A DNA stretch of 34,489 nt from CAYFZR01 sp046760505 [NCBI: Candidatus Hydrothermarchaeota archaeon] (GTDB lineage Archaea; CAYFZR01). The stretch is taken from assembly GCA_046760505.1 (NCBI GenBank), contig JBHIEG010000022.1:1-34489 (forward strand), in the 5' to 3' direction. Within the stretch, counting starts at the first letter, position 1; every line of letters starts with the position of its first letter. The translations under genes and the position numbers were made by a program. The notes below the pieces were generated by a model that was given only the letters and a program-made list of their open reading frames with translations, made no database searches and was not told the DNA's origin. This document shows positions 1-34,489 of this stretch, piece by piece.

Positions 1-1568
1 CCGCTTTAGCCATAATATTTAGCATATCCGGATTTACTCTTTTTAAATGGAAATTTCCCACTTTTGTAGATATTTATTATCATCTAAGCGTGATGCGCGG
101 CTTTGATATGGCAAATGGTATAGTACTTCATGATTTCTGGGAATTCGCTCCGGTAGGAAGACCACACCTATATCCTCCCCTAATTCACATAATAATGCTC
201 TTTCTCTACAGATTGGGCTTGGATGTCTTGACAATCGGTAAAATCATGAGTTTTTCTATGTTTCCTTTATCTTTGATAACTGTATGGTTTTTTATGCGAG
301 AGATTTTTGATACAAAGAGTGCATTCTACAGTGTTTTATTGCTATCCATCCCTTTTCAATGGTTTTGGAGTCAAACAACGACAAATGCGATTGCATTTGT
401 TTTAATACTAACTCCTTTGATATTCTATTTCATCGAAAAGGAGAAAAAGATCGCAAGCATTGTTTTGATGGTTTTTTCCCTCTATTCTCATTTAAGCATG
501 CCGCATATTATTACCATAGCACTGTTGATTTATGGATTTCATAGAAAAGAGAAGAGAAATATGATTCTTACTGTATTGGGTGTTTCATATCTGCTTTATC
601 TTCCCTGGGGATTACATATTCTTAAAAATTTGGATGTAATAAACCCGGGTGTAGGATCTCTTTTTTACGTTGAATTTCACATAATTTTATTACTGCTTGC
701 TCTTTTTGGAATTTACATTTGCTACAAAAACAAGGGAGAATACTACCTTTTATCGTCTCTTTTTTTCGCGATGCTCCTAATACTTTTGAGATATCCATTC
801 AGATTTTGTTTTCATGTGATTTTGCCCATGTCCATGCTTGGCGGTATTTCTATTGCAATGGTGCATGATAGAATAAGTGAAAATAGAATAATGAAAAAGA
901 TTGATGCAAGATATCTTGAAATTCTTCTCATGATATTCATCATATTTGCATTAAACCTCGGGAATTTTACACTATATACAACAGTGTTTGAAAACAAGTT
1001 AGAATTTACAGTAGAAGACACGACCATTTTTAAGGTAATGGATTATAGACCAAATGAAAAAATGGTGATTGGCTGGTTTATGAAGTATTTTGGAGAGATT
1101 ACCGATAAAGACGTTTTTAAACTAATAGAAATTGTAAGAGCCAATACTGAAGAGAATGATATAATATTCACTAATGAAGGAACATATGGTTGTTTTATAA
1201 CATCTTTTACCGGAAGAAGACAAACAGGAGCAATGTTCCGCGAATTTTTGCCAAAAGAGCAATTAGATTACTCATTCATAGATCTTGTTGTGCTACACAG
1301 GATAGGAGAAGAAGACTTTAAAAGAATATACGAAAAACTTGAACCAGGAAAGAGACCGCCTTCATTGATTTTTTTAGATAGAATAGATGATATAAAGGTA
1401 TATGGGGTAAAAAAAGAAGTCAAAAAGAGAAATTTTATGGCTCCTTCACCCGTAATATCTATCAACGCTGCCATGTTCTTATTTCTTCTAGGTATTTTGT
1501 TGATTTTTTTAGATGTCACGTCTCTCTCATCAAAATTATTATTAAAATGGGGATTGAAGACTAACTAA
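1..1568 (+). CDS. GT-C-like membrane glycosyltransferase (5' partial)
   Basis: The reading frame is open to the left window edge: codons from base 3 onward have no stop, so the GTG at 90 is internal and the true start lies outside. The visible part has a first extracytoplasmic loop with an aspartate followed by I-Y-Y-H-L, resembling the D-x-Y-Y-H-Y-R metal/lipid-binding loop of STT3/AglB, then GRPHLYPP, about ten membrane helices, and a soluble segment (roughly bases 1100-1430) before a final C-terminal helix. The last gene of the cluster (8039-10327) repeats both the D-x-Y-Y-H and GRPHLYPP motifs, so the two are paralogues. The STT3 WWDYG motif is not present, so I call it GT-C-like rather than an oligosaccharyltransferase. 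By family it probably uses a lipid-linked sugar at the outer membrane face. It is followed 10 bases later by another membrane glycosyltransferase. Confidence 0.7.
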   Translation, partial: ALAIIFSISGFTLFKWKFPTFVDIYYHLSVMRGFDMANGIVLHDFWEFAPVGRPHLYPPLIHIIMLFLYRLGLDVLTIGKIMSFSMFPLSLITVWFFMREIFDTKSAFYSVLLLSIPFQWFWSQTTTNAIAFVLILTPLIFYFIEKEKKIASIVLMVFSLYSHLSMPHIITIALLIYGFHRKEKRNMILTVLGVSYLLYLPWGLHILKNLDVINPGVGSLFYVEFHIILLLLALFGIYICYKNKGEYYLLSSLFFAMLLILLRYPFRFCFHVILPMSMLGGISIAMVHDRISENRIMKKIDARYLEILLMIFIIFALNLGNFTLYTTVFENKLEFTVEDTTIFKVMDYRPNEKMVIGWFMKYFGEITDKDVFKLIEIVRANTEENDIIFTNEGTYGCFITSFTGRRQTGAMFREFLPKEQLDYSFIDLVVLHRIGEEDFKRIYEKLEPGKRPPSLIFLDRIDDIKVYGVKKEVKKRNFMAPSPVISINAAMFLFLLGILLIFLDVTSLSSKLLLKWGLKTN

Positions 1569-1584
1569 GATTTAGGGTGTGAAC

Positions 1585-2943
1585 ATGAACATGGAAAAAG
1601 TGCAAACAGAGTTTTCAATTAAAAAGTTAATTGTCATATTTTTTTTAATTTTCACCATATTTACAAAAACTTACCCTAATTCATGGAACGATGCCTCAAG
1701 AATGAACACAATAGAATCATTGGTTGAGAGAGGAACCTTTATAATTGACAATTCGACATTTTTCAATATCGGTGCAGATAAAGTATTCATAAATGGACAT
1801 TTTTACTCAGATAAGCCTCCTGTACTTTCTTTTCTGGCATCTGGACTATATCTAATTTTGCATAAGTTTTTTAACTTATCATTCAATAGTAGTGATAGAA
1901 ATTCCCTTCCCTACTACTTATTAACTCTTTTTATATGCGGACTTAGTTCAGTTTTATTATCATTCTTTTTTTATAAGTCATTGAGTCTATTAGGTGTAGA
2001 AGAAAGATTAAAATATATATTGGTTGGAAGTTTGATCTTCGGCACGTTAGTATTTCCTTATACAACGGTATTTAACAATCATATAGTAGCTGCTTGTCTA
2101 CTTTTTATCAGCTTTTACTTATTGTTGAAAACTAAATTCTGTCAAAATGGATTTAAGGGGGAAATTTTTCTTACTAGTTTCCTTACAAGTTTAGCAGCCA
2201 CCATAGATATACCATCAGGGGGGATTTTTTTCATATCATTTCTATTTTATATCTTGGCTGATAACAAGTTAAGAAAACATGCATACATCTACCTTTCAGG
2301 TGCACTTATTCCTCTTTCACTCCACGCACTTTTAAACATTCAAATAACAGGAGATCTAAAACCAGCTTATCTACATCCCGAATATTTCAAATGGGAAGGC
2401 TCACCATGGCTAGAAGAAGAGTTTAAAGGTGTTATATCAGGAATTAAATTTAATCACGACCTACTATTTATTCTAAAGTATTCTTTTCACTGTCTGTTCG
2501 GATATAGGGGATTATTTTCATATAGCCCCATACTGCTCTTTTCTCTACCAATGTTTTTTAGAGCGATTAAAAATAATACTCAAAACTTAAGAAAAGAGAT
2601 ACTTATGATATTTCTCAGTTGTTTTCTTATCGTGTCTTTTTACGTTACCTTTTCTACAACCTACGGAGGTATGTGTTATGGAATGAGATTTTTCATACCC
2701 TTTACGCCACTAATTTTCTTTATTTCAGCTATTTATATCTGTGAGAGTTCTTCAGAACGACTATTAAAAATGTTTTATGTCTTTTTATCGATTTCACTTA
2801 TCATATCCCTCATAGGTGTTTATAATCCTTGGTCGGGCGGGGATTTTCCATTGTTGACAAATTTATCTCGAATTCTAAGGGTAAATAGGGAATTCATTCC
2901 GATTTTAAAGTATATTTTTGATTATATTAGAGATATTGTATAA
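1585..2943 (+). CDS. GT-C/GT39-like integral membrane glycosyltransferase
   Basis: About 452 residues with roughly ten hydrophobic helices and a short soluble tail. After the first helix comes an N-D-A-S-R segment and, near residue 75, the motif SDKPP, which resembles the D-K-P-P motif of GT39/ArnT-like and RgtA-D-like membrane glycosyltransferases. These use polyprenyl-phosphate sugars to decorate extracytoplasmic acceptors. A GTG at 1579 is also in frame, but it overlaps the AGGGTG ribosome binding site, so ATG 1585 (or 1591) is the better start. It lies 10 bases after the upstream GT-C gene and belongs to the glycan cluster. The donor and acceptor cannot be told from the sequence. Confidence 0.7.
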   Translation: MNMEKVQTEFSIKKLIVIFFLIFTIFTKTYPNSWNDASRMNTIESLVERGTFIIDNSTFFNIGADKVFINGHFYSDKPPVLSFLASGLYLILHKFFNLSFNSSDRNSLPYYLLTLFICGLSSVLLSFFFYKSLSLLGVEERLKYILVGSLIFGTLVFPYTTVFNNHIVAACLLFISFYLLLKTKFCQNGFKGEIFLTSFLTSLAATIDIPSGGIFFISFLFYILADNKLRKHAYIYLSGALIPLSLHALLNIQITGDLKPAYLHPEYFKWEGSPWLEEEFKGVISGIKFNHDLLFILKYSFHCLFGYRGLFSYSPILLFSLPMFFRAIKNNTQNLRKEILMIFLSCFLIVSFYVTFSTTYGGMCYGMRFFIPFTPLIFFISAIYICESSSERLLKMFYVFLSISLIISLIGVYNPWSGGDFPLLTNLSRILRVNREFIPILKYIFDYIRDIV

Positions 2944-2952
2944 ACAGGTATT

Positions 2953-2971
2953 ACGGAAATCTTTAAATTTA
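2953..2971 (+). promoter_or_regulatory. Archaeal BRE/TATA promoter, probably leaderless
   Basis: A purine-rich BRE-like CGGAAAT is directly followed by the TATA box CTTTAAATTTA (2961-2971). The box centre is about 26 bases upstream of the ATG at 2992, so transcription would begin at or next to the start codon. No Shine-Dalgarno sequence is visible before that ATG. This would be a second, internal promoter of the glycan cluster. Confidence 0.5.
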
Positions 2972-2991
2972 AGTACTCTAATTTCTGCTAC

Positions 2992-3642
2992 ATGAACGCC
3001 AAAAATATAGCCATAATATTGCTTTTCGTTTTTTTAGTGGGCGCAGCTTATTTCATGCTCACTTCTGAAGAAGAAATATACAACGTAGAATTACTAATAA
3101 CGCCCTACCAGGAGCATTCGGAATTGCCCCCTAATTTAGGGAATATAAGGAATATAACTCAGATAGACGGGACTTTTTACTTGGATTTCAGGACTAAAAA
3201 TCCTAATTTCTATGATTTGCTCAAGAATATAGGATATATCAAAATCGCTTACGTATCTAGCCAAGGAGATCCTACCAAGAACATCAGAGATACGGTCAAA
3301 AACGCCAAAGAAGTTTACATCCTTTATGAAAGGTCTCAGGATGATTATGCTTACCAAAGAGTTGTCCAATCTGTAATCGAAACATCTCACGCAGTAGGAT
3401 TCGTCCATAAAGAAGATGTGGTTACAGCCAAGGAATACGGTTTGCTCTACAAGACTTTGTATCTATTGCATTACATAGGAAGGGAAGAGAAGCCAGTCAT
3501 TTTAATTAAAGATCCTAAAAAAACAGATAAAAATGTTATTGTTGTAAAAAAAGGAAGATCAATCGAAATAAATGCCAAAAATCCTGACGATTTATTTGAA
3601 GTTACGATGAATTTGAAACAAGTAATCGTCTCGGTGGTATGA
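2992..3642 (+). CDS. Membrane-anchored protein of unknown function in the glycan cluster
   Basis: I do not recognise a family with confidence. The 216-residue protein has one N-terminal hydrophobic helix (about residues 5-22) with a short charged start, giving a type II or signal-anchor topology, followed by an entirely soluble alpha/beta-looking domain facing the outside. The C-terminal third alternates short beta strands (VILIKDP, NVIVVKKG, SIEINAK) and ends in a helix, somewhat like small surface-layer-associated archaeal domains; that comparison is an impression only. No catalytic motif is visible. It has its own TATA box with leaderless spacing, and its stop overlaps the next gene's start as ATGA, so it is coupled to the GT4 glycosyltransferase. 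Confidence 0.6.
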   Translation: MNAKNIAIILLFVFLVGAAYFMLTSEEEIYNVELLITPYQEHSELPPNLGNIRNITQIDGTFYLDFRTKNPNFYDLLKNIGYIKIAYVSSQGDPTKNIRDTVKNAKEVYILYERSQDDYAYQRVVQSVIETSHAVGFVHKEDVVTAKEYGLLYKTLYLLHYIGREEKPVILIKDPKKTDKNVIVVKKGRSIEINAKNPDDLFEVTMNLKQVIVSVV

Positions 3643-4691
3643 TGAGGATATGCATGGTTGGTATGTTTCCTCCGCAGATAGGAGGAATATCAACTTATAA
3701 CTTTAATTTAACTAAAGAATTGAGAAGAAAAGGTCATCACGTAGAGATAATCTCGTACGAAAAAAACGATGAATTCATCACTCACAAGGCTTATCACATA
3801 AAAATACCGATTCTTAGAGGAATTACATTTTTCATCTCTGCACTAATTACTTTCTTAATTCTGAATAGGAAGAATAGATTTGATGTTATTCATGGACATT
3901 ATTTACTGCCAGCAGGATTGGTGGCGGTAGTTTCCAAAAAAATAGCAGGAACGAAGGCAGTAGTCATGACTTATGGTTCAGATATTCTTGTTTTGGGTAA
4001 AAAATGGTATTTAAGACCTATCTTAGCATGGATAATGAAATCTAGCGATTTAACAATTGTTTTAAGCAGAAAACTTAAAGAAGAAGCAATAAAGATGGGT
4101 ATAGAAGATTCAAAGATAAGATTGGCTCCTATAGCCATTGATGAAGAGTTATTTAATCCAAACATAGAGTCGAACATAAAGAAAGAATTTGGAATAAAAG
4201 GAGATGTGATACTCTTCGTTGGAGCCTTGGTTAAGCAAAAAGGTCTTGAATATCTCATCGAAGCATGCAATATTCTAAGAGAAAATCTTGAATTTACATT
4301 GATTGTGGTAGGAGATGGTCCATTAAGAAAAGAACTGGAGAAAAGATCTGAAGGACTAAACATCATATTTACTGGCTTCAGAAAAGACGTAAATAGGTTT
4401 ATGAAGGATGCCGATATTCTGGTGTTACCGTCAATCTCAGAGGGTCTTGGTTTCGTTGTTTTAGAGTCTATGGCAGTTGGAACCCCTGTTTTAGCAACTA
4501 AAGTAGGTGGGATACCAGAACTTATTGAGAACGGAAAAAATGGCGTGCTTGTAGAGCCTGGAGACCCTGTTGCTCTGGCAGATGGGATAAAAAAGTTACT
4601 CAAGGAAAAAGAATTTCGCGAAAAAATCATAAAGAGTGGTTTTTCAAAAATAAGAAGAGAAGATGTCTCTGCCATATATGGAGGTATCTGA
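3639..4691 (+). CDS. GT4-family glycosyltransferase
   Basis: A 350-residue cytoplasmic GT-B glycosyltransferase. The N-terminal domain opens with a beta strand and a glycine loop (MFPPQIGGIST, about residues 8-18) that binds the acceptor. The C-terminal domain has the GT4 nucleotide-sugar signature, with the E-X7-E pair at about E268 and E276 inside SEGLGFVVLE, followed by GTPVLATKVGGIPE. Such enzymes transfer a sugar from a nucleotide donor to a growing lipid-linked glycan on the inner membrane face. The start overlaps the upstream stop (ATGA), with GGTGGT just before it; ATG 3642 is equally possible. The protein ends slightly early compared with many GT4 enzymes, and the following membrane gene is in the same reading frame beyond one TGA. 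Confidence 0.9.
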   Translation: MMRICMVGMFPPQIGGISTYNFNLTKELRRKGHHVEIISYEKNDEFITHKAYHIKIPILRGITFFISALITFLILNRKNRFDVIHGHYLLPAGLVAVVSKKIAGTKAVVMTYGSDILVLGKKWYLRPILAWIMKSSDLTIVLSRKLKEEAIKMGIEDSKIRLAPIAIDEELFNPNIESNIKKEFGIKGDVILFVGALVKQKGLEYLIEACNILRENLEFTLIVVGDGPLRKELEKRSEGLNIIFTGFRKDVNRFMKDADILVLPSISEGLGFVVLESMAVGTPVLATKVGGIPELIENGKNGVLVEPGDPVALADGIKKLLKEKEFREKIIKSGFSKIRREDVSAIYGGI

Positions 4692-4703
4692 CTGAAGAGA
4701 AAT

Positions 4704-6086
4704 TTGATATTGCTGATGCTATTCGTGGGCATAATTCGAGTTATACCTAATATGAACGGCATCGCTGGACTAGATACCTATTTACATCTCACAATATGTG
4801 ATCTTGTATACAAGGGATTACTTATTCAGAGAGATCTTCTTAGCATCTTTGGATTAAGGGCATATGGTTATCCAACGGGATTTCATTCTCTTTTATCTTC
4901 CCTCTCTTATCTTTCCAATACACATCTAAATACGTTATTTATAATAATTCCATCTGTGCTCTCTTCTATTATAGCGGCTACATTTTTTTTATTTTCTAAG
5001 TCCTTTAATCTAACGGATAAAGAGGCTTTTCTTTCTACACTTCTTTTTACTACTGCTCCATCGTTTGTTCAGAGGAGTTCATACTCTATACCGGAAATAG
5101 TCGGTATACTGTTCTTTTTACTCTCACTATCTTTCCTCTTAAGATGGAATGAAAAAAAAGATAGAAAAATGATTTTTTTATTCCTTTTGGTCTTTTTCGC
5201 ATATGCTTTAACCCACAGAGGAATATTTTTTCTCTTAATTGTTATGTTCATATTCTTTCTAGTTTATTTCAGGGAGGAGGTAAAGAGATATTCCATTCTT
5301 ATTTTTTTTGCAATATTAATACTCATTTTAAGCGGCATAGGTATAGATTTGGTCCAAAGAATCCCATGGGAACCGGTTACCGCTAAGGGTTTTATTTTAT
5401 CATTAGGTCCTATCCTATTTTTCCTCGGTATTATAGGTATTTTTAATGCATTCGAAAGAAGAGAAAAAAGGGATATATTTCTTTTATCGTGGATAGTCGC
5501 ATTTGGATTGATAGGAACGATGAGTTTTAGATTCAGGGACCCCTATCTTGCTATACCTTTCTCTTTGATTATTAATCCGGTAAGAAAAGACTATCTAAGG
5601 ATACTGATACCCATAGTAATAATCGTTGGGGCAATACAATCCTTTTATGTTATAGAAAATGGCTTATACCGATTAGATAAACCAACAAAATACAGTCTAT
5701 CGTTTTTGCAAGAGAACAGCGATCAGAACTCCGTTGTATTGACATGGAGGATAGAAGGATACTGGATAAATGGGCTGGCAAAAAGGAGAGATATAATAAT
5801 ATGGAATAAATTTTATCAGGGTTTTTTTAATAAACCACCGTCTTATAAAGAATCTCTGGAAAAATATAAAGATGTTGAGGAGATATTTAGAACAATTAAC
5901 TCTAGCAGATCATTTGAACTCATGGAGAAGTACAATGTCTCATACATATATTTTTCTAGGGATATGCTTAACATGGATACCTTGGAATATGGTTTGATAG
6001 AATATATAGATAAAAATGAAAGGTTTTCTCAAATATACGCGAATCCTATGGCTAGAGTTTATAAGGTGGATTTGAATGAGGCCTGA
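4704..6086 (+). CDS. STT3/GT-C-like membrane protein
   Basis: A 460-residue protein with about ten helices and a C-terminal soluble domain from about residue 330. The first loop has D-T-Y-L-H-L and a later G-Y-P-T-G-F-H, paralogous to D-x-Y-Y-H and GRPHLYPP in the genes at 1 and 8039. At the start of the soluble domain V-V-L-T-W-R-I-E-G-Y-W-I sits where STT3 carries WWDYG, so it looks like a distant or divergent STT3 relative; that is inference. The start is uncertain. TTG 4704 is the first usual start codon but lies 18 bases beyond the strong GGAGGT at 4680-4685. A CTG at 4692 has ideal spacing and would add a positively charged L-K-R-N before the first helix. The 3' end overlaps the next gene by 11 bases. 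Confidence 0.65.
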   Translation: MILLMLFVGIIRVIPNMNGIAGLDTYLHLTICDLVYKGLLIQRDLLSIFGLRAYGYPTGFHSLLSSLSYLSNTHLNTLFIIIPSVLSSIIAATFFLFSKSFNLTDKEAFLSTLLFTTAPSFVQRSSYSIPEIVGILFFLLSLSFLLRWNEKKDRKMIFLFLLVFFAYALTHRGIFFLLIVMFIFFLVYFREEVKRYSILIFFAILILILSGIGIDLVQRIPWEPVTAKGFILSLGPILFFLGIIGIFNAFERREKRDIFLLSWIVAFGLIGTMSFRFRDPYLAIPFSLIINPVRKDYLRILIPIVIIVGAIQSFYVIENGLYRLDKPTKYSLSFLQENSDQNSVVLTWRIEGYWINGLAKRRDIIIWNKFYQGFFNKPPSYKESLEKYKDVEEIFRTINSSRSFELMEKYNVSYIYFSRDMLNMDTLEYGLIEYIDKNERFSQIYANPMARVYKVDLNEA

Positions 6087-7233
6087 AATTATATTTTTTA
6101 CGGTTCAAACTCTCTATTTTTTGGGTGCATTTATCGGTTTTTTGAATCCGAAGACTAGATACTTACTCGAAATAGGTTTTGAAGGCTTTCCTTATAAAGC
6201 CATTATTTTCCTGCTCTTAGGTGCAATATTCTTTTGTATTGGATCTCTTCTCGCGGATAAGAAAGGAACGATTCATGAATGGAAAAAATCAATCAAAGTT
6301 TTATTTTTATTGTTCTTATTTTTGATTTCTTTATCACTTATTAAGTTTGTATTGAAATTTACCATGCTACAGTCTTTTGGATTGGCTTTGATTACAGTAA
6401 TTTCTGTTTTTTCCTTCCTAGAAATTCTGCCAAGATATCCCTATGAGACATGCCTTTCATATTCTATAACAGGTATAGGTTTTCTACTTTTGAATTTCTT
6501 TTACATAGGAGGAATTCCTTTTTTTAACCCGCTTCTGAAAGGATATACTCAAAATTTAATATGGGGTATTGGTTTCATCTTTAGTTTACTTGGGAGCATA
6601 TTCTGTTTGAAACTTTGGAAGAACAAATCACAAATGATTTTGAGTTACTTTTTAAGCGTTATAGTAATTATTTTATTGGCATTATCAGCATACAGATCAC
6701 AGTTCCTAGTATTTGTATTTGCGATTTTTTTTGTATTCGATAGGAAGCCCTATCTTAAATTATTATTTTTGACGTTGTTCTCGCTGGCTGTTTTCTTATC
6801 ACTTACCAAGTTGACGAGTGATCTGGATTTATCTATGGTGGAGATATTGTTCTACAGACTAGGTTTTTCACTGAGTGTTTTGGAGAATATCATAGATCTA
6901 GGGATATTTGGTGTAACGCATGGAAAACTCTGGTTTTTGAAAGAGCCAAGGGTCCTTTTGGGAGAGATGGCACTCGGGTATAGTCATAATACCACCGCCA
7001 CAATACTAGGCACTCTTTGGTTGGACGGCGGTCTGATAGAATCTATTTTGTTTATGACAGCAATTGGCTTCCTTTGTAGAATGCTCTATGAACTTAGAGA
7101 AAGTGATTTACTCTCTCCTTTGTATGCGATTTCAATCTCGCAGGTTCTTGTATGGATTGAGATAGGGCCTGATCTCTACTCATTAATTCCGATAATTCTC
7201 TCTGCTCTCTCGATTAAGTGGTGGAAGAAATGA
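6076..7233 (+). CDS. O-antigen/oligosaccharide repeat polymerase-like membrane protein
   Basis: A 385-residue protein, hydrophobic nearly throughout, with about eleven helices. One larger loop in the last third contains Y-S-H-N-T-T-A-T followed by L-W-L-D-G-G, resembling the H-N...P-t...G pattern of Wzy/O-antigen ligase-like oligosaccharide polymerases. A conserved-looking arginine pair (A-Y-R-S-Q-F) precedes the central loop, also typical of that group. By family it would join lipid-linked repeat units outside the membrane. Start ATG 6076 is preceded by GGTGGA at a spacing of five and overlaps the upstream gene by 11 bases; the 3' end overlaps the next start as ATGA. The family assignment is moderate, because such proteins diverge quickly and I rely on topology, loop motif and neighbourhood. 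Confidence 0.6.
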   Translation: MRPEIIFFTVQTLYFLGAFIGFLNPKTRYLLEIGFEGFPYKAIIFLLLGAIFFCIGSLLADKKGTIHEWKKSIKVLFLLFLFLISLSLIKFVLKFTMLQSFGLALITVISVFSFLEILPRYPYETCLSYSITGIGFLLLNFFYIGGIPFFNPLLKGYTQNLIWGIGFIFSLLGSIFCLKLWKNKSQMILSYFLSVIVIILLALSAYRSQFLVFVFAIFFVFDRKPYLKLLFLTLFSLAVFLSLTKLTSDLDLSMVEILFYRLGFSLSVLENIIDLGIFGVTHGKLWFLKEPRVLLGEMALGYSHNTTATILGTLWLDGGLIESILFMTAIGFLCRMLYELRESDLLSPLYAISISQVLVWIEIGPDLYSLIPIILSALSIKWWKK

Positions 7234-8105
7234 TAAATCCCGTCATATCTTTTCTGGTCACGATTCTCCTAACTCCACTGTGGATAAAATATGCGAAGAG
7301 AGCAGGAATAATAGGAACAGACCTGCATAAAGAGGAAAAAAAAGAAGTAGCGGAGATGGGTGGAATACCTATTTTAGCAGGTCTTTTTTCTGGTGTTTTT
7401 CTAAGTTTTGATTACGAATTGCTCCCAATCGCCCTCTACCTAATTTCAGTATCATTTCTCGGGATCACAGACGATCTCCTGAAATTTGACAAGGTAGAAA
7501 AAATCATTTTACCAGGCATACCAGCGCTAATTTTGGGTTTCAAAAATCCTCTTCTGATGCCTTATTTGTTTATAACATCTTCAGTAGTTTTAAACTGGAC
7601 AAATATGCTTGCGGGTTTGAACGGTCTTGAATCAGGACTTGGAATTTTACTGCTGGCATCTTTCTCCATAATATCTTTTCTTACTAAAAATACTGGCGCA
7701 TTCCTTTTATCCTCTTGCATGATGGCCTCTCTCCTTGCATTTTTATACTACAACAGGTATCCAAGCAGGATATTCCCGGGCGACTGTGGAACCATGCTTA
7801 TAGGGGCGGTTTTCTTTTCTGTAGTTTATTTGACAAAAGTTGTAATTCCGGCTTTCATAGTACTCATTCCCTATTTGATGGATTCTGCTCTAAAGTTCCT
7901 CTCAGCAGGCATAATGAGAAGGGAGGAGAAAAAGCCAACTAAAATAAAGGATGGTTTGTTATATTCAGCGGGAGATTACAATTCCCTCATAAGGGTAATC
8001 ATAAGTATAAGACCGATGAGTGAGAAGAAGGTGGTATATTGTATATGGATGATTCAAACAGTCTTTTCTCTTTTAGGAATTCTATCCTTCTTATTGTTAT
8101 ATTAA
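7230..8105 (+). CDS. Dolichyl/polyprenyl-phosphate GlcNAc-1-phosphate transferase (MraY/WecA/ALG7 family)
   Basis: A membrane enzyme that moves a sugar-1-phosphate, typically GlcNAc-1-P, from a UDP-sugar to a polyprenyl or dolichyl phosphate, the first committed step of lipid-linked glycan assembly. Family landmarks are all visible: E-M-G-G-I-P in the first cytoplasmic loop, G-I-T-D-D in the second (metal-binding aspartates), N-W-T-N-M-L-A-G-L-N-G-L-E in the third, and F-P-G-D-C-G-T in the fourth, on a background of about ten helices. Upstream in-frame GTGs (7218, 7221) overlap the GGTGG binding site, whereas ATG 7230 has correct spacing and makes a typical ATGA overlap with the preceding stop. 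Its last 67 bases overlap the next gene. It is the likely priming enzyme for the glycan built by this cluster. Confidence 0.88.
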   Translation: MINPVISFLVTILLTPLWIKYAKRAGIIGTDLHKEEKKEVAEMGGIPILAGLFSGVFLSFDYELLPIALYLISVSFLGITDDLLKFDKVEKIILPGIPALILGFKNPLLMPYLFITSSVVLNWTNMLAGLNGLESGLGILLLASFSIISFLTKNTGAFLLSSCMMASLLAFLYYNRYPSRIFPGDCGTMLIGAVFFSVVYLTKVVIPAFIVLIPYLMDSALKFLSAGIMRREEKKPTKIKDGLLYSAGDYNSLIRVIISIRPMSEKKVVYCIWMIQTVFSLLGILSFLLLY

Positions 8106-10327
8106 CAATATCAATTTCATCTTTTTCTCTGCTTCAAAAATTTCCAATTGGTTACGATAGTTACTATCATATGAGAATAGCCAATGAAGTTTCAAACGGA
8201 AGTTTAATACAATACGATTATAGGAGTGCTGCTCCCCATGGAAGGCCACATTTGTATCCTCCAGCATTTCATATTCTATCTGCTGATTTGTTATTGCTTT
8301 CTGAATTAGATATAATTAACATATTCAGGATATTGCCAATGGCATTCCTTATTTTATCGTCTTTATCTTTTTGGATATTTGTAAAAAATATGTATAATGA
8401 AAAGATAGCCTCATATGCAACCGTATTATTTTTACTTTCTCCTACCTATGTTATAAGAGGATTAACGCCTACCCCAGAGAGTTTGGGAATAGCATTGATT
8501 CCATTGATTCTTTTTTTATCGCTGAGAAATTCTTTCATTTTGACTACTCTTTTTTTAGGATTTCTGGGAATTTTAAGTTCTTTTTCATTTATTGTAGGAG
8601 TAATATGCGTTCTAATATTTTCTAGAAGGAGGTTGCTTATTATAATCGGTTCGCTTTTGTTATCCTCCCCTTTCTGGTATACCTTACTCCATTACTATTT
8701 GAATGGATATGAAATACACCCATTCTTATCTTACACAAATTTAATATACTACCCAAAAAGGCTTGGATATGTTCAGACATTTTTGTCGCTCTTAAGCCTT
8801 TCATTTGATCCTTTAACCCTTTTCGCTTCTATAATCTTTATTCTATCTCAAAGCCATCACTTTTTCACGATTACATCAGATAGATTCGTTACTTTTCTAG
8901 CCATACCTCTAGGCGTGCTCGCTGGTAGAAAGATTGCAGGGATTAAAGATAGGATTGAGATAAAAAATGAAAGAATCTACATCAGAAAAGAAATCGTCAT
9001 GCTTCTTCTATTAACAATCGTTCTGGCGCAAGCCTTATTCTTCTTAAGTGAGACGAAAGCTTCGCTCTCTAACCATGAACTGAATTCATACGAATTCCTC
9101 TCTACCTTACCAAAAAATTCGATAGTTTTATCTGAATGGCAGGTTGCACCAAAGATATTATTTTTCTCTCATGTAAGAAGCGTAAAGGGAGCTTTTGGAT
9201 ACAGTATAGCAGACTTGGAAGAAAGAAACAGAGATGTCAAACAAATGTTAAAGGGAAACAAAAGTCTCCTGAAAAAATATCGGATAAATGACATATACAT
9301 CTCAAATAAAGAAAGAAAAGAGGGATTCAATGAAGAATTTTTCAAATCTAGCGTTTCAAAGGTATACGATGGCATAGATATCTCTATATACGAATACTTT
9401 CCGGTTAAGGTAAAGGTATGGAGCTGGCCCAATGCGAAAAAAGGCGCATTTACCATATTTTGTGATGACGTATCCCCTCATTACAGTTTTGATTGTCTGA
9501 ATAAATTCTTATCCACGGTAAACGAAAAGGGAGGAAAAGTCGATTTATTCGTAATACCAAACCACATGGGTAAATATAAGATTACAGAAGCAAGTTCAGA
9601 ATGGAAAGAATACGTAAAGAGAGCTTCAATTAAAAATGAACTGGGATTGCACGGATTTTACCATAACGAGAGAAAATGCGACTGTTACTGGGAAAAAGAT
9701 TATGAAGAACAGAAGAAGAATATAATGGAAGGAATAAAATTGTTTAACATGGCTTTTGACAAAAAACCAAGAGGATTTCGGCCGCCGGGATGGAAGTACA
9801 ATGAGGATACCATATCCGTTCTGAGAGATCTAAACTTTACGTATTCCGCTTCTACTTGGTATTATGGAAAGAATATGAGTTTTACTGATAAAATATTTCC
9901 ATACTGGCGCGAAAATATTCTAGAAATTCCTTCAACAACAGGAGATTACTTATGGGAATTTAAAATGGATGAAAAAAATGCATTAGAGAGATTTGAAGAA
10001 GTATACGCTAAGAACGGATTGTACAGTATGCAGGTTCACCTTCAGTATTCCTGCAACGAAGAAGGTTTACGCCTAATTTCTAGCATCTTGGAAAAGGCAA
10101 AAAAGAGGGATATGTGGATTACCTTGCCAAAGGAAATCGCTGAATTTTATATTCTGAGGAAAAATGTACACATAGATTATAGCATGGTTGGAGATATATT
10201 AACAATCGATATTGAGAACGGCAACGATATCGATGTCAAGGGATTAACTTTAATGATAGGTAACGAGACAGTAGTATTGGATCTAAAGCCAAAGGAAATA
10301 AAAAAATACAGGTTAAAACTCGGATAG
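8039..10327 (+). CDS. Fusion of GT-C-like membrane domain and NodB-type polysaccharide deacetylase
   Basis: A 762-residue two-part protein. Residues about 1-330 are a multi-helix GT-C-like domain with Y-D-S-Y-Y-H-M and GRPHLYPP, paralogous to the gene at window start; residues about 340-450 are a small soluble domain. Residues about 460-690 form a carbohydrate esterase 4 (NodB) domain with a full catalytic set: D476-D477 in F-C-D-D-V, H538-x3-H542 for metal, R581 in R-P-P-G-W, and H667 in Q-V-H-L-Q. A short beta-rich tail follows. By topology the deacetylase should lie outside the membrane. A plausible job is to deacetylate amino sugars of the glycan that the cluster makes, possibly on the same carrier used by the GT-C half. 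Start may be TTG 8039 or ATG 8045, both after GGTGGT. The 3' end overlaps rfcL tail to tail by 15 bases. Confidence 0.8.
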   Translation: MYMDDSNSLFSFRNSILLIVILTISISSFSLLQKFPIGYDSYYHMRIANEVSNGSLIQYDYRSAAPHGRPHLYPPAFHILSADLLLLSELDIINIFRILPMAFLILSSLSFWIFVKNMYNEKIASYATVLFLLSPTYVIRGLTPTPESLGIALIPLILFLSLRNSFILTTLFLGFLGILSSFSFIVGVICVLIFSRRRLLIIIGSLLLSSPFWYTLLHYYLNGYEIHPFLSYTNLIYYPKRLGYVQTFLSLLSLSFDPLTLFASIIFILSQSHHFFTITSDRFVTFLAIPLGVLAGRKIAGIKDRIEIKNERIYIRKEIVMLLLLTIVLAQALFFLSETKASLSNHELNSYEFLSTLPKNSIVLSEWQVAPKILFFSHVRSVKGAFGYSIADLEERNRDVKQMLKGNKSLLKKYRINDIYISNKERKEGFNEEFFKSSVSKVYDGIDISIYEYFPVKVKVWSWPNAKKGAFTIFCDDVSPHYSFDCLNKFLSTVNEKGGKVDLFVIPNHMGKYKITEASSEWKEYVKRASIKNELGLHGFYHNERKCDCYWEKDYEEQKKNIMEGIKLFNMAFDKKPRGFRPPGWKYNEDTISVLRDLNFTYSASTWYYGKNMSFTDKIFPYWRENILEIPSTTGDYLWEFKMDEKNALERFEEVYAKNGLYSMQVHLQYSCNEEGLRLISSILEKAKKRDMWITLPKEIAEFYILRKNVHIDYSMVGDILTIDIENGNDIDVKGLTLMIGNETVVLDLKPKEIKKYRLKLG

Positions 10328-11587
10328 AGAACTTTGTTTCTTTCTTGACTTTCTTTTCTTCCCCTTAGTTCCATCTGTCTGATAATCACCAATAAGGAAG
10401 TTAACTTCTTCTTCGTCGAATTCGAAGAATCTTATTAAATCTTCGGGATTTTTATTGTTTTTTAGAATGGTTTTAAGGAAAGGTATCTCCATTGAAGCGA
10501 GTTTTGAAGACTTATGGGTCTTTGCTCCTATCTTTGTGGCTATTCTCTTCGTCATCTCCCTTTCTTTTTTTGTTCTCGAGAGACTATAGAATATACTTGG
10601 ACGTTTATACCGGGTGAATTTTTTGTACGGAGAATTCTTTGCTGAAGAAACTCCACAAGAAATAAGATCGCTTACATAACCGAGAAAACCCCAGTATTGT
10701 CTCCTAATTATCCTTCCCATGAACACGTCTCCCCTCGATATGTATTCATAGGCATCTCTTATTTCCTCTGAATTTTCGTATTCTTCTGGTATATTGCTGG
10801 CTATCCATTCAATCAACAATTTAGGATCCTCGCTAGAATCCAAAATTGCTTTTCTAGCGGTATCAATTCTCCTAGATTTAAATATCTTGCTTAATGTATT
10901 GAATACGGATTCTTCCCTGTCCCTGGAGCTTAATGTTTCAAGGTCTTCCTGAGTGATCTTTTTTCTACCCTGAGAAATGGACTGAAGGTCATTTATTGCA
11001 GACCGCAAATCACCTTCGTTCATCTTGGCAATTATTTCGAGAATCTTCTTTTCAAATTCAATTCCCTGATCTTTGCATATCTTTTCCAGAATTTTTACTA
11101 TGGTAGAAGAATGAATCTTCTTAAACTCTACGGATTTGCAATAGCTTTTTAAAGTTCTAAGCTGGGTTGCATAAGGATCGTTTGCTATCAGTATTATTGG
11201 ATTTCTTGTATCTTTTATGATTTCAATGATTCCTTTTACTCCTCCTCTGTCCTCTCTTCCTGTGATGCCATCGATCTCATCGAGCAAGATTAGCCTTTTC
11301 TCTCCCCTGTTTAATGTAGATGTTTGAGATGCTGGACCGACTATCTCCTTTATAATCTTATATGATCTCTGATCAGATGCATTCAGTTCAATAAAATCGT
11401 AGCCCAAATCGTTTGCAATAGCTCTTGCAAGAGATGTTTTTCCTGTTCCAGGAGGTCCGTATAACAATAAAGCCTTGTATTTGCCTTTTTTCCATGAATC
11501 TATCCATTCTTCTACTTCCTTTATAGCCTTTGGGTTTCCAAGAACCTCTTTTACACTTTTTGGCCTGTAATCTTCAGTCCAGAGCAT
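10313..11587 (-). CDS. rfcL: Replication factor C large subunit
   Basis: The clamp-loader large subunit, an AAA+ ATPase that with RFC small subunits opens and loads the PCNA ring on primed DNA. Visible features in order are the N-terminal W-T-E-D-Y-R-P motif (RFC box), Walker A G-P-P-G-T-G-K-T (about residues 44-51), Walker B L-I-L-L-D-E-I-D, sensor N-D-P-Y, a helical collar, and a lysine-rich tail ending Q-S-S-L-S-E-F. That last stretch fits the QxxLxxF PCNA-interacting (PIP) box expected at the extreme C terminus of archaeal RfcL. ATG 11587 is chosen because GTGAT lies five bases before it; an in-frame TTG at 11593 is less likely. The start overlaps the end of the upstream V4R gene. No small-subunit gene is in the window. 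Confidence 0.95.
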   Translation of the reverse strand: MLWTEDYRPKSVKEVLGNPKAIKEVEEWIDSWKKGKYKALLLYGPPGTGKTSLARAIANDLGYDFIELNASDQRSYKIIKEIVGPASQTSTLNRGEKRLILLDEIDGITGREDRGGVKGIIEIIKDTRNPIILIANDPYATQLRTLKSYCKSVEFKKIHSSTIVKILEKICKDQGIEFEKKILEIIAKMNEGDLRSAINDLQSISQGRKKITQEDLETLSSRDREESVFNTLSKIFKSRRIDTARKAILDSSEDPKLLIEWIASNIPEEYENSEEIRDAYEYISRGDVFMGRIIRRQYWGFLGYVSDLISCGVSSAKNSPYKKFTRYKRPSIFYSLSRTKKEREMTKRIATKIGAKTHKSSKLASMEIPFLKTILKNNKNPEDLIRFFEFDEEEVNFLIGDYQTDGTKGKKRKSRKKQSSLSEF

Positions 11588-12986
11588 GATCAATCACGAA
11601 TTCACAGTAGTCGTTACCCATTGATACGCACTTCGTTTCTTTAAAGCCTGAGCACCTTATTCCTAGTGTTTCAAAGTAGGCTGTCAGGTAGTGACCGATC
11701 CAGAAGCAATAAGGAGTGCCCAAGTTTATTCTTTTCTTAAATCCTGCATCCAGATAACACTCATGAACACGATATTTAGCGTATTCTTTAGAAATATCAA
11801 CTATTTCAAACCTTCCAAGACCAAGTCTTTCCATTATATAGATTAAATCATTTGCAGCTTTTTTTATGTCCTTTGCGCCAGAAAATTTTCCCGAAGCAAT
11901 TCCAATTGTTCTTGCAGAAGATTTCAATGTCTTCCCTGCTCCAACCCCCTTGAATTCCATTATTAATGCAAGTCCAAGCGCATGTATTAGATGCATCATT
12001 GCCATATCTCCCATTTCTCTGATTTCTTTACCTTCTAGGAAAGAGGTTAGATCTCTGATTAGAATTTCCTCTATTTTCTTGGATACGTCTTCCCAGTCAA
12101 CCTCAACTCTAGTCCTTTCTTTTCTTTCGCGAGTATAGATAACGAACTCATCATAAGGATCGCCCATGGCCTCGCATTTTACCTCTGAAAAGCCAGATAC
12201 ATCGATTTTTGCACTCTTTAGAGCTGAAAGAAGGTATTCACCTATCCAAGTGCAGTAGGGAAAGTCCAAAACCAAATTAGAGTACAAACCCGTACTCAGA
12301 TAGGAATCATATACTCTATAAACTATCTTTTCATCTGAATACTCTATCAACTCAAGGCGGCATATTCCCAGTCTTTCGGATATATCTGATAGTTCTTTGG
12401 ATATGCCCTCCAGATCATCTGCGCTAACACTTTCTCCTGCTGCACCTCCAATTATGTGAGAAGATATCTTCAGGATGTCCCCCACATTCTTTCCCTTGTA
12501 ATCATGGATCAGGGATATACCCAACGTATGGATGAAGTGCATCGATGTTTTGTCTCCCATTTCCCTTATCTTTTCTCCCTTTATGTACCTCTTAATCTGA
12601 TTTTTTATGATGCTGAGTAGTTTATGGGAAAAGATATACCAGTCCACCACATATGGCTTAGATATGGGTATCAGATTTTCATCAATGTCGAGTAATGAAT
12701 TTTGTTTCTCAGAATACACTTTTTTGAGTACTTCAAGCAATTCATCGTCGGATTGTATGCCTATTATCACCTCTTGCCCTATATATGTGGTTGGGGCTTT
12801 CCTTACGCCATATTTTTCTGCTACCCATGGATTTTCTACCGCGTCTACTGAATAGAGTTCTAATGGGATATTTGCATCTTCTGCAACTCCTATCAATAAG
12901 GTTGCCAGAAATTCGCAGTAAACGCATGTCGGAGTGGTAAACATTATCGATTTTACCGTATACATGTCGTTCTTTTCCATTACCAT
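11574..12986 (-). CDS. Thioredoxin-fold protein fused to two V4R domains
   Basis: A 470-residue cytoplasmic protein of unusual architecture. Residues about 10-95 are a thioredoxin/glutaredoxin-like fold with the redox motif C-V-Y-C (near residues 21-24) and a cis-proline loop K-A-P-T-T. Two tandem V4R (4-vinyl reductase-like) domains follow, at roughly 115-285 and 300-470. Each contains E-M-G-D near its start, a Y-C-x-W-I-G segment and a K-C-x-x-M-G segment. The second copy has the fuller cysteine set (E-C-Y-L-D-A-G, Y-C-F-W-I-G, R-C-S-G, K-C-V-S-M-G and Y-C-E-F), while the first has lost two of these positions. V4R domains bind small hydrophobic ligands or metal in XylR/DmpR and BchJ; the substrate here is unknown. 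It probably shares a transcript with rfcL, whose start overlaps its end. Confidence 0.8.
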   Translation of the reverse strand: MVMEKNDMYTVKSIMFTTPTCVYCEFLATLLIGVAEDANIPLELYSVDAVENPWVAEKYGVRKAPTTYIGQEVIIGIQSDDELLEVLKKVYSEKQNSLLDIDENLIPISKPYVVDWYIFSHKLLSIIKNQIKRYIKGEKIREMGDKTSMHFIHTLGISLIHDYKGKNVGDILKISSHIIGGAAGESVSADDLEGISKELSDISERLGICRLELIEYSDEKIVYRVYDSYLSTGLYSNLVLDFPYCTWIGEYLLSALKSAKIDVSGFSEVKCEAMGDPYDEFVIYTRERKERTRVEVDWEDVSKKIEEILIRDLTSFLEGKEIREMGDMAMMHLIHALGLALIMEFKGVGAGKTLKSSARTIGIASGKFSGAKDIKKAANDLIYIMERLGLGRFEIVDISKEYAKYRVHECYLDAGFKKRINLGTPYCFWIGHYLTAYFETLGIRCSGFKETKCVSMGNDYCEFVIDHALD

Positions 12987-13023
12987 TCACTATCTCTCAT
13001 TCTGTGAGTTTATGTAGTTATAA

Positions 13024-13112
13024 TGGCGCCGGAGAAGGGATTTGAACCCTTGAGTTTCTTTCGAAACACTGGATCTCGAGTCCAGCGCCTTCCCGGGCTA
13101 GGCTACTCCGGC
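13024..13112 (-). tRNA. tRNA-Ser(CGA)
   Basis: Read on the minus strand, a seven-base-pair acceptor stem GCCGGAG/CTCCGGC is followed by discriminator G and an encoded CCA (bases 13024-13026). The anticodon stem CTGGA/TCCAG encloses the loop CTCGAGA, giving anticodon CGA. A long variable arm (TGTTTCGAAAGAAAC region) and the G discriminator agree with a type II serine tRNA. The T-loop is TTCAAAT. A TATA-like TTATTTAAAAT lies just upstream (about 13123-13137). Confidence 0.95.
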
Positions 13113-13151
13113 TTAAATTAGATTTTAAATAACCCCCTAATATTAAACACA

Positions 13152-13190
13152 CTATATATATCAACCTTATCATAAATTAATTTGGTGAGG
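13152..13190 (+). promoter_or_regulatory. Promoter and ribosome binding site of the cysteine desulfurase gene
   Basis: The TATA box CTATATATA (13152-13160) would start transcription near 13180, leaving a short leader that holds GGTGAGGT (13184-13191) immediately before ATG 13193. It is divergent from the tRNA-Ser gene. Confidence 0.5.
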
Positions 13191-13192
13191 TT

Positions 13193-14359
13193 ATGAGAAG
13201 GATTTATATGGATCATGCAGGAACTACGCCTATTCATCCAGAGGTACTCCAAGAAATGCTCCCTTACCTTAGAGAAAGATTTGGCAACGCATCTACCCTA
13301 TATTCCATTGGAAGGGAGGCAAGAGAGGCCTTAGAAACCTCTAGAGAAAGAATTTCAAATTTAATTAACGCAGAGAGAGAAGAAATATACTTCACAAGCG
13401 GAGGCACAGAATCAGATAACTGGGCGATAAAGGGCGTAGCACTTGCAAGCAAAAACAAGGGTCACATCATCACATCATCCATTGAACATCATGCAGTCAT
13501 AGATCCATGCAAGTATCTTGAAAAATTGGGCTTCGATGTAACTTTCTTGGAAGTTGATAAATATGGACTGGTAGATCCAAACAAACTGGAGGATGCAATA
13601 AGGAAAGATACAATTTTGGTTTCTATTATGCATGCCAATAACGAAATAGGAACCATTGAACCAATAGAAGAACTCGCAAGGATAGCAAGAGATCATGGCA
13701 TATTGTTCCATACTGATGCTGTCCAGACGGTAGGGAAGATAGAAGTCGATGTAAAGAAGCTGGACGTAGATATGCTCTCAATATCTTCCCACAAAATATA
13801 TGGTCCAAAGGGAGTTGGCGCTCTCTATATAAGAAAAGGTACAAAGATAGATCCCTACATGCATGGAGGAGGACAAGAAAGGGGAATGCGATCCGGAACT
13901 GAAAATATAGCAGGAGTAGTGGGTTTGGGAAAGGCATGTGAAGTAGCAAAGAAGAACTTAAAAAAAGAGGAGGAAAGACTTACCAACCTTAGAGACAACC
14001 TGATAAAGGGAATATTTGATAGAATAGACGACGTAATTCTGAACGGGCATCCCGAGAGGCGATTACCGAACAACGTTAATGTAAGCATTGAGTACATAGA
14101 GGGTGAATCTTTAATTTTAAGATTGGACGAAGAAGGTATTTGTGCTTCTACAGGCTCTGCATGCTCCTCTAGATCCTTGGAGCCAAGTCATGTCCTTCTC
14201 GCCATAGGCCTAACACCGGTTCAGGCCCATGGTTCCTTGAGGCTTACGCTAGGTAAAGATAACACGGAAGAGGACATAGATTACGTTTTAGAAAAACTTC
14301 CAAGTATAGTAGCAGAATTAAGAGAGATATCCCCTCTTTATGCAAAAAGAAAAGCTTAA
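13193..14359 (+). CDS. iscS: Cysteine desulfurase (NifS/IscS family)
   Basis: A 388-residue PLP enzyme that removes sulfur from cysteine as a protein-bound persulfide for Fe-S clusters or tRNA thiolation. Family landmarks are M-D-H-A-G-T-T at the N terminus, S-G-G-T-E-S-D-N near residue 65, H-T-D-A-V-Q near 180, the PLP-binding lysine K201 in S-S-H-K-I-Y-G-P-K-G, and the catalytic cysteine C324 in S-T-G-S-A-C-S-S. The length is typical. There is no iscU scaffold next to it, so its sulfur acceptor cannot be read from context. It is monocistronic, with its own TATA box, and convergent with yjbQ, leaving a one-base gap. NifS and IscS cannot be separated by sequence alone. Confidence 0.93.
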   Translation: MRRIYMDHAGTTPIHPEVLQEMLPYLRERFGNASTLYSIGREAREALETSRERISNLINAEREEIYFTSGGTESDNWAIKGVALASKNKGHIITSSIEHHAVIDPCKYLEKLGFDVTFLEVDKYGLVDPNKLEDAIRKDTILVSIMHANNEIGTIEPIEELARIARDHGILFHTDAVQTVGKIEVDVKKLDVDMLSISSHKIYGPKGVGALYIRKGTKIDPYMHGGGQERGMRSGTENIAGVVGLGKACEVAKKNLKKEEERLTNLRDNLIKGIFDRIDDVILNGHPERRLPNNVNVSIEYIEGESLILRLDEEGICASTGSACSSRSLEPSHVLLAIGLTPVQAHGSLRLTLGKDNTEEDIDYVLEKLPSIVAELREISPLYAKRKA

Positions 14360-14360
14360 T

Positions 14361-14756
14361 TCAGTCCCCAATTACCTTAACCACAACCTTCCTTGCCCTG
14401 GGACCATCCAATTCTACGAGAAAGATCTTCTGCCATGTTCCCAGCAATAGCTCACCATTTTCCACGGGTATAACTTGGCTCTGACCGATTAAAGAAGCAA
14501 GGAGATGAGAGTGTGCATTTCTATCGATTATATCGTGCCTATATCCGGCTCCTTTTGGAACCAGTTTTAAAAACATTTCCATGAAATCATGGATCAGTCC
14601 GGGCTCGTTTTCATTTAGCAATACTCCTGTTGTGGTATGTTTGGTGAATATCAAGGCGAGTCCATTTTTTACATTGCTTTCTTTAACCATGCTCTTTACC
14701 TGAGCAGTTATATCAATCAACTCGAAATCTTTACCTGTCTTTACCTCAAATTTCAT
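14361..14756 (-). CDS. yjbQ: YjbQ/UPF0047 family protein
   Basis: A 131-residue protein of the UPF0047 (YjbQ) family, some members of which have weak thiamine-phosphate synthase activity; the physiological role is not settled. Diagnostic segments are F-T-K-H-T-T-T-G-V-L-L-N-E-N-E-P near residue 40, Y-R-H-D near 75, N-A-H-S-H-L-L-A-S near 82, and L-G-T-W-Q-K-I near 110, including the conserved histidines. ATG 14756 is chosen because GGGGTGAT precedes it with normal spacing; an upstream in-frame start would add nine residues before this binding site. It is divergent from thrS and convergent with iscS. Confidence 0.88.
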   Translation of the reverse strand: MKFEVKTGKDFELIDITAQVKSMVKESNVKNGLALIFTKHTTTGVLLNENEPGLIHDFMEMFLKLVPKGAGYRHDIIDRNAHSHLLASLIGQSQVIPVENGELLLGTWQKIFLVELDGPRARKVVVKVIGD

Positions 14757-14810
14757 TACATCACCCCTAAAATTTAATATCATAAATGAATCTAACTTGG
14801 TGGGATATCC

Positions 14811-16685
14811 ATGAAGATGTTACTTGTCCATTCAGATTATATAAGTTACGAGGCTAGGGAAAAGACAAAGGTTGCTGAAGAAACTGATTCAAAAAAAGGC
14901 TATTTAGAGGATGTCTTAGTTAGTTTTATAGCGGTAGAATCAATTGATGAGAAGGACAGCAAATATGTCATAGAGAATTCCGTCTCAGAAATATCAAAGA
15001 TAGCGAAAGATGTTGGTTCACGAAACATCTGTCTTTATCCATATGCTCATCTCAGTTCAGATCTTGCAAAGCCCACTTTGGCAATAGATATATTAAAGCA
15101 AATGGAGTTTAGGCTCAGAGATCTCGATTACAATGTATTAAGGGCTCCCTTTGGCTGGTACAAATCTTTTGAATTAAAGTGTAAAGGACATCCTCTCTCA
15201 GAGCTTTCAAGGAGCATAACCCCTTTAGAGCAAAAAGAAGTTGTATCAAAGGCACTTATTGATGAAGAGAAGGCAATTTCTCACTGGTACATCTTAGATC
15301 AGGATGGAAAATTGATAGAAATATCAGATTTTGACTTTGAAGGATACAAAAATCTAGAAAAATTTGCAAACCATGAGATAGCGAAAAGCAGGATCGTGGA
15401 TAAGATCCCTCCTCATGTGGAGTTAATGAGAAGATTAGAAATAGCAGACTACGAAGCAGGCTCTGATCCTGGGAATATGAGGTACTATCCTAAGGGAAGG
15501 TTGATAAAATCTTTGCTCGAAAGATACGTTTTAAACAAAGGAATAGAATACGGAGCCATGGAAGTGGAGACTCCTATAATGTATAACATGGATCACCCTA
15601 CCCTGAGAAAATACCTTGATAGGTTTCCTGCAAGGCAGTATTCAATAGAATCAGAAAAGAGGAATCTATTCCTAAGGTTTTCTGCCTGTTTTGGACAGTT
15701 TTTGATGAACCATGATATGACAATATCGTATAAAGATTTACCTCTTAAGATGATAGAAATGACAAGATATAGCTTTAGAAGAGAGCAGAGAGGGGAATTG
15801 GTTGGATTGAAGAGATTGAGATCATTTACCATGCCAGATATGCATACTCTCTGCGCCAATATGGACCAAGCCATGAAAGAGTTCAAGAATCAATACAAAT
15901 TATGCATAGATGTATTGAGAGAAATTGGATTAAGTATAGATGATTATGAAGTTGCAATTAGATTTACAAATGATTTTTATGAAAAAAACAAGGAGTTCGT
16001 CAATGAACTAGTAGATATAGTCGGGAAACCTGTTTTAATAGAGATGTGGGATAAAAGATACTTCTATTTCGTTCTTAAATTTGAGTTTAACTTTATAGAT
16101 GCTTTAGACAAGGCAAGCGCTTTATCCACGGTTCAAATAGATGTTGAAAATGGCGAGAGGTATGGTATTAGTTTTGTAGACGTTGATGGGGAAAAGAAAT
16201 TCCCCATAATACTTCATTGCTCTCCAAGCGGTGCGATAGAAAGATGTATCTACGCTTTACTGGAAAAAGCCCACCTTAAAATGGAGGAAGGCTATTTACC
16301 AACTCTACCGCTGTGGTTGTCTCCAATTCAGGTTAGAGTTATACCGGTATCAAATGCCCATCTAAGATATGCAGAAGAAGTTCACGGTGCTCTTAAAAAA
16401 TCAAAGATAAGGACAGATTTAGATGATAGAGACGAAACACTGGGAAAAAAGATTAGAGATGCAGGAAGGGAATGGATTAACTACATTGTAGTAGTGGGAG
16501 ATAAAGAGGTAAGAGAAGGCACTATTACAGTTACAATAAGGGAAGGATCTAAAGTAGATGAGACTAAAAGGAAGGAAATGAAATTAGAAGATTTGATAAA
16601 TGAGATAAAAGAGCAGTGCAAGGATATGGTTTTCATGCCTCTCTCTTTGCCTGATAGAGTATCGGTAAGACCCAAATTCAGATAG
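14811..16685 (+). CDS. thrS: Threonyl-tRNA synthetase, archaeal type
   Basis: A 624-residue class II synthetase that charges tRNA-Thr. Residues about 1-140 are the archaeal N-terminal editing domain related to D-aminoacyl-tRNA deacylase (starting L-L-V-H-S-D-Y-I), which removes misattached serine. The catalytic core follows, with motif 2 around [18 protein letters not shown], zinc-ligand positions C in R-F-S-A-C-F-G, H in M-P-D-M-H-T and H in L-H-C-S-P-S-G, and a C-terminal HisRS-type anticodon-binding domain from about 515 (P-I-Q-V-R-V-I-P). Both editing and catalytic parts appear intact. The start is preceded by GGTGGGATATCC. The potassium channel gene follows at once, so they may be cotranscribed. 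Confidence 0.95.
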
Positions 16686-16694
16686 GTGTCTTTT

Positions 16695-17660
16695 TTGGAG
16701 GTAAAAAGAAAAATATTGGTAGGCCTTGTTGTTATCATCATTCTGATTGGAACAATTGGATTTAAGCTTTTGGAAGACTTAGGATGGATTGATGCCCTTT
16801 ACTTTACCATATCAACCATAACTTCAGTTGGATACGGTGATATCACTGTTAAGACGAGAGTCGGCGAGTTATTCGCAATCTTTATGATAATTGCAGGCGT
16901 TGGAATATTTTTCTCTACAGTATCCTACATAGTGCTATCTATTATCGAGTCAAAGATTGCATCACTGATTGGAGTGATTGAGGCTAGAAAGTTAAAGAAT
17001 CACGTTATAATATGCGGATACAATCCAATTGCAGATCAGATTACAGAAGAACTTAAAAATTACGGGATCCCCTTTGTCATAGTTGAAAACAGGGAAGATG
17101 CCATAAAAAAACTAAGGGTAAAAAACATTCCATATTTTGAGGCAGATCCCTCGGATGAAACAACTTTGAAGACCTTAAACATCCACTCAGCAAGATCACT
17201 CATAGCAGCAACTGATGATGATGCAACAAACGCATATACGGTAATTACTGCTCGTAGCCTTAAACCAGACCTAAGGATAGTAGCAAGAGCAGATGACGAA
17301 GATATCGTGACAAAACTCTATAGTGCTGGAGCAGACAGAGTAATAATGCCAAAAGCGATTGGATCTAAGTTAATTTCGAGAGCAGCAATCACCCCCTACG
17401 TGGCAGAGTTCATGGATAAAATTACCTTATTCAAAGACGTTGAACTTGTAGAATACCCAATCGAGGAGGGATCACAGTTAATAGGACTAAGTTTAGAGAA
17501 ATCAAGAATCAGAGAAGAGACTGGAGCTTCTGCAATAGGAATCTGGAAGAGAGGTAATTTTATACCAAATCCGGATCCAAAAACAATTCTGGATAAAAAC
17601 GATGTGTTGATACTGATAGGCACAGATAAACAATTCAGGAAATTGAAAAAGATGTTATGA
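16695..17660 (+). CDS. MthK-like potassium channel with RCK domain
   Basis: About 321 residues. Two transmembrane helices flank a pore loop with the potassium selectivity filter T-S-V-G-Y-G-D (about residues 43-49). A Rossmann-type RCK (TrkA-N) domain follows from about 100, and a TrkA-C domain from about 235. The layout and length match the calcium-gated MthK channel. The Rossmann loop reads G-Y-N-P-I-A rather than GxGxxG, as in ligand-gated MthK-type RCKs that do not use NAD. TTG 16695 is preferred, since AGGTG (16684-16688) lies six bases before it; GTG 16686 overlaps this site and directly follows the thrS stop. The stop overlaps the next gene as ATGA, coupling it to a second RCK protein. 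Confidence 0.87.
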   Translation: MEVKRKILVGLVVIIILIGTIGFKLLEDLGWIDALYFTISTITSVGYGDITVKTRVGELFAIFMIIAGVGIFFSTVSYIVLSIIESKIASLIGVIEARKLKNHVIICGYNPIADQITEELKNYGIPFVIVENREDAIKKLRVKNIPYFEADPSDETTLKTLNIHSARSLIAATDDDATNAYTVITARSLKPDLRIVARADDEDIVTKLYSAGADRVIMPKAIGSKLISRAAITPYVAEFMDKITLFKDVELVEYPIEEGSQLIGLSLEKSRIREETGASAIGIWKRGNFIPNPDPKTILDKNDVLILIGTDKQFRKLKKML

Positions 17661-18334
17661 TGGATCATGTAATTGTATGTGGATATGGAACAATAGGGGA
17701 AGGCGTAGTCAATGACCTGAAGGAAAAGGGAGTAGACATGGTTATCATTGATAAAGACGAGGAGCGCTTGAAGGAATTAAAAGATAAAGGTATTGTTGGG
17801 ATAGTAGGAGATGCAACAAAAAAGGAAACACTGGAAAAGGCAGGAATTCATAAAGCCAGATCCTTAATAACTGTTCTTAGGTCAGATACATCCAATGCAT
17901 TTGTTGTTCTAACGGCGAGATTATTAAATCCGGGAATTAGGATAATTTCAAAGGCAGAAGTTTTAGAGAGTATAGACAAGATGTATAAAGCCGGAGCATC
18001 TAAAGTAGTATCTCCTCTCATGATAGGAGGCAGGATGCTTGCAAAATCAGCTGTTTTACCTTTTGTAGCAGATTTCTTGGACAGAATTACGCTAATGGAG
18101 GATGTAGAAATAGGCCAGTTTACCGTGCAAAAGAATTCAAGTGCTAAAGATAAATCACTGAAAGAACTTAGGTTTAGGGAGATTACTGGTGCATCTATTA
18201 TCGGAATATGGAAAAAAGGTAATTTAAATACGAGTCCAAGCCCTGAGGAAATATTGGAAGAAGGATCAATAATTCTTGCAATGGGAACTCGAGAGGAATT
18301 AAAAAAGGTTAGAGAACTCTTAGAAGGAATCTGA
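17657..18334 (+). CDS. trkA: Stand-alone RCK/TrkA potassium-channel regulatory subunit
   Basis: A 225-residue soluble protein with one TrkA-N and one TrkA-C domain, clearly similar throughout to the RCK part of the preceding channel (shared F-x-D-x-I-T-L-x-x-D-V-E, then E-x-T-G-A-S-x-I-G-I-W-K). Unlike the channel, it keeps the nucleotide-binding loop G-Y-G-T-I-G near residue 9 and an aspartate at the end of the second strand (I-I-D-K-D). It could therefore bind NAD(H) or a related nucleotide. It has no membrane segment. It starts within the channel's stop codon (ATG 17657 or 17660), so the two are cotranslated and may form a mixed gating ring; this is inference. A Trk transporter membrane subunit is not in the window, so it could also serve one elsewhere. 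Confidence 0.88.
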   Translation: MMDHVIVCGYGTIGEGVVNDLKEKGVDMVIIDKDEERLKELKDKGIVGIVGDATKKETLEKAGIHKARSLITVLRSDTSNAFVVLTARLLNPGIRIISKAEVLESIDKMYKAGASKVVSPLMIGGRMLAKSAVLPFVADFLDRITLMEDVEIGQFTVQKNSSAKDKSLKELRFREITGASIIGIWKKGNLNTSPSPEEILEEGSIILAMGTREELKKVRELLEGI

Positions 18335-18342
18335 TTGAAAAA

Positions 18343-19479
18343 TCATTCAAATCTCAAGGCATCCACTGGATTAAGCCTCGAAGCCCGGTAGGCGGGATAT
18401 AAACCTCCCAGCACTCCTAGTGACACAGCAAAAACCATGGCTTTAAGAGCCAGTGATGGCGTAACTACTGCTGTTAGTGCAGGAAAGGAAATTTTTATCG
18501 AGAATACAGTTCCAATTCCCAGCGTGATTCCTAGTATGCCTCCTATGAATCCAAGAACTAGGGATTCAATGAGGATATTCTTTAAAACATCTAGGTTGCT
18601 CCACCCCATCGCCTTTAATAATCCTATTTCTCTCGTCCTTTCAATTACAGACATTAGCATCGTATTCGCTATGCCAATCCCACCTACTATGGCTGCGATA
18701 CCTGAAACAGCCCAAGAGGCTGTTCTAACTGTGGACATCAGACTTTCGAGCTCTTCAGTCATTTCCTCAGGGGTATGGGCGTCCAATTCATCAAACCTTA
18801 ATTCAATAATGCTTGCTATCCTTTCCATTTCAGAGGGATCTTCAGTTTCAACGTTTATGGATGAAACTTCATCTTTGTCAAAGCCAACAATCTCCTGGGC
18901 GATTTCTAGAGGGATAGCAATATAGTTATCAATAGCTCTCGAGCCACTTTCATATATGCCCACAACCCTAAAACTTTTTCCTTCTACCTCAATTTTGCTA
19001 CCAACGCTTTTTTTGAAGTTATCAGCTACGATTTTTCCGAGAACACATGAATATTTGTCATGCGTGGTCAATGTCCTTCCCCTGATTATTCTTGTGGAAT
19101 AAGCGCCTCCTCTCCTTTTTCTTGTCTTTTCAGGGTCTATACCTATGATAGAGGGCATCTGAGGACCCATCTTAATGGATTTACCGTCTATATTCCATAC
19201 GGGTGCAAATATTTCAGGCGAGGCGACTCTTACCCCCTTAATATTTTCTATTTTTTCTGCGTAATCTATCGATATTTTGCTGAAAACAGGGTCCATGACA
19301 TCGTCTTCCCAAACCATTATGTTCTGTATCTTTCCTATGGCCTCTGATGCCTCATGCTCTAATCCTTCTGAGATCGATACGAGTGCGATTACAGCCGCTA
19401 CACCTATTGTTATTCCTAAAATCGCCAGGAATGTTCTTGCTTTTCTCCTAGTTAGGTTTTTCAGGGCGAAATATATCAT
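18343..19479 (-). CDS. MacB/FtsX-like ABC transporter permease
   Basis: About 378 residues. Topology is one N-terminal helix (R-R-K-A-R-T-F-L-A-I-L-G-I-T-I-G-V), a large extracytoplasmic domain (about residues 45-240) and three C-terminal helices, the MacB_PCD plus FtsX arrangement. The T-R-E-I-G-L-L-K-A-M-G-W motif before the third helix contacts the ATPase. Such permeases drive export or release of lipoproteins, peptides or antibiotics at the membrane by mechanotransmission. The expected ATPase gene is not adjacent, which is unusual, since these genes normally pair. ATG 19479 gives the usual short N terminus; no clear ribosome binding site precedes it, and a TTG at 19527 would add 16 residues. 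Convergent with trkA (8-base gap). Confidence 0.85.
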   Translation of the reverse strand: MIYFALKNLTRRKARTFLAILGITIGVAAVIALVSISEGLEHEASEAIGKIQNIMVWEDDVMDPVFSKISIDYAEKIENIKGVRVASPEIFAPVWNIDGKSIKMGPQMPSIIGIDPEKTRKRRGGAYSTRIIRGRTLTTHDKYSCVLGKIVADNFKKSVGSKIEVEGKSFRVVGIYESGSRAIDNYIAIPLEIAQEIVGFDKDEVSSINVETEDPSEMERIASIIELRFDELDAHTPEEMTEELESLMSTVRTASWAVSGIAAIVGGIGIANTMLMSVIERTREIGLLKAMGWSNLDVLKNILIESLVLGFIGGILGITLGIGTVFSIKISFPALTAVVTPSLALKAMVFAVSLGVLGGLYPAYRASRLNPVDALRFE

Positions 19480-19545
19480 AAATATATTTAGATAACAATT
19501 AGGGGTTAATATCTTGTGGTTTGCCAATCAGATATCGAGTCAATA

Positions 19546-19583
19546 TTTTCGATAAATTGCAAAAAAGTTACGTTTTCGATAAA
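19546..19583. repeat. Two direct copies of TTTTCGATAAA
   Basis: The 11-mer occurs at 19546-19556 and 19573-19583, 27 bases apart, upstream of the minus-strand ABC permease (67-105 bases before its start). The spacing of nearly three helical turns could suit a regulator binding one face of the DNA, but nothing else supports this. Confidence 0.3.
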
Positions 19584-19639
19584 AAATCCGTAAAAATGCC
19601 AAGACAAATTAAATAAATTACTACATCCAATCTTATATT

Positions 19640-19686
19640 GAAGGCGCCGTATATCTTTAAGGATGGGGAGATTTTTTGGCGCCTTC
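19640..19686. repeat. GC-rich inverted repeat in a 350-base gene-poor stretch
   Basis: GAAGGCGCC (19640-19648) and GGCGCCTTC (19678-19686) are perfect nine-base arms around a 29-base AT-rich loop. The stretch 19480-19830 otherwise holds no supported gene. The GC-rich arms stand out in AT-rich surroundings and could form a stable RNA stem on either strand, for instance a small RNA or a 3' structure. I see no tRNA, C/D or H/ACA signature that would identify it. Confidence 0.4.
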
Positions 19687-19830
19687 GCCTTTGCCTTTAA
19701 TATCTTTAATATAATTCTCTTGATTAAATCCATGCATTGAAAATACCTTTATAATGCAGATTGATATAGTGTAGAATTGTCCAAATTCCAAGCTTAATAA
19801 AAAACACGGTCAGTTAGAGAAGGAAAAAAG

Positions 19831-20409
19831 ATGAAAGATCTTGATCTGAAACAAGAAATTATTAGAAAAGCAGTTCACTTGACATCCGTTATCATAGTAT
19901 TGCTCTACTATATGCTGGATAAAAATATCACTCTATTTCTCTTGACCGTGGTCTTGATCATACTTATAGAAATAGAATTTGTTAGAATAGAATGGGGTAA
20001 GAAAATTCCCTTTTTCTGGAGATTTTTCAGAGAAAAGGAAAGAGAGTCGCTGGGAGGAGAGGTATTTCTTTTGATCGGTGCAATAATAGCCATAAGTGTG
20101 TTCGATAAAGAGATAGCATCCGCAGCCATTTTAATGACGACGTTTGGGGACATGTCTGCTGCAATATTTGGAAAGGCATTTGGGAAAAAAAAGGTGCCTA
20201 AACTTGAAAGTAAGTACGTGGAGGGGTGCTTAGCCGAGCTTTTCATCGACATTGGGATAGGATATTTTTTCTTGCAAAATTTAGTTGTCTCATTGATTAT
20301 GGCGGTTACGGCTACTACAGTAGAGACAATTGTGACAAAACTTGATGATAATCTTCTTATTCCCCTGTTCGCAGGTTTCAACGGTCAATTGGCTTTAATT
20401 CTATTCTAG
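19831..20409 (+). CDS. Dolichol/diacylglycerol kinase-like membrane protein (SEC59/DGK1/VTE5 family)
   Basis: A 192-residue protein with about six helices, of the CTP-dependent polyprenol/diacylglycerol kinase group. Family marks are R-K-A-V-H-L-T-S at the N terminus, T-F-G-D-M-S-A-A-I-F-G-K-A-F-G-K near residue 107, K-Y-V-E-G-C-L-A-E-L near 130, and V-E-T...D-D-N-L-L-I-P near 165. Such enzymes phosphorylate a membrane lipid alcohol, for example dolichol for glycan carriers or an archaeal lipid precursor. It could supply or recycle the lipid carrier for the glycan cluster of this window, but it is 9.5 kb away and this is only a possibility. ATG 19831 is preceded by GAGAAGGA. No close partner genes; the next gene is on the other strand. 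Confidence 0.8.
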   Translation: MKDLDLKQEIIRKAVHLTSVIIVLLYYMLDKNITLFLLTVVLIILIEIEFVRIEWGKKIPFFWRFFREKERESLGGEVFLLIGAIIAISVFDKEIASAAILMTTFGDMSAAIFGKAFGKKKVPKLESKYVEGCLAELFIDIGIGYFFLQNLVVSLIMAVTATTVETIVTKLDDNLLIPLFAGFNGQLALILF

Positions 20410-20457
20410 TGGCTTAAAATTCAAATATGTTCTGCTAATGATTTTTGCACTGTAATC

Positions 20458-20637
20458 TTATAAAGCTGTCAAGTTTTCCAATTTAAGCCTCTTTCTTTCT
20501 TCATTCAAGTATTTTTTTAAGGCATTTCTGATAATTGCTGACTTACTTATCTCATAGCCAAACTTTTCTTCAAAATCTGTTATGAATTTCTCCATTTCCC
20601 GAAAGGTTTTAGCATCTATATTTACCGACACAATCAT
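20458..20637 (-). CDS. CopG-like ribbon-helix-helix regulator (59 residues)
   Basis: A small protein in the ribbon-helix-helix mould. A short N-terminal strand (residues 2-8, V-S-V-N-I-D) would pair between two monomers and read the DNA major groove. Helix A (about 10-24) follows, a turn, then helix B beginning S-K-S-A-I-I-R-N-A-L-K-K-Y-L, the typical second-helix pattern. The C terminus is a charged tail. Length and pattern fit CopG/NikR-N/MetJ-like regulators. It lies divergent from the 44-residue cysteine protein, and a perfect 17-base palindrome overlaps its own TATA region (20668-20684), suggesting autoregulation. ATG 20637 has no ribosome binding site, and the AAATTTATAAAT box is about 28 bases upstream, so the message is likely leaderless. 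Its target and signal are unknown. Confidence 0.75.
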   Translation of the reverse strand: MIVSVNIDAKTFREMEKFITDFEEKFGYEISKSAIIRNALKKYLNEERKRLKLENLTAL

Positions 20638-20667
20638 AACAGATTTAATATCTCTCTAATGATTTAT

Positions 20668-20684
20668 AAATTTGATTCAAATTT
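20668..20684. promoter_or_regulatory. Palindromic candidate operator over the ribbon-helix-helix gene promoter
   Basis: AAATTTGATTCAAATTT is an 8+1+8 perfect inverted repeat. It overlaps the upstream edge of the minus-strand TATA box of the regulator at 20458-20637, where a bound dimer would block TBP/TFB. It is also 30 bases from the plus-strand TATA box of the small cysteine gene. Operator function is inferred from position and symmetry. Confidence 0.5.
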
Positions 20685-20713
20685 CATACAAATATTAATT
20701 ATACTAAATGATA

Positions 20714-20767
20714 AAATTTATATATATTTATTAATAATAATTAAGAATCCTGATAACTGGAGGTGAG
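20714..20767 (+). promoter_or_regulatory. TATA box and strong ribosome binding site of the 44-residue cysteine protein
   Basis: An AT-only stretch at 20714-20730 (AAATTTATATATATTTA) fits a TATA box, with transcription expected near 20750. GGAGGTGAG at 20759-20767 is close to a perfect complement of the archaeal 16S 3' end and ends three bases before ATG 20771. Confidence 0.55.
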
Positions 20768-20770
20768 AAT

Positions 20771-20905
20771 ATGAAATCCTGTGAAAAATGCCGCTACTAC
20801 GGACATTACCACCCCAAGTGGTGTTACTTCCTTGGAATAGAAAATAAAAACACTGAAGTAGCCCAACACTGTGGATACTTCGTCAATAGGGAATTGAATT
20901 TCTGA
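20771..20905 (+). CDS. 44-residue four-cysteine protein, possible zinc binder
   Basis: A very small protein with cysteines at positions 4, 7, 18 and 34 plus histidines at 12, 14 and 33. The first pair is C-E-K-C, and the later ones sit in K-W-C-Y-F and Q-H-C-G-Y-F. This fits a small zinc- or iron-binding knuckle, with many aromatic residues around the ligands. I do not recognise a named family. The evidence that it is real is its near-perfect ribosome binding site (GGAGGTGAG), a TATA box at suitable distance, a clean stop, and a composition unlike random sequence here. It is divergent from a ribbon-helix-helix regulator with a palindromic operator, so the two may form a small regulated unit. 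A T-rich tract follows at about 20943-20960. Confidence 0.7.
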   Translation: MKSCEKCRYYGHYHPKWCYFLGIENKNTEVAQHCGYFVNRELNF

Positions 20906-21003
20906 TAAACAACGCCACAAAGAAAACTTGGGGTTCAACCCATTCTCGACTTTTTAATTTTAAACCAGAATTTCATACGTTTGTTTATAAATGTCTTTAA
21001 AGA

Positions 21004-22143
21004 TCATTTGTAAAAGGCAAGAGTATTGTTTCCCTCCAATTCTGTTGTTCCAATGAACAAACTTCCATTGGAGATCGCTGGACTTGAAAATAAACGGCCA
21101 TTTGTCTTGAATTTCCATTTTAACTGCCCGCTTTTAGCATCTAGCGCATACAAATAGTGATCATCTGATCCAATGTATACTACACCAGATTTAAAGTATC
21201 CTTTTCCCCTAGAAACCACCGGACTTGAGTATATGCGGCCTCCAGTCTCGTATTCCCATTTAAGCTTCCCGGTATTGGCGTCTAACGCATATACGTGGTT
21301 GTCCCAAGATCCAACATAGACAATACCATCATAGACCGCGGGACTTGATTTCACATCATCTCTTGTCTCATATTTCCATATTAATTCTCCACTTTTTGCG
21401 TCTAAAGCATATAGGTAATTGTCATCAGATCCAACATAAACAATATCATTATAAATCGCGGGACTTGATTCTACGTCTCCTAAGGTTCTAAATTTCCATA
21501 TTAATTCTCCACTTTTTGCGTCTAAAGCATATAGGTAATTGTCATCAGATCCAACATAAACAATATCGTTATAAATCGCGGGACTTGATTTCACGCGAGA
21601 ATTTGTCTTCGATTTCCATATTAACTCTCCACTTTTTGCGTCTAAAGCATACAAACAACCATCGAGGGCTCCAACGTAAACTATTCCCTCCCGAGGTGAA
21701 GGACTGGAGTAATACAGTGGAACACCGGTCCCATATTTCCATATTAACTCTCCACTTTTTGCATCCAAAGCGTAGATGTAGCTGTCCCAAGATCCAACAT
21801 AGACAATACCATTATAAACAGCGGGACTGGAGTATACTCTGTCTCCGGTTTTAAATTTCCATATTAACTCTCCACTTTTTGCATCCAAAGCGTAGATGTA
21901 GCTGTCCCAAGATCCAACATAGACAATACCATTATAAACAGCGGGACTGGAGTATACTCTGTCTCCGGTTTTAAAACTCCACTTGAGTTTTAGGGGCGGT
22001 TCTAAATTTTCTGAAGTTACGCCTGAGTGCTGAACATCATGTCTAAACATTGGCCAATTTTCATTAATTGATTTTTCAGATTTAAGACAGTCCACATTAA
22101 ATAAAATCAGAATTAAAACCGCCATGAGGATGTATTTCCTCAT
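21004..22143 (-). CDS. Secreted PQQ-like beta-propeller repeat protein
   Basis: About 379 residues. An N-terminal signal peptide (residues 1-20, charged start then L-I-L-I-L-F) ends near a cysteine, but the N-V-D-C context is not a good lipobox. The rest is a run of 40-residue PQQ/BamB-like blades. The core Y-A-L-D-A-x-x-G-x-L-x-W occurs seven times, with a split eighth blade closed by the first and last strands, suggesting an eight-bladed propeller. Such propellers are usually surface or periplasmic scaffolds, and the PQQ-ligand residues of dehydrogenases are not evident. Blades are nearly identical at the DNA level, pointing to recent expansion. ATG 22143 is chosen, since GGTGGTGA lies just before it and upstream GTGs overlap that site. 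The binding site is inside a hairpin. Confidence 0.85.
   Translation of the reverse strand: MRKYILMAVLILILFNVDCLKSEKSINENWPMFRHDVQHSGVTSENLEPPLKLKWSFKTGDRVYSSPAVYNGIVYVGSWDSYIYALDAKSGELIWKFKTGDRVYSSPAVYNGIVYVGSWDSYIYALDAKSGELIWKYGTGVPLYYSSPSPREGIVYVGALDGCLYALDAKSGELIWKSKTNSRVKSSPAIYNDIVYVGSDDNYLYALDAKSGELIWKFRTLGDVESSPAIYNDIVYVGSDDNYLYALDAKSGELIWKYETRDDVKSSPAVYDGIVYVGSWDNHVYALDANTGKLKWEYETGGRIYSSPVVSRGKGYFKSGVVYIGSDDHYLYALDAKSGQLKWKFKTNGRLFSSPAISNGSLFIGTTELEGNNTLAFYK
21735..21975. repeat. Perfect 120-bp tandem duplication inside the beta-propeller gene
   Basis: Bases 21735-21855 are identical to 21855-21975, a period of 120 (one 40-residue blade). A second pair of blades around 21375-21590 is also nearly identical, with a single base difference over about 95 bases. 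The remaining blades are more diverged. This is the signature of recent unequal recombination or gene conversion. Confidence 0.9.
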
Positions 22144-22148
22144 TTTCA

Positions 22149-22168
22149 CCACCTTTTAATAAAGGTGG
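22149..22168 (-). promoter_or_regulatory. Hairpin that sequesters the ribosome binding site of the beta-propeller gene
   Basis: In the minus-strand message, CCACCTTT is followed by the loop ATTA and by AAAGGTGG, a perfect eight-base-pair stem. The 3' arm is the Shine-Dalgarno region of the gene, ending five bases before its ATG (22143). Folding would hide the binding site. It could act as a thermosensor or be opened by a protein or by the ribosome. Confidence 0.55.
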
Positions 22169-22200
22169 AGGTAAGTCACACTGTCATACTTTCTAGGGGG

Positions 22201-22215
22201 GATAAATACATTTCG
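22201..22215 (-). promoter_or_regulatory. Promoter of the beta-propeller gene
   Basis: On the minus strand CGAAATG (BRE-like) is followed by TATTTATC. Transcription would start near 22180, giving a leader of about 37 bases that contains exactly the binding-site hairpin. It sits next to the decayed end of the AbiEii remnant. Confidence 0.45.
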
Positions 22216-22237
22216 ATCAGGTAGTAGAGCAACTTTT

Positions 22238-22611
22238 ATCAAATACTGGAATTCTTTCCACGAAATTTATTTCTGCCTTAATATCTTAGATTATACTTTA
22301 AGAGAGCATAAGGCTTTGATTTTTCAATCTCGTAACCTTGAGTTGCAAATATTTTCTTTGTCCTTCAACATATCTTCCTTTGATTTTTTAGAGACATAGT
22401 TGAAGTCTAAATCAATTGATAGTCTACTTATTTTAAGATAGATAAAGTTGATAGCGGTTCCACCCTTTAAAACAAGCGTTTCTCTCAGAAAATTTTCTTC
22501 GTAAATCGCCTTCAATAAGAATGTTAGCCTGTAGACTTTTTCCAAAATATCCTTCTGAAACCTGGTTTTCTCTGATAAATCCTCGAAATATTTCCTATCG
22601 ACCTCAAGCAA
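22238..22611 (-). pseudogene. AbiEii-type toxin (nucleotidyltransferase) remnant with frameshifts
   Basis: A decayed type IV toxin gene. The first frame (TTG 22611 to stop 22324, 95 codons) has the AbiEii start and the nucleotidyltransferase motif V-L-K-G-G-T-A-I-N...S-I-D-L-D-F. The homologous text then continues in another frame (22278-22355, with T-Q-G-Y-E-I-E-K) and again in a third (22238-22285, with D-I-K-A-E-I-N-F-V-E-R), the normal order for the family. Two frameshifts and loss of the remaining C-terminal half mean it cannot make a full toxin (family length is around 250-300). The G-G-T and D-L-D residues remain, but the fragment is unlikely to be active. Its start overlaps the end of the antitoxin remnant, as in intact AbiE operons. 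Confidence 0.75.
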
Positions 22612-22745
22612 ATCGAATCAACTCTTCTAAATTTCTTCTAGGCCTCCTGCATAATCCATGGATCGATTTTCTGACTCCATACACTACTCAGCGCCAATGG
22701 GGGTTCGAACGAAATTGTAAAACCTAAATTATCGCAAAAATATTG
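22604..22745 (-). pseudogene. AbiEi-type antitoxin remnant
   Basis: Only the C-terminal end can be recognised. One frame reads C-M-E-S-E-N-R-S-M-D-Y-A-G-G-L-E-E-I (about 22627-22680), resembling the D-C...G-G-x-E-E segment of AbiEi-family regulators, with in-frame stop codons before it. After a frameshift near 22628 the text N-L-E-E-L-I-R-F-A ends at a stop (22604-22606), eight bases inside the toxin start. This arrangement matches an AbiEi-AbiEii operon end. The N-terminal winged-helix part is not visible before the tRNA-Leu gene. Confidence 0.5.
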
Positions 22746-22812
22746 CTCTATTTATTAGCGTTTTTTGTAAAAAATAAGCAAGTACATTGGATTTTTAATA
22801 TGATATTGGTAG

Positions 22813-22898
22813 TGCAGGGGAGGGGATTTGAACCCCCGAAGGCACTACTGCCAACAGATCTTAAGTCTGTCCCCTTTGACCTTCTCGGGCACCCCTGC
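22813..22898 (-). tRNA. tRNA-Leu(TAA)
   Basis: On the minus strand the acceptor stem GCAGGGG/CCCCTGC carries discriminator A; CCA is not encoded. The anticodon stem ACAGA/TCTGT holds the loop CTTAAGA, giving anticodon TAA. A long variable arm (TGGCAGTAGTGCCTTCG) and the A discriminator agree with a type II leucine tRNA; T-loop TTCAAAT. It is divergent from rpl40e and adjacent to decayed toxin-antitoxin genes. Confidence 0.95.
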
Positions 22899-22907
22899 AC
22901 GACAAAC

Positions 22908-22919
22908 ATATTTAAATAT
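22908..22919 (+). promoter_or_regulatory. Palindromic TATA box of rpl40e
   Basis: ATATTTAAATAT is a perfect 12-base palindrome whose centre is about 27 bases before an expected start near 22940; GGTG at 22940-22943 then lies seven bases before ATG 22951. Its distance to the divergent tRNA-Leu (15 bases) is too short for it to be a standard promoter of that gene. Confidence 0.5.
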
Positions 22920-22950
22920 AGGTGTCTTAAAAGTTTGCTGGTGCTTGAAA

Positions 22951-23118
22951 ATGCCGATTCCACAACCAGAATTAAGGGAAATTGCATCTAAGAGACTGCT
23001 GAACAAGAAGATTTGCCGTGATTGCGGCGCTAAAAATCCCTGGAATGCTAAAAGATGTAGAAAGTGCAGGGGAACCAACCTAAGATCCAAGCACAAGGAA
23101 CTAGGAAGAGGAAAGTAA
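22951..23118 (+). CDS. rpl40e: Ribosomal protein eL40
   Basis: A 55-residue basic protein of the large ribosomal subunit, with the zinc-ribbon pattern C-R-D-C-x8-R-C-R-K-C in the middle and a lysine/arginine-rich tail, as in archaeal L40e. The reading frame is open further upstream, but that part crosses the tRNA-Leu gene and its promoter. ATG 22951 with GGTG seven bases before it gives the family length. Convergent with thyA, with a one-base gap. Confidence 0.93.
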
Positions 23119-23119
23119 T

Positions 23120-23764
23120 CTACCTGATTCCAAGTATCTTTTCTACCGTGGGTTTAAAATGCTCGTAGTAATGGGCGGAATTGCTAAATGTGGTCAATGA
23201 AGACATTTCCACTCCTATTTTCTCCCCAACATATTTCCCCAATTCCGTAAATGCATATTGATTTGCCATCCATGCTTCTCCTAAATCATTAGATCTTAGA
23301 TAACATGTGAGGTGCAACTTATTATCTCTAACTTTAAAGTCTGTTACAATTAGGCATGGAATATCTTCTGCATACAAATCAACCCATGGATACCATGTTA
23401 TTGCGATGGCTCTCCTGCTCTCTTTAAAATCGGATAGAATCCTTATAACTTCATTTATTTGGTCTATTCTCTTCTCTCCTACACTATAATCCCTCAGTCT
23501 TTCTCCATACGTATAAACGAATCCTGTGGGATTTTCTGGGGTCAAGAGTTGTGGAACGTAGTTCTCTCTTACCGCTTCTTCCTTTAATGGATAGAGGGGA
23601 TGAAGTCTGTTCTCAAAGGGCTTTTGAATGTGTATAAGTAGGCCTAAGATTTCCCTTGTCTTCTGTTCATGCCCTGCCATAATATCTCTTCCATTTCGAT
23701 ATATAACTTCAAGAGCCCTAACCCATGCTTCGCTTGGAGTTTTAGCATTAATGTAGTGAGGCAT
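23120..23764 (-). CDS. thyA: Thymidylate synthase, methanogen type
   Basis: About 214 residues of the ThyA fold in the short form found in methanogens, which methylates dUMP using a methylene-tetrahydropterin (probably methylene-tetrahydromethanopterin). Key segments are T-G-F-V-Y-T-Y-G-E-R-L near residue 85, R-R-A-I-A-I-T-W-Y-P near 118, the catalytic cysteine C137 in D-I-P-C-L-I-V-T-D-F, and R-S-N-D-L-G-E-A-W-M-A-N-Q-Y-A-F for nucleotide binding near 160. It is shorter than bacterial ThyA (about 264). ATG 23764 is chosen, as GGTGGTTGAT precedes it and overlaps the metE stop. A dCMP/dUMP hydroxymethylase from the same superfamily is a less likely alternative. Confidence 0.85.
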   Translation of the reverse strand: MPHYINAKTPSEAWVRALEVIYRNGRDIMAGHEQKTREILGLLIHIQKPFENRLHPLYPLKEEAVRENYVPQLLTPENPTGFVYTYGERLRDYSVGEKRIDQINEVIRILSDFKESRRAIAITWYPWVDLYAEDIPCLIVTDFKVRDNKLHLTCYLRSNDLGEAWMANQYAFTELGKYVGEKIGVEMSSLTTFSNSAHYYEHFKPTVEKILGIR

Positions 23765-23765
23765 A

Positions 23766-24692
23766 TCAACCACCTTTTTTGTTTGCTAAAAGTTTTTTTG
23801 CACTTACCATGTTTCTAAGTTTTTTAAATGCTACATCTCTCGGTAACAATCTCATACCACAGTCTGGGTCTATGATTATGTTTTCATTGCCAAGCCTTGA
23901 AACAGCGTAGTTTATTAAATCGAAAATAAAGTTCACATCCTCTACTGAGGAAGTTTTTGTGTCTACACATCCAAATCCTATTTTTTTATCTGATCGTCTT
24001 ATTTCATCTACTTCGAGCAAATCAAGGTTTCCTGGATTTCCCCCAAACTCAAGATCTAGGTAATCAATGTATTTGACTTCTAGCAGATCCAGGAACACAT
24101 CTCTGACATCTCCGCAAACGTGTAGTAAAACAGGTATGTTCAAATGCTTTGCTATGAACTCTACCGCTTCTATTCCGAGGGTTAAGTCTACTGTTCCTGT
24201 AGAGAAAACAGGCTCGTCTATCTGTAGGGCTACCGCTTTGTTTTGCTCAAGTTTCTTAGCCTCATATCTCATTACGATAGCCAGATCCATTACTAGATCT
24301 TCGATTCTATTTTTGTATGGAGATTTTTCCACATTGAGAGAATGGGCCATCGTACTTGGTCCGGTTATTATTCCTTTCACCCTTGCCTTTGAGTTTTTCC
24401 TCTCTATGATCTTTCGGGTGAAAATTAGATCCTTTACCGTAATCGGAGAGGAAGGAGGAAAGATCTCAGAAGTTACCTCGAGATTTTCATTTATACCTTC
24501 TATTTTTTCTGCAAAAATCCTTATCATATCTGCTCTTACCTGTCCATCCGAGATCCAGTCTATGCCAGCACTTATTTGATCTAAAACTGCCTGTTCAATC
24601 GCATTTTTATACGGATCAAACTTACCAAGCAAGAGATCTTTCAGATTTCTTCTTGGAAGTACTGGATAACTCCCCACTACCGTGGTTATCAT
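23766..24692 (-). CDS. metE: Cobalamin-type methionine synthase, MetE core
   Basis: A 308-residue TIM-barrel protein corresponding to the C-terminal catalytic half of bacterial MetE, as in archaeal MetE, which methylates homocysteine from methylcobalamin or a methyl-corrinoid protein rather than from methyl-folate. Zinc ligands are visible at H191 and C193 (L-H-V-C-G-D) and C278 (D-P-D-C-G-M); V-V-G-S-Y-P begins the barrel. ATG 24692 makes an ATGA overlap with the marker protein 14 gene and has GAGAGGA before it. Upstream in-frame codons would add ten residues inside that gene. It is translationally coupled to both neighbours, suggesting a shared transcript with thyA. Confidence 0.88.
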   Translation of the reverse strand: MITTVVGSYPVLPRRNLKDLLLGKFDPYKNAIEQAVLDQISAGIDWISDGQVRADMIRIFAEKIEGINENLEVTSEIFPPSSPITVKDLIFTRKIIERKNSKARVKGIITGPSTMAHSLNVEKSPYKNRIEDLVMDLAIVMRYEAKKLEQNKAVALQIDEPVFSTGTVDLTLGIEAVEFIAKHLNIPVLLHVCGDVRDVFLDLLEVKYIDYLDLEFGGNPGNLDLLEVDEIRRSDKKIGFGCVDTKTSSVEDVNFIFDLINYAVSRLGNENIIIDPDCGMRLLPRDVAFKKLRNMVSAKKLLANKKGG

Positions 24693-26026
24693 TGTAAATC
24701 CTCTCTCAACTTGATTATGCATTTTCCACCCTGAATGCCTCCTACAGGCTTATTCGGTGTACCCAACGAGTGCAGACACCTTGCCAGCATTGCTGCTCCT
24801 CTTGCCAGGCCATCTTCCACGAATACAATCCTTTCAAATCCCATTTCTCTTAGTCTTTTATCTATTAACTCAGGCTTTTTTCCTGTTGTACCGGCTCTTC
24901 CTGTTATCCCTACAGCGTAGTGATAGTCGATTACATTCTTGGATAGGGCAAGTTCGATTATTCTGGATACTATCTCTTCAGAGGTTATATCGATCAGTGC
25001 TCCTAGATGAGATTTATTTTTTCTATAAACTTCAGCTCCAATTTTGTTTAGTTCCATAAAAGCGTCTCCGTTTTTACCACAATCACATCCTATTAATGTA
25101 ACGTTTGATTTTCTTGCCATTTCAGGGGAGACAGGAATCGTCCCATATTTTGAACCGTTTTTTATTTCCTCTATGTTTATGAATTGAAAAACATCATCTA
25201 TGTATTTTTTTGCCCTTCGATAGTCAATTCTACTTGCTCTAAATTTAAATTCTATTGCTGATTTTACCTTAAATTTTACTAAGGAATCCAAAATTGCACC
25301 AGCCAATCCACAAAGATTTCCTTTCGTATTTGCGTAAGGTAAATTATCATCACATATTCTGCCTGCTAACGTGGTTCCTAGATCAATGGAAACGCATGGA
25401 TTTCTATAGTCTATGGGGGTGTCTTTTGCCGCTGATTTTATTCCTGCCGTAACAAGTTCACCTTCCATCTCATTTCCCGCCAGCATGCCGCTTGGAGGCA
25501 ATACGCTTGCCACGGCACCATCAAAGTATACTCTATCAATCAACGTATATTTTTGAAACAGATAAGGCATGTTTTCTTTGTTCAGATAAGCAGTCATCTG
25601 TCTTGGTCTTATTCCCGCGAGAAGGCATCCATTCGCAAGTGCCTTTATAACGCTGTCCACTTCTTCGGGTCTTTCAAAGCCTGCAACCACGCCGGTAGAT
25701 CTTACCACAAAATGAACATCTTTAACTCCGAGCCTAGATTCTTCCAGAGTTTTTTTTATTGTATCTGAAATGAACTTCGATACTCCTTCTTTCGTCAGGT
25801 CTTGCTTCCATACCGTCCTCCCAAATACTTCTCCTCTAGCGGGTATGTCTTGAGTTAGCCTTACGCCCTTGTTTACCAGATAGGTTTTTCCGGTTTCAAG
25901 GTTTGTGGCTAGCACAATGCATTTTGTCGTCGTGTTACCTAATTCCACAGATAAAACAACCAAGAATGGTCCCTTTTTAACATCATGCCACGGAATATAA
26001 TCGCTTTTTGCACATACTACTGACAA
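24689..26026 (-). CDS. Methanogenesis marker protein 14 (ASKHA-like ATPase)
   Basis: A 445-residue protein matching methanogenesis marker 14, a family tied to methane or alkyl-coenzyme M metabolism, with no settled biochemical role. Two phosphate-binding loops of the ASKHA (actin/hexokinase/Hsp70-like) fold are visible: E-L-G-N-T-T-T-K (residues 28-35) and S-I-D-L-G-T-T-L-A-G near 215. Glycine-rich loops V-G-I-T-G-R-A-G-T-T-G-K follow near 385. This resembles ATPases that reactivate corrinoid proteins (RACo-like); combined with the overlapping metE this hints at corrinoid or methyl-transfer upkeep, which is inference. Start TTG 26026 follows GGGGAT and sits one base after the upstream stop; N-terminal residues 1-20 could be an over-extension. 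Confidence 0.85.
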   Translation of the reverse strand: MSVVCAKSDYIPWHDVKKGPFLVVLSVELGNTTTKCIVLATNLETGKTYLVNKGVRLTQDIPARGEVFGRTVWKQDLTKEGVSKFISDTIKKTLEESRLGVKDVHFVVRSTGVVAGFERPEEVDSVIKALANGCLLAGIRPRQMTAYLNKENMPYLFQKYTLIDRVYFDGAVASVLPPSGMLAGNEMEGELVTAGIKSAAKDTPIDYRNPCVSIDLGTTLAGRICDDNLPYANTKGNLCGLAGAILDSLVKFKVKSAIEFKFRASRIDYRRAKKYIDDVFQFINIEEIKNGSKYGTIPVSPEMARKSNVTLIGCDCGKNGDAFMELNKIGAEVYRKNKSHLGALIDITSEEIVSRIIELALSKNVIDYHYAVGITGRAGTTGKKPELIDKRLREMGFERIVFVEDGLARGAAMLARCLHSLGTPNKPVGGIQGGKCIIKLREDLQ

Positions 26027-26027
26027 T

Positions 26028-27293
26028 TCAATCCCCTTTTAATGCATGATAAACCGCTTCTCTTGTGCCCTCTCTATCCATGCCTGCTAAGATAAATACG
26101 TAACGTCCTTCCTTCCTAAAGCCAATGGAAAGAAAAGGCTCTAAACTGTTTCTTGTAATATTGTATTCTTTCATGAGAGCTTTTGAGTAAATATTTACAT
26201 CAGGACCTCCAATTAGTACTATGTCGTTTGAAAAATATTTTTCTAGATCTAAGTCATCGAAGAAGATGCCTTTTGTTTCTATTCTCTCAGAGAGTATTGA
26301 TGCACTCTCGTAATCGTATTCTGGGGCTTTTTTTCCTACTATAACAATGGGAACTGTTTCTTTTAAATAATCATTAGCGTTTACCACTTTGGTCTTTTTA
26401 AAGGAAATAAGTCTTAGAATATCATTTAAATCGCCTTTCTCTAAGAGAAGATTTGATTTTCTTTCCGCGTGTTCTCTGTACTCTATGTTACCTGTTACTT
26501 TGTATAGTGTATGGAAGGAGTTTATTTCCATCCATGATGTTTTATTTGTCCATTTTAGATAATTATAGGTCATTTCTGCTTTTTTAAGAATATTTCTATC
26601 TTTTTTGAATGAATAATAAATTAGCAATGCATTTAGTGCATGAACAGTAGGCAAATAGGAGGCTTCTCCTTCGTATTTTGGTACCAAAATAGGAAAGCCT
26701 CCATTTGATTTTTGAGAATCCATTACGATATCAATTATCTCCTCCGAGCGTTTAAGATATGTCTCTTTTCCGCTAACTTCGTAGGATTTCAATAGAATCA
26801 CCGAATAGTCAGAGAGTCTCACGATAAATTCTGAACCGCAATGACCATTGATCCAATTACACGCTCTTAAGATGGAAGAATAGACATCTCCTTCTCCAAG
26901 TATTTCTGAGTATTTTAGCAATGAAAGAGTTGCATATGCTGTATCTTTGAATTGAAATGATTTTCTACCCCAACTTCCCCATGGATTCTGCTCTGATAAT
27001 AAAAAATCTTTCCCTCTTTCAATACTTTCTAACACCTCTCCGTCTTTTGTCACCTCGTAAAATTCTATTAACGCAACAATATTCTTTGAAGTTAGTTCTA
27101 TACTTGGAAAACCTTTATCTCTCCAGTAGCCTTCCTCATCTTGCATTTCTAATAATTCCTTCGCGAGACTTTCATTTAAATTAGACAGACAATACGATGG
27201 ATGCAACAACGTTACAAAGGAAAAAATAGATAGGATAACTAACCTCATGGTTAGAGTTTTGATGTCACTTTTTTTCCAGAACAAAATATTCAC
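26028..27293 (-). CDS. Secreted alpha/alpha-toroid repeat protein with small C-terminal domain
   Basis: A 421-residue exported protein. A hydrophobic signal segment spans about residues 16-36 (L-V-I-L-S-I-F-S-F-V). Residues about 40-310 are helical repeats with tryptophan/glycine turns such as D-E-E-G-Y-W-R-D, N-P-W-G-S-W-G-R and S-N-G-G-F-P-I, the look of an alpha/alpha toroid as in terpene cyclases and some polysaccharide lyases. The DXDD and DXDDTA motifs of squalene-hopene cyclases are missing, so a cyclase role is unlikely. The last 95 residues form a separate alpha/beta domain with I-V-L-I-G-G-P-D-V-N, reminiscent of surface-layer-associated modules. Start is GTG 27293 (leaderless with the TATA at 27311-27322), or TTG 27284 after GGTG. 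Function unknown; it heads the operon with marker protein 14, metE and thyA. Confidence 0.7.
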   Translation of the reverse strand: MNILFWKKSDIKTLTMRLVILSIFSFVTLLHPSYCLSNLNESLAKELLEMQDEEGYWRDKGFPSIELTSKNIVALIEFYEVTKDGEVLESIERGKDFLLSEQNPWGSWGRKSFQFKDTAYATLSLLKYSEILGEGDVYSSILRACNWINGHCGSEFIVRLSDYSVILLKSYEVSGKETYLKRSEEIIDIVMDSQKSNGGFPILVPKYEGEASYLPTVHALNALLIYYSFKKDRNILKKAEMTYNYLKWTNKTSWMEINSFHTLYKVTGNIEYREHAERKSNLLLEKGDLNDILRLISFKKTKVVNANDYLKETVPIVIVGKKAPEYDYESASILSERIETKGIFFDDLDLEKYFSNDIVLIGGPDVNIYSKALMKEYNITRNSLEPFLSIGFRKEGRYVFILAGMDREGTREAVYHALKGD

Positions 27294-27310
27294 GCACCTT
27301 TTTCAGAAAA

Positions 27311-27346
27311 ATTTAAATATATACATTGTCCTTATTTAATTTAAAC
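27311..27346. promoter_or_regulatory. Divergent promoters between the toroid gene and smc
   Basis: On the minus strand TATATTTAAAT (27311-27322) is placed to start transcription near 27292. On the plus strand TTATTTAATTTAAA (27332-27345) would start near 27365, ahead of GGAGGGT (27387-27393) and ATG 27398. The two boxes are only about ten bases apart. Confidence 0.45.
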
Positions 27347-27397
27347 CTCTAAGATCCCTGTTTGCGCAAGACGCTCGTCAGACTCTGGAGGGTATTG

Positions 27398-30300
27398 ATG
27401 GTATTCATTAAGAAGATCACCATAGACAACTTTAAATCTTTTCCCAAGAAGACCACCATCCCACTGTCCAAGGGCTTCACCGCAATTACCGGACCAAACG
27501 GAAGTGGAAAGAGCAATATAATCGATGCTCTCTGCTTTGTCTTAGGAAAAAGCAGTGCAAGGTCCATGAGAGCATATAGGCTCTCTGAACTGATATACCA
27601 TGGTAACGGAAACACTTCTGCCTATGTATCCATTCACCTCGATAATTCCGAGAAATCAATTCCTATTGATAGCAATGAGGTCGTTATTTCTCGAAAAGTT
27701 GATCCAGACGGAAAAACAACCTATTATCTCAATCAAAAGAGAGTAACCAGGTCAGAAGTCATAGACTTTCTAAGTTCAGCATTACTGCATCCTGATGGAC
27801 ACAATATAATACTCCAAGGAGATGTGAACAGAGTAATCGAAATGTCTCCCGTGGAAAGGAGAAAGATCATAGATGAGGTAGCAGGGATAGCAGAGTACGA
27901 TGAAAAAAAGGAAAAGGCCATAAAAGAACTTGAAAAGGTTGAAGAAAATCTGAAACAAGTGGAAATAGTGTTAAAAGAGGTACAAAATCTCCTAGAGAAA
28001 CTTAAAGAAGAGAGAGAAGAGGCATTGAGATACAAAGGACTTCTAAAAGACTTAGAAAGAAAAACTGCTAGCCTATATTATTCAAGGCTTTGCAATGAGA
28101 ATGAAAGTTTAAGTAGAATAAAAAATAAAATAACAAGGCTCAACGAAAGAAAAAACTCTATTTCAGATGAAATTAAAAAAATAAACTCGTATGAAGAGGA
28201 AAAACTCAAAGATCTGGAAGAAATCAGGAATAAAATAGCAGAAATCACTGAAAAGGATAGAATAGATCTATTTAAAAACATAGAAGATATAAAAGGAAAA
28301 ATTTCACACATATCCATCCTCATAGATCAGAAGAATAGAGAAATAATGAGCAAAGAAAACGAAATATCGCACCTGAATAGTAGAATTAATGAATGCCTGA
28401 ATTCTATCAAAAACACAGAAACTTTAATAGAAAATTACCGGGAGAAAGAGAAAGATCTAAATGAAAAGATTAGTGAAAAGGAGTTCCAAATCAAAAGCAT
28501 CAATGAGAAAATATCTGAAAAAGAGGCACGCGATCTGGAGATTAAACGGGAGATTTTCTCGATAAACAAGGAATTAGAGCAAAAAATAGAAAGGAGGTAT
28601 ATCATAGAAAAAGACCTTGATAGACTTAAAAGTGCTCTTGAGAGAAACGAAAATGAACTTGAATCCTATTTAAAACAGCGCGAAAGCGAAGAAAAAACTT
28701 TTAGAGAGTTAGAGGATAAAATTTTGAAAATAAAATCCAGAACCGAGAAAGAAAAAGAAGAATTCAAAAGAATTGCTCATGAGATTGAATCTCTCATCAA
28801 TAAGGATAAAGAAATAAAAAGAGAGATTCTGAGAGTTGAGAAGGAATTATCCAATCTTTATGTAGATTTTAATAGAATAAATTCCAAAATCAAAGAAGAG
28901 GAGAAATTAAAAGGATACTCCAAGCCTGTAAAAGAAATCTTAAGATTAAGAGACGAAAATAAGATAGAGGGAGTATACGGAACCATAGGTGAGTTAATCG
29001 AAGTAGATCCAAAGTATGAAATAGCTGTAGATGTTGCTGGAAGAGGGAGATTAAACTTCATAGTTGTTAGAGATGAAAATATAGCGGAAAAAGCAATAAA
29101 ACATCTCAAAGAGAACAAAATAGGCAGAGCTACTTTTCTTCCTTTAAACAAAATGAAAAAGAGAAAATTTTTTGAGATATCTGAAGAAGGTTCATATGGC
29201 TTTATTGTGGATTTAATTAAATATGACAAGAGATTTGAAGATGCTATATGGTATGTTTTCGGCGACACAATACTGATTGAAAATCTCGCTGTTGCGAAGA
29301 AAATTGGAATTGGAAAATTTAGAATGGTAACACTGGATGGAGACCTGATCGAGAAAGGGGGCGCAATGACCGGTGGTTTTTATGAAGGTAAAAAGTTATC
29401 GAAAGAAAAGATTGATTTAAAGAGAATTTTAGAAAAAATAGATGAACTGAAAGTTTATAAGGATAAATTAGAAAAGGATAAGGAGATTTTATTAGAAAAC
29501 ATATCAGATCTTGAAAGAAAACGAAATGATCTCGAGAATAAAAGACTAAAAGGTGAATTAGAGGAGGAAGAAACAAGAACAAGATTGGAAGGGCTTGAGT
29601 ACAAAATTAAAAAGACAGATGATCGAGTTTTGCAAACCAAAGATCTTATTGAAAGGGTTAAAAGAGAAATAGAAAATAAAGAAGTTATTTTATCAGATTT
29701 AAATGCCGAAATCGAGGAGCTTGAAAAGAGAAAAAATGAATTGGAATCTGAACCTCTTTTTGTAAATGAAAATCTATTCAACGAAGTAAAGATCTTGGAG
29801 CAAGAGCTTATTGAACTGAAGAATCAAAAAATGGATGTAGTTACAAAATTAGAATCAGAAAAATCAAAACTGAATATACTCAATCAAAGATTTCTCGAAC
29901 TGGAAAGCAAGAAAAAAAGCATCCATGAGGAGATAACGAATCTAAGGGAAGAACTGTCAGATGCTAGTAATGAACTTTTAATTCATCAGAATAGACTGAA
30001 AGAAATGGAAGAAATTGAAAATAAAATACTAGAGGGGCTAAAAGATCTTAAAGAAAAAAGAGATTTAATAAAATCTAAATTAACCGAATATAGAGAGTTA
30101 AAAAATAGAATGAATGACGAAATAGAGTCAATTGATCAAGAAATCTCTCAATTAAACACCAACAAAGCAAAAATAGAGGCGAAAATTGAGAATCTGAGCA
30201 ATCAGCTTGAGAAGATTAAGTATGAAGGCAATCCCGAGAGATCAAGTATAAAAGAACTTGAGGAAGAAATAGCAAAAATTGAACATGAAATATCAATGAT

Positions 30301-30895
30301 GAGCGATATAAACCTGAAATCAATAGAGGACTTTGAAAAGACGAGCGAGAGGAATAGAAAATTAATAGAGCAAAAACAAAAACTGGAGGAAGAGAAAGGA
30401 GCAATACTAAATTTCATGGATGAAATAGAGAAGAAAAAGCTGGAAGTTTTTATGGACGCTTACAATGCTATCAGCAAGAATTTTGAGGAAATATTCTCCT
30501 TCTTGTTGTCGGGTGGAGAAGCAAGACTCTCCCTAGAAGATCCATCTAACCCCTTAGAGTCCGGACTTCTTTTACATGCTAGCCCTAAAGACAAGCAATT
30601 GAAAAGAATAGAAGCACTTTCCGGTGGAGAGAAAACACTAACCGCTCTTTCATTCCTTTTTTCTGTTTTAAAATACCGTCCAGCACCTTTTTACGCTTTA
30701 GACGAAATAGACATGTTCTTGGATGATGAAAATGTTGAAAAAATAGCCTCTTTGATTCAAAAATACTCAAAGGAAGGCCAATTCGTTGTTGTTTCTCTTA
30801 GAAAGCCAATGATAAAACTTGCTGACCAATTGCTGGGGGTTACACAACAAAAAGGAGTTTCTAAGGTAGTGGCGATAGAGTTAGATGGAAGGTAG
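27398..30895 (+). CDS. smc: Chromosome segregation ATPase SMC
   Basis: A 1165-residue structural maintenance of chromosomes protein that forms the arms of the condensin-like ring organising the chromosome. It has Walker A G-P-N-G-S-G-K-S (residues 32-39), a long coiled coil (about 165-500), a globular hinge (about 520-655) with the glycine motif G-G-A-M-T-G-G after it, a second coiled coil (about 670-1000), the ABC signature L-S-G-G-E-K (1074-1079) and Walker B A-L-D-E-I-D (D1102, E1103). All ATPase parts are present and the length is typical. ATG 27398 follows GGAGGGT; the frame is open upstream, but that extension does not match the family. The gene is followed after three bases by scpA and then scpB. 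Confidence 0.97.
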   Translation: MVFIKKITIDNFKSFPKKTTIPLSKGFTAITGPNGSGKSNIIDALCFVLGKSSARSMRAYRLSELIYHGNGNTSAYVSIHLDNSEKSIPIDSNEVVISRKVDPDGKTTYYLNQKRVTRSEVIDFLSSALLHPDGHNIILQGDVNRVIEMSPVERRKIIDEVAGIAEYDEKKEKAIKELEKVEENLKQVEIVLKEVQNLLEKLKEEREEALRYKGLLKDLERKTASLYYSRLCNENESLSRIKNKITRLNERKNSISDEIKKINSYEEEKLKDLEEIRNKIAEITEKDRIDLFKNIEDIKGKISHISILIDQKNREIMSKENEISHLNSRINECLNSIKNTETLIENYREKEKDLNEKISEKEFQIKSINEKISEKEARDLEIKREIFSINKELEQKIERRYIIEKDLDRLKSALERNENELESYLKQRESEEKTFRELEDKILKIKSRTEKEKEEFKRIAHEIESLINKDKEIKREILRVEKELSNLYVDFNRINSKIKEEEKLKGYSKPVKEILRLRDENKIEGVYGTIGELIEVDPKYEIAVDVAGRGRLNFIVVRDENIAEKAIKHLKENKIGRATFLPLNKMKKRKFFEISEEGSYGFIVDLIKYDKRFEDAIWYVFGDTILIENLAVAKKIGIGKFRMVTLDGDLIEKGGAMTGGFYEGKKLSKEKIDLKRILEKIDELKVYKDKLEKDKEILLENISDLERKRNDLENKRLKGELEEEETRTRLEGLEYKIKKTDDRVLQTKDLIERVKREIENKEVILSDLNAEIEELEKRKNELESEPLFVNENLFNEVKILEQELIELKNQKMDVVTKLESEKSKLNILNQRFLELESKKKSIHEEITNLREELSDASNELLIHQNRLKEMEEIENKILEGLKDLKEKRDLIKSKLTEYRELKNRMNDEIESIDQEISQLNTNKAKIEAKIENLSNQLEKIKYEGNPERSSIKELEEEIAKIEHEISMMSDINLKSIEDFEKTSERNRKLIEQKQKLEEEKGAILNFMDEIEKKKLEVFMDAYNAISKNFEEIFSFLLSGGEARLSLEDPSNPLESGLLLHASPKDKQLKRIEALSGGEKTLTALSFLFSVLKYRPAPFYALDEIDMFLDDENVEKIASLIQKYSKEGQFVVVSLRKPMIKLADQLLGVTQQKGVSKVVAIELDGR

Positions 30896-30898
30896 GTT

Positions 30899-31579
30899 AT
30901 GGAGGTAGAATTACAACCCATAGACATATTGCTAGATTTGGTAATAAAAGAAGAACTCAATCCTTGGGACATAGATATAATAGAGATCACGGACAAATAT
31001 GTAGAAAGAATAAACCAGATGAAAGAGTTAGATTTGAGTATTCCAGGAAGAGTTCTACTTTCTACATCAATTCTTTTAAGAATAAAGTCAGATATTCTTG
31101 TATTGGAGCAGAGCAGGGACGAGGAAGAAGAATACGAAGAGCAAATATTCCATGATTTCGATGAAAGTGAATACACATACGAGAAAAAGAGCAAACGTGA
31201 AGACATTAATATCCCCTCTTTTCTCCCAATAACAAGAGAGCATAAAAGAAGAGTTACTCTTTTTGAACTGGTAGACGCGCTAGAACTAGCATTGAACGAG
31301 GTAGAGATAAAGAAACAACATCCTAAGAAGAAAAGAAAGACTGAAGTAAAGATCGAACTTGACGAAAGACTGGTTAGAGAGCAAATTACAGATGTTTACG
31401 AAAGGATAACGTCCTTGACGAACAATGGACCTATAAAGTTCAAAGATTTGTTATTGAACAATGACAGGGAGGAAATTGTGTCTTTGCTTCTTATAATCCT
31501 TTATCTATCCCAAAAGGAGAAAATATATATTTGGCAGGATACCTTGTTTGGAGACATTTTTATCAAGAGGTTAGGTTAA
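30899..31579 (+). CDS. scpA: Segregation and condensation protein A (kleisin)
   Basis: A 226-residue kleisin that bridges the two SMC heads. The N-terminal segment L-D-L-V-I-K-E-E-L-N-P-W-D-I-D-I-I-E-I-T is the classic ScpA signature that packs on the SMC neck. A charged linker (about 75-110, rich in E, D and Y) and a C-terminal winged helix (about 155-226) follow. ATG 30899 has GGAAGGTAGG before it, three bases beyond the smc stop. The stop is directly followed by the scpB start. Confidence 0.93.
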   Translation: MEVELQPIDILLDLVIKEELNPWDIDIIEITDKYVERINQMKELDLSIPGRVLLSTSILLRIKSDILVLEQSRDEEEEYEEQIFHDFDESEYTYEKKSKREDINIPSFLPITREHKRRVTLFELVDALELALNEVEIKKQHPKKKRKTEVKIELDERLVREQITDVYERITSLTNNGPIKFKDLLLNNDREEIVSLLLIILYLSQKEKIYIWQDTLFGDIFIKRLG

Positions 31580-32095
31580 ATGAAAAAGGAGATAGAGGCC
31601 ATATTGTTTGCTTCAGGAAGGCCTATCTCACTAAAGGAAATTCAGGATATCTTAAACAAAGATACAAGGAAAAATGCTCTAAAGGAGAATGAAATCGAAC
31701 TTTTTGTCAGAAAACTTATGGATGAATACAATGAAAGAGATTCTGCCATAGAAATCATTGAATTACCTGAAAAAAACTATGTAATGCAACTTAGAGCTGA
31801 ATATGCATCATTTTCACATAAATTTGCAAAATTAGAGATTAGCAGAAGTCTTATCAAGACTCTAGGTTTTATCGCTTTTAATCAGCCGATCAAACAATCT
31901 GAAGTGGTGAAGGCAATCGGAAATAAGGCCTACAGACACATAGAAGCCCTGATTGAATTTGATTTCATTCAAGCAGAAAAAAAAGGTAGAACAAAGGTAT
32001 TAAAAACTAAAAAGAAATTTTCAGAGTATTTCGGATTACCTTATGAGCCTGAGAAAATTAAGAAATATATCGGGGCGCTGATGAAGGATATCTGA
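31580..32095 (+). CDS. scpB: Segregation and condensation protein B
   Basis: A 171-residue protein with two winged-helix domains that binds ScpA as a dimer. The opening I-E-A-I-L-F-A-S-G-R-P-I-S-L-K-E-I is characteristic, and L-G-F-I-A-F-N-Q-P-I-K-Q-S-E-V near residue 95 begins the second domain (usually I-A-Y-x-Q-P-I-T-R). The C-terminal F-F/Y-x-Y-F-G-L-P pattern appears as F-S-E-Y-F-G-L-P. The ATG directly follows the scpA stop with no spacer; AGAGGTTAGG before it could serve as the binding site. It completes the smc-scpA-scpB operon. Confidence 0.92.
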   Translation: MKKEIEAILFASGRPISLKEIQDILNKDTRKNALKENEIELFVRKLMDEYNERDSAIEIIELPEKNYVMQLRAEYASFSHKFAKLEISRSLIKTLGFIAFNQPIKQSEVVKAIGNKAYRHIEALIEFDFIQAEKKGRTKVLKTKKKFSEYFGLPYEPEKIKKYIGALMKDI

Positions 32096-32154
32096 ACGTT
32101 CAACGAGAATTTGGGAATTTAAAAAATCCTCCTCAAAGTTTTTAATTCGAGAGG

Positions 32155-32186
32155 TTTATATATTATTTCTAACGCATTTTTATATC
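32155..32186 (+). promoter_or_regulatory. Tandem TATA boxes of the hsp20 gene
   Basis: TTTATATATT (32155-32164) and TTTTTATATC (32177-32186) each resemble an archaeal TATA box, with expected starts near 32185 and 32207. Two boxes could give a basal and a heat-induced transcript; only their positions are seen. Confidence 0.4.
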
Positions 32187-32219
32187 AGATTGAACAAATA
32201 AAATTTAGGGGTGATGATC

Positions 32220-32684
32220 TTGAGTTGGGATCCATGGGAAGAATTTAGAGAGATAGAAAAGCGCATGAACAGACTTTTTAGAGATTTATGGGGATTGAGA
32301 CGAGGATGGAGACCAAGCCTTCCAGCAAGAGAAAGGGCAATAGAACCCAGGGAAGAAGGATTGATTCAGCCCTTCACAGATATAATCGAGACAGATAAAG
32401 AGATAGTGGTAAGCGCAGAAATTCCTGGAGTGGCGAAGGAGGATATCAATATCAATGTCACGGAGGACAGCATAGAGATTTCTGCAGAGACGAAGCGCGA
32501 AGAAAAAGAAGAGAGAGAAGGTTATATACGCAGAGAAAGGAGTTATGGAAAGTACTACAGGTCCTACTCGCTGCCATCAAGTGTGAATCCGGATGAAGCA
32601 AAGGCGACCTATAAAAATGGAGTTTTGGAAATAAGACTACCAAAAACAGAGGTAAAAAAAGGTAAAACCATAAAGATAGAGTAA
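32220..32684 (+). CDS. hsp20: Small heat-shock protein Hsp20 (alpha-crystallin family)
   Basis: A 154-residue ATP-independent chaperone that holds unfolding proteins. The N terminus (S-W-D-P-W-E-E-F-R-E-I-E-K-R-M-N-R-L-F) is typical of archaeal Hsp20; the alpha-crystallin domain spans about 55-145, with A-E-I-P-G-V and the conserved N-G-V-L near the end; the C-terminal tail is basic and has a possible I-R-L/I-K-I interaction motif. TTG 32220 is chosen: the strong site GGGGTGAT (32208-32215) lies four bases before it, while GTG 32211 and ATG 32214 overlap that site. A T-rich terminator follows. Confidence 0.93.
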   Translation: MSWDPWEEFREIEKRMNRLFRDLWGLRRGWRPSLPARERAIEPREEGLIQPFTDIIETDKEIVVSAEIPGVAKEDININVTEDSIEISAETKREEKEEREGYIRRERSYGKYYRSYSLPSSVNPDEAKATYKNGVLEIRLPKTEVKKGKTIKIE

Positions 32685-32703
32685 TTCTATCTTTTTCTTT
32701 TTA
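32685..32703 (+). terminator. T-rich terminator after hsp20
   Basis: The 19 bases after the hsp20 stop contain TCTTTTTCTTTTTATT, an oligo-T pattern of the kind that terminates archaeal transcription without a stem-loop. Confidence 0.5.
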
Positions 32704-32753
32704 TTCTCTGAATTACACCTGAAAGAAATAATAAGCGACCAAAGTCAAATTTA

Positions 32754-33149
32754 CTAATCAGGGTCTGAAATCTCACTTAATACTCCTTTCTCCATCTGGT
32801 ATCTAAGAAGAGAAACTCCGCAATCGTCGCATCGATTGAAATAATCGTTAAAGCGGTGTGAATTCACAGACTTAAAGTCAATTTCGCATAGTTCGCATGA
32901 CTTGGAAAGAATTCGCAAAACGTTACTCTTTTCTTTGGTCCCTAGGAATCTCCAACTTCTATCTGTGAGATCAAATCTGAGGTCTGAAAAATCGATCGTG
33001 CATTCTTCACAAGAACTTGTACAGATTCCATCTTCTCCGCAAAGGATTCCAATTATCGCTCTTGCAACTCTGTCCGACTTCTTTCGAACAAATAATGACT
33101 CCGTTAAAATTCTCTTAAGGTCTTCTTCAATCTCGATTATCCTCTCCAT
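32754..33149 (-). CDS. Eight-cysteine protein of unknown function with an internal repeat
   Basis: A 131-residue soluble protein I do not recognise. Cysteines fall at 37, 43, 47, 50, 85, 88, 107 and 110. The first four (C-x5-C-x3-C-x2-C) could hold a zinc ion or iron-sulfur cluster, and the other two C-x2-C pairs could form a second site. Two segments look duplicated: S-C-E-E-C-T-I-D-F at about 46-54 and S-C-E-L-C-E-I-D-F at about 84-92. The N-terminal 30 residues are a charged helix. ATG 33149 has GGGAGGGAC before it, and the AT-rich stretch GTAAATTAATTTT upstream (about 33195-33207) may be its TATA box. Its neighbours are hsp20 and another unknown on the same strand, so context gives no function. 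Confidence 0.65.
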   Translation of the reverse strand: MERIIEIEEDLKRILTESLFVRKKSDRVARAIIGILCGEDGICTSSCEECTIDFSDLRFDLTDRSWRFLGTKEKSNVLRILSKSCELCEIDFKSVNSHRFNDYFNRCDDCGVSLLRYQMEKGVLSEISDPD

Positions 33150-33233
33150 GTCCCTCCCCTTCTACTCATTGCAATCCTCTTATTGGGAGGACAAAATTAA
33201 TTTACGATTTCCATACTAAAATCTCTTTCGAAA

Positions 33234-33255
33234 ATGAATTAAAATTAAATTCATT
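33234..33255. repeat. Inverted repeat in the 180-base gap between two unknown genes
   Basis: AATGAATT and AATTCATT form eight-base arms (33233-33240 and 33248-33255) around a seven-base AT spacer. It lies about 85-105 bases upstream of the minus-strand eight-cysteine gene, a possible regulator site. A shorter stem ACTTAT/ATAAGT with loop CCGGA (33299-33315) sits just after the stop of the next gene and may help end its transcript. Confidence 0.3.
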
Positions 33256-33329
33256 CAAGTGAAAAAAACTTTTTAAATTTTTAGAATTAAAAATAATCAC
33301 TTATCCGGAATAAGTCATCTTAAAAAGTG

Positions 33330-33692
33330 TCAGAGATCTTTTTTTCCTTCAAGTTCTCTGATTTTATTTAATATGGCCTTTGTGATATCGTTGTCCCGCT
33401 TGAAAATCGTGACTACTCCAGCACTTCCTGAGACGTTTCCCAAATCATCTGTCAGATAGACGTTTCCTCTTTCAAGAACTCCGTATTTTTTGAAATCAGC
33501 CTTTCCATAGCATGATTCCGTAACATATACGCAAGAACTCCAGTCTTTCTTTTGAACTTCTAGGCTCGAGGAATAGCAGATAAGATAACCTTCCTTGTAC
33601 TCGAGAGTTCGCTTTCCGTGAATTATTGCGCATTCTATTATTTCATTAATATCTCTTCTTTCAGGATCCATTGGAAACTTTATCAAGGTCAA
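33330..33692 (-). CDS. Protein of unknown function, 120 residues
   Basis: No family recognised. It is soluble, with mixed strands and helices and four cysteines scattered (positions about 21, 39, 54 and 61), not in a clear metal pattern. A glycine/serine segment near residues 85-92 (G-N-V-S-G-S-A-G) separates a beta-rich body from a charged C-terminal helix. TTG 33692 follows GGGATT; TTG 33686 or ATG 33671 are alternatives. A TATA-like CTATTTAACAT on the minus strand (about 33722-33732) fits a promoter divergent from the J-domain gene. Confidence 0.55.
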   Translation of the reverse strand: MTLIKFPMDPERRDINEIIECAIIHGKRTLEYKEGYLICYSSSLEVQKKDWSSCVYVTESCYGKADFKKYGVLERGNVYLTDDLGNVSGSAGVVTIFKRDNDITKAILNKIRELEGKKDL

Positions 33693-33737
33693 TTTAATCC
33701 CTTGAAAAATTTCTGACGAAAAATGTTAAATAGGAAT

Positions 33738-33765
33738 TATATAAAATTATGGAATACTCGAAGGT
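33738..33765 (+). promoter_or_regulatory. TATA box upstream of the J-domain gene
   Basis: TTATATAAAA (33738-33747) predicts a start near 33768, four bases before ATG 33772, so the message may be leaderless, although a GGTG (33763-33766) also sits at normal binding-site distance. Confidence 0.45.
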
Positions 33766-33771
33766 GTCCCA

Positions 33772-34074
33772 ATGTTTAGAGAGCTGGAGCTGGAAAAAAA
33801 AGCCCGCAGAATATTGAATGTTCCATGGAATGCCACTCATTCGGACATCAAAAAAGCATATAGATCCATGATCAAAGATTTTCACCCAGATAACAGACCG
33901 GGAGACAAGTGTTTAGAGGAGAAGTTCAAGGCAATAACTGAGGCGTACGAAATTCTTACAAACAAAAGGAATTCCAGAACTTATACTCTTTTGAACATGA
34001 CCGTGGACCCTGAAGATTCTAAGGTAAAATCCTATGAGGAATGGTGGAAAGAAAACTTCTTTTGGGTTATTTAA
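33772..34074 (+). CDS. Small J-domain protein
   Basis: A 100-residue protein made almost wholly of a J domain, which stimulates the ATPase of Hsp70 chaperones. The H-P-D motif is at residues 38-40 (D-F-H-P-D-N-R-P), preceded by helix II (S-D-I-K-K-A-Y-R-S-M-I-K) and followed by helix III (E-E-K-F-K-A-I-T-E-A-Y-E-I-L). The usual glycine/phenylalanine region, zinc finger and C-terminal substrate domains of DnaJ are missing; instead about 30 residues end in E-E-W-W-K-E-N-F-F-W, an aromatic tail that may be a targeting or binding element. dnaK is not in the window. It starts from its own TATA box. Confidence 0.85.
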   Translation: MFRELELEKKARRILNVPWNATHSDIKKAYRSMIKDFHPDNRPGDKCLEEKFKAITEAYEILTNKRNSRTYTLLNMTVDPEDSKVKSYEEWWKENFFWVI

Positions 34075-34106
34075 AAAATAGATGACAGAAATAGGTGCTT
34101 TTGGTA

Positions 34107-34489
34107 TTATTTTGTTTTATCAGAGTATCTCCATGCAACTTCAAAATTTTGTTTAAGACACTTAACGCATGATGAATATTCTATTGTTGAGATTTCGAAG
34201 ATGTCATCATCAAGCCACAGTAAGTTGTAAACCATATCTGAAAAGGTTACAGAACCCGTGTTTACATCTTTTCCCTTCCAATTCGCGTATATCCTACTTT
34301 AGTAACAGATACGGGGCATAATCTTTTTATTTCTTCTGAAGGTTCTTCTCCAAGGGGTAAAATTATCTTAAGATCTTTATTTTGGGATCGAATTTATTGC
34401 ATTAGTCTTTTTGATAATTTTCTTTTTCGAGATTTTAATGGCGAGAATTCGCAAAATGGAAAGGAACTGAGATCTTGAAGTAAAAAATG
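34107..34489 (-). pseudogene. Frameshifted minus-strand gene of unknown function, running off the window
   Basis: Three consecutive minus-strand frames look coding but are joined only through frameshifts. Segment 1 is open from the window edge to a stop at 34377-34379 (it includes K-K-T-N-A-I-N-S-I-P-K). Segment 2 (34262-34393) includes I-I-L-P-L-G-E-E-P-S-E-E-I-K-R-L-C-P-V. Segment 3 (about 34107-34297) includes S-V-T-F-S-D-M-V-Y-N-L-L-W-L-D-D-D and C-V-K-C, ending with K-T-K and a stop. The likely shift points are the A-rich runs near 34378 and 34275. Either the gene is decayed or the assembly has single-base errors. I cannot name the family. The rest of 34075-34489 holds nothing else I can support. 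Confidence 0.45.

What the first reader, a model, noticed from the sequence alone, without database searches (positions are those of the whole stretch)
8039..10327. Glycosyltransferase-like membrane domain fused to a complete NodB deacetylase
The sequence shows one open frame with a GT-C-like N-terminal half (D-x-Y-Y-H and GRPHLYPP loop motifs) and a C-terminal carbohydrate esterase 4 domain with all expected catalytic positions (D476, D477, H538, H542, R581, H667). CE4 enzymes are known to remove N-acetyl groups from sugars in several polymers. I know of no described enzyme with this pairing. If both halves work, a sugar could be transferred and deacetylated at the outer membrane face by one polypeptide, next to the enzyme that starts the lipid-linked glycan.
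Basis: partly seen in the sequence, partly recalled or inferred. Interest (0 to 1): 0.75.

Follow-up and report, generated by a model that had tools for sequence, protein, structure and literature searches.

The report
Archaeal sugar-transfer enzyme fused to deacetylase
A methanogen-like archaeon carries one protein that joins a membrane sugar-transferase to a sugar-deacetylase with its key catalytic residues in place, inside a surface-sugar gene cluster; the pairing is real, but a broader archaeal family has the same layout with the deacetylase part worn out.

Summary
One open frame (8039-10327, likely ATG start 8045) carries a PMT/STT3-type (GT-C) membrane half, a soluble domain, a NodB/CE4 barrel (DUF2334, E 2.9e-19; all six named catalytic residues present) and a C-terminal beta domain. 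It closes a + strand cluster with an O-antigen-polymerase-like protein, a MraY/WecA-like transferase, a GT4 and two related GT-C proteins. It is most likely a surface-glycan enzyme: the GT-C half transfers a lipid-linked sugar and the CE4 half removes an N-acetyl group. Location, activity and substrate are inferred.

The layout is not unique. 18 of 392 sampled genomes of the nearest phylum encode 1,014-1,271 aa proteins with the same order of parts. In all 19 read (these 18 plus one) the catalytic Arg and general-acid His are replaced, so their barrel is probably inactive. Intact relatives of the CE4 half exist as separate anchored proteins in another archaeal phylum. No other intact GT-C+CE4 fusion was seen, but only some archaea could be searched. 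The one published CE4-glycosyltransferase fusion that I found has a GT2. Verdict: real, a new variant of a known kind.

The parts
8045..10327 (+). Fusion gene (760 aa from ATG 8045; 762 aa from TTG 8039): GT-C membrane half + soluble domain + NodB/CE4 + C-terminal beta domain
8030..8035 (+). GGTGGT, possible Shine-Dalgarno 9 nt upstream of ATG 8045
   Evidence: my reading of the sequence
8039..9049 (+). GT-C-like membrane half, residues 1-337; 7 to 9 hydrophobic segments depending on threshold; first-loop motifs D40xYYH and GRPHLYPP
9071..9403 (+). Soluble domain, residues about 345-455, between the membrane part and the barrel; aligned by eye with the end of neighbour g5
   Evidence: boundaries are my reading; no family match
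9452..10060 (+). NodB/CE4 barrel (DUF2334 match residues 472-674), with D476, D477, H538, H542, R581, D636, H667
10136..10324 (+). C-terminal domain, residues about 700-762, shared with stand-alone relatives and with the large family; probably beta
   Evidence: strands also in the low-confidence model
7218..8105 (+). MraY/WecA-like polyprenyl-phosphate sugar-phosphate transferase (PF00953), overlaps the fusion by 61 nt
6076..7233 (+). Putative O-antigen polymerase (PF01901, E 1.8e-34)
4704..6086 (+). g5: GT-C paralogue of the fusion's membrane half (GLDTYLH ... YGYPTGFH); PMT_2 match just under cut-off
3639..4691 (+). GT4-family glycosyltransferase
2992..3642 (+). 216-aa protein with one N-terminal hydrophobic segment, no family match
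1579..2943 (+). Membrane protein, LA_3751/LA_3752-type putative glycosyltransferase (E 4.1e-17, below cut-off)
3..1568 (+). g1: second GT-C paralogue, frame open to the left window edge; carries DIYYH and the identical GRPHLYPP

Best explanation
A two-domain surface-glycan enzyme of an archaeon. The GT-C half takes a sugar from a polyprenyl-phosphate carrier on the outer face of the cytoplasmic membrane and adds it to a glycan or glycolipid made by the neighbouring initiator, GT4 and polymerase. The CE4 half, on the same side, removes the N-acetyl group from an N-acetyl amino sugar by metal-dependent hydrolysis (D477, H538, H542 as metal ligands, D476 as base, H667 as acid), leaving a free, positively charged amine. 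Shown by sequence: the frame, the domain order, the catalytic residue set and the cluster. Inferred: outer-face location (from anchored stand-alone relatives and the GT-C loop), both activities, the donor, the substrate, and whether the deacetylated sugar is the one that the GT-C half adds.
For: Domain matches. Catalytic set complete and shared with 4 stand-alone relatives. Of 39 distinct PDB sequences matched by the C-half profile at E up to 0.1, I count 30 whose molecule name says deacetylase; best 3rxz E 6e-20. Same-strand cluster with four overlapping gene pairs among the eight ORFs (3639/3642, 6076/6086, 7218/7233, 8045/8105). Two GT-C paralogues in the cluster, neither with a CE4 match. 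One N-terminal hydrophobic segment on 4 of 4 full-length intact stand-alone relatives. Same order of parts in a wider family; in 9 of 18 loci of that family a separate NodB-like protein lies within 8 kb. A predicted archaeal pathway of pfam01901 polymerase plus PMT-family transferases is in print (PMC5898192, two sections read). The nearest NCBIfam model to the C-half is a glycolipid GlcNAc deacetylase; removal of N-acetyl from glycolipids by GpgD and HexD is reported in PMC12713373 and PMC10128005 (passages read).
Against: No activity data. CE4 motif 4 (DxxD(W/Y)) is only partly kept (D636xxW639), motif 2 has Gly for Ser/Thr, motif 3 has RPPG for RxPY, motif 5 has MQVHL for LxHD. The profile also matches PuuE allantoinase, so the reaction need not be sugar deacetylation. 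The GT-C half's own family matches are weak. The large relatives have lost catalysis (19 of 19), so the barrel can serve without it. Location is not settled: other NodB relatives show no hydrophobic segment (for example L185, L186; several), and GpgD is predicted cytoplasmic in PMC12713373. Structure models were too poor to use (mean pLDDT 41.1 and 43.0).
Confidence: 0.55

Rival explanations
1. The GT-C half is active, but the CE4 half is a substrate-binding or scaffolding domain on its way to loss, as in the large family. It positions the glycan and no longer hydrolyses it.
For: 19 of 19 large relatives lack the catalytic Arg and His; the motif variants listed above; 6 of the 10 relatives in alignment A1 have lost the DD pair and HxxxH.
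Against: All six named catalytic residues and D636/W639 are kept here, as in the 4 intact stand-alone relatives and unlike the 19 large relatives.
Confidence: 0.2
2. The CE4-superfamily half performs another hydrolysis (for example ArnD-like deformylation of a lipid-linked sugar, or an amide that is not N-acetyl), so the product is not a free GlcN/GalN.
For: The profile matches ArnD (8t0j, E 0.0045) and PuuE allantoinase (3cl6, E 2.9e-11) as well as deacetylases. Pfam describes DUF2334 as uncharacterized.
Against: 30 of the 39 matched PDB sequences are named as deacetylases by my count. The nearest NCBIfam model is a GlcNAc-lipid deacetylase, though far below its cut-off.
Confidence: 0.15
3. 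The two halves are active but unrelated in reaction: the GT-C domain is mainly a membrane anchor that keeps the deacetylase next to the glycan export and polymerisation site, replacing the single anchor of the stand-alone relatives.
For: The 4 intact stand-alone relatives have a single hydrophobic anchor; both halves exist apart in other archaea.
Against: The GT-C motifs D40xYYH and GRPHLYPP are kept, the second identical to that of the neighbouring paralogue, which suggests a working transferase.
Confidence: 0.08
4. Assembly or annotation artefact: two neighbouring genes joined by an error.
For: No intact orthologue found; single contig; no read data available.
Against: The join lies between complete domains in one frame, and the same order of parts recurs in 19 other proteins.
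Confidence: 0.02

Closest known systems
Unnamed archaeal GT-C + NodB-like proteins of 1,014-1,271 aa (18 of 392 genomes of the phylum of G001)
   Same: N-terminal GT-C with a GxDx[YF]xH motif (18 of 19 proteins read), second half of a NodB-like barrel, and the same C-terminal domain (profile comparison of one pair: probability 98.0, E 2.5e-13 for the C part; 93.3, E 2.7e-7 for the N part when the fusion is joined by g1 and g5)
   Different: 9-12 hydrophobic segments, more sequence between membrane part and barrel (about 260 residues in L121), catalytic Arg and His gone in 19 of 19; the fusion's N part alone gives only probability 13.3 against them, and the soluble middle domain gives no support
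Stand-alone DUF2334 NodB + C-terminal-domain proteins in the phylum of G009 (L175-L178)
   Same: Match to residues 458 to 738-760 with the same catalytic set
   Different: Single N-terminal hydrophobic segment in place of a GT-C; separate genes
GpgD / HexD glycolipid deacetylases (GpgSDF in P. aeruginosa, HexSDF in C. difficile; PMC12713373, PMC10128005, passages read)
   Same: Reported to remove N-acetyl from sugars on lipids; GpgD-type is the nearest NCBIfam model to this domain
   Different: Stand-alone proteins partnered with a GT4-type or MGDG-synthase-like transferase and an AglD2/MprF-like flippase; GpgD predicted cytoplasmic; score here 35.7 against a cut-off of 280
MatB of Streptomyces (CE4 + GT2; PMC4391728, passages read)
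   Same: One polypeptide with a NodB deacetylase and a glycosyltransferase in a locus needed for mycelial pellets
   Different: Opposite order of parts, GT2 of the PgaC/IcaA type, bacterial
Archaeal pfam01901 polymerase + PMT-family transferase clusters (arCOG03206, arCOG00563/00566; PMC5898192, sections 3.4 and 3.7 read)
   Same: O-antigen-polymerase-like gene with PMT-family genes
   Different: No CE4 fusion described in the sections read; the 216-aa gene here could not be tied to arCOG03414
Archaeal oligosaccharyltransferase AglB/STT3
   Same: Weak GT-C superfamily kinship
   Different: WWDYG motif (recalled) absent from the sequence; match far below the family cut-off (16.9 against 450 bits)

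Membership tests
CE4 / NodB homology domain (motifs as given in PMC5855634, passages read) | Motif 1 TFDD: base and metal-binding Asp | tested here: met
   IFCDD, D476 and D477; the preceding letters differ
CE4 / NodB homology domain (motifs as given in PMC5855634, passages read) | Motif 2 H(S/T)xxH: two metal-binding His | tested here: met
   H538 and H542 present, as HGFYH; the Ser/Thr is Gly
CE4 / NodB homology domain (motifs as given in PMC5855634, passages read) | Motif 3 RxPY | tested here: inconclusive
   R581-P-P583 present, Tyr replaced by Gly (RPPGW)
CE4 / NodB homology domain (motifs as given in PMC5855634, passages read) | Motif 4 DxxD(W/Y) | tested here: inconclusive
   D636xxW639, invariant in the 11-row alignment A1, but not the canonical pattern
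CE4 / NodB homology domain (motifs as given in PMC5855634, passages read) | Motif 5: general-acid His | tested here: met
   H667 in MQVHL
DUF2334 (PF10096) | Score over the curated cut-off | tested here: met
   69.9 bits against 26
N-acetylglucosaminyl phosphatidylglycerol deacetylase (NF053788) | Score over the curated cut-off | tested here: not met
   35.7 bits against 280
GT-C glycosyltransferase | Polytopic membrane domain with an acidic motif in the first outer loop (feature recalled) | tested here: met
   7-9 hydrophobic segments; D40xYYH follows the first; topology not shown
GT-C glycosyltransferase | Match to a curated GT-C family over cut-off | tested here: not met
   None for the fusion itself; relatives match PMT_2 (3 of 9) and PTPS_related (1 of 9)
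GT-C glycosyltransferase | Transfer from a polyprenyl-phosphate-linked sugar | not testable with these tools
   needs biochemistry
Oligosaccharyltransferase STT3/AglB | WWDYG motif (recalled) and family score | tested here: not met
   motif absent (sequence); 16.9 bits against 450
Large GT-C + NodB-like archaeal family | Same order of parts with homologous N and C ends | tested here: met
   clear for the C part, for the N part only when g1 and g5 are added
Large GT-C + NodB-like archaeal family | Length 1,014-1,271 aa and catalytically degenerate barrel | tested here: not met
   760-762 aa, intact residues

The most novel reading that the evidence does not exclude
A self-contained transfer-and-deacetylate enzyme at the archaeal cell surface: the GT-C half adds an N-acetyl amino sugar and the tethered CE4 half removes its acetyl group, so that the polymer leaves with free amines. 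The large relatives then keep a dead copy of the same deacetylase as a glycan-binding domain, with a separate NodB-like gene in the cluster in half of the loci read (9 of 18), and this window holds the working version of the architecture.
Probability: 0.3. Interest if true: 0.65.

Novelty: new variant of a known kind. Interest (0 to 1): 0.47.

Why it matters
Free amino sugars change the charge of a cell surface. An intact GT-C + CE4 protein gives one gene in which transfer and deacetylation can be tested together in an archaeal glycan pathway. It also draws attention to a broader, unnamed archaeal family whose C-terminal barrel looks like a dead deacetylase, a layout that a Pfam scan does not show (4 of the 19 large proteins were scanned; no deacetylase match at E up to 0.05). 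An active and a dead version of one architecture are useful for asking what the domain does when it no longer catalyses.

Tried and rejected
Orthologues by direct scan: the fusion as query found none in genome contigs (the patterns were taken from poorly conserved stretches, so the empty result is weak). The window's own genome is not held, so taxonomy is indirect. A ThrRS tree of 76 of 81 rows (80 loci plus the window; loci without a ThrRS alignment over 500 residues were dropped) puts the window on a long lone branch beside Methanolliviera and the L010/L005/L029 group, without starred support and with a long-branch warning. The seven best RfcL matches by E-value (43-45% identity) lie in the class of G003, but genomes outside it also reach 44%.

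Searches for the same fusion with the fusion as query (the sets overlap): 7 of 14 chosen genomes had a match, 38 of 294 genomes of the phylum of G001, 5 of 11 in the class of G003, 18 of 23 in the phylum of G009, 0 of 5 in the class of G005, 13 of 196 in the phylum of G010 at E up to 1e-5. No listed row spanned both halves. The C-half profile A1 matched 152 of 392 genomes of the phylum of G001, but the list was cut off; of 12 regions fetched from it only the G200 protein already known had a polytopic N-part. Other archaeal phyla could not be reached, so an intact fusion elsewhere is not excluded.

Assembly artefact was considered and rejected as unlikely (see rivals). STT3/AglB membership was rejected. 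Filing as a GlcNAc-PG deacetylase was rejected on score. Plasmid search: 67 records; the 20 listed match in the C-half only. Viral contigs: no relative of the C-half (24 stretches matched a pattern, none confirmed). PHROGs: no match for three of the window's proteins. Structure prediction without an alignment failed (mean pLDDT 41.1 and 43.0), so no fold search was run. Text searches (mostly listings seen) found no description of a GT-C + CE4 pairing in the held open-access papers; most subscription papers are not held.

The idea that the layout tracks with the MraY-like transferase was tested on the large relatives: 3 of 18 loci had a match to the window's protein in the stretch fetched (17 of the 18 genomes plus G013; G283 left out as a 5.5-kb contig; stretches of 12-20 kb, some cut by contig ends). 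It does not clearly track.

Hydrophobic segments come from a simple hydropathy scan; E-values of BLAST and profile comparisons made in scripts are for small local sets.
Full report
What is there. ORF 8039-10327 on the + strand is one frame of 762 codons from TTG. I read ATG 8045 as the likelier start because GGTGGT lies at 8030-8035. Pfam finds DUF2334 at residues 472-674 (E 2.9e-19) and Polysacc_deac_1 at 485-602 (E 4e-10), both over cut-off; a Glyco_hydro_57 match at 7.5e-5 also passes its cut-off and covers 553-604. The N-half has no family match over cut-off. Its kinship is shown through neighbours and relatives: it matches the frame that runs off the left edge of the window (g1; 33% over 138 aa, E 8e-18; DIYYH and the identical GRPHLYPP) and ORF 4704-6086 (g5; 34% over 115 aa, E 9e-10), E-values for a set of three sequences. 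Of 9 members of its alignment A2, 3 match PMT_2 and 1 matches PTPS_related, the fusion itself neither, and the A2 profile's only PDB matches at E up to 1 are STT3A chains at E 0.022-0.024.

Surroundings. The cluster on the + strand is: GT-C paralogue (open at the window edge, to 1568), putative glycosyltransferase 1579-2943, 216-aa protein 2992-3642, GT4 3639-4691, GT-C paralogue 4704-6086, O-antigen polymerase family 6076-7233 (PF01901, E 1.8e-34), MraY/WecA-like transferase 7218-8105 (PF00953, E 1.6e-21), fusion. Four neighbouring pairs overlap, the last by 61 nt if ATG 8045 is the start. The next genes, on the other strand, are replication factor C large subunit (named from its sequence) and a redox-type regulator. 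The rest of the window has a methanogenesis marker 14 gene, an archaeal ThrRS, SMC, a ScpA-like and a ScpB gene, so the source is a methanogen-like archaeon; its genome is not held.

Relatives of each half. With the fusion as query, the N-half matches membrane proteins in open frames of 338 to 880 aa and the C-half matches separate proteins. In the class of G003, nearest by RfcL, 5 of 11 genomes have a 335-336 aa GT-C relative in a conserved gene neighbourhood and the fusion was not found in any. In the phylum of G009, 18 of 23 genomes match; the four best hits (E 1e-26 to 3e-16) are 372-379 aa proteins with one N-terminal hydrophobic segment that align from residue 458 to 738-760 and keep D, D, H, H, R, H. 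In the same 11-row alignment six other relatives have lost the DD pair and HxxxH. Not all NodB relatives are anchored: L185 (241 aa) and L186 (375 aa) and most of those read show no hydrophobic segment. Beside one intact stand-alone copy (L177) lie a MatE/MurJ-type flippase, an LPG_synthase_TM protein and a GT4, the last two on the opposite strand.

A wider family with the same layout. Five ORFs of 1,128-1,259 aa found begin with a GT-C signature (GTDx[YF]TH, then YPFG) and end like the fusion. Profile comparison gives probability 98.0, E 2.5e-13 for the C part (fusion residues 576-760), and 96.0, E 4.7e-9 when four stand-alone relatives are added. For the N part it gives 93.3, E 2.7e-7 when g1 and g5 are added to the fusion; the fusion's N part alone gives only 13.3, and the soluble middle domain gives no support (0.6 and 2.6) (each a comparison of one pair). 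A profile of the C ends (A4) matched 31 of 392 genomes at E up to 1e-8, 18 of them in open frames of over 1,000 aa. I read 19 such proteins (these 18 plus one from G013): all have 9-12 hydrophobic segments in the first 520 residues and 18 of 19 have the GxDx[YF]xH motif; the exception starts at a contig end. In the alignment none of the 19 has Arg at the position of R581 or His at that of H667. The first half of their barrel aligns poorly, so the motif 1 and motif 2 columns there are not reliable. I take the barrel as catalytically dead. In 18 loci around these genes (17 of the 18 genomes plus G013), a separate NodB-like protein of 439-535 aa lies within 8 kb in 9 (8 by profile A1, 1 by A4), and a MraY-like match in 3. 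Five of these nine NodB-like proteins were scanned; 4 of 5 match Polysacc_deac_1, below cut-off. In the one locus scanned more fully (G200) the neighbours are a polysaccharide flippase, a FemAB/GNAT protein, a hexapeptide protein, a NodB-like protein without a Pfam match and DUF354.

How it most likely works. Shown: the parts, their order, the residues and the cluster. Inferred: the GT-C half uses a polyprenyl-phosphate-linked sugar on the outer face; the CE4 half, judged to be on the same side from the anchored stand-alone relatives, deacetylates an amino sugar of the same glycan. Against the CE4 motifs listed in PMC5855634 (passages read) motifs 1, 2 and 5 keep their catalytic residues, motifs 3 and 4 are variant. 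PMC12713373 and PMC10128005 (passages read) report GpgD and HexD as needed to remove N-acetyl groups from glycolipids; NF053788 (GlcNAc-PG deacetylase) is the nearest NCBIfam model though far below cut-off, and GpgD is predicted cytoplasmic, which does not favour the outer-face placing by analogy. PMC5898192 (sections 3.4 and 3.7 read) predicts an archaeal glycan pathway with pfam01901 polymerases and PMT-family transferases and notes a polysaccharide deacetylase beside a glycosyltransferase and an UPF0104 family gene in Methanosarcina acetivorans.

Known or new. A GT2 + CE4 fusion is in print (MatB, PMC4391728, passages read). I found no report of GT-C + CE4. The layout itself is not unique to this window, but an intact catalytic set in it was seen only here among the proteins read. 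I therefore class it as a new variant of a known kind.

Limits. Structure models were unusable. Only the phyla of G001, G009 and G010 were sampled. Hydrophobic segments come from a simple hydropathy scan, not a topology program. Search and family results show similarity, not function.

Noticed in passing
11574-12986 (-): A 470-aa protein joins an N-terminal thioredoxin/glutaredoxin-like domain (Thioredoxin_3 E 3.3e-6, residues 16-86) to a C-terminal MsvR/V4R redox-sensor region (NF053755 E 3.4e-12, best stretch 329-464). The MsvR model is 236 positions long, so this looks like a fused redox regulator (scanned without its first codon).
   Followed up: no
3-1568 (+): A second GT-C protein with DIYYH and the identical GRPHLYPP motif opens the cluster and runs off the left edge of the window; with 4704-6086 the cluster has three paralogous GT-C halves, only one with a CE4 part.
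   Followed up: yes
L288-L305: In 11 of 18 loci of the large family a 472-526 aa protein with 9-13 hydrophobic segments lies near the family gene, convergent with it in 9 and on the same strand in 2. The G200 copy matches Polysacc_synt_3; the G110 copy has no Pfam match at E up to 0.01.
   Followed up: partly
L177:8000-13332: An intact stand-alone relative of the CE4 half lies near a MatE/MurJ-type flippase, an LPG_synthase_TM protein and a GT4, a set that recalls the GpgSDF trio, but on two strands.
   Followed up: partly
L151-L155: In five genomes of the class of G003 a 163-179 aa protein with one hydrophobic segment, a 335-336 aa GT-C and a 609-614 aa protein with 11-13 hydrophobic segments (cut by a contig end to 452 aa in L152) form a conserved trio.
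   Followed up: no
23120-23773 (-): A 217-aa thymidylate synthase relative covers only profile positions 93-220 of 266.
   Followed up: no
21004-22152 (-): A 382-aa PQQ/BamB-type beta-propeller repeat protein with an N-terminal hydrophobic segment.
   Followed up: no
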